DNA of 64,000 nucleotides, from NCBI GenBank assembly GCA_029964075.1, contig CM057148.1:29071916-29135915 (forward strand). The letters run 5' to 3'. How positions within the stretch are numbered: position 1 is the first letter of the stretch; the number at the start of each line of letters is the position of its first letter. Below, piece by piece: positions 1-64,000 of the stretch. The DNA is from Patiria pectinifera. Taxonomy: Eukaryota; Echinodermata; Asteroidea; Valvatida; Asterinidae. A program made the position numbers and the translations under genes. The notes under the pieces are model-generated. The model had not been told where the DNA came from, did not search any database, and saw nothing but the letters and a program-made list of their open reading frames with translations.

Positions 1-180
1 CATTCACAACACAAAAAGATTCCTTCAGCTCTTGCCTGGCAAATTTAAGTACTTTTACTACCACAGACTTTCTCTAAAGGAATGGACACATAACCTCTAA
101 AGCCCGTTAAAAAAAAATATATGCACTCAGTGAAATGAAGTCCTCTCAAAATTAGCAGAAAAACCTTGCATGCTACATAT
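1..180. other. Unassigned AT-rich edge sequence
   Basis: Nothing recognisable is seen before the satellite array begins. The segment is AT-rich and has no open frame or clear repeat word shared with the rest of the window. Confidence 0.4.
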
Positions 181-3100
181 ATTTATCAAATCCGTGTACA
201 AAACCTATGTGAGAAAAAAATACATCTTTAATGTAGAAGTAACCTGACACCTGACGATGTCACGATCACGAATTCTTCTAGGACCATCTGGTTGGTGGTG
301 ATCTAAGTATGTACCAAGTCTGAAGTTGATCAGATTTACGGAGTGCTTAAGTGGAGTGTTTTTAAAACATGTACAAAACCTATGTAGAGAAAATACATAT
401 TTAATGTGCAGAAGTTACTCTGACACCTGACGATGTCAGGATCACGAATTTCTTCTAGGACCATCTGTGGATGGTGGTCTAAGTATGTACCGAGTCTAAA
501 GTCAGATCAGATTTACGCAGCAGGTGCCAAAGTGGAGTGTTTTAAAACGTGTACAAACATATGGGGGAAAATGCATCTTTAAAGTCACGTAACCCGACAC
601 CAGATGACGTCCACCGATCACGAATTTCTTCTAGGACCATTTGTGGTTAGTGATCTAAGTATGTACCAAGTCCGAAGACCATCAGATTTACGACAGTGCC
701 CAAAATGGAATGTTTTAAAACGTGTACAAAACAAATGGGGGAAATGCATCAGCTTAACGTGACGTTACCCGACACCTGATGACGTCATGATCACTAAATT
801 TCTTCTAGGACCATCTGTGGGTGTTGGTCTGAAGTGTGTGCCAAGTCTGAAGTCATCGATGGCATTTACGAAAATGCCAAAGTGTATGGGTAGAAAAGAA
901 AAACGTGTACAAAACATACATGACAAAAGTGGACAAATAAGAAAAAAAGAAAAAAATCTTTAATTCAGAAAACAAGAGCTGTTTCGGTGTGTACATGAAA
1001 ACAGCTAAAATCTAGAAATGTGTTTGTGGACAAACACAAGCTGTTTCGAGATATTTGAAATACTCTGTGCACACGTGACGAACAATCAGTGACCGTCACT
1101 GTAAATGTCATCTATAACAGCACATTATAATACGTACATGTCAAGTTACAACCAAATCGGAACATTATACATGTAGTTCTGTAGATATAGGCCTATACAA
1201 GAATAAAATGCCTCTTTAAGGGACGCGTCATGACATTTGGTGATGACGTCACTTCAATTTTCATCTATAACACGTCCTTGTGAATGTGCATACCAAGTTT
1301 AATCCAATCGGACTTGTACATCCGGGTTATAGCGATTCGAAAAATGCTCATTTAATGTCACGTCATGTGACACATGATGATGTCATATGTTACAAACTCA
1401 CTGGGGACCATCTTAGGCTGCTGGTCTTACTGGTGTCTGACAAGTGTAAAGTCAATCAAATACATGCTATAGAAGTGGAAGTTTGAAGAAAAAACGTGTA
1501 ACAAAAGAAATGTGTGTTAAACCTATGGAGAAAAAGTCTGAAAAAGGAGAAAAAAAGAAAAACTAGAAATGTGTTTGTGGACAAACACAAGCTGTTTCTG
1601 ATATTTGATACCTCCTGTGCATCATGATGAACACTTGATGACGTCATTCAAATGTTATCTATAACACAGCACATTATACATACATATCAAGTTACCCGTC
1701 TGCATTACAGCCAAATCGAACATATAGATCATTTAATAGAAAAATATATGTACCCACTGGCTAATGAACGTCACATGACATGTGGTGACGTCACTTCAAC
1801 TTTCATCTGTAACACATCCTCGTGCGCGCCTATATCAAGTTTCCACCCAATCGGACTTGTACTTAAGAAGTTATAGCGATTTGAAAAATGCACATTTAAT
1901 ATGATGTCACGTGACAAATGATGACGTCGTCGTTACGAAAATCATCAGGACCATCTTTGGCCGCTAGTCTAAGTGTCTGCCAAGTGTAAAGTCAATCAGA
2001 CATATGAAAGTGCATGCCAAAGTGTGTGGTTTGAAGAAACACGTGTACATGTACAAAACCTTTGTTGAAAATGCATCTTTGATGTAATGTAACTTGACAC
2101 CTGATAATGCCATGATCACGAATTTGTTGTAGGAGCATCTGTTGAGTGGTGATTTTAGTATGTACCAAGTCTGAAGTTGATCAGATTTACGAAAGTGCCG
2201 CAAAGTGGAGTGTTTTAAAACGTGTACAAAACATATGAGGAAAGTGCATCTTTAATGTGACAGTAACCCGACACCTGATGACGTGTATAGCCAACGAATT
2301 TCTTCTAGGACCATCTGTGGGTGGTGGTCTAAGTGTGTGCCAAGTCTGAAGTCGATCGCATTTGCAATAAAATGCCAAAGTTGACTGGTAGAAGAAAACG
2401 TGTACAAAACATATGACAAAAGTGGAAAAATAAAAAGAGAAAAAAAAGAAAAAAAGAAAAAAATCTTAACTTAAAACAAGAAGCTGTTTGGTGTGTACAC
2501 TGAAACACAAAAAAATCTTACTTGAAAACAAGAGCTGTTTCGATTGTGTACACGAAACAGCTAAAAAAAAACTAGAAATGTGTTTGTGGACAAACACAAG
2601 CTGTTCGGATATTTGAAATACCTCTGTGCACGTGATGAACACTTGATGAAGTCATTTCAGATGTCATCTGCCAGAGAAAAGCCAATCAGACATATCAAAG
2701 AAAGTATGAATTGAAGAAAAACGTGTACGAAACCTATGGGGAAAAATGCATCTTAATGTGACGTAACCTGACACCTGATGGCGACGTCAAGATCCTGCGG
2801 AGTTTCTTCAAGAGGACCATCTGTGGGTGATGGTCTAAGTGTCGTGTACCAAGTGTAAAGTCGATCGGATGTACTTAAAGTGCCGAAATGGAGCGTTTAA
2901 AAACATGTACAAACCCTATGGGGAAAAAGGACTCATTACTTTGGCGTAACCTGACACTTGATGACGTCACGATCCACAATTTCGTCTAGAACCATCTCTG
3001 GGTGGTGGTCTAAGTATGAATTAAGTTTTAAATCGATCCAGTTTACGAAGATGCCAAACTGGAGTGTTTTAAAACGTACAAAACATATGGGGAAAAATGA

Positions 3101-5778
3101 ATCTTTAATGTGACGTAACCCAACACCTGATGACGTCACGTTCACAAATTCTTATTGGACCATCTGTGGGTGGTGGCTCTAAGTATGTATTCAGTCTGAG
3201 GTCGATGGGATTTATGAAGGTGCCAAGGTGGAGTGTTTTAAAACGTGTACAAACATATAGGGGAAAAATGCATCTTTAATGTGACGTAACCCTTGACACC
3301 TGATGGCGTCACGGTCACGAATTTCTTCTAGGACCATCTGTGGGTGGTGGTCTAAGTATGTATTCAGTCTGAGGTCGATCGGATTTATGAAGGTGCCAAG
3401 GTGGGAGTGTTTTAAAACGTGTACAAAACATATAAGGAAAAATGCATCTTTAATGTGGCCAATAACCCGACACCTGATAATGTCACGGTCACGAATTTCT
3501 TCTAGGACCATCTGTGGGTGGTGGTCTAAGTATGTACCAAGTCTGAAATTGATTGGATTTCAAAAAGTGGCAAAGTGGACTGTCAGAAGAAATGTGTGTT
3601 AAACCTATGGAGAAAAAGTCTGAAAAAGGAGAAGAAAAAAAACTAGAAATGTGTTTGTGGACAAACCCAAGCTGTTTCGGATATTTGAAATACTCTGTGC
3701 ACATGACGAACAATCAGTGATGTCACTGTAAATGTCATCTACATAACAGCACATTATAATACATACATGTACATGTCAAGATAGAACCAAATCGAACATT
3801 ATAGTTCTGTAGATATAGACCTATAAAAGAATAATATGCCCCTTTAAGGGACGTCATATGACATTTGATGATGACGTCACTTCAATTTTCATATATAAAC
3901 CATCCCTGTGAATGTGCATACCATGTTTTAATCCAATTGGACTTGTACTTTCGAAGTTATAGCGATTTGAAGAAATGCTCATTTAATGTCACGTCACGTG
4001 ACACATGATGACGTCATCGTTATGAACTCACTGGGGACCACCTTAGGCTGCTGGTCTTACTAGTGTCTGACAAGTGTAAAGTCAATCTGACATACATGTA
4101 TGGAAGTGAAAAAGTGTATCAGTTCGAAGAAAAATGTGTACAAAACCAATAAGGAAAAAATGCATCTTTCATGTGATGTAACCTGACACCTCATGACGAT
4201 CATGATGGCAGACTTTCTTCTAAGACCATCTGTGGGTGGTAGTCTAACAGTGTGTTCCAAGTCTAACATGGATCGCATTTATGAAAGTGCCAAAGTAGAG
4301 TGTTTTAAAACAGTGTACAAACCCTATGGGGAAAATGCATCTTTAATGTAACGTAACATGAAACCTGATGACGTCACGATGACGACTTTCTTCTATGACC
4401 ATCTATGAGTAGTGGTCTGAAGTGTGTACCAAAGTATAAGTGGTCGATCAGATTTACAGAAAGTGCCAAAGTGGGCGTTTTTAAAACATGTACAAAACCA
4501 GAGGGGAAAATGTGCATCTTTAATGTGAAGTAACGTGACACCTGATGACGTCAACGATCGTGAATTTCTTCTGGGGACCATCTGTGGGAGATGCTCTAAG
4601 TGGCCTGTACTAAGTGTAAGCGTTGATCGGAGTGTACGAAAGTGCGAGAAATGGAGCCGTTTAAAATGTGTACATTAACCTATACAGGAAAGTGTATCTT
4701 TAATGTGACGTAATCTGACATCTCATGACGTCATGGTCACGAATTTCGTCTAGGACCATCTATGGGTAGTGGTCTAAGTATGAATTAAGTTTAAAGTGGA
4801 TCAGAATTTACGAAGATGCCAAACTGGAGTGTTTTAAAACAGTGTACAAAACCTAAGGGGAAAAATGTGCATCTTTAATGTGAAGTAACGTGACACCCTG
4901 ATGACGTCACGATCATGAATTTCTTCTAGGACCATCTGTCAGAGATGCTCTAAGTGTGTGTACTAAGTGTAACGTTGATCGGATGTGCACGAAGTAGCAG
5001 CCGGAAATGGAAGCGTTTTAAAATGTGTACATTAACCCAATAAGGGAAAATAAATCTTCAATGTGACGCGTAACCTGACACCTGATGACGTCACAATCGT
5101 GAATTTCGTTGGCGACCATCTGGTGGTGGTGGTCTAAGTATGAATTAAGTCTGAAGCCCATCAGATGTATGACGGTGCCTAAAGTGGAGTGTTTTAAAAC
5201 GTGTACAAAACATATGGGGAAAATGCATCTTTAATGTGGCGTAACCCGACACCTGATGACGTAACGATCATTTAATTTCTTCTAGGACCATCTGTGGGTG
5301 GTGGTCTAAGTATCAAATAAGTTTAAAGTCGATCGGATTTACTTAAGATGCCAAACTGGAGGGTTTTAAAACGTGTACAAAACAAATGGGGGAAAATGCT
5401 TCTTTAAAGTGATGTAACTTGACACCTGATGACTGTAACGATCACAATTTCTTCTAGGAGCATCTGTTGGTGGTGATTTTAGTATGTACCAAGTCTGAAG
5501 TTGATCAGATTTACGAAAAGTGCCAAAAGTGGAGTGTTTTAAAGCGTGTACAAAACATATGGGGAAAAATAAATTTTTAATGTGACGTAACCTGACACCT
5601 GATGACGTCACGGGTGATCACAAATTTCTTCTAGACACATCTGAGGGTGAAAATTGGTCTAAGTATGTACTCAAGTCTCATGCCGATCGGGTTTACGAAA
5701 GTGCCAAAAGTGGCATGGTAGAAGAAAAACGATGTACAAACCCTATGGAGAAAAGTGGAAAAATAAGAAAAAAAAAAC
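181..5778 (+). repeat. Satellite-rich array 1 (171-bp unit, element family A)
   Basis: A tandem array whose unit is about 171 bp and reads, in order: a GTGTACAAAACCTATGGGG word, GCATCTTTAATGTGACGTAAC, CCTGATGACGTCACGATCAC, TTTCTTCTAGGACCATCTG, GGTGGTCTAAGTATG, GATCGGATTTACGAAAGTGC and GGAGTGTTTTAAAACGTG. Each unit carries one TGACGTCA palindrome. The array is broken up by family A 5' termini (CTAGAAATGTGTTTGTGG...) near 1012, 1563, 2572 and 3643, and by degenerate 3' hairpins near 978-1006, 2484-2514 and 2532-2562. Between the termini and the satellite lies a second body segment (AACAGCACATTATAATA..., CCCCTTTAAGGGACGTCA). Units carry many 1-4 bp indels compared with array 2. Short open frames in it are chance products of the repeat. 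Confidence 0.85.
1012..1562 (+). mobile_element. Family A element copy, 3' hairpin absent
   Basis: Starts with CTAGAAATGTGTTTGTGG, a short inverted repeat (GTGTTTGT / ACAAACAC) and the subterminal word AAGCTGTTTCG. It runs through the body segment with two GACGTCA-type words and ends in an A/G-rich tail just before the next CTAGAAATG start. No terminal hairpin is seen, so the copy appears 3'-truncated or fused head-to-tail with the next one. Confidence 0.5.
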
Positions 5779-6801
5779 TAGAGATCTATGTCTGTTTGCA
5801 GCAGAACATAGGGCTTTTCCGCATTATGATTTTTTTATCAATAATATACCCTGAATATGCATGAACATAAAATCTGTCAAAAGTTAGCCGAAAGAAAAAT
5901 CAGCTAAAAGCGGTCACTGTGGACAGGATTTCACCTTATGCAATCTGATGTATGTGCGTGTGTACAAGGTGTTTGCTTCAAGACAAAAAAGAGTGATCCT
6001 AAAAATAAATTACTGGCAAGAGTCGAAAAGCACTTTGAAAATCGACAATTATTTTTAAATTTTGATGACGTCATCGTGACGATCATTTCGAACTTTGCAT
6101 ACTAGTATGATTAACTACCTACCCACCAAGTTTCATGACAATTGGACCTTTCCTTATATGAGTTTTGAAAAATGGCATTTTGATTCCGTCATGAAATGAA
6201 AGCGTCACACATTTCAAGTTTTGTACGAATAGCTATTACATAACAGACCAAATGCAAAAAAAAGAATTTTGCATTTGCATGTTGCATTCGGGAGAATATG
6301 GCTAAAGGTCAAAAAATAAATATTCATATAAAATCTCAGGATAGCGTCATCATGAAAGCGTCACCTCATTTTTAATCTATAACACTTCCTGGTATAGCTT
6401 TCACATACCAAGTTTCAACCTAATCGGACTTACATTTCTGTAGATATAAGACTTCACAATATGTACGTAAATTTTCAAAAATCAATAAAAAAATAGGTGA
6501 TGGCGTCATCGTGACGTCATAGTCTTGGCTTAATATTTTTATGAAGGTCTTCCTTAGCTGTAACTTTGATGACGATTCCAGATCGCCAAGAAGTTATAAA
6601 AATGGTGGCTTGAAAACGTGTACCAAAGTCAATGGGTTAAAATCCCACAGCAGAAAAACTGCACACCTTTAAATGTCGTGATTTGCCTTTAAACTGAAAC
6701 ATTTTTATAAAAATATTACTTGATATTCTGACTCTTAGGAATATTTTCAATCAAATGGTTAACGAAAAAAATACGATTTCTTTTTCCTTCTCAGTAATTC
6801 T

Positions 6802-7772
6802 AACGGAAGCTTAAAGTGACCATTCAGAGAGTTTCCACGTTTCGCCTTTGATGATTTATCTCAGAAAGATGGATTACTAAGATATTTATGACGTGTTTCC
6901 CTGATATCGTGTCTTGGAAAGACGTCTTTCCCTGGTATTATGGTATTCTCGGAAAGACGTCTCTTTCCTGATATCGTATCTCCGGAAAGACGTGCTTTCC
7001 CTGATATGAGTATCTCCCGGAAAGACGGCTTTCACTGATATTGCATTTCGAAGGACATCTTTTCCTGATATAACATCTCGAAAGAGCGTCTTTTCTCTTA
7101 TATCATCTCGGAAAGAGCGTCTTTCCTTGATATCAGATCTCTGAAAGACGTCTTTCCCTGATATAACATCTCGGAAAGACGTCTTTCTCTGATATCATCT
7201 CAGAAAGACGTCTTTCCCTTGATATGATGTCCGAAAGAGCGTCTTTCCCTGATATCATCTCAGAAAGACGTCTTTCCTTGATATGATATCCCGGAAAGAC
7301 GCCTTTCCCTGGCGTGAAAGACGTCTTTTCTCTCATATCTTATCTCAGAAAGACGTTCCCCTGATATTGTATCTCGAAAAGGCGTCTTTCATCTCGGAAA
7401 AGAGCGTTCTTTCTCTAATATCTTATCTTGAAAAAGACGTTTTCACCTGATATAACATCTTAAAAAGACGTCTTTCTCTCGAGGTATCATCTCGGAAAGA
7501 CGTCTTCATCCTTGATATCGTATGTCGGAAAGAGCGTCTTTCTGAAAACGATATCAGGGAATAGCGTCTTTCGAGATACAATATCAAGGAAAGACGTCTT
7601 TCTGAGATCTACGATATCAGGAGAAGATGTCTTTCGAGATAATTTACATCCGGGAAAGACGTTTTTCCGAGATGCGATATCACGAAAAGACATGTTTTAT
7701 CTCAGTATTCCGTCGTTCGAGATAAATTATCTAGGAAACTTGAAACTCGGATGGTCACTTTAAGCTTCCGTA
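6802..7772. mobile_element. Foldback DNA element with palindromic minisatellite arms
   Basis: The ends are inverted repeats: ACGGAAGCTTAAAGTGACC on the left and GGTCACTTTAAGCTTCCGT on the right. The element is flanked by a 7-bp direct repeat TAATTCT (6795-6801 and 7773-7779), and the other tandem copies read TAATTCT once at the same place (near 8208), so this is a clean insertion with an empty site. The interior holds roughly two dozen copies of a ~30-bp unit built on the perfect palindrome GAAAGACGTCTTTC and a GATATC word. Unit orientation flips near 7530-7550, so the array forms both arms of the foldback. No transposase frame is present. Superfamily is unassigned; a 7-8 bp duplication would suit hAT or similar. 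Confidence 0.75.
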
Positions 7773-9667
7773 TAATTCTCAGCCGAAATGGGTTCAGAAA
7801 CTACTCAGTAAGATATATCAGTGTTGTATAGGAAAGACTTGTGGAAAAAGCTGTGTGCAAAGTCTATGAGAAAAATTAATTATTCATGAATCCATAATAA
7901 ATCACTTGAGAAGATGACGTCATCATGATGTACCGTAGTCTTGGCGCATAATTTTGTATGAGGATCTTCCTTGGCTGTAACTTTGATGACGATTCCAGAT
8001 CGCTAAGTTATGAAAATGGTGGCTTAAAAAAGGGAAAAGTCAATGGAGTTAAAATCCCACAGCAGAAAAACTGCACCTTTAAATGCGTGATTTTCCTTTA
8101 AACTGAAACATTTTATATAAAATATTACTTGCTATTCTAACTCTTGGGAATATTTTCAATCAAATGACAGAAGCGTAAAAGAAACAATTTCTTTTTCCTT
8201 CTCATAGTAATTCTCAGCCGAGAGTTCAGAACTACTCAGTAAGATATATCAGTTTGTATAGGGAAATACTTGTGGAGAAAGCTGTGTACAAAGTCTATGA
8301 GAGAAAAATTAATTATTCATAAATCCATAATAAATCACTTGATGACGTCACCATGACGTCACTCTTCGGGACACATCTTTGGCTATAGGGACTATGCTTA
8401 TGCCAACTTTCAATGATATCTGACAAAGATTAATGCCAAGAAGTGCTATAATACGTCACTGTCTATGCGCATGCAGGAACATAAAATCTGTCAAAGTTAG
8501 CCGAAAATCGGCTAAAACGGTCACTGTGGACAGGATTTGACCTCAGCAACACGGCGCTGCAGGCTGACTGACATACGATGTATGGTGCCTATGTACAACG
8601 TACGTGCATGTACATGTACATTGTCGGACGTCCTGTCCTGTGCATGTTTTGGAAGCAGAGGTATTGTCCAAGGTGAAGTTCTTTAAGCGTGCATGAGGTA
8701 TGTTCGGAGAGTTCGCTATCGCCTGGAAACTTTGGAAATGTTTTAAGACCTACCCTTCAATCAACAATTAAAGTAAAAACAACATATAAACTACTGCCAT
8801 GGTTGATTTTTCCAGAATTTTCAAATAGAAAAGGGTCTTTTTCATTATAACTTCCCGGTCTGATGACGTCATCTCGCCTACAAACTTCGCACACGTCTTA
8901 AGTGAGTCAAGGTCATTATATACACCCAATATTTAGGCCCGATTCCGACAAACTTCGCCACAGACATCTATTCAAAATACATTTTGCTAATTTTCAACCC
9001 GTCGCTAGAGGGCGCTTGAAGATTGCATGACGTCATTGGTAGATGATTTAGAAGAATACTATTGGCCAAGAGACTAACACCCGTTGAAAGCAAGTTCATT
9101 TCTATTACCACTTAAATAATAAGCCACTTCCGGTTTGGGCCTTTTCGACGGAGAAGCAAGGGTCACGTGATTTCACACGCACACTGAAAGAAATAAAGAC
9201 CTTCGACCTACTCTACCACTTCTGCCGGCAACAGAAGTGCTGCGGACGCTGTCACTGTTGATTTCTTATGCATTTTTAAATATTAAAAAGTGTCACAATT
9301 CTAATTGCCTATAAATAAACATACCTGATGACGTCATCATGACGTCATCATTACACAATGTTGTTTGAATTAGGGTCTTTGCTTTAACAAAGTTTGGTGT
9401 AAATGAATTATTGGCAAGAGCAGTCGAAAATGTCGTTTGAAAACCGACAATTTTTTTAAAAAATTTTATTGTACAAAGTCTATGGGAAAAATTAAATATT
9501 CAAAATCTATAATAAATTAGTCGATGACGCCATCATGCACTGTCACTCTTCGGGGCACATCTCTGCTATAAGGACTATGACTATGCTAACTTTGAATGAC
9601 GTATGACAAAGATAAATGTCAAAAGTGGCGTAGAAAAAACGTGTACAAAGTCTATGGGATTTAGGCG

Positions 9668-9890
9668 ACAAAAAGAAGAAGAAGAAGAAGAAGAAGAAAG
9701 AAAAAATGAGAACAAAAAGAAAGAAAAAATGAGAACAAAGAAAGGCTTTTCCGCTTTTTTGGTGAAAAGCCAAAAAGAACAAAAGAAAGGTTTTTCCGCT
9801 TTTAGAAGAAGCCAAGAAGAAGAAGAAGAAGAAACGAAAAAATGAGAACAAGAAAGGCTTTTCCGCTTTTTGCGGAAACAGCCAAAACTA
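9668..9890 (+). repeat. GAA-rich tract with reiterated 3' hairpins of family B
   Basis: A (GAA)n stretch is followed by three hairpins of the same kind. Each starts AAAGG(C/T)TTTTCCGC, has a T-rich loop, and closes with a complement ending in AGCC; the third is GGCTTTTCCGC / GCGGAAACAGCC. They lie just before the next family B start at 9978. The arrangement matches a 3' terminus repeated several times in tandem. Confidence 0.6.
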
Positions 9891-9977
9891 GAAATTGTGG
9901 TTGTGAACGAAATACAAGAGAGCTGTTTCCCAATATTGATTATCTGTTGTACACCGATAGACAGCTAAAAAGAAAAC

Positions 9978-12900
9978 TAGAGATCTATGTCTGCTCTGCA
10001 ACAGAACATAGGGCTTTTCCGCATTATGCGATTTGTTTAATCAATAATATGCCCTGAATATGCATGAACATAAAATTCTGTCGTGTTAGCCGGAAAATCG
10101 GCTGAAACGGTCACTATGGACAGGATTTGACCTCGGCAATACGATGTATGTGCGGTGTACAAGGTCCGACTTGGACAAACGAGTAATGCGGGCTAAATAA
10201 ATTACTGTGCAAAGTACATGTCAAAAGGCACATTGTAATCGACAAATATTTAATTTTTCGATGACGTCATCGAGTGTCACTGTCGAACCTTTGCATACTA
10301 GTATGATTAAGCGTGCGCAGGGCATGACACTGAGTTTCCTTATATGAGTTTTGAAAAATCGTAGGTTTTTGAAATGACGTCATGATGACGTCCATTTTTC
10401 AAGTTTTGTAAATAGCTATTACAGTAACAGACCAAATGCAAAAGAATTCTTGCCATTTTGCATGTTGCGTTCGAGGAGATATGGCTTCAAAAGGTCAAAA
10501 AATATTCATATAAAACTTCCGATGACGTCATCATGACGTCACCTACACCTTTTAAATCTTCGTAACACATCCTGGTCATAGCCATCATATACACCAAGTT
10601 TCCAATTCCCAATCGGACTTACATTTCAGATATAAGACTATCTCATAATATGTACGTAATTTTTCAAAATTTTTCAAAAATTAGGTCGCTGATGAGGGCG
10701 TCATCGTAGATGTCATGGCAGTCAATTGGTAGTTTTTGTACGAGGGTACTATTAGCCAAGAGACTAACACCGTTTGATGACGATTCCAGATCGCCAAGTT
10801 CAATAAAAATATTGGCTTCAAAACGTGTACCGGAAAGTCAATGCGGTTATAAATCCAACAGCACTGAATAACTAAAGCACCTTTAAATCACGTGATTACC
10901 ACTTGCCTTTAGAATGCTGAAACGCGTACGGTTGATTCTATAAAATATTACTTGATATTAAAAGTGCTGACTCTTCAATATTTTCAATCAAATGGCACCG
11001 ATGACGTAAAAATGACAGATTTCTTTTACCTCTCTTCTCATTAGTAATTGCTCGGCCGAAGTTCATGAACTACTGGCAGTAAGAAATTGATCAGTGTTGT
11101 ATAGGAAAATCGACGGTGGAGAAAGCTAAAGGGTACAAAGTCTATAAGAGAACAATTAATTATTCATGAATCCATAATAAATCACTTGATGATGACGTCA
11201 TCATGATGTCAAAAGTCTTCGGCATACATTTTTCAGTATGATGGGTCACAACTATGGCTGTAACTTTAAAGGATCGGATTCCAGATCGCCAAGTTATGCC
11301 AAAAATGGTGGCTTGTAGAATAAAAACGTGTACAAAGTCAATAGGTTAAAAGTCCCACAGCAGAAAAAAACTGCAAAAAAAATGCGTGATTTTCCTTTAA
11401 ACTGAACATTTTTATAAAATATTACTTCTGCTATTGAAATCTTGGGAACAGCTAATCAAGTGACAGGCGTAAAAAAACGATTTCTTTTTCCATCTCATAG
11501 CTGTTCTCAGCCGAAGTTCAGAACTAGCTCAGTAAGATATATCAGTGTTGTATAGGGAAATACTTGTGGAGAAGAGCTGTTCCCAAGTCTATGAGAAAAA
11601 TGAATTATCTGTTGGACCCATAAATCCATAATAAATCACTTGATGACGTCACCATGACGTCACTCTTTGGGACAACATCTTGGCTATAGGGACTATGCTT
11701 ATGCCGCAACTTTCAATGATATCTGAAAGATTAATGCCAAGAGTGCTATAATACGTCCCTGTCTATGCGCTATGCATGAACATAAAATCTACCGTCAAAA
11801 GTTAGCCGGAAAATCGGCTAAAACGGTCACTGTTGACAGGATTTGACCTCGAAGCAACAATGGCGCTGCGCTGCAGGCTGACCGACATACGATGTATGTG
11901 CCTATGTACAACGTACGTAGGCATGGCACATGTACATTGTGACGTCCTGTTATGTGCACTGTTTTGAAGCAGAGGTATTGTCAACGTGAAGTTTTAAGCG
12001 CTGGCGCAGGGTATGTTGAGTTCGCCATCGCCTCGAAACTTTCAATGTTTTAGATCTACCCTTCGACCGACAATTAAAGTAAAACAAATAATAAAAACTG
12101 CCATGGTTGATTTGCAGTACAGGAATTTTCTAAATGGAAAAAAGGGTCTTTTTCATTATAACTTCCGGTCTGATGGACGTCATGTGCCTTAAAACTTCGC
12201 ACACGTCTTAAGTGGGTCAAGGTCATGATATACACCAATATTTAGGCGATTCCGGACAAACTTCGCCACAGACATTCTATTCAAAATACATTTTTGCTAA
12301 TTTTCAACCTTGTCGCCAGAGGGCGCTCTGAAGATTGCGGTATGACGTCATCGGTAGATGATTTGGAAGAATACTTCATTGGCCAAGAGACTCAACACCG
12401 CTGAAAGCAAAGTCTGCTATCTATTACCACTTTCAACATGATAAGCCACTTCCGGCGGCCTTTTTCGACCGGAAGGCAAGGGTCACGTGATTTCACGCAC
12501 ACTGAATGAAGAAGACCTTAACTCATTCTCTACCACTTTGCCGGCAACAAAATGTTGCGGACGCGTACACACGGTTGATTTCTTTATGCATTTTTGAATA
12601 TTAAAAGTGTCACAATTCTAATTGCCTTATAAATAACACCGGATGACGTCATCATGACGTCATCATTACACAGTGTTGTTTGAAATTAGGGTCTTTTGCT
12701 TGGACAAAGATTGCGTAAATGAATTACTGGCGAAAGAGTCAAAATGCCCTTGCAAATCGACACTTTTTTAAAATTTCTGTGTACAAAGTCTATAGGGAAA
12801 AATTAAATATTCAAAATCTATAATAAATTACGTCGATGACGTCACCATGACGTCAAGTCTTCGGGACACATCTTTGCTGATAGGCACAACTATGCTTATG

Positions 12901-13126
12901 CTTAACTTTGAATCGATGTATGACAAAGATTAATTCGCCAAAAGTGGCTGGGCAGAATAAAACGTGTACACAAAGTCTATGGGGTTTAGCGACAAGTGAA
13001 GCCAAAAAAAAAAAAAAAGAAAACTAGAAATTGAGAATAAAACAAAGGCTTTTCCGCAACTTTGCGGAAAGCCAAAAAATCTGTAACGAAAACAATTGAG
13101 CTGTTGACACCGAAACAGCTGAAAAC
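9978..13126 (+). repeat. 3.2-kb tandem unit, copy 2 (family B)
   Basis: Second tandem copy, 3,149 bp from start word to start word. The landmarks recur in order: CTAGAGATCTATGTCTG at 9978, TTTGCATACTAGTATGATTA near 10295, a deletion/rearrangement near 10740, CCACAGCAGAAAA near 11350, CTCAGTAAGATATATCAGTG near 11530, GGCGCTGCAGGCTGACCGACATAC-type sequence near 11870, AGAGGGCGC near 12318, CACTTCCGG near 12448, and the 3' hairpin GGCTTTTCCGCAAC / TTGCGGAAAGCC at 13047-13073. Many short indels separate it from copies 1 and 3. Confidence 0.75.
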
Positions 13127-15190
13127 TAGAGGTCTATGTCTGTTTGCAACAGAAATTGATAGGGCTTTCCGCATTATGATTTTTTTTTAATCAATAATAT
13201 GCCCTGAATATCACTATGAACATACCTGTCAAAGTTAGGCCGGAAAATCGGCTAAAACGGTCACTGTGGACAGGATTTTGACCTCGGCAATATGATATGC
13301 GCTGCGCGCGGCTGTTTACTGGTACGATATGCTTTTTGGACAACGCCAATGTACGTGACTAAATGCACATGTACATTGTGCAAAAGACGTCCTGCACTGT
13401 TGAAAATCGACAATTTTTTTTGTCAACCTGATGAAATTTTATCGTGACGTCACTGTCGGACTTTGCAAACTAGCACGAAGCTTTCCCACCAATGTGTCAT
13501 GACCTAATTGATCCTTCTGAGTATAGAGTTTTGAAAATCGCAAAAACTTTTGAATGACGTCATAATGACTGCACATTTTTGATTTTGTGCGAATACCTAT
13601 TATTCTAACAGGCCAAATGCAAAAGAATTTTGCATTTTGCATGTTGCGTTCGGGGAGATGACGCTTAAGGAACCTAAAATCAAAATATTTATATAAAATT
13701 CAGGATCAACGTCATCATGATGTCACACTCATTTTTTAATCTATAAACACATCCTGGTATAGCCACGGATACATGTACCAATAATTTTCAACCCAATCGG
13801 ACTTACATTTCTGTAGATATAAAACTTCACAATATGCACGTAAATGATTTCAAGAATCAATATCAAAATTAGGCAGATGCACCGTCATCGTGACGTTCAT
13901 AGTCTTATGTACCACTTTTTGAGCGCGACTCCGGGTTTCCTTGCTGTAACCTTTGATCGACGATTCCAGATCACGCAGTTATAAAACACTGGTGAATTGA
14001 AAAGTGTACAAAGTACCACGGGTTAAAATCCCACAGCAGAATGCTGCGACGCGTACGGTTGATTTGCCTTTAAACTGAATTATTTTTTAAATATTAAATA
14101 GTGTCACAATTGATATTCTGACTTGGGAAACATTTTCCGGAATGAAATGGCATAACGTCATCATTACACAATACGATTTCTAAGGGTCTTTCCTTCTCAC
14201 AGTACCTTGGCCGTAAATTCAGAACTACCAGTAAGATATATCAGTGTTGTATAGGGAAAGACATTGTGGAGAAAGCTGTGTACAAAGTCTATGAGAAATT
14301 TACTTATTCATGAATCCAATAATGACTCACTTGATGATGACGTCATCATGACGTCAAAAGTCTTGGCATACATTTTTCAGTATGAGTCTTCCTTGCTGTA
14401 ACTTTGATGACGATTCCAGATCGCCGATTTATAAATAATTGCCAAAGTGACTTGGTAGAATAAAACGTGTACAAGTCAATAAGTTAAAAGTCCCACAGCA
14501 GAAAAACTGCACCTTAAACTAGACGTGACGTTTTGCCTTTGTAAACTGAAAACAAACATGAAATGTTACTTGCTATTCTAACTCTTGGGAATATTTTCAA
14601 TGAAGATTGACGGCCATCGGCGGCTATCGAAACATGGGGATTTCCAAGTTTTTGCCTTCTCATACTAATTCTCGGCCGATTTAGTGTCAGAACTACTCAG
14701 TAAGATATATCAGTGTTGTAGGAAGTCCTCTTTTCTTTACGTTGTGGAGAAAAAGTTGTGCGTACAAAGTCTATGAGAAAACATAATGGGTGATTCCATA
14801 AATTTAGGGTCCATAATAAATCCACTTGATGACGCTCATGACGTTACATCTGACTTCGAGACACATCTTGGCTAATTCAGGGACTATGTCTCTGATGCCA
14901 ACTGTCAGTGATGTTCGACAAAGACTACGCCAAAGTGTATAATATGTGTGAAACTTCATGTTCAGATTATCTGACACTTGAATGTGTCCAAAGAATTTCG
15001 CATGTCTATGCGCATGCATGAACATAAAATCTGTCGTGTTAGCCGAAAATCTGCTAAAACGGTCACTGTGGACAGGATTTATGGACATACACGTGCTCAG
15101 GTTGACTGATAGCGGGTCGAGGCTAAAGATTTAGGACAACGTACGCGCACATGTACATGTAGCACATTGTGACGTCTTGGTGTCTATGTT
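13127..15190 (+). repeat. 3.2-kb tandem unit, copy 3 (partial)
   Basis: Third copy, starting CTAGAGGTCTATGTCTG. It follows the same landmark order as far as TTAGCCGAAAATCTGCTAA near 15038 and the ACATGTACATGTAG stretch near 15150, then stops matching near 15190. The right third (AGAGGGCGC and CACTTCCGG part) is missing. Confidence 0.7.
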
Positions 15191-15746
15191 TTGAAAGCAG
15201 AGGTATGTGTTCAACCTGAAGTTGGGAGTCAAAATACCAATAGTACTGAGCAGACGAGAAGGGAATTAAATTTAATGACGTCTTTGAAAGAATTCCATAT
15301 ACGGACTCCAGTTATTTTCCTAGATATGACTTGCAAAGCACCAAAAGTTGTAATTCTGACGAAGAAACGGAAATTTAGGAGGGGGAAAAATCAAGATTTT
15401 CTTTAAAAATACTTTGACGTTTCCTGTCACGGCCCATAGAGGTGGAGGCTTAAATGGAATTCTTTCCAGTGTTCCTAACGTGGCGCACTTGAACAAATCC
15501 CCAAAAATCCCACATTAACATTGAAGAAATTCTTTAAAGTTGTTAACTTCTGATAAATCATGATTATCCCAACTCACAATCCCAACTCACATACCCAACT
15601 ACAAGTTTGTCACATTACGTAAGCCGCATGAATCTGTGGCATCATGACTGTACCGCGTAGAATGCGCGGGGACCTGGCCAAGCTGTAAGGCGGCAAGGCA
15701 TGCACACGCACGCTGTCAAAATGTCAAGTTGGATAACGGTCGAGTT
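15191..15746. other. Unassigned single-copy segment
   Basis: No repeat word from the neighbouring arrays, no convincing coding signal and no RNA gene is seen. There is a small cluster of CCCAACTCAC words near 15570-15600. The density of small indels seen to the left ends around here. Confidence 0.4.
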
Positions 15747-15972
15747 GTCCCACCCCATGGGTACAAATCCTATGGAGAAAACAACGTGCACAATGTCTAT
15801 GGAGAAAAGAACGTGTACAAACCCTATGGAGAAAAGAACGTGTACAAACCCTATGGAGAAAAGAACGTGTACAAACCCTATGGAGAAAAGAACGTGTACA
15901 AAACCTATGGAGAAAAGAACGTGTACAAACCCTATGGAGAAAAGAACGTGTACAAACCCTATGGGGCAAAAT
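15747..15972 (+). repeat. 27-bp minisatellite derived from the 171-bp satellite
   Basis: About eight copies of a 27-bp unit containing GTGTACAAACCCTATGGAG and AAAAGAAC. The last copy runs straight into a normal satellite unit (CCCTATGGGGCAAAATGCATC). The unit is therefore a local amplification of one stretch of the larger satellite. Because 27 is divisible by 3, several reading frames stay open; they are not genes. Confidence 0.9.
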
Positions 15973-16410
15973 GCATCTTTGATGTGACGTAACTTGACTC
16001 TTGATGACGTCACGATCACGAATTTCGTCTGACCATCTGTGGGTGGTGGTTTAAGTATGAATTAAGTTTAAAGTCGATCGGATTTACGAAGATGCCAAAC
16101 TGGAGTGTTTTAAAACGTGTACAAAACATATGGGCAAAAATACATCTTGAATGTGACGTAACCTGGCACCTGATGACGTCACGATCACAAATTTCTTCTA
16201 GGACCATCTGTGGGTGGTGGTCTAAGTATATACCAAGTCTGAAATCAATCGGATTTTAAAAAGTGGCAAAGTCGATTGGTGGAAGAAACGTGTGTTAAAC
16301 CTATGGAGAAAAAGTCTGAAAAAGGAGAAGAAAAAAAAAAAAGAAAAAAAAAAATCTTAACGAAAACAAGAGCTGTTTCGGTGTGTCACCGAAACAGCTA
16401 AAAAGAAAAA

Positions 16411-18918
16411 CTAGAAATGTGTTTGTGGACAAACACAAGCTGTTTCGGATATTTGAAATTCTCTGAGCACGGGATGAACAATCATTGACGTCACTATAAA
16501 TGTCATCTTTAACAGCACATTATAATATGTACATTTCAAGTTACAACCAAATCAAACACTTTAGTTCTGTAGATATAGACCTATAAAGAATAAAATGCCC
16601 CTTTAAGGGACTTCACATGACATTTGATGATGATGTCACTTCAATTTCCATCTAAAACACATTCGTGTGAATATTCATACCAAGTTTTAACCCAATCAGA
16701 CTTGTACTCCGAAGTTCAGTTTGAAGAAAAACGTGCACAAAACCAATAGGGAAACAATGCATCTTTAATGCGATGTTACCTGACACGACATGACGCCACG
16801 ATGACGAATTTCGTCTAGGACCATCTATGGGAAGTGGTCTAATTGTGTACCAAGTATAAAGTCAATCACGTTTACGAAAGTGCCAAAGTGGAGCGTTTTA
16901 AAACGTGTACAAAACCTATGGGGAAAATGTGCATCTTTAATGTGAAGTAACGTGACATCTGATGACGTCACAATCACGAATTTCTTCAAGGACCATCTGT
17001 GGGTGATGGTCTAAGTGTGTACTAAGTGTAACATCGATCAGATTTACGAAAGTGCCGAAATGGAGCGTTTTAAAACGTGTACAAACACTATGGGGAAAAA
17101 TGCACCTTTAATGTGACGTAACCTGACACTTGATGACGTCACGATCACGAATTTCGTCTAGGACCATCTGTGGGTGGTGGTCTATGTATAAATTAAGTTT
17201 CAAGTTGATCTGATTGACAAAAATGCCAATCTGGAGTGTTTTAAAACGTGTACAAAACATATGGGGAAAAATGCATCTTTACTGTGACGTAACCTGACAC
17301 GTGATGACGTCACGATCACGAATATCTTCGAGGACCATCTGTGGGTGGTGGTCTAAGTATGTACCAAGTCTGAAATCAATCGGATTTAAAAAAGTGGCAA
17401 AGTGGACTGGTGGAAGAAACGTGTGTTAAACCTATGGAGAAAAAGTCTGAAAAAGGAGAAAAAAAAAAACTAGAAATGTGTTTGTTGACAAACACAAGCT
17501 GTTTCGGATATTTGAAATACTCTGTGCACATGATGAACACTTGATGAAGTCACTTCGAATGTCATCTGCCAAGTGAAAAGCCAATCAGACATATAGTGCC
17601 AAAGTATGATTTGAAGAAAAACGTGTACAAACCCTATGGGGAAAAATCCATCTTTAATGTGAAGTAACGTTACACCTGATGATGTCACGATCACGAATTT
17701 CTTCTAGGAACATCTGTAGGTGGTAGTCTAAGTGTGTACCAAGTCTAACGTCGATCGGATTTACGAAAGTGCCAAAGTAGAATGTTTTAAAACGTGTACA
17801 AACCCTATGGGGAAAATGCATCTTTAATGTGACGTTACCCAACACCTGATGACGTCACGATCACAAATTTCTTCTAGGACCGTCTGTGGGTGGTAGTCTA
17901 AGTGTGTACTAATTCTGACGTCGATCGGATTTACAAAAGTGCCAAAGTGGAGTGTTTTATAACGTGTAGAAACCCTATGGGGAAAAATACATCTTTAATG
18001 TGACGTAACCCAGCACCAGATGACGTCAGGATCACAAATTTCTTCTTGAACTATCTGTGGGTGGTGGTCTAAGTATGTATCAAGTCTGAGGTCGATCGGA
18101 TTTACGAAGAGGCCAAAGTGGAGTGTTTAAAAACGTGTACAAAACATATGGGGAAAAATGCATCTTTAATGTGACGTAACCCGACACCTGATGACGTCAC
18201 GGTCACGAATTTCTTCAAGGACCATCTGTGGGTAGTGGTCTAAGTGTGTACCAAGTGTAACGTCGATCGGATTTACGAAAGTGCCAAAATAGAGCGTTTT
18301 AAAACGTGTACAAAACATATGGGGAAAATTGCATCTTTAATGTGACGTAACCCGACACCTGATGACGTCACGGTCTCGAATTTCTTCAAGGACCATCTGT
18401 GGGTGGTAGTCTAAGTGTGTACTAATTCTGATGTCGATCGGATTTACAAAAGTGCCAAAATGGAGCGTTTTAAAACGTGTACAAACCCTATGGGGCAAAA
18501 TGCATCTTTAATGTAACGTAACCTGACTCTTGATGACGTCACGATCACGAATTTCGTCTAGGACCATCTGTCAGTGGTGGTCTAAGCATGAATTAAGTTT
18601 AAAGTTGATCAGATTTACGAAGATGTCAAACTTGAGTGTTTTAAAACGTGTACAAAACATATGGGCAAAAATACATCTTTAATGTGACGTAACCTGACAC
18701 CTGATGACGTCACGATCACAAATTTCTTCTAGGACCATCTGTGGGTGGTGGTCTAAGTATGTACCAAGTCTGAAATCAATCGGATTTAAAAAAGTGGCAA
18801 AGTGGATTGGTGGAAGAAACGTGTGTTAAACCTATGGAGAAAAAGTCTGAAAAAGAAGAAAAAAAAAAAAAAATCTTAACGAAAACAAGAGCTGTTTCGG
18901 TGTGTCACCGAAACAGCT
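16411..18918 (+). mobile_element. Two head-to-tail family A elements with expanded satellite core
   Basis: The first copy starts at 16411 and runs to the A/G-rich tail near 17469 without a hairpin. The second starts at 17470 and ends in the 3' hairpin at 18890-18918. Both have the 5' hairpin, the subterminal word AAGCTGTTTCGG and several 171-bp units. The plan resembles Helentron-associated non-autonomous elements (DINE-1/HINE type), which have subterminal inverted repeats, a hairpin near the 3' end and central tandem repeats. That family assignment is inference. Confidence 0.5.
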
Positions 18919-18924
18919 AAAAAA

Positions 18925-20522
18925 CTAGAAATGTGTTTGTGGACAAACACAAGCTGTTTCGGATATTTGAAATACTCTGTGCACGTGATGAACACTTGAT
19001 GAAGTCATTTCGAATGTCATCTGCCAAGTGAAAAGTCAATCAGACATATAGTGCCAAAGTATGATTTGAAGAAAAACGTGTACAAACCCTATGGGGAAAA
19101 ATCCATCTTTAATGTGAAGTAACCTTACACCTGATGATGTCACGATCACGAAATTCTTCTAGGACCATCTGTAGGTGGTAGTCTAAGTGTGTACCAAGTC
19201 TAACGTCGATCGGATTTACAAAAGTGCCAAAGTGGAGTGTTTTATAACGTGTAGAAACCCTATGGGGAAAAATCCATCTTTAATGTGACGTAACCCAACA
19301 CCTGATGACGTCACGATCCCAAATTTCTTCTAGGACCGTCTGTGGGTGGTAGTCTAAGTGTGTACTAATTCTGACATCGATCGGATTTACAAAAGTGCCA
19401 AAGTGGAGTGTTTTATAACGTGTAGAAACCCTATGGGGAAAAATGCATCTTTAATGTAACGTAACCCACCACCAGATGACGTCAGGATCACAAATTTCTT
19501 CTAGAACCATCTGTGGGTGGTGGTCTAAGTATGTATCAAGTCTGAGGTCGATCGGATTTACGAAGAGGCCAAAGTGGAGTGTTTAAAAAACGTGTACAAA
19601 ACATATGGGGAAAATTGCATCTTTAATGTGACGTAACCAGACACCTGATGACGTCACGGTCACGAATTTCTTCAAGGACCATCTGTGGGTGGTGGTCTAA
19701 GTGTGTACCAAGTGTAACGTCGATCGGATTTATGAAAGTGCCAAAATGGAGCGTTTTAAAACGTGTACAAACCCTATGGGGCAAAATGCATCTTTAATGT
19801 GACGTAACCTGACTCTTGATGACGTCACGATCACGAATTTCGTCTAGGATCATCTGTCGGTGGTGGTCTAAGTATGAATTAAGTTTAAAGTTGATCAGAT
19901 TTACGAAGATGTCAAACTGGAGTGTTTTAAAACGTGTACAAAACATATGGGCAAAAATACATCTTTAATGTGACGTAACCTGACACCTGATGACGTCACG
20001 ATCACAAATTTCTTCTAGGACCATCTGTGGGTGGTGGTCTAAGTATGTACCAAGTCTGAAATCAATCGGATTTAAAAAAGTGGCAAAGTGGATTGGTGGA
20101 AGAAACGTGTGTTAAACCTACGGAGAAAAAGTCTGAAAAAGGAGAAGAAAAAAAAGAAAAAAAAAAAAAAGAAAAAAGAAAAAAAAAATCTTAACGAAAA
20201 CAAGAGCTGTTTCGGTGTGTCACCGAAACAGCTAAAAAAAAAAAAAAAAAAAATCTTAACGAAAACAAGAGCTGTTTCGGTGTGTCACCGAAACAGCTAA
20301 AAAAACAAAAAAAAGAAAACAGAAAAAAAAAAATCTTAACGAAAACAAGAGCTGTTTCGGTGTGTCACCGAAATAGCTAAAAAAAGAAAAAAGAAAAAAA
20401 AAATCTTAACGAAAACAAGAGCTGTTTCGGTGTGTCACCGAAACAGCTAAAAACAAAAAAAAAAGAAAAAAAAAAATCTTAACGAAAACAAGAGCTGTTT
20501 CGGTGTGTACACCGAAACAGCT
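18925..20522 (+). mobile_element. Family A element ending in five reiterated 3' hairpins
   Basis: Starts CTAGAAATGTGTTTGTGG and contains about six satellite units. From about 20180 it ends in five repeats of the 3' terminal module AAATCTTAACGAAAACAAG plus hairpin, at 20205-20233, 20270-20298, 20350-20378, 20420-20448 and 20493-20522. The last hairpin is a perfect inverted repeat with arms AGCTGTTTCGGTGT and ACACCGAAACAGCT. Modules are about 65-80 bp apart, separated by A-rich spacers. Confidence 0.6.
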
Positions 20523-21560
20523 AATAACAAGGCACTTCTGGTATCAACTGGAAGGAAGGGTCACGTGATTTTGCACGTAATATCAAAAATGAAGACCCTG
20601 CAATATTATTCTTTACATTCCCATAAAAAGCACAATCAGATCTTTCACAGTTGACACATCCCGGTCTATCTACATTACCACGTTTCAACCCAATCGGACT
20701 CTTAGTTCTTAAGATAAAGGGTCTTAGAGTTTGAACATTTAAGATGACGTCATGTGACCCATGATGGCATAATCATGACGTCACTCTTCGGGACACAAAC
20801 TCACAATTGCGTCTTAATAGGTTACGTTTCATTAGAATACAAGTCTGTTTGAGGTCCAAAATGCCCCGGTTAAAAAAACGCCAACAAAGTAAACAGGATT
20901 TTGGGGTGGAACTATAAGGGGAAAAAAATCAGAACAAAAACAATGCTTTGTCTGTTCGATATAAATATTTAAAAAATCATATTTAGAAATTCAAAAGAAA
21001 TCGTAAAGAAATCAACCGATTTCGTCATGTGACGTCACTTCGGATTTTGCATACTTATAACATTATCTTACTTCCCAGCAAGTTTTATGACGATCCATCT
21101 AGCCCTTGTGTATCAGAGAAACCTCATGTGTAAAGTTCATAATATGAACAAATTTGTCCAAAAAGGTGAAAACGGTGTAAGTGAGCAGATTTTGCGCACA
21201 GGTGTTGTCTGCAAAAGGGTAATTTATTTCAATTTTAAACCGATTCCCGGAAACTTTGCCACTTTTTTTTTGGAAACGCCCATCCTTGCCGCAGACTAAC
21301 ATCGCTGAAGGCAAGTTCACATCTTGGAATGATTCTGTGATTTTGCGCGTAAACATTTTTTTTTTATCAAGACCCTGGATTATTCTATCCATTCTCGTAA
21401 AAAGCAAAATCAGATCTCTCACAGTTGATTGTATATTTAATACGAGTTTGTTTAAGGTCCAAATTTCAGCATTAAAAAAACGTGTACAAAGTCTATGTGA
21501 TTTGGGGTGGAATAAAAAACGGAAAAAAATAAGTTAAACAAATCTGAACAAAAACCAATG
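20523..21560 (+). repeat. Dispersed repeat related to the CACTTCCGG part of family B
   Basis: Shares GGAAGGAAGGGTCACGTGAT, GAAGACCCTGCAATATT and AAAAGCACAATCAGATC with the repeats at 34.9 and 42.4 kb, and the motif order of the right third of the 3.2-kb unit. Two partial copies follow each other (20523-21000 and 21000-21560). No open frame with family resemblance is seen. Confidence 0.55.
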
Positions 21561-23221
21561 CTTTTCCGATCCGCTCCTCACTGCTGTTTTCAGGGCAACT
21601 TTAGGTTGTGCGCATGTCTTTAGCTTTAGCTCGTATAAAACGCCCTCTTTTGGCCGATTGTATCCCGTCTTGTTTTGTGTGAAAAAAAAGCTCACCGGAG
21701 AACGTATTTTCAATCACTTTTTACCCCTCAGCCAAGAGGCTGGAGGGAAGATCATCGCCTACGGCGTCCGTCCGTCCGTCAATGTGTTGGGACGTCCTGA
21801 CTATACCCACTTGGTCGGTGATGTTCACTATTTTTACAAAAGAAAAACATCACCCCAGAAGAGAATCTTCAGAAAAAGAGATAAAGGGAGCAGGGGTGAT
21901 AATGGGGGTGAAAACAAACATTTTGGTCTGGAAAACTTTTTGCAATCCTAGACGCTCTGTGGTGCGATCTGAGGAAATTTTTGACCACTTCAACCAATTT
22001 TTGTTAGCAAAAGCTAATCTTTTAAACATTATTTGTTTGAATTTGAAGTCATTCAATCAGCTATTCTTAGCTTATGTTAGCTACAATTTATGTTAGGGGA
22101 CCAAATAATTGGGGGGCAAACGAAACGATATTCCCCACTTTAAAAACTGGGGGGATGTTGGGTTTTATTGCGACGTTTATCAGTGTCTCATTCGGAACAA
22201 AAATAACGTTCACATTTCAAGTGAATTTGGGTTGTCTAGGAAAGTTACTCCGAATCAAGTGAAGTACCATTTAAAAGACCAATTGAAGGAAAATATCACT
22301 GTGAAAGACTTCGAGCAAAGCCCGTTGAGCCACGTTCGTAGCTATTTTAAAGATATGTAACAAACGCATTGCACAAATCCAAATAGCAGGCACTTCATTT
22401 TATCACTGAAAGATTACATTATCTCCACGAACACACGTTTATAGGCGAAACGACACATAACTTTTTAAGGGAGTTAACATAATGATACAGTTGTAATAAG
22501 TCCACACGCGCGCACAGACGCACTACGTGCAGACGGTGAATGAAAGGCCAGTTCGGCTTAGCTTTTTGAGACCGCTACATCAAAAACAAACCCACCTCCT
22601 CCCCTTCGCCCTCCATACTTTTACAAATGTATAAATGACAGGAATATGCTGTGAGCGTCAGGCAGTACCTCAATTCAAACTAAATAAACAAGTTTGTTAA
22701 ATAGTTCTTGAGTATTACTCTGAATTTGGAGGTTTAACATATTAAACAAGTTGTGTTTAATCTTTGTAAAAAGGTACGCCAAGCACCAATTTGTACTGTT
22801 TTTTTTTAAAGCGGTGGATCAAATCAGTGTGCTTTTTATACCTATTGGCATATAAATAATAATGACACGTGACAAAATCACTTTGGCTAGCACCCACTTA
22901 TTCTGGTGGGCCTAGTTATACGAAACGGCTAAGCGTGCCAAGGATTTAGGCCCATGATGCTGAGCATTGGCAAGGATTTGGGGCAAGCGTGTCCTGTTTT
23001 TAGCTTGTTTAAAATGTTTAGGCAAAGATAATTGTAATAAATGTTCCGTTATAGCTTGTTAACTTTTTTACGGCCATTTAAATTAAACATTGGCCAAGGA
23101 GAAATAAAAAAGCAGGTCAAAAACTGTGCCAAAAAGTCAAATCACCGCTTCAGTGTGTGGTTTGTGTGTTGTCTGAGAATAATAATCGTATATCCCCGTT
23201 GCTGGGAAATGTAGGCCTACT
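21561..23221. other. AT-rich segment, no gene recognised
   Basis: Open frames here are short and match no family I recognise. The stretch at 21950-21985 (ACGCTCTGTGGTGCGATCTG) is a diverged copy of a repeat word also present near 45022 and, inverted, near 56740. The CGTCCGTCCGTC run near 21767 is simple repeat. The rest holds nothing I can support. Confidence 0.4.
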
Positions 23222-23223
23222 TA

Positions 23224-24584
23224 TGGTGGCTTTAAAGGGACATCGCACATATATATTGACGCTAATATTGACGCCAATATTCACGACATGGCCTCCATGT
23301 CGCAAGTATTTGCGCCAATATTGACGCCAATTTTCAAGACATGGCCTGTGTCGCAAATATTGACGCCAATATTGACGCCAATATTCACGACATGGCCCCA
23401 CTCAGGCCTGAATATTCTTCTTCTTTTTTTTTTTAGCAACCTAGGTAGCAATTCATGCAAATAGTCTGGCGCACCCTTCTATACAGTACACACGTTTTAG
23501 TATTCAAGTGTTAGCGTGAACTTCCTTCGCAGCACGAATACAGACGTCCAATCAGTGTGACCGTAAGGTCAGAGCCAAATTCTGCTAAATAAAAAAATCT
23601 GTCAGATTTATCAAAAATCTGCCAAATTCCCCAGAATTACTCGAAATACACTATAAACACTTAAAAATCACATGTAATTAGGTAGTACTACCTTAATTGA
23701 GGTTCAACTTACATTATAAACAATCTATAGTCATATAAAGATGTTATGAAATTATCCCGTAAATTTCGGTCAAAACGCGGATCCGGCCACAACGACATTT
23801 CAAGTGAGCTCCTGCACCTAGAGGGTTTGTTTGAAAGGATTAAAGCTTGTCTAAACAAATGTACCATATTTTGTTCAAATTTGCTTTTTTTTTCTCATCA
23901 AATCAAATTAACAACCATTTTTGCAGAATTCTGCCAGAAATCTGCCCCCGCAAAAAATCCATTCTGTCAAATTGTCTGTCAAACTCTCGTTTTTTATAAC
24001 AAACATTCTGTCAAAGTTAGCCGAAAATCGGCTAAAACGGTCACCTTGTGTCCAATATACATGTACATTCATGGCTCGCGCTGCGCCTCACGACGAACGT
24101 TCAGTCAGAGATCGGTGTGTCTGGGTGCCAGACTGTGTGGGTGATGGACCCCCCCAAGTTGCTGTGAAAAAATTCACGCATAAGTGGGTTTACAACTTGG
24201 GCCTGTCGTGAATATTGGCGTCAACATTTGCGACATGGAGGCCATGTGATGAATATTGGCGTCAATATTGGTGTCAATATTTGCGACATGGAGACCATGT
24301 CGTGAATATTGGCGTAAATATTGGCGTTAATATTTGCGACATAGAGGTCATGTCGTGAATATCGGCGTCAATATTGGCGTCAATATTTGCAACTTGGAGA
24401 CCATGTCGTGAATATTGGCGTCAATATTGGCGTCAATATTTGCGACTTGGGTCCATGTCGTGAATATTGGCGTCAATATTAGCGTCAATATTTGCGTCAA
24501 TGTTTGCGACTTGGGTCCATGTCGTGAATATTGGCGCCAATATTGGCGTCAATATATACGTGCGATGTCCCTTTAAAGCCACCA
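23224..24584. mobile_element. TA-flanked foldback element with GCGTCAATATT arrays
   Basis: The ends are 40-bp inverted repeats with two differences, starting TGGTGGCTTTAAAGGGACAT on the left and its complement on the right. TA lies on both sides (23222-23223, 24585-24586), as expected for a TA target duplication. The left arm holds TTGACGCCAATATTGACGCC-type repeats (to about 23403). The right arm holds the inverse GGCGTCAATATTGGCGTC in ~58-bp units separated by CCATGTCGTGAAT / GCGACATGG words (24205-24560). The middle 0.8 kb has no transposase frame and includes a copy of the family B hairpin word TTAGCCGAAAATCGGCTAA near 24009. The superfamily is uncertain; TA duplication suits Tc1/mariner or related elements. 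Confidence 0.75.
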
Positions 24585-24699
24585 TACCTACTTGTTTAAA
24601 TTGCAAAGCCTGCGTACGCGTAGGCTACTGTGTTTGGGTGTGCAGTTGAGTGCGAAAACCAAACTTCGTGTCCAGGGAATCCCACAATTTGTAGGCAAG

Positions 24700-25580
24700 T
24701 TAAGGGGTTTTATCTTTTGAAATAACCGATTAGGGCAATTCCACGGTTACTCACGATACGTTTTTGATGTACACGTACTAGATTCCTTGGGACGTAATTG
24801 CCTAACTTAAAAGGTTTAATAACTGTTATCCCCATGGTAGATAAAGTAGGTCTAGACCTATACCTATAAGCACTAAATATGACACCCACAAAAATGTGTT
24901 TTGTATGATAAACAAGACACACAAAGTCGGTTACTCACGTTACATTTTCGGACATGCATAAAAAGCAACATGCTTTGATCAAAAATTGTCCTCATACAGG
25001 GAACCTGTGGAAGTTTCTTTTTAGTGGATAAAATACCATTTTTGCAATCCACAAAATCATGGTTACTCACGTTACAGTTATATCTGACCCATCGCAGAAT
25101 TATATGCCATGATGTTTTTTGACTACATTATCATAGTTAGTCTGTTTCTACCTAAAAGGCATCAGAACTACTAAAAATCCTGACTTAAATTTGCATTCTG
25201 GATCACCAATATAATGGCAAGTACTCAAAGATAGAGGTTTTCATCTGACATTATTCTGATACTGTTAACAGTGCATTTTGATCCCCTATCAGGAATTTGT
25301 TGTTTCATCTTAAATTCAGCTTTAATTTAGTTTTTGTCTACATGTAACTCAATATGCTGAGCCATCAGAACAGATAGATACAAACCTGTCATGTTCAGAA
25401 TTGCCTTTTATTCTCAAATGTGTGTAATAGTATCAACAAAACACTAATATTTATATCAATGTTCATGAGAAGGAAGAAAATTCTCAATACCAATATTGAA
25501 TTCATTAGAAATGATGGTGAGAATAAACTCCTACATGTATATCTTTTCGGTTACTCACGTTGCATTGACTCAAAAAAAGG
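24700..25580 (+). repeat. Motif island: GGTTACTCACGTTAC
   Basis: The word GGTTACTCACG(T/A)TAC recurs at about 24745, 24929, 25061 and 25549, always in the same orientation, in otherwise AT-rich sequence with no similarity between the spacers. It looks like the subterminal binding-site region of an unrecognised DNA element, but no terminal inverted repeat was found. Confidence 0.5.
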
Positions 25581-26270
25581 TAAATAAACGCTTCTTTTTG
25601 ATATTTAAAAATGGATGACAGCTGTGACAGCTAGAAATGATTGAAATATTTCTTATTGCATTAGAAGCAATCAAAACTACCATTTTTTAAAGTTCTTTGT
25701 AGTAAACAATTATTTTGCACTTTCCGACAACATTTCTCAAAAAAACGTTTTATAAATTTTGGTTTTCTTTGTTAATTTCACATTCTTGAGTGCAAAAACT
25801 GTAATAAAAATGTAAAACTGGGGTAATTTTTTTTCCTAAGCGATGCCCATCAAACTGTGGAATGCCTAATGCAAAATGTAAAGTCTAATTGATGTTTTCA
25901 TGGCAGTCTTAATAGTAGCTTAACTTACTTGATTGCAGAAAAAAAGCTTTACTGTGGACTTTTTTTTTCGCTGGCTGCTGGCTTTTGTTCAGTGAAAGAG
26001 GCCTTTGTTTTTTTCTCATTTCGCAAAAATAACGACATCGCATTTAAAATCTTCGATGAAGATACTAAAGTTATATATTTTAAACCTACTTTGGGACAAT
26101 TCTCAAGGCTCCAGTAAGGTTTTTGTGCATCATGAGTCGTTTTTTTTGGAAAGCCATTCTCAGCAATTTGTTTTCATGAACGAGCTCATGAATATTCATT
26201 TTTCGGCACAGCCCGGGAAAAAACGGCACATGCGAATAAATCTAATGTCGTGCTGTGAGACAATGAAAGC
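25581..26270. other. AT-rich segment, nothing recognised
   Basis: Homopolymer T and A runs and short chance frames only. Confidence 0.4.
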
Positions 26271-26365
26271 AAACAGAAAAACTTTTACGCAAATTTGCGA
26301 AAAAGCCAAAAAATCAGGGGAAAAAAAAAGTTTTTCGCAAATTTGCGAAAAAGCTAATAAATTAA
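26271..26365 (+). repeat. Pair of hairpins, third version of the 3' terminal module
   Basis: Two near-identical hairpins follow each other: TTTTACGCAAATTTGCGAAA near 26282, followed by AAGCC, and AGTTTTTCGC / GCGAAAAAGCT around 26330-26357, each ending AGC(C/T)AA. Position and closing bases resemble the family A and B 3' hairpins, with a different stem sequence. No matching CTAGA start was found. Confidence 0.4.
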
Positions 26366-28040
26366 TTGTTTCACGTACACCAAACATTGACTTCAGTGCA
26401 CAGTGAAATCGGAGCACAATAATTAATATGTATACCACTTGGAAGGACCTGCATGTACTGGATGACTACATAATCAGAGGAACTGTTAATATATAACCAA
26501 GCCTCTCCATTAACGCTTCCATTTTGAGCTTCTAGACAGCTTCTTAGGGCTTTTTTCCAAAAAGAAAAACCTGACACACAGACACAAGACAGACAGACAG
26601 ACATCGTACGATCGTTTAATATAAGATAGCCGCAAACTTTGAAGGTCTTTGAATATTATCGCTACGGAAATTGCTGTTAAATAGATTTTTTTTCCCTTTT
26701 TTTTTTTTTAATCCCTTGTGCAATAATGCATTACACACAAAACGAATTATGCGTCAGCAACGCCTACTGTTCAAGTTATTAAAAATGTTGGTTTATCTAT
26801 TTGATTATTCACGAAAATTGTAAAGGTCTTCTGTGTCCTGTACACGTCACAATTGCATAAAAAAAAATCACAGGCACGTGTTAAAGCGGATAAAATCGTA
26901 CCAACATTTAAGACACACATGGTTTTTTGTTTATTGAAATATAAAAAATAATAAAATCATACAGTAGTTTGCAAAGATTGGTGACCTAAAAAAACAAACG
27001 AAACAATGCTTTGCATTTCGTTAAGTCCCCAGGGTGCCGTTGGATACAGTTTTTCCTTAATCATTCTATGCTGCACTGAATCTTTTAGCTAACACTTCGC
27101 ATATCGTGAACGAAATGCAAAATTATTGTTTCTTCCAGTAAAGGAATTAATAATAAAAAGAAAATATTTAAATTACGCGTATATTTTATTCAACATAAAG
27201 TGTAGGGTATTTAATGTAGTTTATGAACGTTTTGTGTTAATTTCGGCGCGATTAATATCAATAAATGCAGCACTTTTTGCGCAGAAGTATATGCTTTATA
27301 TTTTCAAGGTAGCTCCAACCCAGCCTTGAAAAATGACCAGTAAATACTTGAAAGTATTTACGCCTTTTCATTCATACAAATGAAGTAAAAACACCTGTAG
27401 TCCAGCAAAAGCAAAACGTACAAAATGAAATACTTTTACCTTTTTGCATATGCTTTCCAGTTAAAGCATTTGCTTCAATTACTCAATTTAATTATTCATA
27501 CAAATGAAAGTAAATGCTTAAAAATAGGAAGTAAAGCAAATGCTAGTTTTTATACATACGACCCATTTCCTTTGATGTTTCAAACAGTCAGAACACACCA
27601 TATGGTTTATTTTGACGAAACAGGTTTTAGGGTCGTTGCGTTTAAATAGTGATATTCTCTGAACAGATTGAAACATTTCAGTTTTTCCTCATCTGAAAGT
27701 AGTTTCTGAAATCGGCTTTCCAGTCAGTATTCTTTTTTGTGCTATATTTGTAGAGGGTTTGGGCTATGTTTTTTTAGACTTAACCTGTATGGGTGCGTGT
27801 TTGTGTGTGTGTGTAAAAACCTGCACACACACAAACATGGTCCACACGTAGGCTGACAGTCAAAATCAAGGCGATGCATTAACAGTACAGCTGTGCATGT
27901 TATTTTAACCTCAAATCCATCAAAAATGAAGGTCAACTTTCCCCAGTACCAGAATGCGTAAAGAACATGTATATGTTCATCATTCATGAAAAATATAAAG
28001 CTCCACAGAGTTTTAAACATTTTGAACACAACTTTGTATC
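26366..28040. other. AT-rich segment, no gene recognised
   Basis: Contains a short GACAGACAGACAGACA run near 26585 and a GT-rich microsatellite with nearby CA complement near 27790-27830. Words such as CAAATGAAGTAAAA and AAAGCATTTGCTT recur loosely between 27340 and 27550. No coding region can be supported. Confidence 0.35.
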
Positions 28041-28765
28041 CTTGTGGAGACATTTCCACAATAGGGAACAAAAGATTGTATACCGGTAGGTCTCCACAGG
28101 ATAATTTCTAAAGGTGAATAGGTCTCCACAAGGTTTTCACGAAATAGGTATATGGATTTTACTCAAAAACTAGGAATTTCCAAGGTGGGTTGATCCGTCG
28201 CAAGTGGAAGAGTTTTAGAAAAGGGATATTATGTCAGAATTTCAGCCAAGGAAATTAATTCTGGTTAAAATAAAAGCATTTTAGAACTTCACTTTCAAAC
28301 TCGAAAACTTTACTACACGAGAACAAAGAAATGTCTCCACAACGACACAAATTTGAGAGTGTGAGTGTGTGTGTGTGTGTGTTTTGATCTGATATACCGT
28401 GCCCTCTGGAGACGTGCACACAATAGGGAGCAAAAGATTGTATACATGTACGTCTCCACAGAGCAATTTCTATAGATGAATAAGTCTCCACAAGATTTTC
28501 ACGAAATAGATATGGAATTTACTCAAAAAACTAGGAATTTCCAACGTGGGTTGATCTGTTGCAAATGGAAGAGTTTCAGAAAAGGGATATAAATTCCGAA
28601 TTTCAACCTAGGAAATAAATTCTGGTTAAAATAGGAGCATTTTGAAACTTCACTTTCAAACTCAAAAACATTACTACACGAGAACAAAGAAATGTCTCCA
28701 CAAGAAAACAAATTTCAGTAGGGCCTATGTGTGTTTTTACACATCGGGATCAACAGCACGAGCCC
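28041..28765 (+). repeat. 362-bp tandem duplication with GTCTCCACA words
   Basis: Two copies, starting near 28041 and 28402, share long runs such as CTAGGAATTTCCAA, AAGTGGAAGAGTTT (GCAAATGGAAGAGTTTC in the second) and ACACGAGAACAAAGAAATGT. A TG microsatellite (28362-28382) sits near the end of copy 1. The word GTCTCCACA or its complement recurs about nine times. Open frames in this region are mirrored between copies and are not supported as genes. Confidence 0.8.
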
Positions 28766-29160
28766 ACAACCAAATCGACCACCACTGATCATTAACTTTA
28801 GAGATCTTATTGCCAATACATGTAAAAACGTACCCAATTCATTTTGAGAGTAGTATCTTGCCCATAGAAAATGAAGCTCAAAACTTAAGGAGGCGAACAA
28901 GGTTGATGAACAAATATTGTATTTTTTCTAACTTGTAGCGTTTTCAGATTATCAATTCTCAATTATCAATTCGTCTTAATTTTTAGTTAATTATCACACT
29001 TTAATTATTAATGTTCCTTTTGAACTTTTTAATGATTAATTCTCTTGAATGCATTACTCATTGTTTTCCTTGTATACGCATATACCCACACAGTACCTGT
29101 GCAATGTGTAGTCCCTATACTTTTATACAGAGCAAATGACATTCACTGCCCACCAGAGGT
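28766..29160. other. Unassigned AT-rich spacer
   Basis: No recognisable gene or repeat. Near 28940-29045 there is a run of related ATTATCAATT / TTAATTATTAAT words. Confidence 0.35.
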
Positions 29161-29345
29161 GGCAGCAAGTCATTTTTTGCAAGTCCAAGTCAAGTCACAA
29201 GTCATTGTTTGCAAGTCCAAGTCAAGTCACAAGTCATTAGGTCCAGTCACAAGTCAAGTCACAAGTCATTAGGTCCAGTCACAAGTCAAGTCACAAGTCA
29301 TTTGGTCTAAAAACAAGTCAAGTCACAAGTATCTTTGTCCAAGAA
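29161..29345 (+). repeat. Minisatellite of AAGTCAAGTCACAAGTCATT words
   Basis: Tandem repeats with a 32-bp period in the middle (AAGTCATTAGGTCCAGTCAC at 29231 and 29263), decaying on both sides. Confidence 0.85.
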
Positions 29346-30700
29346 CACGTCAAGTTGCACATTATTTTGTCCAGCTGTAATAAGCTATAAGAATTAACCT
29401 GGCGTCAACTTACGAGTTACTTTGAACATGCCTCCTTAATTTCCCTTTTTCAATGTGTTGCAATTACTATTCTTGTAGTTTATATCATATCTGTCAGATA
29501 TTAGCCCTTTGTATACTTAAATAAATTTACTTTACATTGTAGAAATAAATGTTGAGATGACCGTGAAAAAAAGACTTCACTCACTCGATTACATGTAGTA
29601 TACTAACACTTTATTGTTCAATTTTCATGTATACTAAACGCCTACTAATGGGTAAGGTAATGGGTAAGACAAACGTTATCAACAGCTAACTTCAATAAAA
29701 AATGTACATTTTGCTGAGGAAACTGCTCACCTTTAATGCATATACTTTTTTGTGGCTTTTTGTTCAGTTTAGAAACAAAAACACGGATCCATGTAAAAGA
29801 AATACAAATGTCTGTCCATTTTTGATCACGTATGTCACATGATTTAATTTCTTGCCAACCATAAAAATCTTTAAAGACTAGTCTTATGAGTGCACATACA
29901 TTGATAACAAAGGTATGTGCAATACAACTGCCATTATTTTATTATTAGAAGTCAGTCCATTTTGTTGAACAGAGATCGAGAAGATCGTCTGTCCTCAGCT
30001 CCCAGGAAGGTGACATACGTGATACTATAGTGTACATGCACATGTCTGTCCATGTAACAAACGTTACTCATTGAAACAAAATTACATGGTGTTCATCTAA
30101 AATAAAGTAAGTCTTTATGTAATTGAGATTATTATAAACTAATTTAGAAAAATATTGGCTTACATGTATGATCAATACTGTTTTCATTCTTAAATTTGAC
30201 TTAAAAACACAAAAAGTCTGTCCATGTGACAAACATGATAAATGAGTCTGTCCTTGTGACAAACGTGATTCAGTGAAACAAAACTACACGCTGTTCATCA
30301 ATTGAAGTAGTCTTTATGCAAATAAAATTATCACAAATTAACTTGAGAGAATAGTTAAAACGTTTGGGTAATTATCAGTCACATTTTTGTTTCTAGTTAG
30401 AAATTTTATACACAATACATGTATGTCTGTCCATGTGACAAACGTGATGTTTAATACACATCAGCATTTATCCATGGTAATTTAATTATATGGGTTGATC
30501 AGTCTTAAGAGATTGGAAATAGGACTTTACAGGGGCCTATCTAATAACCTTTAATGTTAAAATTATAATTTATTTTCTAAAAAAATTAACTAAGAAATTG
30601 TTTTGTCTGTCCATGTGACAAACATGACGCCCAATGTCTGTCCATGTAACAAACATGATATCAAAAACATGTCAGTATTTCTCACTTCCAGGTTATCACA
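29346..30700 (+). repeat. Motif island: GTCTGTCCATGTGACAAAC
   Basis: The word TCTGTCCATGTGACAAAC, followed by (G/A)TGA, recurs near 30045, 30217, 30246, 30424, 30604 and 30636 in one orientation, with shorter forms (GTCTGTCCAT) near 29811 and 29991. Some copies share a following GTGAAACAAAACTACA stretch. Spacers are AT-rich and unrelated. No ends or coding sequence were found. Confidence 0.55.
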
Positions 30701-30889
30701 GATTGACTGGCCAACGTAAACAAAATCTGCATAGGATTTTTAGGGCACTTACAACTCTGGTGTGATGAAAAAGGTCATCTTCGAGAAACAAACAAATCGT
30801 TTGACAAAAATGGTATATAATTGTAAAGCATAGAATAAAAGAGAATTTCCATTGGATTGAGTTTCCATTTCGTTGTTAAAAATATAGTA

Positions 30890-31110
30890 TTTTCACGCGA
30901 ATAAATGACCTTTAGCTTGCACAGCCGTTGTCCGCCATCTTGACTTCGCACAAAGCTTGGACTACACCATTTCAAATAGGGGTGTGTAGGTAATGACATT
31001 ATCTTGTCATAAACAACAGAGGGCGCCTTGCTGCAGACAGAGGGATACCAGATCTGTGAGGACTGAGGATCGGAGTGGTGGATCATTATTTTGTGAGTTG
31101 TGTTTATGTT
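30890..31110. promoter_or_regulatory. Possible promoter fragment with YY1-like and CTCF-like words
   Basis: GCCATCTTG at 30934-30942 matches the YY1 core. AGAGGGCGC at 31018-31026 matches the CTCF core. On the minus strand the YY1 word reads AAGATGGCGGA, which often overlaps a start codon in animal genes, but the frame that follows closes after eight codons. Weak evidence; no transcript structure is visible. Confidence 0.2.
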
Positions 31111-31154
31111 TCATTTACTTTAAAACTTTATTGAAATGGACATCTTTTGGTATT

Positions 31155-31863
31155 GGCCGGTGTGGACGGTAATTCTGTCCCCCGGTAAAAGTGTCCGGGG
31201 GGACACAATTACCTAGGTAAAAGTGTCCCCCCTGTCCCGTTAATTCTGTCCCCCTCCAGATAATTCTGTCCCCTCCAGGTAATTCTGTCCCCCCTGGTTT
31301 TGCACGCATAAGTTGTTATGGATGTTATTATAATGAATTCAGCGCACAGGGTATACATTTTTAGATTTTTCCACCCTTCATCAATGATTATCAAAATGAA
31401 ATTAACGTTTAGATGTTAATCAACCGATCTATGTTTCTGCAAGAAAGCAGAAAAGGCACGCGTAGTAATACTCAACCTATCGCTAGCGCGCGCACGCCCT
31501 CCGTAGGTGCGGTACACTCGCGCGCACGCCCACCATGCAAATCGTTCGCTCCCGAAGTCGTCATCAAAACGGGAGTTGTGCTTTGGTGTAAGCATCATTC
31601 CCGAATTTAGCAAGGCGCCGCGCAAAAACAGTTAATAACTTTACTAATATACAGTCTGGGTGCTAGACTTGTGACGTTGCACGGGGACACATTTACCAGG
31701 GGGACACATTTAGCGTCGTGCAGGGGGACAGATTTACCTAGAGGGGGACAGGTTTACCTAGGTAAAAGTGTCCCCCCGGACAGATTTACCGGGTCACGAC
31801 CCAGTAAATCTGTCCGGGGGGACACATTTACCAGGGGGGACAGAATTACCTGCCACACCGGCC
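31155..31863. mobile_element. Non-autonomous TIR element with GTAATTCTGTCCCC arrays
   Basis: The ends are inverted: GGCCGGTGTGG then GTAATTCTGTCCCCC on the left, and GGGACAGAATTAC then CCACACCGGCC on the right. Inside, the left 150 bp carries repeated (G)GTAATTCTGTCCCC and GTAAAAGTGTCCCCCC words. The right 190 bp carries the same words inverted (GGACACATTTACC, GGACAGATTTACC). A GC-rich core (31450-31560) separates them. No transposase frame is seen, and no clear target duplication. This is the layout expected for transposase-binding subterminal repeats. Confidence 0.7.
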
Positions 31864-32098
31864 GCGCCCTCTCTGTTGGTTTATTGTACAACGCTATCAC
31901 CCTTTAGCATAATGGTATGGTCCGCGCTGCCACTGAGGAAACATGGCAGCCGATTTCAGAGCGGCACGGAGAGCCAATTTTCTTGAACTGAAAATCGCAA
32001 TTTTCAGACGTTTAACCCATTGATTTTAAGCCAAAATCTTGTTTCTGTCCATACTGTATGGGTTACATACTGTTTTTGTCACTTTTAATGCATTTTGG

Positions 32099-32315
32099 AT
32101 GTGTTGACGCTGTGTTGATGCTTTGGGGCGTGTTGACGCTGTGTTGATGCTTTTTAGTATGACCACTCGCACTCGTACCTGGAATGTCAAAGCACTCGTA
32201 CTCGAAATGACGGTACGCGTACTCGCGCAGCAAAGTACTCGTACTCGACATGTCGAAATTGTACTCGATCATCAAAGTACTCGTACTCGAATAGCATTAC
32301 TCGAAAAAAAATGGC
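32099..32315 (+). repeat. Two adjacent minisatellites
   Basis: At 32099-32155 a ~29-bp unit GTGTTGACGCTGTGTTGATG is present twice. At 32161-32315 a degenerate unit AAAGTACTCGTACTCGA is repeated about six times. Confidence 0.75.
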
Positions 32316-33510
32316 ATAGCCTGACTTACCACGGCCTTATTTACTTGATACTTTCAGTTTAAAATGGTTGATTGGCTAACGGAAAAGTTGAAGTTTCCTG
32401 ATTTTCCTCTGTGCGCATCTGGACAAACACATTTAACAGCTACCCGTGTGCGTATTTCGGTCTGACACGACCTGCGCTTGTTGACTCATGATTGTTGGGA
32501 AAACAAAAACGAAATGGTCTCGATCGTAAACAAACAGCAGTGGTGTGTGCAATATTCTGCAACGGGCAAACAAAACTGACCTGCAGGCTCTGCGCCTTCA
32601 AATGAGATCCGAGGAAGAAATCTTATTAAAAAGATGATTTGTTTTCACGTTCTCAGTTAATATTTTGTAATCACATTTCTCTTCGCAAATATACATTTAT
32701 TGTACCAAATATCGATACGAAATTAACATCTTCGAAATTCAGGTTCAATGGTAAAATACACAAATATTTTGAATACTCGGCAGTGCAAAATCATCAGTCT
32801 CTATGCAAAACTCTATGATATCTCAACTCTCGATAGTTTCAGATTTAGACAAATTGAATTCAAGAACGTCAATGTGGATATCAGCGTAGACTTTTATAAG
32901 ATGAGGTTTGAAACTAAGACATTGTTTGTGATATACGGCATTTGAAGTGTGATGCGTTACGTACCTTGTATTGTCGAGTTGTCAGCCCTCCTCAACGAGT
33001 CCCGTATCCTTTAGAGACTGGTCCCAACCACCGTTGACTTTATCCCGAAGCAAATCTTAACGTTTGTGCCTCTCATCCCTTTGCAATTTAGAACACAGGT
33101 GGGTTTGGCAGATCCCATGCATTCATGGCAAGCTTCTGTGGGTGAGAGAATCTGCAATGTGACTTGCTCATGGCTTCACAATTTCTTACAACCGTAAACT
33201 TGTCATGTGATACTGTTTTCAAAGACCCAGACGCCTGCGCATATTGCATAACAGGCCCATCCTCCGACGTGCTCAATGGAGTGATTTCATTCGTTTTCTG
33301 ACGAAACTTTTGCATAAATTGCCTATCAATAGCATTATCGCTTAATAAGGGCATGACATCACGCCACAAGTTGCAAAGGCATGAATTTTTGGAAACTTGC
33401 CAAGTATAAATAGCATTCGGCAAGGCACAGCTAGTTGCTACTTTTAAATGACTGTTTGCTAGAGATCAAAGATTGTAGAGCGCCACGGCGTTATCTCATA
33501 CCTGGCAGAG
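32316..33510. other. Unassigned segment, no gene recognised
   Basis: Short frames (for example 33088-33423 on the minus strand and 32748-32945 on the plus strand) match no family I recognise and have no splice context I can defend. Confidence 0.35.
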
Positions 33511-33575
33511 ATAAGGCCAAACAAAAAAACACCTTTGGTTCGAGTCACCCGACCGACCCTTTTTTTGAAAGCGAG
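33511..33575 (+). repeat. Repeat end shared with 63.6 kb (inverted)
   Basis: AAGGCCAAACAAAAAAACAC followed by GGTTCGAGTCACCCGACCGA and CCCTTTTTTT. The same word order occurs on the opposite strand at about 63593-63662 (TAAGGCCAAAAAAAAGAATA, then GGTTACCCGACCGACCC). It is probably the terminus of a dispersed element. The tRNA B-box look of GGTTCGAGTC is not supported by an A box or cloverleaf. Confidence 0.45.
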
Positions 33576-34350
33576 ATAAGGAAAGTTGAAATAACCCATT
33601 TGTATCATTCCTACATCGCGCTACTATACATGTACAACCTCAGCAAAGTGGGGAATGAGGGGTTAAAATTACCCATTGGTAATATTGCTACATTGGTGAA
33701 TGATGATTATGTTACTTTGAAGCTTTCTTATAGGATCTGAGGGATAATATGTATACTGTTAACACCCCCGTTAAAAACTAAACTGTTGGCCTAAAAATAC
33801 AGTAATTGCAAAATTTTATTTTTTTATCAGGTTAAATGAGTGAGCAAATGTTGCCAATGGTAAATATTGGCACCTTGCTTTCCTCTGTTGTAACTTTAGC
33901 TTTAGACTTACATTGTCATTCACCTCAATAAATATCAATTTGCTTACTCTTTTCGTCTGTTAAAACAATTGAAGCCGGGAAATTATTGTCTTCACAGACT
34001 GATGATTCTTTTTTTTTTTTTTGCCCTAATTCTATGAGTATTTAAATTCCCACTTGCCCATGTTCAGTAGAAGAGCAATGTGAAAATATTGACATTCGGT
34101 AATTTCAATAGCCCTTATCAATGGCAATTTGCATCACAATCGTCCATAATTCGCACTTTGCCCAAGTTCTGTAGTAGGGCAATGTAGGAATATTGCCAAT
34201 GGGTACTTTGAACAGCTATAGCAAACTACATCACAATTGCCAGTAAGGCCCAATAGGGCAATATGTGGGCATCTTACCAATATTACCAACATTGAACGAA
34301 AATCCCATGTTGCCCTTATTCGGTGGTAGCACAATGTTCAACTCTGGGTA
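33576..34350. repeat. Motif island: CAATATTACCAATGGGTA, inverted halves
   Basis: The left part has the minus-oriented word (CCCATTTGTATCATTCCTAC near 33596 and TTACCCATTGGTAATATTGC near 33670). The right part has it plus-oriented (AATGTAGGAATATTGCCAAT near 34180, with variants near 34070 and 34255). The inversion about the centre is what a TIR element with subterminal binding sites would show. No exact ends were found. Confidence 0.45.
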
Positions 34351-34685
34351 AATTCGGAATCAAATGCCTCTATATCTGAAATTTGCTGTCATGCCATTAA
34401 GAGCTAACATGCCAAGTTTCATGCTGTGATCACAAAGTGCACAATTTTGTCCCTATGCCGCACCACTATCTAGACTTTGGAGAATGTGTACATTTTCCAA
34501 AAACAAAAAGGGAAATTTCTTTTAGTGCAGACTCAAAATCATGTATTGAGTTGCTCCCCGAAATATGAAATAATGACGCTAGGCGACGAGGCCTGACTCG
34601 GGTCCTCCAGCTGGAGTTTCAATTATTTTATTTCAACCAAGTCAAAGACCTATTGAATTAAATCAACAATTATATATGAAAACTA
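34351..34685. other. Unassigned spacer
   Basis: Nothing recognisable; AT-rich with no repeat word in common with neighbours. Confidence 0.35.
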
Positions 34686-35331
34686 GAGGCTGTAGAAAAC
34701 TAGAAACAACCACACGGTAAGCCATGGATTACCGCAAACTTTGCCACACACATCAACTCAAAATGCATGTTTAATCCATGTTTGACTTTTTCAACATGCC
34801 GCCAGAGGGCGCTCTAACATTTGATGACGTCACCTGTAATATTTGTGTACAGTACTGCCTTGGCAGACACTCACATCTTTGAAAGCAAGTTCGCATCATC
34901 TGCCATTTTCAAATAATAAGGCACTTCCGGTTTCGACCGGAAGGGAGGGTCACATGATTTTGCACTTAATACTGAAATTTAAGACCCTGCAATTATGTAT
35001 CAATTACCATAAAGAACAAAATCAAATCTGTAGCAGTTGATTTTACATTGATTTTCAAAGATTAAATCTAAAAATGTTTGATTGCTTGTAATATGACACT
35101 TGATGACGTCATTGTAACGTCATTACCTGAAAGTTCAAGAGCTATGGTAACTGTGGTATATATATAGCCAAATCTTGATTATACCGGTATCTATCACGGT
35201 TGATTTTTTTTTGCAATTTTTGAAGGTTTAAGGTCGTTTTATTGTCACTTCCGGCCTGATGACGCAATCAATTGTTTTTCGCGCACAGGTCTCGTCTGCA
35301 TTAAGTTCATTATGTATATTAATTGTGAAGC
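34686..35331 (+). repeat. ~600-bp tandem repeat, copy 1
   Basis: Begins after AAACTAGAGGCTGTAG and AAACTAGAAACAACC, which resemble family A/B starts. The order is: ATTACCGCAAACTTTGCCAC, GCCAGAGGGCGCTCTAACAT, TTGGCAGACACTCACATC, CACTTCCGGTTTCGACCGGA (a stem with a TTCG loop), GGGTCACATGATTTTGCAC, AGCAGTTGATTTTACATTG and TGATGACGTCATTG. This copy is uninterrupted and gives the empty-site sequence for the DIRS insertion in copy 2. Confidence 0.8.
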
Positions 35332-35504
35332 GATTAACGCAAATTTCGCCACAGACATCAACTGAAAATGCGTTTTTGACGCTTTTTAACCTGGCGCTAG
35401 AGGGCACTCTAACATTTTATAACGTCACGTGTAATATATTTCTGAAGTACAGCCTTGGCAGACACTCACATCGTTGAAAGTAAGTTCATATCTTCTGCCA
35501 ATTT
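35332..35504 (+). repeat. ~600-bp tandem repeat, copy 2, left part
   Basis: Restarts at GATTAACGCAAATTTCGCCA and runs to TTCTGCCAATTT, where the DIRS-like element begins. It continues at 42367 with AAATAATTAGACACTTCCGG. Confidence 0.85.
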
Positions 35505-35688
35505 CCCCCCCCCACAGAAGTGTGGGACGAGTCTACGAGTGATACTTACCCAAATAGCTACTACATATGCATATTTATTCAGCCGACAGGCTCAAACGCT
35601 AAAAGATTTAATCAACCACCGAGCGCCCTCTCGGGGCCTACCCATTATGCTACGTCATGAATCCGCCATTATACTTCCTCTTTTTTCT
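35505..35688 (-). repeat. DIRS 3' (left) inverted terminal repeat
   Basis: The outer end is a C-run then ACAGAAGTGTGGGACGAG. The inner 145 bp (35544-35688) is the exact complement of 42207-42351. The outer ~39 bp is specific to this end. Confidence 0.9.
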
Positions 35689-35748
35689 CGCGCACTAAAG
35701 GTGAAAAACCATCGTAACGCGAGCCGAGAGTGGGGAGGAGGGCGGGAA

Positions 35749-35844
35749 GCTATTTGGGTAAGTATCACTCGTAGACTCGTCCCACACTTCTGTGGGGGGG
35801 GAGTCTACTTCATTCACTTACCCAAATAGCTACTACATATGCAT
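35749..35844 (-). repeat. DIRS internal complementary region
   Basis: The left half (35749-35797, ending CCCACACTTCTGTGG) is the complement of the element's left outer end. The right half (35798-35844, beginning around GGAGTCTACTTCATTCACTT) is the complement of the right outer end. They meet at a G-run. In DIRS biology this region is thought to template completion and joining of the two ends in the circular form. Confidence 0.9.
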
Positions 35845-36061
35845 AGAGTGGCACCGACAACCGGTGGCTGGGTAGGCGAGACGCCCTGAAATCAAATGGT
35901 TAAACAACAGTATATAGATATATATACATAATGATTTAGACCATTTAGATTGAATATACATGTAAATGTATTACCTGCTTAGTTAGTCTCCTGGTCAGGC
36001 CGGGAAGGACTACTGCGCAGGGTAGGGTTCGTAGACGAGGACTGGTGTTGTGTCAGTACCG

Positions 36062-37290
36062 TCATGTTCGTGTTCGCTCCAGTCTGGAGTACGTCACGTA
36101 GGTAGCAGGATGTGAATGTCGTGGCAGACTTCCAGCATGCTGCTTGAGAGATCTCTGAGATAGGGACCCCCTAAAAATGCCCAGGACGCCGCTACAGCGC
36201 GTCGTCATGGGCTCGGACAAGGCCTTGGACAGAAGCGTCCCTTTTGGATGGCCAGTCCGCATTAGCGAATTTGATAGCAGCTACTACCCAACGCGCAATG
36301 GTGTCCCTTGAGGCGGGGCCATGTGGCTTTATGGTTGTAATAAAGAGCTGCATGCATTTATCCCTGAGTGACTTGGTGCGTGCCAGATACCATTTTAGAT
36401 GCGCACCGGGCACCATAATTTGTCTGAGGGAATAGAGGAGGTCGACTCTATTTTTGGGAGGAAAATATCAGGAGGGCTGAAACTTGCCGTCTGATTTTTC
36501 GTCAGGAAGGACGCCTTTGGGATCAGGCGAACCCCACCTGGTTCCCAGCGGATATGTCCCGAATCTAAAGTCAGCGCATGGATCTCGCTGCTCCGCCTAG
36601 CGGTAGCCGCTGCGAGCAGGAAGGCCAACTTTATAGATACATTAATGAGGGTGCTTGGCCCAAGGGCTCGTATGGAGCCTTGGCCAACATGTTCAGGACC
36701 TGACCTAGATCCCAGGATGGGACCAGTTTCCGGATTTTAGGTCTCTCGTTGAACGTTCTCCGAAGTAGGTTAGTGATTGCAACATTAGAGGAGATAGATG
36801 AGCCATCAGCGAAGCCCTTGTGAACCGCTGCTATGGCTGATCGATAATTTCGTATCGTTCCTACTGACAAATTGGCTCTGAACAATGACAGTAGGAATTC
36901 TGAACAATGGCTTAAAGAAGCACAGAGCGGATCCACAGCCTGTTCTGTGCACCACCTACTATAATGTCGTAGTCGACTGTCATAGATTTGTCGTGTTGAG
37001 AGACGACGTCCCTTTGCGGCCAGAGTTGCAGCGTCTTCAGAAAGACCTGCTGCTCGGTAGGCACACTTGACAGTGGCCAGCACGCTAAGTGGAGATCTCC
37101 CGGAGATGGGTGTCGGAACCGGGACTGAGATTGAACGAGTAGGTCGTGACGATCTGGGAGGATTAGAGGGGAGCCCACTAGGAGCCTCACCAGTCGCGGA
37201 AACCAGGGCTGACGCGGCCAAAAGGGGGCGATCAGCAGGATCTTGCACCTGTCTCTCTCCAGTTTCCCGATGACCTTTGTAAGGATTGAG
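36062..37290 (-). pseudogene. DIRS tyrosine recombinase region (broken)
   Basis: The conceptual peptides include RRLSTRQIYDSRLRHYSRWC and VGTIRNYRSAIAAVHKGF, typical of the N-terminal core-binding part of DIRS/phage-type tyrosine recombinases. Nearer the left end come AFLLAAATARRSSEIHAL and the HLKWYLARTKS and ANADWPSKRDA regions typical of the catalytic part. In this family the recombinase integrates the circular DNA copy. The region is interrupted, with about two breaks, and is recorded as a fossil. It follows the RT/RNase H frame, as in other DIRS elements. Confidence 0.75.
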
Positions 37291-39161
37291 ATTGGAGGGA
37301 AGGCGTAAGCGAACGTGTTTGTCCAGTCTATTGATAGTGCGTCCGAGGCCCATGCATGAGGATGATGGGCTCTCGAGCAGAACACCGGGAGCTGAGTGTT
37401 GACCGCTGAGGCGAACAGGTCTATGTGTGGACGACCTAGGATCGAGAAGATCCGACGTACGATCCTCCTGTTCAATGACCACTCTGTGGGAACTACTTTG
37501 CCCCTGGAGAGAGAGTCCGCTATGTCGTTTTCCGCACCAGGAATGTGAATGGCACGTAGATCGACTTTGTGTCTGATTAGCCACTGAAACATTTCCCAAG
37601 TCCGGTAGCACAACTGGGGTGATCTTGTACCGCCCTGTTTGTTGATATATGCTACCACTGTCGTGTTGTCGGTCTTGATTAGAACAGACCGACCCACTAC
37701 GTCTGCTTGAAAGTGGTGTAGGGCATTGACTACAGCCTGGAGTTCCAGAACATTGATATGTAGGGACCGAGTGTTGTCGTCCCAAGTGCCTGCAGCTTGT
37801 CGAGGGGGAAGGGAGGCTCCCCAGCCCTCGTTGGAGGCGTCGGTGGAAATTATGACGTGAGGATCCCCTCTGGGGAAGCTCCGTCCGCACCGAATGTTCT
37901 GTTCCAATAGCCACCACCGAAGGTGTGGCCGAATGACATCGTCGATCGAGACCAAAAGAGAGATCGGATCTGTCTTTGGTCTGTAATGTGCCAGAAGATG
38001 CACTTGTAAAGGACGCATCCTCAGTCTGCACCATGGAACCAGGTCCACTAAGCTGGCCATGAACCCTAGAAGTTTCAGCCAAGCTCGGGCTGGAGCGACT
38101 TGAACGGATAGGAAAAGTTTGACGCACTTCCGCAGGCTGGTAACACGTTCCCCTGTGGGGACGGCTATGCCCCTGCGTAAATCGATCTCTGCTCCCAGGA
38201 AAGTGATTTCCTGGGACGGGATTAGGTGGGACTTCTTTCCGTTGATGATGAAGCCTAGCCCCGTTGTCAACGTATAAGTATCCCTCAAATTCTGAGCAGT
38301 CTGGCCTTCTGATTTTCCCACTATCAGCCAGTCGTCGAGATACATAAAAATCATTATGTTTTCTCGTCGGAGACGTGATGCAACTGCCCGCACAACCCTG
38401 GTGAACACTCTTGGCGAGGTTGATAGCCCGAAGGGAAGGGCAGTGAACTCGTAAGTGCGCTCCCGATACCGAAAACGCAGGAATCGGGAGTGCTCTTGGA
38501 AGATGGGGACGTGTAGGTACGCGTCTTTTAGGTCTAATGACGCTCCCCACGCTGGTGTGGGTAATGACTCTAGAACTACATGGAGATTTTCCATTCGGAA
38601 ACGTTTGGGTCTGACAAATTTGTTGAGCGGTTTCAGATTGATTATCGGCCGCCATTCGCCCGCCGCCTTCTTTGGTGTTAAAAAAAAGGAGGACAGGAAG
38701 CCTGTGAACTGCTCCATTGGTGGCACCAGGCGGACCACTCTCTTCTCGATGAGGGATGAGATCTCTTGCTCGAGAGCTAATCGTTTGTCTGTGTTTGCCG
38801 GAACCGGTGTTTCGCGAACACATATTTCCGACGGAGGGGTGCTTGTAAATTCTAGTTGATAGCCGTGGCTGACTATAGAAAGCACCCATGCGTCGGAGGT
38901 GATCTCTCTCCAGGGCCCTACGAAATTTCTGAGACGACCCCCGACGGGCCCCAGTGTCGGGGTCGGCTCGGTGGGGGCGTCACCGCCGCCACCCAGAGCG
39001 GGGGGCGGATTGCCCACCGCCACGTCCCCGGCCGCTAAATTGGCATGCAGGGGCAGAGTAGGGGCGTGGAGCTGAAACCATTGCACCAGCTGATGCCTTG
39101 GCCATCTGTTGGCGAAAAGGCTTGAACGGTTTCTTAAGGGCAGGGCGAAACGAGGGAGCAC
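36912..39161 (-). CDS. DIRS reverse transcriptase / RNase H frame
   Basis: A 749-residue frame. RT motifs run from about residue 140 to 370: WRPIINLKPLNKFV, ASLDLKDAYLHVPI, FTALPFGLSTSPRVF and the catalytic box YLDDWLIVG, a form characteristic of DIRS-group RTs. RNase H follows with IISTDASNEGWGA, INVLELQAV, IKTDNTTVVAYINKQGG and HIPGAENDIADSLSR. After it comes a PHIDLFASAVNTQLPVFCSR segment commonly found downstream of RNase H in DIRS. The frame overlaps the end of the gag-like frame by about 180 bp; overlapping frames are normal in this family. The N-terminus is taken as the first available methionine and may not be the real start. Confidence 0.92.
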   Translation of the reverse strand: MLPRFALPLRNRSSLFANRWPRHQLVQWFQLHAPTLPLHANLAAGDVAVGNPPPALGGGGDAPTEPTPTLGPVGGRLRNFVGPWREITSDAWVLSIVSHGYQLEFTSTPPSEICVRETPVPANTDKRLALEQEISSLIEKRVVRLVPPMEQFTGFLSSFFLTPKKAAGEWRPIINLKPLNKFVRPKRFRMENLHVVLESLPTPAWGASLDLKDAYLHVPIFQEHSRFLRFRYRERTYEFTALPFGLSTSPRVFTRVVRAVASRLRRENIMIFMYLDDWLIVGKSEGQTAQNLRDTYTLTTGLGFIINGKKSHLIPSQEITFLGAEIDLRRGIAVPTGERVTSLRKCVKLFLSVQVAPARAWLKLLGFMASLVDLVPWCRLRMRPLQVHLLAHYRPKTDPISLLVSIDDVIRPHLRWWLLEQNIRCGRSFPRGDPHVIISTDASNEGWGASLPPRQAAGTWDDNTRSLHINVLELQAVVNALHHFQADVVGRSVLIKTDNTTVVAYINKQGGTRSPQLCYRTWEMFQWLIRHKVDLRAIHIPGAENDIADSLSRGKVVPTEWSLNRRIVRRIFSILGRPHIDLFASAVNTQLPVFCSRAHHPHAWASDALSIDWTNTFAYAFPPISILTKVIGKLERDRCKILLIAPFWPRQPWFPRLVRLLVGSPLILPDRHDLLVQSQSRFRHPSPGDLHLACWPLSSVPTEQQVFLKTLQLWPQRDVVSQHDKSMTVDYDIIVGGAQNRLWIRSVLL

Positions 39162-41115
39162 CCTTCGTTGCCTTCTTCCCAGAGAACTTGGGCTTGTTAG
39201 TGGCTGAGGGCTTCTTCAAGCTCAGTTTGTCTGCTGTCTCCATTCGTTTGGCCTCAACTTCCAGAACTTCCTGGAATTTGCCTCCGAAAAGGTCTTTGCC
39301 CATAAGAGGAAGGTCTTCTAACTTCTTCTTAGCGCCTTCGTGTGGTATGTACAGTGCATCCATCACGTTAGTCCTACGCGACTTGGCAGACAGGAGAGAG
39401 ATTCTCGTAAATTGGTCTAGAGAGAAACGGAGTATTTCGTCCAGACATCGGAAGGCTGCTGCTAACATATCGGCTGGAATTTGTGAATCTTCCTCACATG
39501 CGCAGACGATATATTCAGATAACAGAAGTAAAAAGGCGCTTGTTTGTGAGCCAAATCTAGCCGCCTCATCGACCTTCTTCATTGTATCCTCCATCTTTGC
39601 TCTAGTCTTATCGACAAATATTGACTTAGTCGGGGCTTTGCCGCTATCTCCAGTCAATTTGTCCTTGGCCGTATCCGGAATAGAAGGAACCGTAAAGAAA
39701 TCATTTCGGTCCTTTTCTGGAAATTGGAAATAGGCTGCCGACCTTTTGTTGAAAACCGTCCATTTCTTTGAATCGGCGATGCGTTGTATGCGATCGGCGC
39801 ATAAGCGATCCACCGGCATAGTTGGGAAAGCTGGATCCCGAGGTTCCTCGACGCCAGTCCGGCGTTTGAAAGAACGACGGGTGGTCTCTGGTTTACTGCT
39901 CTCTGGTAGTTGCAGTACCCTAACCATATCTCTTTGAACCAGCCTCAGCTGAGTTTCGAATGGTGAAAAATTGCCAGGGTCAGTGGCCTCATCATCCCCA
40001 GAGCGCTCATCTTGTGAGTGAGTGGAAGGGGGGTGAGTATCATCGACATCTATGTCAGGAGCATCTTGAATAGAAGTGCCCAAATTCATAGATGGGTGCA
40101 AGGAAATTCCCGCCTGTGATATAGGGGGACCCAAATCGCGGCCCGGAGTAGGTGGATTATCTGAGCAGACACTGATGGTAACCCCAGGATCTGGGGGCCC
40201 AGTGTGTTCCCCTCTCATCCCGCCCGAAATCGGCAGGATTGCGCCCGGATCCGGCTGAATTAAGCCCGGATCCGGCCGGATCGCCGGATTCGGCCGGATC
40301 GGACCCGGATCCGGCCGGATCACACCCGGATCCGGCAGGATTAGACCCGGATTTGGGTCCGGAAATGTGGCCGCCGGGAGTGACCTCCGAGTCACCGCCG
40401 TTGGGGCCGATCTCCATTGTTGTTGTTTAGTGAGGGCTGCCAGCGAAACGTTGATGTCCTGGAAAGCTTTTAGAAAGATTTCTGTGGATACACCTTTGTT
40501 TTTCTTTTTCCGATGCGTCGACTTACGGGGGGAATCCCCTGAAGAAGACGGCGCGGCCTTGTGTTTCCTTTTCTTGCTTGGGTGACTTGATTCACTGGAT
40601 GAAAACTCCGATAATATCCTGGGAATTCCGGAGCATTGATCAACGAATGATGTTGACTGCGAGTCCGTGGCCCGAATTGGGGGAGGAGGCAAGTCAGTCA
40701 CCGCGAGTCCTGCCCATTCCGCACGGGTGGAAGCAGGATACTCGGAGCGCGATGAACGCGCAGACGGGGCCGGTGAGGATTGAATCCTTTTACCGCTCCG
40801 TGACTGGTCGTCCCCGAGGGTTGCTGGAGCCAGCAGACCGGGGGGACGAGGCGAAGAAATTCCCGTGAAACCACGGGAAATCGACGCCGGGTTGCTAGGT
40901 GACGCCGATGGTCCGGAGACCGGAGGCGTGATCGAGCGACTATTGGTCTCTTTTTGGGTCTTACCCTTAGGAACGCCGGTGGCCTTTGATGCGGCCTTTT
41001 TAACCGCGGAACCCTTACGGCTGGTCGCCTGGGGGGCCGTGGTTACACGGGGAGTTTTATCCCCGGTATCCTCACGGTGTTCCATACCATAGGACGTATG
41101 TCTGATGCCGGTCAA
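38980..41115 (-). CDS. DIRS gag-like frame
   Basis: A 711-residue frame upstream of the RT. Residues 1-220 are low-complexity, Ser/Pro/Lys-rich, with a basic cluster KKRKHK. Around residues 250-300 there is a run of short PDPG repeats (PDPGVIRPDPGPIRPNP), which is minisatellite-like at DNA level (40219-40360). The C-terminal half (about 380-650) is more ordered and contains RTNVMDALYIPHEGAKKKLE and GKDLFGGKFQEVLEVEA, resembling the conserved C-terminal part of DIRS ORF1 proteins. The end is Arg/Gly-rich (SGRGRGGGQS), suited to nucleic-acid binding. The product is presumed to form or organise the ribonucleoprotein particle; that role is inferred from position. Confidence 0.8.
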   Translation of the reverse strand: MTGIRHTSYGMEHREDTGDKTPRVTTAPQATSRKGSAVKKAASKATGVPKGKTQKETNSRSITPPVSGPSASPSNPASISRGFTGISSPRPPGLLAPATLGDDQSRSGKRIQSSPAPSARSSRSEYPASTRAEWAGLAVTDLPPPPIRATDSQSTSFVDQCSGIPRILSEFSSSESSHPSKKRKHKAAPSSSGDSPRKSTHRKKKNKGVSTEIFLKAFQDINVSLAALTKQQQWRSAPTAVTRRSLPAATFPDPNPGLILPDPGVIRPDPGPIRPNPAIRPDPGLIQPDPGAILPISGGMRGEHTGPPDPGVTISVCSDNPPTPGRDLGPPISQAGISLHPSMNLGTSIQDAPDIDVDDTHPPSTHSQDERSGDDEATDPGNFSPFETQLRLVQRDMVRVLQLPESSKPETTRRSFKRRTGVEEPRDPAFPTMPVDRLCADRIQRIADSKKWTVFNKRSAAYFQFPEKDRNDFFTVPSIPDTAKDKLTGDSGKAPTKSIFVDKTRAKMEDTMKKVDEAARFGSQTSAFLLLLSEYIVCACEEDSQIPADMLAAAFRCLDEILRFSLDQFTRISLLSAKSRRTNVMDALYIPHEGAKKKLEDLPLMGKDLFGGKFQEVLEVEAKRMETADKLSLKKPSATNKPKFSGKKATKGAPSFRPALKKPFKPFRQQMAKASAGAMVSAPRPYSAPACQFSGRGRGGGQSAPRSGWRR

Positions 41116-42206
41116 AAACGCGTAACACGGGATGACCGTTACAGACTACGGCGATGTCCCTGCGTGGGGACTCACTGCTATCTCGTCTTTTCGTACTATT
41201 GTACTACTGAGATGTATGCAGTTGAGAACGGCCGAGGGGAAGGGAACGACCGCTGGTCGTTGTACCCCAAGGAATTTCTCTTTACACGCCCGGCGAGGCG
41301 GCCGAGGGAAGTGAACGGCCAGCGGCCGATATACCCACGAATATCTCGCCGCTATCTCGTTTGTCACCGCACTACCGAGATACATGTAGCTTAGGACGTC
41401 GAGGGGCAGGGAACGACCTCTGTCGATATACCCAACGAAACGTCCTCTTCTAGCTTACTAGCTCCCCGAGCTAGCTGAAACAGTCAGGGGGGAAGGGAAC
41501 GACCTCTGTCGATATACCCCCACTGTACTCGTCTCGCTAGGCCCTAGCTCACCGCGAGCTTAGGGGAAACGAACGGAGAACAGGGAACGGCCGAAACCGC
41601 TATATTCTTCGAAACGTTTCGCTAGTCCCCTGAACGGCCGAAAGTCTGACTTCCGGAACAGGGGCCCCACGTGTGGGGCGACTAGCAGACCTTGTGGAGA
41701 ATAACCGCACTTCTCTCCGGGGATATACGACGCACTGTCTCCCCTAAAGGTCTTTACGTATTTCTATGGAGTCATAAACTAAATGCACTTTTTTTTTTTT
41801 TTTTTTACAAAGAAATATTATTATTAGATAACTGTACAACAGAAATAATAATAATAACTCAGGAAAGCCGACTCGGCTAAAATGGGATTGCACTTGATCC
41901 CAAAGGGAGAACCCACGATGCCTACCCGGCACTGGGCTAGTCCCGCGGTGCCGACCTGGCCCGCCGCACGTGGCGTCAGACAAAGGCTGAAAAACCTGCT
42001 ACGTTACGTGCAAGAAAAACGAAAGCAAAATGACTCCAAAATCACTCCAAATGAGAACTACTTAACTCAAACCAAACTCTACAGATTCTACACAACTCAC
42101 TTGGTTGATAAATTCTATAAAACAGAAACTCTTAAAGCGAAAATCGTACAAAAACTCGTCAAAAGGCGAGAGCAAAAATATTTGCTTCTGCACGATGCCG
42201 TCGCTA
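41116..42206 (-). other. DIRS 5' leader region
   Basis: Between the gag-like frame and the right terminal repeat. It contains a GC-rich ~100-bp imperfect repeat series (GAACGACCTCTGTCGATATA at about 41412 and 41501, and related words near 41240, 41310 and 41590). There is a T-run at 41788-41806. The plus-strand open frame at 41882-42226 is antisense to the element and is not supported as a gene. Confidence 0.55.
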
Positions 42207-42366
42207 AGAAAAAAGAGGAAGTATAATGGCGGATTCATGACGTAGCATAATGGGTAGGCCCCGAGAGGGCGCTCGGTGGTTGATTAAATCTTTTAGCGTT
42301 TGAGCCTGTCGGCTGAATAAATATGCATATGTAGTAGCTATTTGGGTAAGTGAATGAAGTAGACTC
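42207..42366 (-). repeat. DIRS 5' (right) inverted terminal repeat
   Basis: 42207-42351 is the exact complement of the left repeat core. The outer ~15 bp (TGAATGAAGTAGACTC) is specific to this end and reappears complemented in the internal complementary region. Confidence 0.9.
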
Positions 42367-42833
42367 AAATAATTAGACACTTCCGGTTTCGACCGGAAGG
42401 AAGGGTCACATGATTTTGCACTTAATACCGAAAATTATGACCCTGCAATATTGTTTCGATTGCCATAAAGAACAAAATCAAATCTATAGCAGTTGATTTT
42501 ACATTGATTTTCAAAGATTAACTCTAGAAATATTTGATTGCTTGTAATATGATACTTGATGACATCATTGTGACGTCATTACCAGAAAGTTCAAGAGCTA
42601 TGGTAACTGTGCTATATATAGGCAAATCTTGATTATATCTATTACGGTATATTTTTTTCAGCAATATTTGAAGGTTTAAAGGTCTTTCTATTGTAACTTT
42701 CGGTTTGATAAAGTAATCATTTTTTTTCGCGCGCGCACAGGTCTTGTCTGCATTGTGGTCATCATGTACATTAATTTTGAAGCGATTACCGCAAAATTCG
42801 CCACAGACATCAAGTGAAAATGCGTTTTTGACG
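42367..42833 (+). repeat. ~600-bp tandem repeat, copy 2 right part and start of copy 3
   Basis: Resumes at AAATAATTAGACACTTCCGG and follows copy 1 through AGCAGTTGATTTTACATTG to TTTGAAGCGATTACCGCAAA (42778), where copy 3 begins. Copy 3 stops after GCGTTTTTGACGG at 42833, where a G/C-run element starts. Confidence 0.8.
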
Positions 42834-43170
42834 GCTAGGGGGGGCTTTAGCCCCCCCAAAATAAATACCGTAAAAAGAAATTGCATTAGCAAAAAGAAGG
42901 ATTGTGATGTACATGCGAACGGTCTCCCCCTAAAGAAATAGTCGTGACGAGGGTGCATTTGTAGTTAATATGGTGTGAATGATTTTAGGATTTTATTGGC
43001 GCTCCCCATTGAAAATATGGCATGACCCCCCCCCCCCCCCTATAGATTTTCGGAGGCCTAAGTGTCTGGAGAAAATAACCATTCTACATTTCAGCACGCC
43101 TCCCTGAAAAAAAATCTGGATCCACCCTGCTAGCCCCCCCAAAATATTGGTTCTAGAACCGCGCCTGGCT
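42834..43170. mobile_element. G/C-run non-autonomous element (GGTTCTAGAACCGCGCCTGG type)
   Basis: Starts CTAGGGGGGGCTTTAGCCCC and ends CTAGCCCCCCCAAAATATTG then GGTTCTAGAACCGCGCCTGG. The same pieces occur inverted and partly reordered at 60395-60778 (GGTCTCCCCCTAAAGAAATA, GATTTTAGGATTTTATTGGC, TTTCAGCACGCCTCCCT). It is a composite of small elements with no coding capacity. Confidence 0.6.
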
Positions 43171-43760
43171 AAAAACTCAATCATCAATCAAACAGGTGCT
43201 TTTGCTTCATTGTTTCAGCTGAAAATAGGAATTTCACCTGTAACGGAGTCAGTGTTGACACCAAACCTTTAGGCCTATTGCCTCTTATTTCAAATTCTAA
43301 GAGAAGGATTCAACATTTAATGACATCTATATTCCAAGCCAATCTCCAGGATATATTTTTAGTTAAACTTGTTGACAAATACAGTTTGACAAATTCAGAG
43401 TGCAGCTGCAAAGTATCACACTGTAGCGTTTTTTGATGACACCAAATTGATCTGCCAATATTTAAAATTGGTATATTTCTTGTACTTCTTTGAATTTCAC
43501 TTTTGGTCTTCTTTAGTCTCTTTATTTAATAAAAGACTTCAATAATCACTTAAAATTTAGAATAGTTGACAGTTTCTACAAATATTATAATCAATGGTAA
43601 AGTTCACTCTGTAACAGGATTTGCTGACACCAAATGTTATGGAGTGATGGTATTTTTAGCGGGCATGTCAAAATGATACAAAGTTGCACGAACGTTGTGT
43701 TTAATATTACGTTTTGGGTTATCATCAATCATTTAGAATTAAAAAGGACCAAATTTATCA
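43171..43760 (+). repeat. Motif island: GTTGACACCAAA
   Basis: TGTAACGGAGTCAGTGTTGACACCAAA-type words occur near 43241-43265, 43434 and 43612-43640. The second is reduced to TTGATGACACCAAA and the third reads TGTAACAGGATTTGCTGACACCAAA in pieces. Spacers are AT-rich. No ends were found. Confidence 0.4.
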
Positions 43761-43916
43761 ATTGAAAGAATGAAAACTGTGCACCATTGGATAAGCTGTA
43801 AAAATGTCACGCAATTTTACCTAAAAATGTCATAATTCTGGCTAATTTTTGATCAAAATTATACAAATGCATTGTGGTGATTTAATTTTTTTATTTCAGT
43901 GGGTACATAGTGATAT

Positions 43917-44198
43917 GGGCAATAAAGTAAAAACACAAATATTAGCAAGTTGGTTATTTTAACATGGAAATGCCCCATGAAAGGAAAGAACATGTGCATT
44001 ATACCACTGGCCTCCACATTTATGTAAACACCCAATTGCAAAAAAAAAATCTTCAGTGGGCAATAAAGTAAAAACACAAATATTAGCAAGTTGGTTATTT
44101 TAACATGGAAATGCCCCATGAAAGGAAAGAACATGCATTACACCACTGGCCTCCACATTTATGTAAACACCTAATTGCAAAAAAAAAATCTTCAGTGG
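43917..44198 (+). repeat. 141-bp tandem duplication
   Basis: Two copies (43917-44057, 44058-44198) differ at only a few bases. They include GTAAAAACACAAATATTAGC and AAGGAAAGAACATG. A minus-strand open frame simply repeats across both copies and is not a gene. Confidence 0.92.
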
Positions 44199-44925
44199 GT
44201 TGTGCATTCAGGTATGGACAATTGAAGTTCATATATGTTTTCATTTAAGCAAACAGTTCCGGAGAATTTGTCTAGAATAAAAAAAACACAAGAATATTGA
44301 ATTCATACAATAACAATAGGTTTTGGGCTAAAGCCCAACACCTTCATGTAAATAGCTCAATAAACAGTAATTACATGATATAGATCATACTTGCATACAG
44401 TTGTGCAGTTTGCATATTTAACATTGTCTCCAACAGGCTACCATACATTGCACGTGTACACAGGGCGTCCTGAAAAAATGGTCCATGTAAACCCCTTCAT
44501 TTTTATTTTGCTAATTTACAACCACATTTTTCTGCGGATCTTTACATCATCTTTAAGCTAATAGATTTAGCTTGAGAATACTGTTTGTTTCATTGAGATT
44601 GCTTTTGTAAATCCAAAGATATGTTTGAATAACGGCAAACCCAAGAAACCCATTTTGTGCCACTTTCTTTGAAGCAGTTAACATCAGAATAGTCCTACAT
44701 GTACCGGTAGTCTAAAACCAAATCACTTTACTGTTAGTGATTTTAACATTTTTAAGCAGAGTGTGCAATATTTATTTATATTTAATTGAACTCTTTCATT
44801 GAAGTTTTAAAGAAGTGAACCTGTCTGTACTATTATTGTTTCAACGAAACCCTACATTGTCGTGTGAATGGAATGTTTGTCTTTAATACACCCATAGGGT
44901 CAGGATGAATTTAAAGGATAGGGGC
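44199..44925. other. AT-rich spacer, nothing recognised
   Basis: Contains a small palindrome TTGGGCTAAAGCCCAA near 44323. Otherwise no repeat or coding signal is seen. Confidence 0.35.
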
Positions 44926-45065
44926 ATGCGACGAACGGATCTTGCGAGCGCGAAGCGCGAAGCCCTTACGGTGTGGGGTCCGGGGCCCGCTCAAGGGCCC
45001 CGGAAAATTTTGACATTCTAGATGCTCTGTGGTGCAATCTAAGGCCATTTGGAAGCATATTTTAT
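44926..45065 (+). repeat. GC-rich dispersed repeat end (uninterrupted copy)
   Basis: GCGAGCGCGAAGCGCGAAGC, CCTTACGGTGTGGGGTCC and GGGGCCCGCTCAAGGGCCCC are followed by TCTAGATGCTCTGTGGTG and CAATCTAAGGCCAT. The same sequence occurs inverted at 56740-56764 plus 61827-61925, split there by a 5-kb element. Confidence 0.8.
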
Positions 45066-45204
45066 GATCGGAAAAAGAGCAAAAAACCCTAACAGTAACA
45101 CTGTAACAGCATGCTGCAGAAAGTGGGCCTGGATTTTATAAAAAAAAAAAAAATTATTTCAATTACAAGTAAAACAAATGCAACACGGTAGTCAGCATTA
45201 GATG

Positions 45205-46378
45205 CAGGGCTTGAATTGAACGACGGCCACGACGGCCAGTGCCGTCGTTGCCTTCTTACTGGCCGAGGTGCCCCACAAAAAATCCCTGTCTTCACGGCAA
45301 GTTTTGCCTTGCCCCATAATTACCTTGGCCGTCGTGCCCTTTTTGCAAAAACATTTATCAGCCTATTAAAACCACTACAATACTTGATTCCAGTTGTTTT
45401 TCCACACATTGACAATGTATTTCGATGTCATCCCAGCCCGATCAGTTGTCTTTATATCTCGCCGAATCAATCACACGCGCGCACGGTACGGCCGTGGCCG
45501 GCCGGCCGGCCAAACGCCGGCGATTCCCCACTGTATGTACATGATGTACACACACGTACATGTACACTGACAACTGAATCTCCAGTTCCTGTATGTGCCG
45601 ATACTTCAAGTAGCGACACCCCCGCCGCACAAATATATGTCTGTATTCGTACACACACATACCAGCAGGAGTAAGTACGGCAGATCTTACGTGCAGTCAA
45701 CAGACTTTCTTTTTCTCAGTGCTTGCATGCGCGGTACATACAGAACACATTGATGTTCGTGTACGAGGCAAACGAGCTCGGGGCATAGTAAAAACACGCG
45801 TGCACATGGCGTTCCGAATTCCGATTGTCAAAAGCGGACATTGTAAATGGCGATCGTGTATTTATTATGGGCCCGATTCCCTAAGAGAACAAAATCAACT
45901 TTTAAGCCACATTAAGAACATGCAGGTAGGTTATAGATAGAGGGAAGGGTTTCAAATTTTTAAGGGGAATTTGGAGGGAAAACGACAACGAAAAAACGCA
46001 ACACGAAAATAGAGATGGCGATCGCACGTCACCAACCATAAAACCACTTACAAAAAACGTAATTTCTATCCCCAAAAAGTGTTCAAAATTACAAAACAGG
46101 TGCCATATAAGCTGAGAGAAGTCTGCTTTAGGTTGAAAAGGTATTTTTTTGAATGATAAAAACACCTTTGACTCAAATTTGATCGAAACTAAAGAGGGGC
46201 CATAAACTACATGATCGCCGATATAAATTCGCATTTTTTTTTAGCCGGCCTCTGTGCCCCTTCTGCAGATATTAGTTTGGCCTTGGTGCCCTCCCAACTG
46301 GCCTTGGTGCCCTCTATAATTTTGCTCCATTCAAGGCCAAAGTGGCCTTGCCCTAAAAATTCCCAAATTCAAGGCCTG
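45205..46378. mobile_element. DNA element with 5-bp target duplication, copy 1
   Basis: The ends are CAGGGCTTGAATTG and CCAAATTCAAGGCCTG (inverted, imperfect). AGATG lies on both sides (45200-45204 and 46379-46383). TGGCC(T/G)(T/A)GGTGCCC-type words cluster near both ends. The interior has no transposase frame. A second copy in the same orientation lies at 55564. The superfamily is unassigned; CAG/CTG ends occur in hAT, but 5-bp duplications fit other groups better. Confidence 0.7.
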
Positions 46379-47500
46379 AGATGTCTTTCAAAAAGCATTC
46401 ATTACGCCAAGTTTACCTTTTCATGAAATCTTTGCCATTATAGTCTAAGCCTGAAATCAGTGATTAATAAGAGAACTGTTTACAAACAAGATCCTTTTTA
46501 ATAAGGAAAAATGTAGCCTTGTAGGTCTCTCAAGTTTTCATTGTTTTCCATTACTGATATTGATAATGATATAAGGTACCTTTTACAGGAAAATTGCAAA
46601 AAGTTGTGGAAACATGAAGAAACACAATTTAAAGCGCGACTAAGATGATCATGATTGGCGAGAAATATGAACATTGACGATGAGAAATAAACACCAGGAA
46701 TTGCTGCCGGCAAGTTAGCGCATGGCCCGGCAGCCTGTGCCGGCGAATGACAACATTTTCCCGCAGCACTTGAGAGAGTATGCAACCCACCATGTGGCGT
46801 CTGACTGGAGCGCTACAAATCTTGCTTTGTGGCAACTGACGCTGATTTGTTTTGTCCTAAGAATAAATATGTCCTTTTTTACAACAAAACTTATCAAATT
46901 GTTGTGATTACATGTACTAACGAGTAGTTACGTCAAAACAAAATGTACGATCGTACTTTCTTCAAAAAACAGCTAGCACGATGCACGGGCGAATCCATTA
47001 ATTTCGTAAGGGGCTAGTTTTGCGTTTTACGTCATTTCTTGAATACATTTCCAGAAAAAAAATATATTGTGACATAGAACAACTGACTGTCTATAAAAAG
47101 TACTAGTTTTCTTTTCTTTTATGGAAATATTGATAATTACCAAAAAATGGTTTGGTCCGATCATACAGCGTGCGTGTTGCATGCATGACCGGGGCACGCA
47201 TGCAATCACATAGGATTCCAACGAAAGAGTTCCCTCACGCACGGCCCGCCGGCCAGCGCGGCAGTGTATACTGCCAGCGCTCCGTAGCGAACCTCGGTAT
47301 CTTTTCGTTGGATGTGCTTCCACTGTTCGTTTAAATACACAAGTAGTGAGAAAACCTTGGGTATTTTTTTTTTGTCACGGAAAATGTGAAGCGTATCGAT
47401 AGCAAATCGGTTAACTTCCAGCGTATCAGATTTTTTTCAAAGCGTATTGGCCCGATATCCTATTGTATGCCTGGCTAGAAGCTACATGTATGTAATGCAC
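46379..47500. other. Unassigned segment
   Basis: No gene family recognised on either strand. Short frames have no supporting motifs. Confidence 0.35.
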
Positions 47501-47705
47501 TTGTCAATTGTAAGACGCACCCTCGGATCCCCGGGGCATGTGCGTCAATGTCCACAGGACAGTCAAACTTTGGGGTCCAATGACGCACCCACGTGCGTTT
47601 TGTTAATGACGAACCATTCACGCATTTTGACGCTACTTATAACAAATTTTTGACGCACCATTTCTGGATAACAACGCACCAATGACACACATGTGACGGA
47701 CATAA
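47501..47705 (+). repeat. Short motif island: GACGCACC
   Basis: (A/T)GACGCACC-like words recur near 47514, 47582, 47651 and 47673, with diverged forms (ACGAACCATTC) between. Too short and diverged to assign. Confidence 0.35.
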
Positions 47706-50700
47706 TAATCGACGAACGAATCTGGATAGCACGGCATGGAACATGCACACTTTGTGGACATGACTTGTGTGGCTGCCGTATTGTAATAACGATGTTTAAT
47801 TTCCATTGTGGCCCATGGGCACCAGTGGGGCCAGGGCGAGCGTCCGAGCGAATGCACCTCCAGCTGAGTTGCGAAGAGGAAACCAACGAACCAATCGTGG
47901 CTATGGCTACATGTGCACCGCAAGCGCTGCCAGGGCAAAATTGCGAATTGTGTTGCGATGCTGAAACTTGATGATCGTTGGAAGCATTTTTGAATGATTT
48001 TTCCCTCTTCTGATTAATATTCTAATCTGAATATAGGAACTCAGAAATCCTGGAGCTAAACAAACATTTTGTTTGCAATATTTTGTACACCGAAAAAAAT
48101 GGGATGTTAGCCGGGCCTTTATGATCATGGTCTATGAGTTGGACATAAGGTTAGGAATGTACCGGTACATAACGTGGGCCCGCGAAAATTTTCGCTTTAG
48201 GGGGAAAAAAATGTTATTTAGCTCGTGACTTTTCCGGACAAAGTTTAGAATAGGCTATTGTTTAATTTTGAAAACTTATTTAACTGGCAATAGAAAATAG
48301 AAAATGTTAATATTTTTTGCTCACACAAATGAAATGAATAAATAAATGGAGATGGACGATCGGCCCATGGCCGGAGCTATACATCGGCCTACATGTACGT
48401 TGGCAAGTCAGCTAGGATTCCAGGAGAGTTGTGACGATTTGGAGCCAAGAGGTGGGTATTTTCATGTTCAAATGCACAAATAGTGCATACATGCCATTTG
48501 ATACTTTCATGTTGTTTCTTCCTTGTCATGGAAAATCAAAGATGTACTTAATATATAATTAAAATAATCTTTTTTCTGTCGATAACAAAAGAATAGAAAA
48601 TAGGTTTTACCTTAATTTTGTTATTTTTCATGTAAAATTATATTTTAGTGGTGTATTGTACATTTACATCCGAGTAATTTCCGAGGTAAAAATTTTCGTT
48701 GGCGGCCATTTTGAATTTTTTTCAGACGTCGGATGTCGTCACGAAAACGCGTTTTCTCACGAGATTGGGGGGTATTATGGGTAATATACGCTACGATCAT
48801 GCACGTAACATGGAAACCTACGTTGACAGTGTCTACAGAGGATCTTGGTCACCGAGAACGATTTTAAATTGCTAAAAATCGTACAAATTTACGAAAAATC
48901 TTGTCAAAAAAAGTGAATAACCTGTCAATTTTTTTTTAAATAGAGAGGGTTCGCGGTGAAATTAAAGCTCTAGAAATGATTATTCGAGTGTGTAACCCTG
49001 ACCCAAAAAAGAGGTCTTGGGTTATAGTATTATTTTATATGACTGTGCTTACTATTTGCACAATTTCCTTTTTCTAATCTTTTATGATGTTTCATCTTTT
49101 CTACTGGTGACTTGTGTTCCAGTAGGCCTTTGATCTTTTCCTACTTTTGTTAAAGCCTGTCTTTGTTCTTGCCCACTTCCAGGAAGAATAGAGGATATCT
49201 TTTGTGTCCTCTGCCTTTTTATTACTGACCGGTGTACCAGTTGTGTACCCTTCCAGGAGCTAAGCAGGATGTAGGGACACTTAATCCCTGGTTGTTGATC
49301 ACACCTTGCAGAAGCTGTGAAAACCACAAAGTCTGCTGAGTGTTCATCTGCCTGGTTACTAAATGACCAATTAGTATTAGAGTCTTGTGTGACAATTTGA
49401 AGTTTGACCAATAAGAGCCTGGCTAGTCATGTGATCAGGGAATGGTCTTGGTGCTAGCTGCCCCAAAATTTTAGCAGAGCTTGGCATTCCTGATTCTGCC
49501 ACCGTGCTGACTGCATGCCTGCCATTTTCACCAGCCGTTTTGCATCATTTTGTTGTTCTTGGAGGAATCATGATTCCAAGTTCCCTCCTTTTTGCACGAA
49601 TGTTGGCTCTCTGTTTTAGGTAAGTTGAGTAATTATTTATCATGTTTAGATTATCATAGTCATTACCTTTTCACTGTGACTTTTGTAAGTTGTGAAGAGA
49701 ATTGCCCGAATTGATTTATTTCTATGAAGTCTGGACTTCACAAAGTTTAGTGAGTCTAGACAAATTTATAAGAGTAGAGACTTTGGCACTTTTGTATATT
49801 ATTATATATATGGATTTTTATCGTGTACTTGGTGCTATATATTCACAACGTGCAGTACGTGTTTTCGCGATCATTCGTCCACGCCTTCTCGAAAATACTA
49901 ATTTCCTTTCCAATTTGCTCATATTAATATGAAATATGATACTGCATGTTGTCTTGATAAGATCGTAACAGTTTGATTTCAAAAATCGTGTTTTCGTAAC
50001 TCACGCCGTGCTCGCGCTGCTACGAATCGACTCTGTTTTTACCCCAGACACCGCATACAAAAACAAACGCTAATGTGAAACGCATATCCAGGCACCAGAC
50101 TGTTCCTCATTTGCATACGTCTGCAAAAATCTTGCACATGCAAATGATCCAATACCAGGGTGAGAGAGCCGGTAGTGGTGGGCGCGTACTGCTCGACACC
50201 CTGGGGACGAGGTTGCTCGCAAGTATACCTTTGTTTTACTGTACCGACAAATGACGAGAGTTGTCATTTCTACCTCATCTTCAACTGAACCCTTCATCTA
50301 CTAGTCTACTTCCATCGTTCTTCAATTATCTCCAAGTTCTTCTACACACTATGATGGACTCCGAACTACCGCGGATGGACGAATCGCGGGTCTAACCATT
50401 TTATAGTTTGGCGCCTTTTTTTTCTGAGCTCCAGCTTTGTATTTTAAATTTTACAGGATCCTGTGGTTTCTGTGAATTATATTTAACCTCACTGCATTTT
50501 CATTTGTATCGCCATTGCTTGAGACCACTTTATTTCTGGCAATAAAACATATTTCATTGTGTACATCCTGAATTGTGTGAAGTCAAGAGTTCTTTTTCAA
50601 AAGGGAGTTAAATTAATATAAAATTTGGTTCCTGTTATTTTGAAATGTGAACCACGGGATACAAGTGTAATCTTTGAAATTATAACGGAATTGTTTGCTG

Positions 50701-51079
50701 CGACAAGCTGCGCTTTTTTGTCATGTAATGCGCGTGCGCGCCGCCGGTATTCCGGGTAATTTAATATTTTTTTTAGTGAACTTGTAGTGTCTTGCTATAC
50801 CAAAAGTATACTTTTAAATGTTTTGTTGTTGTTGTGGTATACATGTATGGAATAGAAGAAATGATGAGCTAACATTACAAATAAATAATAAATTATAATT
50901 TATATTTATTTAAAAAATAGTTTGTGTCCTACTTCTACTAGTTTTCATGGAAACTTGGTGGAATGACCAACCTCCCTGGAATTTTTTTGGCCATCATGAC
51001 CATTAACATGTCAATCTCGTAATCATATATTTTTTTGGTTATACTTGTATTTGACCAGAAAATAATGAAACCATACAAT
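47706..51079. other. Longest stretch without recognisable repeats
   Basis: About 3.4 kb without motif islands or inverted termini that I can see. A GCGGCCATTTTG word near 48701 resembles a YY1 site. Open frames (for example 49082-49411 minus, 49702-49932 plus) match no family I recognise. It could be intronic or intergenic host DNA. Confidence 0.35.
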
Positions 51080-52025
51080 ATAGGGTAAACTGGGGTAAAA
51101 ACGCCCATGGGGTAAAAACGCCCACTTGACTTGTTTCCACTGCTATTAAAAAATGATAAGATGAATTGTTCAATGGAATATATTTTTAATAAGCACAATG
51201 TAGATAAAAACTAATAATAACTAGAAATGTGTTTGTGGACAAACACAAGCTGTTTCGGATATTTGAAATACTCTGTGCACGTGATGAACAATCAGTGACG
51301 TCACTATAAATGTCATCTATAACAGCACATTATACTATGCACATGTCAAGTCACAACCAAATCAAACATTTTAGTTCTGTAGATAGACCTAAAAAAGAAT
51401 AAAATGCCCCTTTAAGGGACTTCACATGACACTTGATGATGATGTCAATTCAATTTCCAACTATAACACATAGAAAAATGCATCTTTAATGTGACGTTAC
51501 CTGACACCTGATGACATCACGATCACAAATTTCTTCTAGTATGTACCAAGTCTGAAATCAATCGGATTTAAAAAAAAGTGGCAAAGTGGACTGGTAGAAG
51601 AAACGTGTGTGAAACCTATGGAGAAAAAGTCTGAAAAAGGAGGAAAAAAATAAGAACCAAGAAAAAAAAAATCTTAACGAAAACAAGAGCTGTTTCGGTG
51701 TGTACATCGAAACAGCTAAAAAGAATTAAATTCATTAACATATTTGAAGGGTACGTAAGTGCTGTTGAAAAAAATATATAAAAAAAAGTTTTGAAAAATG
51801 GCCGTCAAAGTTTTAGCCTATATATTGCTTAAAATTATTTTATAAAAAAAGTATCTTATATTTTTATTATTCTTTAGTTGATATATATATTAAGAAGGGT
51901 TAATAATATAATTATAAATGATTACAATATTAAAATCTGTTTTAATATTTGCTTAATAATGTTTTTTGAGTGGGCGTTTTTACCCTGGGCAAAATCAGGG
52001 GTCTCGGGGTAAAAACGCCCAGTAC
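51080..52025. repeat. Motif island: GGGGTAAAAACGCCC, interrupted by a family A element
   Basis: The left edge has AGGGTAAACTGGGGTAAAAA then CGCCC, and a second GGGGTAAAAACGCCC (51081-51123). The right edge has GGGCGTTTTTACCC (51973) and, inverted, GGGGTAAAAACGCCC (52007). A family A element (51221-51719) is nested in it. The 27-bp left end is repeated exactly, inverted, at 63792-63818. Confidence 0.6.
51221..51719 (+). mobile_element. Solitary complete family A element (~0.5 kb)
   Basis: The only copy outside the arrays. It starts CTAGAAATGTGTTTGTGG with the GTGTTTGT/ACAAACAC inverted repeat and AAGCTGTTTCGG. It then carries the CCCCTTTAAGGGAC body segment and a single partial 171-bp unit (GCATCTTTAATGTGACG). 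It ends with ATCTTAACGAAAACAAG and the hairpin at 51688-51717 (AGCTGTTTCGGTGTGTAC / CGAAACAGCT). Unrelated sequence on both sides defines the boundaries. No protein is encoded. Confidence 0.75.
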
Positions 52026-52168
52026 TTTCCTTGATATCAAACACTATTGCAGCCTCATTTATCTTCAAAAACCTCACTGTTAGAACTTTCTACAGCATTA
52101 CGTTTGTTGTATGAGTAAGTATTAGCTATAAGAGCCCCACTACCATGACAACATAAATATTAAAGAAT

Positions 52169-52519
52169 CAGGCGCGGATCCAGAGGGGGGGTTTTGGGGG
52201 TCAACCCCCCGTCAAAAAAAAAAATTGTCATACAAATTCCTACAAAATAAGTTGAACCCCCCCCCCCTGCTGTGACACCCAAACAAAAATAATACTAGTA
52301 CAATGTCCGCCTGTTCGAAATACGGTACATCATTCTGTAATCTAGTGTTAATAATCTTCGAATTTGAACAGCGCCTCCTTTTGAAATATGGTACCAGCCG
52401 CTCCCCCAAGATTTTGATTTTACGGAGGCAAAGTATCCGGAGAAAAAAACCTGTGTACATTTTCAGATTTTTTTGCTGATGAACCCCCCCCCCTGCAAAA
52501 ACTCCTGGATCCGCCCCTG
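52169..52519. mobile_element. Short TIR element (CAGGGGCGGATCCAG type)
   Basis: The ends are CAGGCGCGGATCCAG on the left and CTGGATCCGCCCCTG on the right, inverted with one difference over 15 bp, followed inward by G-runs and C-runs. 351 bp, no coding. CAG-starting ends of this kind are common for hAT-type MITEs, but no 8-bp duplication is visible. Confidence 0.6.
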
Positions 52520-53290
52520 ACAGTGTATTGCATGCAGTAGAGAGGTACCGGTACATGTAGGCGGTATCACTAACTGACGTTATGAAGTGGCAAGGAATCT
52601 GGCATTTGTTTAGTGGCGAATGCCATGGGTCTATGATATGCAGTGTTCTCCAACATGTAGAACAAACCTGGCGCCCCACCATGCTTTCTGCGGCGCCCGC
52701 CATGTTTAAGAAGTCCCCGCCAAGCTTTTAAATCCTGCCGCCAGGTTTAAATTTTTTGACTCTACAGTGTACATTTACAACTAAAAGAATTTAGAAACAA
52801 GAATGACCACTTCATTTTCAAATAATATTGAATGACTTCCCGCTGAACCTAGTCTAAGTTTGCGATTGGGTGCGGATCATAACTCAAATAGAGAATTGAG
52901 AATACTCTGTGATCGATGCAGTTTAGTCTGGTTCTGACTATTTCGTTCTCCTCTATCATCATATTATTCGGGGATCGTCTGGTAACAAGATGTACCATTG
53001 TTCCATGCAAAATAATGCTACACGACCTACGTACGTACTGTACGTACACGTATACGTACACACGTGTACTGCTTGGACTGCAGGCCTGGCGACGTGCGTG
53101 TTTAATACTGTTAAATGGGCAATTCTCCATGGGAGAGCAAAAAATGTCAAAAATAAATATTTACATATTAAACCTTTTTTGTACTTTTTCCAGACCTAAA
53201 TTAAATGGAGAATTCAGTTCAAAAAACGAAATTGAAAAAAAAAAATATTTCTGGTAAAAATAGTGATTTTGCAATTTATGATGAAAAACG
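52520..53290. other. Unassigned segment with CGTAC-rich tract
   Basis: A TACGTAC-rich stretch lies at 53029-53066. No gene is supported. Confidence 0.35.
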
Positions 53291-55370
53291 TTCAGATTTG
53301 GTAACAGAATACAATTTTGTGTTATGTATTACTTTCTGAATTACAGGGGAAATGTTTGATTTATTTTACAATGTTACAAGTTACTAACATTACTCAGTGT
53401 CATTAAAAAAAATCTATATATATAAATATATATATATACGGTAGTGTAGGCCTTCATTTAAAAATGTCAAAATTAGCACGTAATTCTGTTACCGAAAAAA
53501 TGGCAAAAGTTACTTATTTCACAAATTTTCTGTTTTTTTTTCTTCAAATCATGTGTGTTGAGAAAAGACCCTACTACAAACATAAATTAAAAATAAAAAT
53601 TTTCAAATAGTAATTTCTTGGCATTTTTCCAAGTGGTAACGGAATTACGAAACGGTAACGGAATTACGGTAACGGAATTACGCATGCACAAAGTATGCAC
53701 ATTTTCTCCAGATTATGTACATGACATATAGGAGATTTGCATGTAACCTTGGACAAGAAATTTAAATACTAAATTATGTACTTAGTTAAATCATTTCCCT
53801 CTTTAATTTGCTATTATACAATTAAAAATAATCAGGTGTTCCATTAATATTTTTTACTTAAACTTTGTCTTTTTTACTATTTAAAAAATGCTAATAGTTG
53901 TTTGGATGCTTAAAGGGAACATACAACATTTACAAACATCAAAAATAAAACTACAAAGTTTTTACAAAATACCTTACTAGTACCGGTATGTTGGTAAATG
54001 ACAGTCTAAAGCATCCTGTAAAATTATGGCACCTGGTGTGAAGTCATTTTCAAGAAAATGGTATTTTTGTATACATTTCCAACGGTGGTCGGCTGACCAC
54101 CGTTGGAAAAACCTAACAATTTTTCAACTACTCAACGGTGGTCGGCTGACCACCGTTGGAAAAACCTAACAATTTTCAACTACTGCTCCAACTTTACACT
54201 TTTTTCAGTCAAAATTTTGTTTGCTATTGGTTACATGTTCATGAACGGGTGCAGGCCAGCTAGACTGGTTCCCTTACCCTACAATTTTCCGGCATGATCT
54301 ATAAATTGATCCATTTTATCTTTAGTCGAGTCAATTAACCAGACTTCTTGAAGAGTTTTTTCTTGGGGGGGGGGGGGTTTGTCCAGCATTTTCAAACACA
54401 AAACTTCAAACATGATCTATTATACTAACCCCTCAAACATGTTGAATACCGGTACTTCATTTCTGAAAATTACAGCAAAAGCCAGTGATGTACATTCCCT
54501 TTAAATATGTGTGGCCAAAGCCTATTGTCTGGTACCTACAGAAAATATATATATTCCACAACAAGTATATGAAAGTTGAGTACCAGACTGTACTTGTACT
54601 TCTACTTGGCATAACTTTACATTTTCCCTTGCTCAGAGATGCCACCCAGTACAGTTTTGTTGTATGTTGCACAATAAACTAGTGAAATAAGGGTACCATA
54701 ATACAATTGTTCATGGTAAAATTTCATTTTCGGTAAAAAAAAATACATTGCTAACCAGCAATGCAGCCATTGACCTTGACCTTTGACCTAAAAAATGAAG
54801 CCAGACATGTTTAGGCCTACATTTATATTTTGATCACTAATTTTCACTTAGCTTTCCCCTTGTGCCATTTTATAAACTTCTAAAATTTGTATTGTCGATG
54901 AGCTTATGTTGAATTCAATGTTAATGTATTGCATTTACCTATTACATGTAAACCTATGGCGTAATTCCGTTACCGCCCAGGCGTAATTCCGTTACCGTGA
55001 TTAAAATGCAAATTATGAAAAGAGTGATTATTTTTTCAACTTTGTTCTGCATTGTAGTTAACAACAATCCTGAACTCTACAAATAACAGGTAGTGTCCAA
55101 TTTTAAAATTTCAAAACTTCAGAGAGTTTTAATAATTTATGCAAGAACTCAAATATGCTTGTCCTCCGTCCGTAATTCCGTTACCGATATTAAGCTCCGC
55201 CCCTTCAAGGGTAATCTTGTGGGATTTTTTTTTTTTCAGCGGTCAATCAATTCTATTGGGTCTTGGCTCCCTGTCCATGTTTAGATTAGTTGCCTAGCAT
55301 AGAACATATTTTGTTGGGAAAGAATAATCTTTGACAAAGTGACAAAATTCCGTAATTCTGTTACCAAAGA
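53291..55370. repeat. Motif island: GGTAACGGAATTAC, inverted halves
   Basis: The left half has GGTAACGGAATTAC in plus orientation at 53635, 53654 and 53668 (and GGTAACAGAATAC at 53300), with one minus copy at 53480. The right half has the complement GTAATTCCGTTACC at 54961, 54983, 55172 and 55352. The reversal about the centre suggests one ~2.1-kb element with subterminal binding sites, but terminal repeats beyond the motif were not found. Confidence 0.55.
54079..54159 (+). repeat. Duplicated 12-bp-stem palindrome
   Basis: CCAACGGTGGTC, GGCT, GACCACCGTTGG (54079-54106) is repeated 53 bp later (54133-54159, first base changed), with AAAACCTAACAATTTT between. It sits inside the GGTAACGGAATTAC island. 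Confidence 0.85.
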
Positions 55371-55562
55371 ATTGCCCAAATACGTTTGCGGAATTTGCAG
55401 CGGGCATTGGCATCGTTTTTAATAGTCTTTGACTAAAGGATGTTTGTGTAAACCCCAGACTTCGGGGTTAAGACTAACTTTTGTTGGATGTTGTATTCCA
55501 TGAACTTCAGTTGTAGATAGCCTTATAATATAATAAAATGTTTTGTTTGCTTCCCAGTAAAT
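55371..55562. other. Short spacer
   Basis: Nothing recognisable between the motif island and the next element. Confidence 0.4.
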
Positions 55563-55563
55563 T

Positions 55564-56720
55564 GCAGGGCTTGAAACGACGGCCACGACGGCCAGTGCCG
55601 TCGTTGCCTTCTCACTGGCCGAGGTGCCCCACAAAAAATCCCGTCTTCACGGCCAGTTTTGCTTTGCCCCATATTTACCTTGGCTGTCGTGCCCTTTTTG
55701 CAAAAACATCCCTCAGCCTATTAAAACCACTACAATCCTTGATTTCAGTTGTTTTTTCACACATTGACAATGTATTTCGATGTCATCCCAGCCCGATCGG
55801 GGTTGTCTTAAAATCTCGCTGAATCAATCACACGCACGGCCGGCCGTGTACCACCGATGCCCCATGCACTGTAGGCCTACATGTACGTATCAGGTACGAT
55901 GTACACACGTACACTGACAACTGAATCCCCAGTTCCGGAGTGTGCCGATACTTCAAGTAGCGACAACCCCGCCGCAAATATATATATATGTACATGTATT
56001 AGTACACACACACACCAGCAGGAGTACATGTACGTACGGCAGATCTTACGTGCAGCCAACCGACTTTCTTTTTCTCAGTGCTTGCACACGCGGTACACAA
56101 TGTACGCATTGATGTTCTTGCACGAGGCAAATGAGCTCGAGGGCAAAACACGCGTGCACATGGTGTTCCAATCATGCCGATTGTCAACAGTTATACAGTT
56201 GACTCTCGTTAGTACAAACTCTGTTAATACAAAATTCTGGTTATAACAAACATAAAGCCTTGGTCCTGACTGCATTTATGTGCACAATGAATGGGACTGA
56301 TGTTCCTCTTAATACAAAATTCTGATATAACAAACAATTTGGCTAGGTCCGAACGAGTTTGTTATAACGAGACTCGACTGTAAATGGCGATCGTGTATGG
56401 GCCCGGTTCCCTCAGAGAACAAAATCCACTTTTAATTTATTTGACTTACCAAACTAGTTGGCGACATTAAAAACATACAGGTAGGTCATAAATAGAGGGA
56501 AATTAGGGGGGGGAAATGACAATGACAACGACAAAACGCAACATGAAAATAAAGATGACGATCGCACGGCACCGGCCTCGCCCATAAAATCGCGTACAAA
56601 AACCGCAATTTGTAAATTGTATCCCCTTTTTTTTTTCAAAATTACAAAGAGGTGTCATTTGATCTGAGAGAAGTCTGCTTTAGGTTGAAAAGGTAATTTT
56701 TGAATGCTAATAAAATCGGG
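55564..56720. mobile_element. Same DNA element as 45.2 kb, copy 2 (3' end lost)
   Basis: Starts CAGGGCTTGAAACGACGG and follows copy 1 closely (TTTTGCAAAAACAT, CATTGACAATGTATTTCGAT, CCCAGCCCGATC, AGTGTGCCGATACTTCAAG, GAAGTCTGCTTTAGGTTGAA) until about 56710. It then passes into the AATGGCCT-type repeat. A pogo-type MITE is nested at 56196-56380. Confidence 0.75.
56196..56380. mobile_element. pogo/Tigger-type MITE
   Basis: The ends are CAGTTGACTCTCGTTAGTAC and, inverted, GTTATAACGAGACTCGACTG. TA lies on both sides (56194-56195, 56381-56382). Copy 1 of the host element lacks it at the corresponding place (near 45850). The CAGT...CTCGTTA ends and TA duplication are characteristic of the pogo branch of Tc1/mariner. 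185 bp, non-coding. Confidence 0.85.
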
Positions 56721-56789
56721 GGAACTGGCCTGGAATCGCCTCAGATTGCACCACAGAGCATCTACCCAGCAGGCACCGACCGTCAGACC

Positions 56790-58240
56790 GACGTTGTTTA
56801 ACGGTTGACTAATGGTCGCAACGTCGGATCAACCATACATAACCGAAAATCAACGTTGTTTTAGTCGACCAAAAGAGGACGTTGTCATTATAACGTCTGC
56901 CGGACGTTGCTTTAGTGTCAACAATTTAACATCAGAATTTTACATAACGACGACGTCGAAATGTAGTTGGAATTTGGTCGGGAATATAACCAAACGTAAT
57001 TTCAACCATGGTATGACGTTGTTTTGTCAACGTCTTTACAACGGCCTGAAAAACAATGTTGTATTATTGTTATGTTTGTGTTTCCTTTCGCGACGTCGCA
57101 ATTATGTCATGTTTTCAACCAAGATATGACGTGCGCTTTCTAACGTCGTTTCAACAACCCCCAAAACGACGTTGAATTGTGGTTGGCCGTTGGTTATAAT
57201 ATCCGACATCGTACTTATGTCATGCTTTTAACTAAAATGCAACGTCCGTTTTTGACGTTTTTTCAACGACTCAAAATGTGACGTTGAATTATGGTCGGCT
57301 GCTGGTTATAGTATATGACGTTGTTATTTGGTCATATTTTTAACCATGATCTTACGTCTGTTTTCAAGCGTCGTGTCAACGAATCAAATAACGACGTTGA
57401 CTTTTGGTTGTTTGATGGTTAAAATATTTAACGTCATTATTAAGTCACGGTTTTACCTAAAATATAACGTCCGTTCTCTGACGTCTTTTCAGCGACTCAA
57501 AAATGACGTTGTATTGTGGTCGGCTGCTGCTGGTTATAATATTTGACGTCGTTATTAAGTCATGTTTTCAACCATGATATTTCGTTCGTTTTCTAATGTC
57601 GTTCAAATGACTCAAAATCGACGTTGTATTGTGGTCGGCAGTTGGTTATAATAACTGACGTCATACTTATGTCATGCTTTCAACCAAAACACAACGTCCA
57701 TTATCTGACGTCATTTCAACATCTTAAAGAGCGACGTTGAATTGTGGTCGGCTGCTGGTTATAACATTTGACGTCGTATATTAGGTCATGTTTTCAACCA
57801 TGATATTACGTCATTTCAATGAATCAATTAACGATGTTAATTTCTGGTCAGTGGATGGTTACAATATCGTTATGTCATGGTTTTACCCAAAATATAACGT
57901 CCGTTTTCTGACGTCTTTTTAGCAACTCATAAATGACATTGAATTGTGGTCGGCTGTTGGTTATTTACATAACGTTGACAGTGTGTCAGGGTTTCGACCA
58001 AAATATAACGTCCGTTTTTCACTTAATAAAATTAAAAAGTCATTAAAGAATGCATGCATGTGCAACGTCGTAATTCCCAAACGAAATTATCGAACGCCTT
58101 ATTAATTTGAATGACTAAAAAAGACATTGAATTGTGGTCAGCTAGCTGATGGTTATAAAATTGATGTCCGGTCGTTATCATCATTGTTTCAACCAAAATA
58201 TATCGTCCGTTTTGACGACTTTTCCACTTAGCCGTGGGGC
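56790..58240 (+). repeat. ~115-bp tandem array, left arm of the CCCAGCAGGCA element
   Basis: About eleven units carrying GTGGTCGGCTGCTGGTTATA, TTTGACGTCGTTATTAAGTC, TTTTCAACCATGATATTACG and TCATTTCAACGACTCAAAA. GTGGTCGGCTG-type words lie at about 57180, 57292, 57517, 57632, 57746 and 57949. Confidence 0.85.
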
Positions 58241-59280
58241 GCGCCAATTATAATTGTCTTGGGCCCAGAGCCAAGTGCCGCGCGCGCAAAAACCGTATAG
58301 CCCAAACGTATGTACACATAAGCATATGTATGCCCTGTGTGTGACCTCTTGCATTCCAACGAACTCCACTACTGTACGACTCTGGCCAGTTTGAATATCC
58401 GTTAAAACAACAGTCACAACTGAAGCAGCTTTGGGAAGAGACATATTGGCCCAAAATGAACAAGTTTTGTGCACCTTTCAACAATATTGTCAAGATTTGG
58501 TTCTGCGATGGAGCACTGTACACACTGGAGATGTTCCCATCCCTGATCTTAACTTCAAGTCAAGATGCGACATCAAGATGTATAGGACAAGCACAAGTCA
58601 AGATTTCGATTGAACTGTAATCAAGATGATCTGATTTTGCAATGTCTGAACATGGTAAGTTTCAAACGCAAATGTTTCCCAGTTAGGGATTTGCAATTTC
58701 TTTGAAGGTCAATAGTTTGGAAATTGTATCTTTATTATATCTATATTACGTTCCCTATCAGTCATGTCAGTTGTAACATTAAAATTCCATGGAAAATACC
58801 TTAACTTCATTGTAGAAAGTTATTAGACTAGACATGTTGGATGCTATTATCATTTCTTATTTTAAAAACAAAGTTACACTAACGGTGCCCTTTATTTGAA
58901 GAAGTAGAAAATTCAAATTTATCAGCAGTCATGCATGTTCTGCCCGCTTTCCATCATCACCATGTCCTATCTTTATTTAGGCCTAGGAAAAATGAGGTCA
59001 TATTTTAAAGCATATCTCAACATGAAACGAGTTTCCCACACGTACTCTGTTGATTAAAGATTTAGAATATTAAATTTATTATGAATTTAACTGCACCGCA
59101 ACATACATGTATTCCGCATCCGGCCTTACTCAAACGATCGGAATGTCTCTTTTATTTTGATACAGATATTTTGATACAGATACGTTTTCAATTTAGTTTT
59201 GAAAGTGTTCAGAGTTTGGGAATCATACATGTACGACGATACATTATGCCACTTTTCTTTTGTTGTGTACTCTATGTCAT
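58241..59280. other. Unassigned interior segment
   Basis: No array words, no coding family recognised. Short frames at 58431-58613 and 59081-59290 have no motif support. Confidence 0.35.
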
Positions 59281-59386
59281 GTTTTGTTAATACCAGTATT
59301 TACTATAATAATTGGTTTGTTATGGTCTTTCCAAAGCGCTTAGAAACACAGCATATGAAGCGCTAAATAAATGTTAATTATTTTTT
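59200..59386 (+). mobile_element. CR1/L2-type LINE or SINE 3' tail
   Basis: AAAGCGCTTAGAAACACAGC then ATATGAAGCGCTAAATAAAT and a TTAATTATT tail match the general form of 3' tails of CR1/L2-clade LINEs and SINEs that borrow them (…AAGCGCTATATAAAT…). Only the tail is recognised; the 5' limit is a guess. Confidence 0.45.
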
Positions 59387-59500
59387 GGTACCGTAATTTT
59401 CGGAATATAAGCCGCGGCTTATACGTTGAATTTGCCCATGAAAATGTTTACTGCGGCTTATACACAGGGCGGCTTATACGCCGAGCCGTGAAGAATAAAA
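59387..59500 (+). repeat. CCGCGGCTTATA repeat fragment
   Basis: ACCGTAATTTTCGGAATATA, AGCCGCGGCTTATAC, TGCGGCTTATACACAGGG and CGGCTTATACGCCG follow one another. Similar 'ccgtattttccggaatataagccg' starts are widespread in animal dispersed repeats. The other end is not seen. Confidence 0.5.
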
Positions 59501-60394
59501 ATGATATTCAAATGTATATTTAATGTACTGGTATAAGGAAAGATCTGTTGCTGAAATGAATCATCAATAAAGAAAGTCATAAACAAACCGAAAGCACGTC
59601 CAACGAAAAGGTAAAAAGTACGGCTAGCGAAAGCTGTCTCTTTGACATCGACATCGACAACCGGCAGTACATGATCCTAGTGCAGTGTTGCATGCATGCT
59701 GCATGCCTTTCCCATGGACCACATCATTTGTTGTAATAAAGGGGTGTACTTTCTTGGGAACAATAATTACCAATATTTCTGCTGTTTAAGAAAGAAAGTA
59801 ATAAGAAAGTTTCGATGCTTTCAATTTTAAATTTTTCATTAATTAATTTCAGTAATATTCGTTTCTTAGAATCGCATGAAATTGCCCATTAGACTTAAAA
59901 TTGGCCTATGCTTCGACTTGTCTTCTTCATAAGAATTATTTTTTATACTTTTTTCGGATTTCTGAAAATTAAACTGCTGCTGCAATTCAAGGAATCTGTT
60001 TTGTTCTACTTATTAACGAGTCACCATTATTTTAAAAATGTGTTGGTATTCAAGAAAATTGACAATGTTGTTCATTTTCCCCCCTTTTCCAGCTCTCTGC
60101 TTTGGTCAGTTGAGGGAGACGAATACACTACCTAAGCCCTACTTTACGTGGCACCATGCACCATCAGGATCAACATCGACCGCCTGATGTCTTCTATACC
60201 TGCACAAATATTCACAAAAGAGATTAGAGATTATGTCTGTGTTGGTTGCGATTCAGTGTTTGATTCAAAGGCTGAGACCGACGTCTATTTTTTTTTATTT
60301 CATGTCCAAATTAAGTTGAATTGTGGTAATGAAATCTGATGTCAAAATTGATCGGCCCATCAACATTCAACATTTGAAGCGTCTAATTCACATT

Positions 60395-60780
60395 ATTTAA
60401 CCCCCCCACCCACCTATTGATTTTCGGAGGACTAAGTGTCTGGAAAAAATAACCGGTCAACATTTCAGCACGCCTCCCTCAAAAAATTCTGGATCCACCG
60501 TGCTAGCCCCCCCAAAATATTGGTTCTAGAACCGCGCATGGGGGGCTCATGCCATCTTTTCATTGGGGAGCGCCAATAAAATCCTAAAATCATTCACACA
60601 ATATTAACTAATGCACCCTTGTCACGGCTATTTCTTCTTTAGGGGGAGACCGTTCGCAAGTACATCACAATCCTTCTTTTTGCTAATGCAATTTTTTTTT
60701 TTACGGAATTTATTTTGGGGGGCTAGACACAATTTTTGGGGGGCTACAATCCCCCCTAGCCGCCCGTAGAACCGCGCCTG
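60395..60780 (-). mobile_element. G/C-run element, second copy (inverted, rearranged)
   Basis: Contains the pieces of 42834-43170: TTTCAGCACGCCTCCCT, CCAAAATATTGGTTCTAGAA, TTGGGGAGCGCCAATAAAAT, TATTTCTTCTTTAGGGGG and TTTTGGGGGGCTAGAC. Order and orientation differ from the first copy, so one of the two is rearranged. Confidence 0.6.
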
Positions 60781-60830
60781 CTGTCACACTGACGCCACTA
60801 TTTTAACTATTAACTAACGTTAGAAAACTT

Positions 60831-61009
60831 AACACTGTTATTTCGGTTGTGTACTATACGAACCTAGCCAACCAGTTTGTAAAAAAAATGAACAAGTTGT
60901 GTAATATGTTTACACTGTTGTGTAAACAACAGTTTACACAACACAACAGGTTGCTAGGTTCATATAGTACACAACCGTTTGATTTTTACACAACCGAAAT
61001 AACAGTGTT
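60831..61009. mobile_element. 179-bp palindromic element
   Basis: AACACTGTTATTTCGGTTGT at the left is the complement of the right end (ACAACCGAAATAACAGTGTT). Further in, GTACTATACGAACCTAGC pairs with GCTAGGTTCATATAGTAC. The centre holds TGTTGTGTAAACAACA-type words. No coding. Confidence 0.75.
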
Positions 61010-61054
61010 CAATGTCTACAAAAATTACATTTGCAACCATGTATACTGACATAA

Positions 61055-61826
61055 CTTCAACCATGAAATCCGAACATTAAAATGACGTTATTACGACGGT
61101 CAGATAGACGTCAATTTTGACCTCACACAGACGTTATAATGTGGTCATTTTTCGACGTCTAAATAACTTCAACCGCGACGTCCTGTCGACGTCCATTTTA
61201 CCAGTCAAATCACGGTCAGACTGACGTCATAATTTGACTATATACGGACGTTAGATTTCGGTCAGGTTTTCGACGTCTAAATAACTTACACTTTCAACCA
61301 TATTCTGACCTAAATTCAACCAACAATCTGACGTCCTGTCGACGTCCATGTAACCAGTTAATCATGGTCAGACTGACGTCATAATTTGACTATATACGGA
61401 CGTTAGATTTCGGTCAGGTTTTCGACGTCTAAATAACTTACACTTTCAACCATATTCTGACCTAAATTCAACCAACAATCTGACGTCCTGTCGACGTCCA
61501 TGTAACCAGTTAATCATGGTCAGACTGACGTTATAATTTGACTATATACAGACGTTAGATTTCGGTCAGAATTCCCAGTTAATCATGGTCAGACTGACGT
61601 CAAAATCTGACTATATACAGACGTTAGATTTCGGTCAGGATTGGCAGTTAATCATGGTCAGACTGACGTCATAATTTTTTCCACATACCGACGTTAGAAT
61701 TTGGTCAGGTTTTCAACGTCTAAAAAACTTACATTTTCAACCACGACGGCAACCAAAAAACAACGTCGGAGTTGGTCGGAATCTGACGTCAGATAGACGT
61801 TAAACCGACCAAAAATGCCTGCTGGG
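61055..61826 (+). repeat. ~155-bp tandem array, right arm of the CCCAGCAGGCA element
   Basis: Units carry GACGTCCTGTCGACGTCCAT, AATCATGGTCAGACTGACGT, TATATACGGACGTTAGATTT, CGACGTCTAAATAACTTACA and AACCATATTCTGACCTAAAT. GTCCTGTCGAC words lie at about 61180, 61333 and 61495, then units shorten to ~70 bp near 61570-61670. Confidence 0.85.
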
Positions 61827-61960
61827 ATAGGCCCTAGCTAGAATCCAAAGTTTTTCCTGTGGCCCTTAAGCGGGCCCCGGACCCCACGCCGTAAGGGCTT
61901 CGCGCTCCGCGCTCGCAGGAGTCCCCGCCGACCCCAGCGCCACCCTTTAATTTTCAAAGT
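61827..61960 (-). repeat. GC-rich dispersed repeat end, split copy
   Basis: Complement of 44926-45010: CCCTTAAGCGGGCCCCGGAC, CCCACGCCGTAAGGGCTTCG, CGCTCCGCGCTCGC. Its other half lies at 56740-56764, on the far side of the 5-kb element. Confidence 0.8.
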
Positions 61961-61989
61961 TGGAGAACACTGGATATGTGAGCAGATTT

Positions 61990-62340
61990 GCTGATTAATT
62001 AGGCGAGACCCCGCCTCTTGACCTCCTAGATTTTGACCAATCAGTAGGCGCTTTCTATATCGGGTCTTCGGTCATTCACCGTTGCGCGTCATAGACAATG
62101 AATTAAAAAGCCCTGCGTCACCACTCTGTTACCATGTTACGCGATAACGCGCCCTGGCTGTTGTTGCATTACAAAACACTGCATTCGAATTGACCAATCA
62201 AACGTTTAGTCCTGATTTGGGAATGAAATGACGTCACGATTTAGTAAAGTCGACTCCGATTGGCTGAGGCGCGTGATCGCATAAATCTGCATGCTTTGAT
62301 ATATCAGACGTCAGACAGGAGTCTGGGCTCCGTGGATAAC
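61990..62340 (+). promoter_or_regulatory. Promoter-like CCAAT/CRE cluster
   Basis: Contains GACCAATCAGTAGGCG (CCAAT at 62037-62041), GACCAATCAAACG (62194-62198) and CCGATTGGCTGAGGCG (inverted CCAAT, 62259-62263). A TGACGTCA CRE lies at 62229-62236 and an AT-rich CATAAATC word near 62280. Composition is less AT-rich than the neighbours. NF-Y sites spaced this way with a CRE are typical of animal promoters. No open frame or RNA gene follows that I can recognise, so it may be an isolated or decayed promoter. Confidence 0.3.
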
Positions 62341-62489
62341 GGGTGATACTCAGACTAGTTTTATTAGGGAATGCTCGAGAAATCATGCGCTCATGTCATT
62401 TTCTCAAGAAAAAAAAATAACACCTCTATGGTGATTTGAATGTACTTTTAATAAGTAAAAATGACTAAAAATGGCTCTAAGACCCAACT

Positions 62490-62540
62490 GGACCGGTTTC
62501 TGCTCTCATGCTATGATAGCAGAGCTTCATCAGTAGTAAG
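62490..62540 (-). ncRNA. Hammerhead-ribozyme-like motif
   Basis: On the minus strand: CTGATGA (62527-62533), then stem II GCTCT...AGAGC with an inner GCTAT/ATAGC stem, then GAAAC (62496-62500), CG and GTC. This is the order of a hammerhead core with a minimal stem III. Stem I pairing is weak: the first position is A-C, then three pairs. Penelope-like elements are known to carry hammerheads of this type in their terminal repeats, and a Penelope-like RT fragment lies just upstream on the same strand. Likely decayed. Confidence 0.45.
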
Positions 62541-62614
62541 CCAAATTCAGTATTTTATATTCGGCTAAATTAGTCGTGTCAAATGTTAGGGTGCATAGAT
62601 ACACATAAGTGCAT

Positions 62615-62965
62615 CTAATAACATTTTGTGTGAACCTTGTAATGAGTCCAATTCCCGGTTATTGATAAACCTTGATTTGACAAGTACACCTTTAAGATTT
62701 TTGGACTTTTATAGGCAGGAATTAGTTCGCTGGGAAACAGATTGCATACATGTAATTTCAGGTGTTCCAGAATTAAATGCCAGTCTTTCAGCATTACTTT
62801 TGTTAGCTGCTGGGTTTTGATGTGTGGTGTGTAGATTATCTTGAAGACTAGAGGTGGTTCTTTTGGTCGTGTTTCATTCATGATGTATTGCTCACAGGTT
62901 TCAAATTTTATGTCTTTTATGACTGGCAATTTCCTCTTTCTTGTGTGACACAGTGATTTTTCCAT
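62615..62965 (-). pseudogene. Penelope-like element reverse transcriptase fragment
   Basis: A 116-residue frame with EPPLVFKIIYTPHIK, a KDWHLILEHLKL segment, then NLFPSELIPAYKSPKILKVY. The arrangement resembles the C-terminal thumb region of Penelope-like RTs (a 'PLV.TYHP...I..L...W.LL...L..LFP..P..AYRR..NLRD.LV' pattern). The catalytic RT core and a GIY-YIG domain are not present here. The assignment is by remembered pattern and could be wrong. Confidence 0.45.
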
Positions 62966-62989
62966 GTCGCCTGTTAATATTTAACCTTT

Positions 62990-63590
62990 TGTCCAGCCGG
63001 AGAAGGCTCCGATCAGTGTTATGCCCTGTGTTTCTACCGTTGAAACACTCCAATAACGACTGGTGAAAGAGATTAAAACTACGTTCGCGATGATTTCCAT
63101 CGACTTTTCATCGACTTTTCTTCGAAATTATGATTGAAATAAAATGACATTTTGTGAGAAAAATCCTTACTAAAGTGGGACACACTGTAAAAAAAATCGG
63201 AAATTTCGTTGGAAGATTCAAAAATTTTCTTGGCATTTTTACGATGTCGAATCTGACCAGTTGACAGTGGCCTACACTGCTAGCGTGCTATCGGTCGCAT
63301 CGAAATTGGCCCCTGTGCGGCGCGCGGCGGGAACCAGTCGTTGCCCCGTGATTATAGTCGCCGTGACATCGCATTGCGAAGTAGCTATATCGCGAAGCGA
63401 ATTTGTAAAAATAACAGAGGTTTCTTTTGAAAAAAAGCGAATGTAAGTAAGAAATCAAATAAATACAAGAATTTTTTTATGCAAAAGGTTGTTTGAGAGG
63501 TATTTTGTGAAGACAGAAAAGACAACAAAATTTTATTTTTATTTATTAAATCTTTTTTTTTTTTTTTTTTTTTTAACTGCCGATAAAAAT
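62990..63590. other. Unassigned segment with a second hammerhead-like word
   Basis: On the minus strand 62993-63020 reads CTGATCGGAGCCTTCTCC, GGCTGGACAAAAGG. This resembles a decayed CTGATGA-stem-GAAA arrangement but lacks the exact core. The rest has no recognisable gene; a T-run lies at 63551-63573. Confidence 0.3.
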
Positions 63591-63665
63591 ATTAGGGTCG
63601 CAGCCTAAAAATAGGGTCGGTCGGGTAACCGGAAGCAGAACTATTCTTTTTTTTGGCCTTATCAA
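63591..63665 (-). repeat. Repeat end shared with 33.5 kb
   Basis: On the minus strand: TAAGGCCAAAAAAAAGAATA, GTTCTGCTTCCGGTTACCCG, ACCGACCCTATTTTTAGGC. The same order is seen on the plus strand at 33511-33575. Confidence 0.5.
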
Positions 63666-63791
63666 TATAATGACCATGATATTATATTTGCACCTGATAG
63701 AGGAGACATGTATTGCATAAAACCACCTATTTATTTCCTGGTGTCTCCAAGCACATGTTGTACTGAGATCTTTAACAAAAACATAAAAATC

Positions 63792-63818
63792 GGGCGTTTT
63801 TACCCCAGTTTACCCTAT
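63792..63818 (-). repeat. Inverted copy of the 51.08-kb motif-island end
   Basis: GGGCGTTTTTACCCC and AGTTTACCCTAT form an exact 27-bp complement of 51080-51106. The two sites are 12.7 kb apart in opposite orientation. Confidence 0.8.
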
Positions 63819-64000
63819 TGGTACTAGTAGTAGTACCCTAGGCTAATAATATTTGTTGTAAATAATTTCAAACTTTTTATTTCTAAAAGTTACAATTTAC
63901 CTTAGGGTACTAAGATGTACATTGGACGGTTTGTGTATAATGGGGCCTACAGACTTTAATAAGGTAAGGATATGCAAATATGCTAATTACATTTTAGTTA

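Follow-up and report, generated by a model that had tools for sequence, protein, structure and literature searches.

Helitron2/Helentron-like elements with matching terminal words and nested arrays in the starfish Patiria pectinifera

Element ends in the window and their families

The window, a stretch of 64,000 nucleotides of Patiria pectinifera DNA, contains ends of two kinds, namely CTAG ends and hairpins formed by a word and its complement, which were mapped using a Hamming scan and belong mainly to two families, A and B (Table 1). The solitary family A copy at 51221 lies outside the range covered by the earlier note on this DNA, and the degenerate family C end at 9888 lies inside it.

Table 1. 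Element ends, hairpins and core repeats in the window, with CTAG taken as the most likely 3′ end
Feature	Position	Strand	Basis or remark
Solitary family A element, clean reference copy; 5′ end near 51721, CTAG 3′ end 51221	51221..51721	-	Both ends present; all 40 scored paralogues match over joined flanks; right limit presumes that the element includes four A of the A-run
5′ hairpin of solitary A copy: word and complement	51688..51717	-	Fold z -7.0
3′ end of solitary A copy: 3′ word, second hairpin, ATTTCTAG terminus	51221..51258	-	End listing and fold
Family A 3′ (CTAG) end	1012..1049	-	
Family A 3′ (CTAG) end	1563..1600	-	
Two tandem family A 5′ hairpin modules, left one degenerate (hairpins near 2480 and at 2533)	2464..2569	-	Repeat 2457-2569
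Family A 3′ end, word one base short	2572..2608	-	
Family A 3′ end straight after A-tract, without preceding hairpin	3643..3680	-	
Family B 3′ end	5778..5822	-	
Three imperfect family B 5′ hairpins in a run (9744, 9789, 9856)	9744..9883	-	
Family C-type 3′ end, degenerate	9888..9945	-	Intact C end in L030
Family B 3′ end	9977..10022	-	
Family B 5′ hairpin	13047..13073	-	Word match and fold
Family A 5′ hairpin, left arm shortened, beside B hairpin	13099..13120	-	
Family B 3′ end	13126..13175	-	
Family A 5′ hairpin	16371..16399	-	Fold z -8.8
Family A 3′ end	16411..16448	-	
Family A 3′ end after A-tract, without preceding hairpin	17470..17507	-	
Family A 5′ hairpin	18890..18918	-	
Family A 3′ end	18925..18962	-	
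Core tandem repeats, ~171 bp	17618..18806	.	Repeat scan; also within 2718-5713, 16728-18806, 19073-20092
Five family A 5′ hairpin modules in a run, A-rich tracts between (hairpins at 20205-20522)	20188..20522	-	

On the minus strand, the features follow the order T-run, hairpin (word and complement), core, the word again, second hairpin and CTAG-3′, and the core of family A consists of ~171-bp tandem repeats. In families A and B, the word adjoining the CTAG end reappears in the hairpin at the opposite end of the element. Allowing at most one mismatch, AGCTGTTTCGG matched the window 28 times, compared with 0.68 matches expected from shuffles, and GGCTTTTCCGC matched 8 times, compared with 0.50. 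The earlier claim that word and hairpin differ between families A and B and match within each held for both families; in several copies at 1-15,000 (e.g. 1563, 2572 and 13126), the word or the arms are slightly altered and the match is accordingly imperfect. The proposed distinction of the families by CTAGAA and CTAGAG did not hold, as CTAGAG also occurs at some A-type ends (L002, L009 and L028). A genome-wide pattern scan found 1,426 places with the A-type CTAG-end pattern (sub-families included), 1,215 with that of family B and 409 with that of a third family, C, and the reversed control patterns of all three gave 0 matches genome-wide.

Anatomy, orientation and insertion site

The word-hairpins of family A folded far better than shuffled sequences (z -7.0 and -8.8), and the z values were -3.2 for the second A hairpin and -3.5 for the B word-hairpin at 13047. 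The second B hairpin is imperfect, and the one copy folded, at 5778, was no better than shuffles (z -0.89; 41/200 shuffles were as good). Hairpins at both ends, as in Helitron2, are thus seen with a strong 5′ hairpin in A, a moderate one in B and a moderate 3′ hairpin in A. The arms of the 5′ hairpins show paired changes; across 83 distinct hairpin strings, arm pairing was far from perfect at hairpin positions 9 and 10, and a smaller set of 44 strings (22 of them hand-picked) looked cleaner. The 3′ word starts 27 nt from the terminus in A, 28 nt in A-II and E, 29 nt in C and 34 nt in B, in agreement with the 3′ inverted repeat of Helitron2, found ~20-30 bp from the 3′ end and before the 3′ hairpin. 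At the other end, the word forms the 5′ hairpin, and its distance to the 5′ end varies with the number of T counted as element (about 4 by empty-site length).

In published Helitron2 elements, the 5′ inverted repeat lies 0-2 bp from the end and forms a hairpin, and the 3′ repeat directly precedes a second hairpin, ~20-30 bp from the 3′ end (PMC3627910); the anatomy of Helitron2 and Helentron-HINE elements has the same order as the minus strand here (PMC3627910, PMC4067079). This anatomy, together with the presence of the same word at both ends, supports the suggestion of the earlier note that the elements are rolling-circle-like (Helentron/HINE-like). Its orientation, with CTAG as the 5′ end, most likely has to be reversed, because the published Helitron2/Helentron order fits only with CTAG as the 3′ end. 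By this comparison, the true 5′ end is most likely the T-run followed by the hairpin of word and complement, and the true 3′ end the word complement, the second hairpin and CTAG. The features of Helitron1 (5′ TC, 3′ CTRR, insertion between A and T, and no 5′ hairpin) do not describe these elements, because they have a 5′ hairpin and flanks consistent with T|T; CTAG does fit CTRR.

A profile search for Rep (PF14214) gave at least 148 matches in the genome. Helentrons encoding Rep, helicase and endonuclease are present, and one Rep type carries PIF1 helicase and Exo_endo_phos (two copies read); the element with Exo_endo_phos in the L070 frame shows no link to A or B. Neither the A nor the B word occurred in exact form in 30 Rep loci (3.5-3.6 kb each) or in L069-L072, which adjoin two long Rep frames; L069 begins with 320 bases of N. 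No Rep gene with A, B, C or E ends on both sides was found when the at least 148 Rep positions were compared with the CTAG ends among the matches listed and the 30 loci and L069-L072 were read for exact A and B words. The autonomous Rep/helicase partner with the same ends that had been anticipated was therefore not encountered in the Rep loci read, and no partner is assigned.

The direction of the Rep genes bears on a reading that keeps the earlier orientation and takes the elements as variant rolling-circle transposons that begin with CTAG at 5′, finish with the word-hairpin at 3′ and have a Rep running from CTAG toward the hairpin. Within 25 kb of the CTAG ends listed, and in the orientation of the earlier note, Rep and CTAG end had the same direction in 38 row pairs and opposite directions in 8 (22 Rep matches, clustered). 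However, Rep direction is not decisive for orientation because Helitron2 cases with reversed Rep have been published (PMC3627910). No Rep was located inside these elements in the parts read, the Rep-to-CTAG distances are at least 8 kb and extend up to the 25-kb cut-off, and the series T-run/hairpin ... word/hairpin/CTAG fits published elements only in the other orientation. We consider this variant improbable and retain CTAG as the 3′ end.

The flanks of the elements fit insertion between two T: A precedes CTAG in 68 of 69 distinct ends with exact CTAG, and AA follows 38 of 39 hairpins, the remaining one running into the locus end. For the copy at 51221, all 40 scored places (of 103 candidates) matched over the joined flanks, and relative to the query the empty-site target was longer by 1 base in 34 cases and by 2-4 bases in 3, equal in 3 and shorter in 0 (n = 40). 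No target duplication was visible at this copy across the joined flanks of the 40 scored paralogues. A T-rich target without duplication, as in Helitron2, was hence observed, with one site well tested; a second empty-site test (L003) was weak, yielding its own two half-matches and paralogues over the join at only 72-82% identity. A DDE transposon at other boundaries was rejected, given that no target duplication was visible at the boundaries used.

Hairpins at both ends and the lack of a visible target duplication also recall single-strand (IS200/IS605-like) transposons, but the inverted-repeat word is placed relative to the two hairpins as in Helitron2 and Helitron-type Rep genes are abundant in this genome, such that we give an IS200/IS605-like origin hardly any credence. 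Nor do the two hairpins point to a non-standard mechanism, as had been suspected, since the published description of Helitron2 includes both. Taken whole, with the insertion and end matching inferred for them, the elements are very probably short non-autonomous rolling-circle transposons of the Helitron2/Helentron kind (HINE/DINE-like).

Matching of the two ends and nested arrays

We searched for swapped patterns, in which an A palindrome accompanies a B word or a B palindrome an A word, and found 0 and 0 in 613.5 Mb with at most two mismatches; the linkage of word and hairpin, which free mixing would have contradicted, was borne out genome-wide for A and B in this search. In 47 Mb, 35 of the 40 pairs of a CTAG end and the next hairpin were of the same type (shuffle mean 17.5; 0/20,000 shuffles reached 35). 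The subset of A and C pairs was uniformly of the same type (34/34; Fisher test, P = 1.8e-9), with 15 AA, 6 CC and 0 mixed pairs when collapsed by cluster. The five unmatched pairs were C-B (2), B-E (1), B-A (1) and B-C (1), and only 1 of 4 family B pairs matched; the B-A case is L009, where the B hairpin was missed by the search pattern.

It is plausible that selection maintains the 5′/3′ pairing. Pairing of the 5′ and 3′ repeats was proposed in 2013 as the end-point signal of rolling-circle transposition (PMC3627910). Tentatively, the word match might even be a true address code, whereby machinery starting from a given 5′ hairpin would skip foreign 3′ ends and stop at its own word, and nested arrays, for example the A[B] composite described below, would be a record of such choices.

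A composite A[B] with A-type outer ends was found whole at L009 and L079, and its CTAG side in L028. The composites of L009 and L028 are 97.9% identical over 1,035 aligned columns, and their outer flanks do not align. The idea that the composite moved as a unit was dropped, as B could also have inserted into this A-tract on two separate occasions (the tract lengths differ).

The arrays parse as type-matched nested brackets, for example C A / A C and A A C C / C A A, and include balanced runs such as four CTAG ends followed by four hairpins. At a 6-kb gap, 43 same-type nested pairs were counted in 11 mixed clusters (upper bound 44; shuffle mean 33.7; 0/400 shuffles reached 43), although these shuffles overstate the strength because copies within one array are related; the corresponding values were 41 of at most 42 at 4 kb and 46 of at most 46 at 8 kb. 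This type-matched nesting supports self-insertion. Neighbouring hairpins within runs belong to different families in 16 of 58 cases, and the mixed clusters contain 83 hairpins compared with 52 CTAG ends at 6 kb; therefore, nesting in its simple form does not fully explain the arrays.

For the arrays only, and compatibly with the elements being rolling-circle transposons, another process might have acted instead of nested insertion: A/T tracts may have recombined unequally or slipped, or rolling-circle read-through may have run beyond 3′ ends. The hairpin module and the module of core and CTAG end each have A/T tracts on either side and are found in runs, bypassed termination has already been published as a cause of tandem Helitron arrays, and the family mixing within hairpin runs points the same way. 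However, insertion predicts type-matched nesting and balanced runs, and both go beyond what shuffles give (with a strength inflated by array kinship), and we regard recombination or read-through as a possible but doubtful source of the arrays.

Under nested insertion, a Rep/helicase(/endonuclease) made elsewhere would nick at the 5′ T, and one strand would be peeled from there to the 3′ end and inserted into T-tracts. Each element has a T-tract immediately interior to its 5′ hairpin, and this tract would serve as the landing place through which new copies come to lie inside older ones. They would split the hairpin from the core, and nested arrays would build up. The match between 5′ and 3′ words, acting through DNA pairing or a bound protein, may mark the 3′ end that belongs to a given 5′ end.

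Relation to known elements

The families are new, and their kind is already known. Like Helitron2 (Bao and Jurka 2013, PMC3627910), they carry a hairpin at each end and short, asymmetric inverted repeats at the termini (8-15 bp in Helitron2), of which the 5′ one makes the 5′ hairpin and the 3′ one lies just ahead of the 3′ hairpin; compensated changes are likewise shared, as is a position after T-tracts, where most Helitron2 copies have inserted without duplicating the target. In contrast to Helitron2, the starfish elements have a CTAG 3′ terminus, a satellite-like core in family A, several inter-nested families and no linked Rep partner. With Helentron/HINE/DINE-1 elements (Thomas et al. 2014, PMC4067079), they share subterminal inverted repeats, a 3′ stem-loop, insertion at TT, tandem repeats in the centre of some elements, a high copy number and the absence of coding capacity. 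The starfish genome also contains Helentrons with Rep, helicase and endonuclease, for which no end in common was found in the parts read, and the 3′ word lies 27-34 nt from the 3′ end here, compared with 38-60 bp in the mite families (PMC4067079).

Cg_HINE of Crassostrea gigas, in the portion of its description available to us, comprises non-autonomous Helentrons whose ends are specific to each element and whose centre holds satellite-like repeats, many of them 140-180 bp long; that portion does not mention nested arrays and 5′ hairpin runs like those of Patiria pectinifera (PMC7492417). Composite FoHeli elements of Fusarium oxysporum also have several 5′ termini per 3′ terminus, ascribed there to self-insertion (PMC5148889), whereas here thousands of ends of several families are interleaved and type-matched nesting was measured. 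Among the matches listed for the echinoderm, amphioxus and hemichordate literature, there was no Helentron paper.

The main new detail is that copies are stacked within one another as matched brackets. With thousands of ends and several interleaved families in one genome, the end-point proposal of 2013 becomes testable by counting which ends are used together, and the arrays suggest one route by which satellite-like arrays grow.

Families, end words and hairpins

The earlier note claimed that the end word and hairpin differ between families A and B and agree within each. This was borne out: with at most one mismatch, the window contained 28 A-type and 8 B-type words, compared with 0.68 and 0.50 expected. 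Pattern searches of 613.5 Mb (1,020 contigs) detected the A 26-mer of the CTAG end (c-end: CTAG, hairpin, word) at 723 + 703 places (at most two mismatches, sub-families sharing the palindrome being counted in) and the B c-end 34-mer at 566 + 649 places (at most three mismatches), and the reversed controls of both matched at 0 places genome-wide. For h, the hairpin formed by the word and its complement, exact AGCT-type and GGCT-type patterns were found at 808 + 803 and 350 + 388 places, respectively, and their controls at 0 genome-wide. Both c and h are given here as the earlier note oriented them. The pattern of sub-family A-II (the A palindrome plus a two-base spacer) occurred at 279 + 310 places, although it also picks up E-type ends and shares some rows with the family E search. 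Free mixing of word and hairpin, named in the earlier note as evidence against its claim, was absent for A/B swaps: the A palindrome with the B word and the B palindrome with the A word each occurred 0 times genome-wide (at most two mismatches).

By sequence comparison, the c word equals the h word in families A, B, C and E, and the agreement thus extends to the further families C and E, for which the first c and h examples come from separate loci, so that the match there is one of sequence. In family C (c in locus L030, h in L026) the exact c pattern was found at 208 + 201 places, and in family E (c in L016, h in L012) at 6 + 12 places. Family D yielded only a c-end (L017), and further A-like c-words were seen in L004, L005, L006 and L021 with no hairpin matched to them. 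This covariation of words between ends is the recognised inverted repeat of Helitron2/Helentron-type elements.

Compensated changes in hairpin arms have already been published (PMC3627910), in a pair of related elements, Helitron-1N1_CQu and -1N2_CQu. We counted arm pairing in 83 distinct hairpin strings, 22 from one pattern search and 61 among the matches listed by another; the set includes many decayed copies, and its members are related. Because the outer arm positions were set by the search patterns, they are uninformative. At the free positions 5, 8, 9, 10 and 11, Watson–Crick pairs numbered 80, 66, 54, 51 and 69 of 83, respectively, counted without a shuffle control. Each of these positions showed two or three pair types: G-C 48 and T-A 32 at position 5; T-A 49 and C-G 17 at position 8; and G-C 43, C-G 23 and A-T 3 at position 11.

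Features of the window on contig C20 (29071916-29135915), with side observations
Feature	Position	Strand	Observation
Small changes relative to related copies	1-15000		Many, unlike 16000-20500 (by eye); could reflect misassembly or greater age of the copies
Hairpins with arm ending ATGACGTCA, repeated in cores	e.g. 5860-13000		51 in the window; also in 29 loci of L001-L038; arm ending resembles a CREB/ATF site
Tandem repeat of ~31 bp (GACGTCTTTCCCTGATATC...) within B core	6890-7700		Present in other B copies too
Retroelement	36631-41115	minus	Reverse transcriptase, RNase H-like match just under cut-off and weak tyrosine-recombinase-like (Phage_int_SAM_1) match, in overlapping frames; arrangement that we take to be DIRS/Ngaro-like
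Interspersed repeat in which the 51221 copy is embedded	51100-51837		At least 40 genomic copies
Solitary family A element (51221 copy)	51221-51721	minus
Tandem arrays of 113, 152 and 69 bp	57092-57812, 61177-61708		Repeat search of the window

Insertion sites, orientation and Rep genes

Of 69 distinct c-ends, 68 had A directly before CTAG; this count leaves out ends without an exact CTAG and locus L008, which overlaps L007. Among 39 hairpins oriented by their A-rich left side as in the earlier note, 38 were followed by AA, and the remaining one runs to the end of its locus. As an empty-site query, we joined the flanks of the 51221 copy after removing the element and its A-run. The matches listed comprised 40 places at 92–94% identity, all spanning the join (query coverage 1–235 in 38, 1–221 in one and 3–235 in one). 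Relative to the query, the target was longer by one base in 34 and by two to four in 3, and equal in 3. A target duplication would shorten the target stretch, which was shorter in 0 of 40; thus, no duplication of the kind left by DDE transposons is visible at the element's boundaries. We take the extra base to be one A of an A|A target, trimmed in making the query, although this is based on length and the base could sit elsewhere. A similar test at locus L003 was weak, giving two half-matches at its own place and then paralogues spanning the join at 72–82% identity.

In Helitron2 as described by Bao and Jurka (PMC3627910), the 5΄ inverted repeat lies at 0–2 bp and folds into a 5΄ hairpin, and its 3΄ counterpart lies ~20–30 bp from the terminus, directly before the 3΄ hairpin. 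Helentrons, HINEs and DINE-1 are described with a similar plan and TT targets (Thomas et al., PMC4067079). The anatomy here agrees with these descriptions, as the earlier note proposed in calling the elements rolling-circle-like, provided that h is taken as the 5΄ end and CTAG as the 3΄ end, which places the elements on the minus strand in the window; the 3΄ word then begins 27–34 nt from CTAG. The earlier note had taken CTAG as the 5΄ end and the word-hairpin as the 3΄ end. That orientation is favored by the strand of Helitron-type Rep domains (PF14214) within 25 kb of the c-ends listed (38 row pairs in its direction and 8 opposite, from 22 Rep matches), pairs that are clustered and non-independent, and for which 71 of the 100 rows of the family A list were used; Helitron2 elements carrying a reversed Rep are, however, published (PMC3627910). 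Moreover, the order of T-run/hairpin and then word/hairpin/CTAG agrees with Helitron2/Helentron only if CTAG is the 3΄ end. We therefore regard CTAG at the 5΄ end as improbable; judged from the published termini, h most likely forms the 5΄ end and CTAG the 3΄ end.

At least 148 PF14214 matches were present genome-wide (150 of 162 candidates scored), at least 86 of them on contig C7, where 85 of those 86 lay below 23 Mb. Within one Rep type, DUF6570 and Rep domains lie in L064, and PIF1 helicase and Exo_endo_phos domains were found in L070, on the downstream side of L060, a related copy; together these are the Helentron domain set, from two copies of one Rep type. An upstream frame in L069 matched PHD, Herpes_teg_N and OTU. 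The autonomous Rep/helicase partner sharing the same ends that the earlier note proposed to look for did not emerge: exact A and B words were found neither in the 30 Rep loci read nor in L069–L072, which flank long Rep frames (the first 320 bases of L069 are N).

Pairing and nesting of the ends

We compared neighboring ends on contigs C1 and C2 up to 17.36 Mb. The matches listed there comprised 44 A, 28 C, 8 B and 3 E c-ends (exact) and 65 A, 35 C, 25 B and 24 E hairpins, which a 6-kb gap grouped into 72 clusters. When a c-end was directly followed by h, the types agreed in 35 of 40 cases (AA 22, CC 12, BB 1), compared with a shuffled mean of 17.5 (0 of 20,000 shuffles reached 35). The five discordant pairs were CB (2), BE, BA and BC (1 each); in the BA pair (L009), a B hairpin is present but was overlooked by the search pattern, and the A hairpin lies outside it. 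For A and C only, whose hairpins were found by one common search pattern, all 34 pairs agreed (Fisher, P = 1.8e-9; by cluster, 15 and 6, mixed 0), although kinship of copies within an array means that these statistics overstate independence. The result is carried by A and C, with 1 of 4 B pairs in agreement; co-occurrence by position thus extends to C, but not to E, for which no c-E/h-E neighbors occurred in this stretch.

Several clusters were bracket-like, such as cC cA hA hC, cA cA cC cC hC hA hA, or four cA followed by four hA. In 11 mixed clusters at a 6-kb gap, the largest set of non-crossing same-type pairs numbered 43 against an upper bound of 44 (shuffled mean 33.7; 0 of 400 shuffles reached 43); with gaps of 4 and 8 kb, the counts were 41 of 42 and 46 of 46, respectively. 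Such type-matched nesting is expected if new copies enter the A/T tract that separates core from hairpin. However, it does not explain everything: the mixed clusters held 83 hairpins and 52 c-ends in the exact-match lists, and 16 of 58 pairs of neighboring hairpins less than 200 bp apart mixed families. In Fusarium, elements that carry several 5΄ termini have been attributed to self-insertion, after which transposition runs from an outer 5΄ end as far as the first 3΄ end (PMC5148889). By analogy, such transposition could be a source of the mixed 5΄ runs here, and if so, it argues against strict end matching.

Published work already describes Helitrons with hairpins at both ends, satellite repeats in the core, tandem arrays and self-insertion. 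We found no report of type-matched nesting across families among the open-licence papers listed, and one may exist elsewhere. The repeats are new families of non-autonomous Helitron2/Helentron-type elements, and the useful addition is their nested, type-matched arrays.
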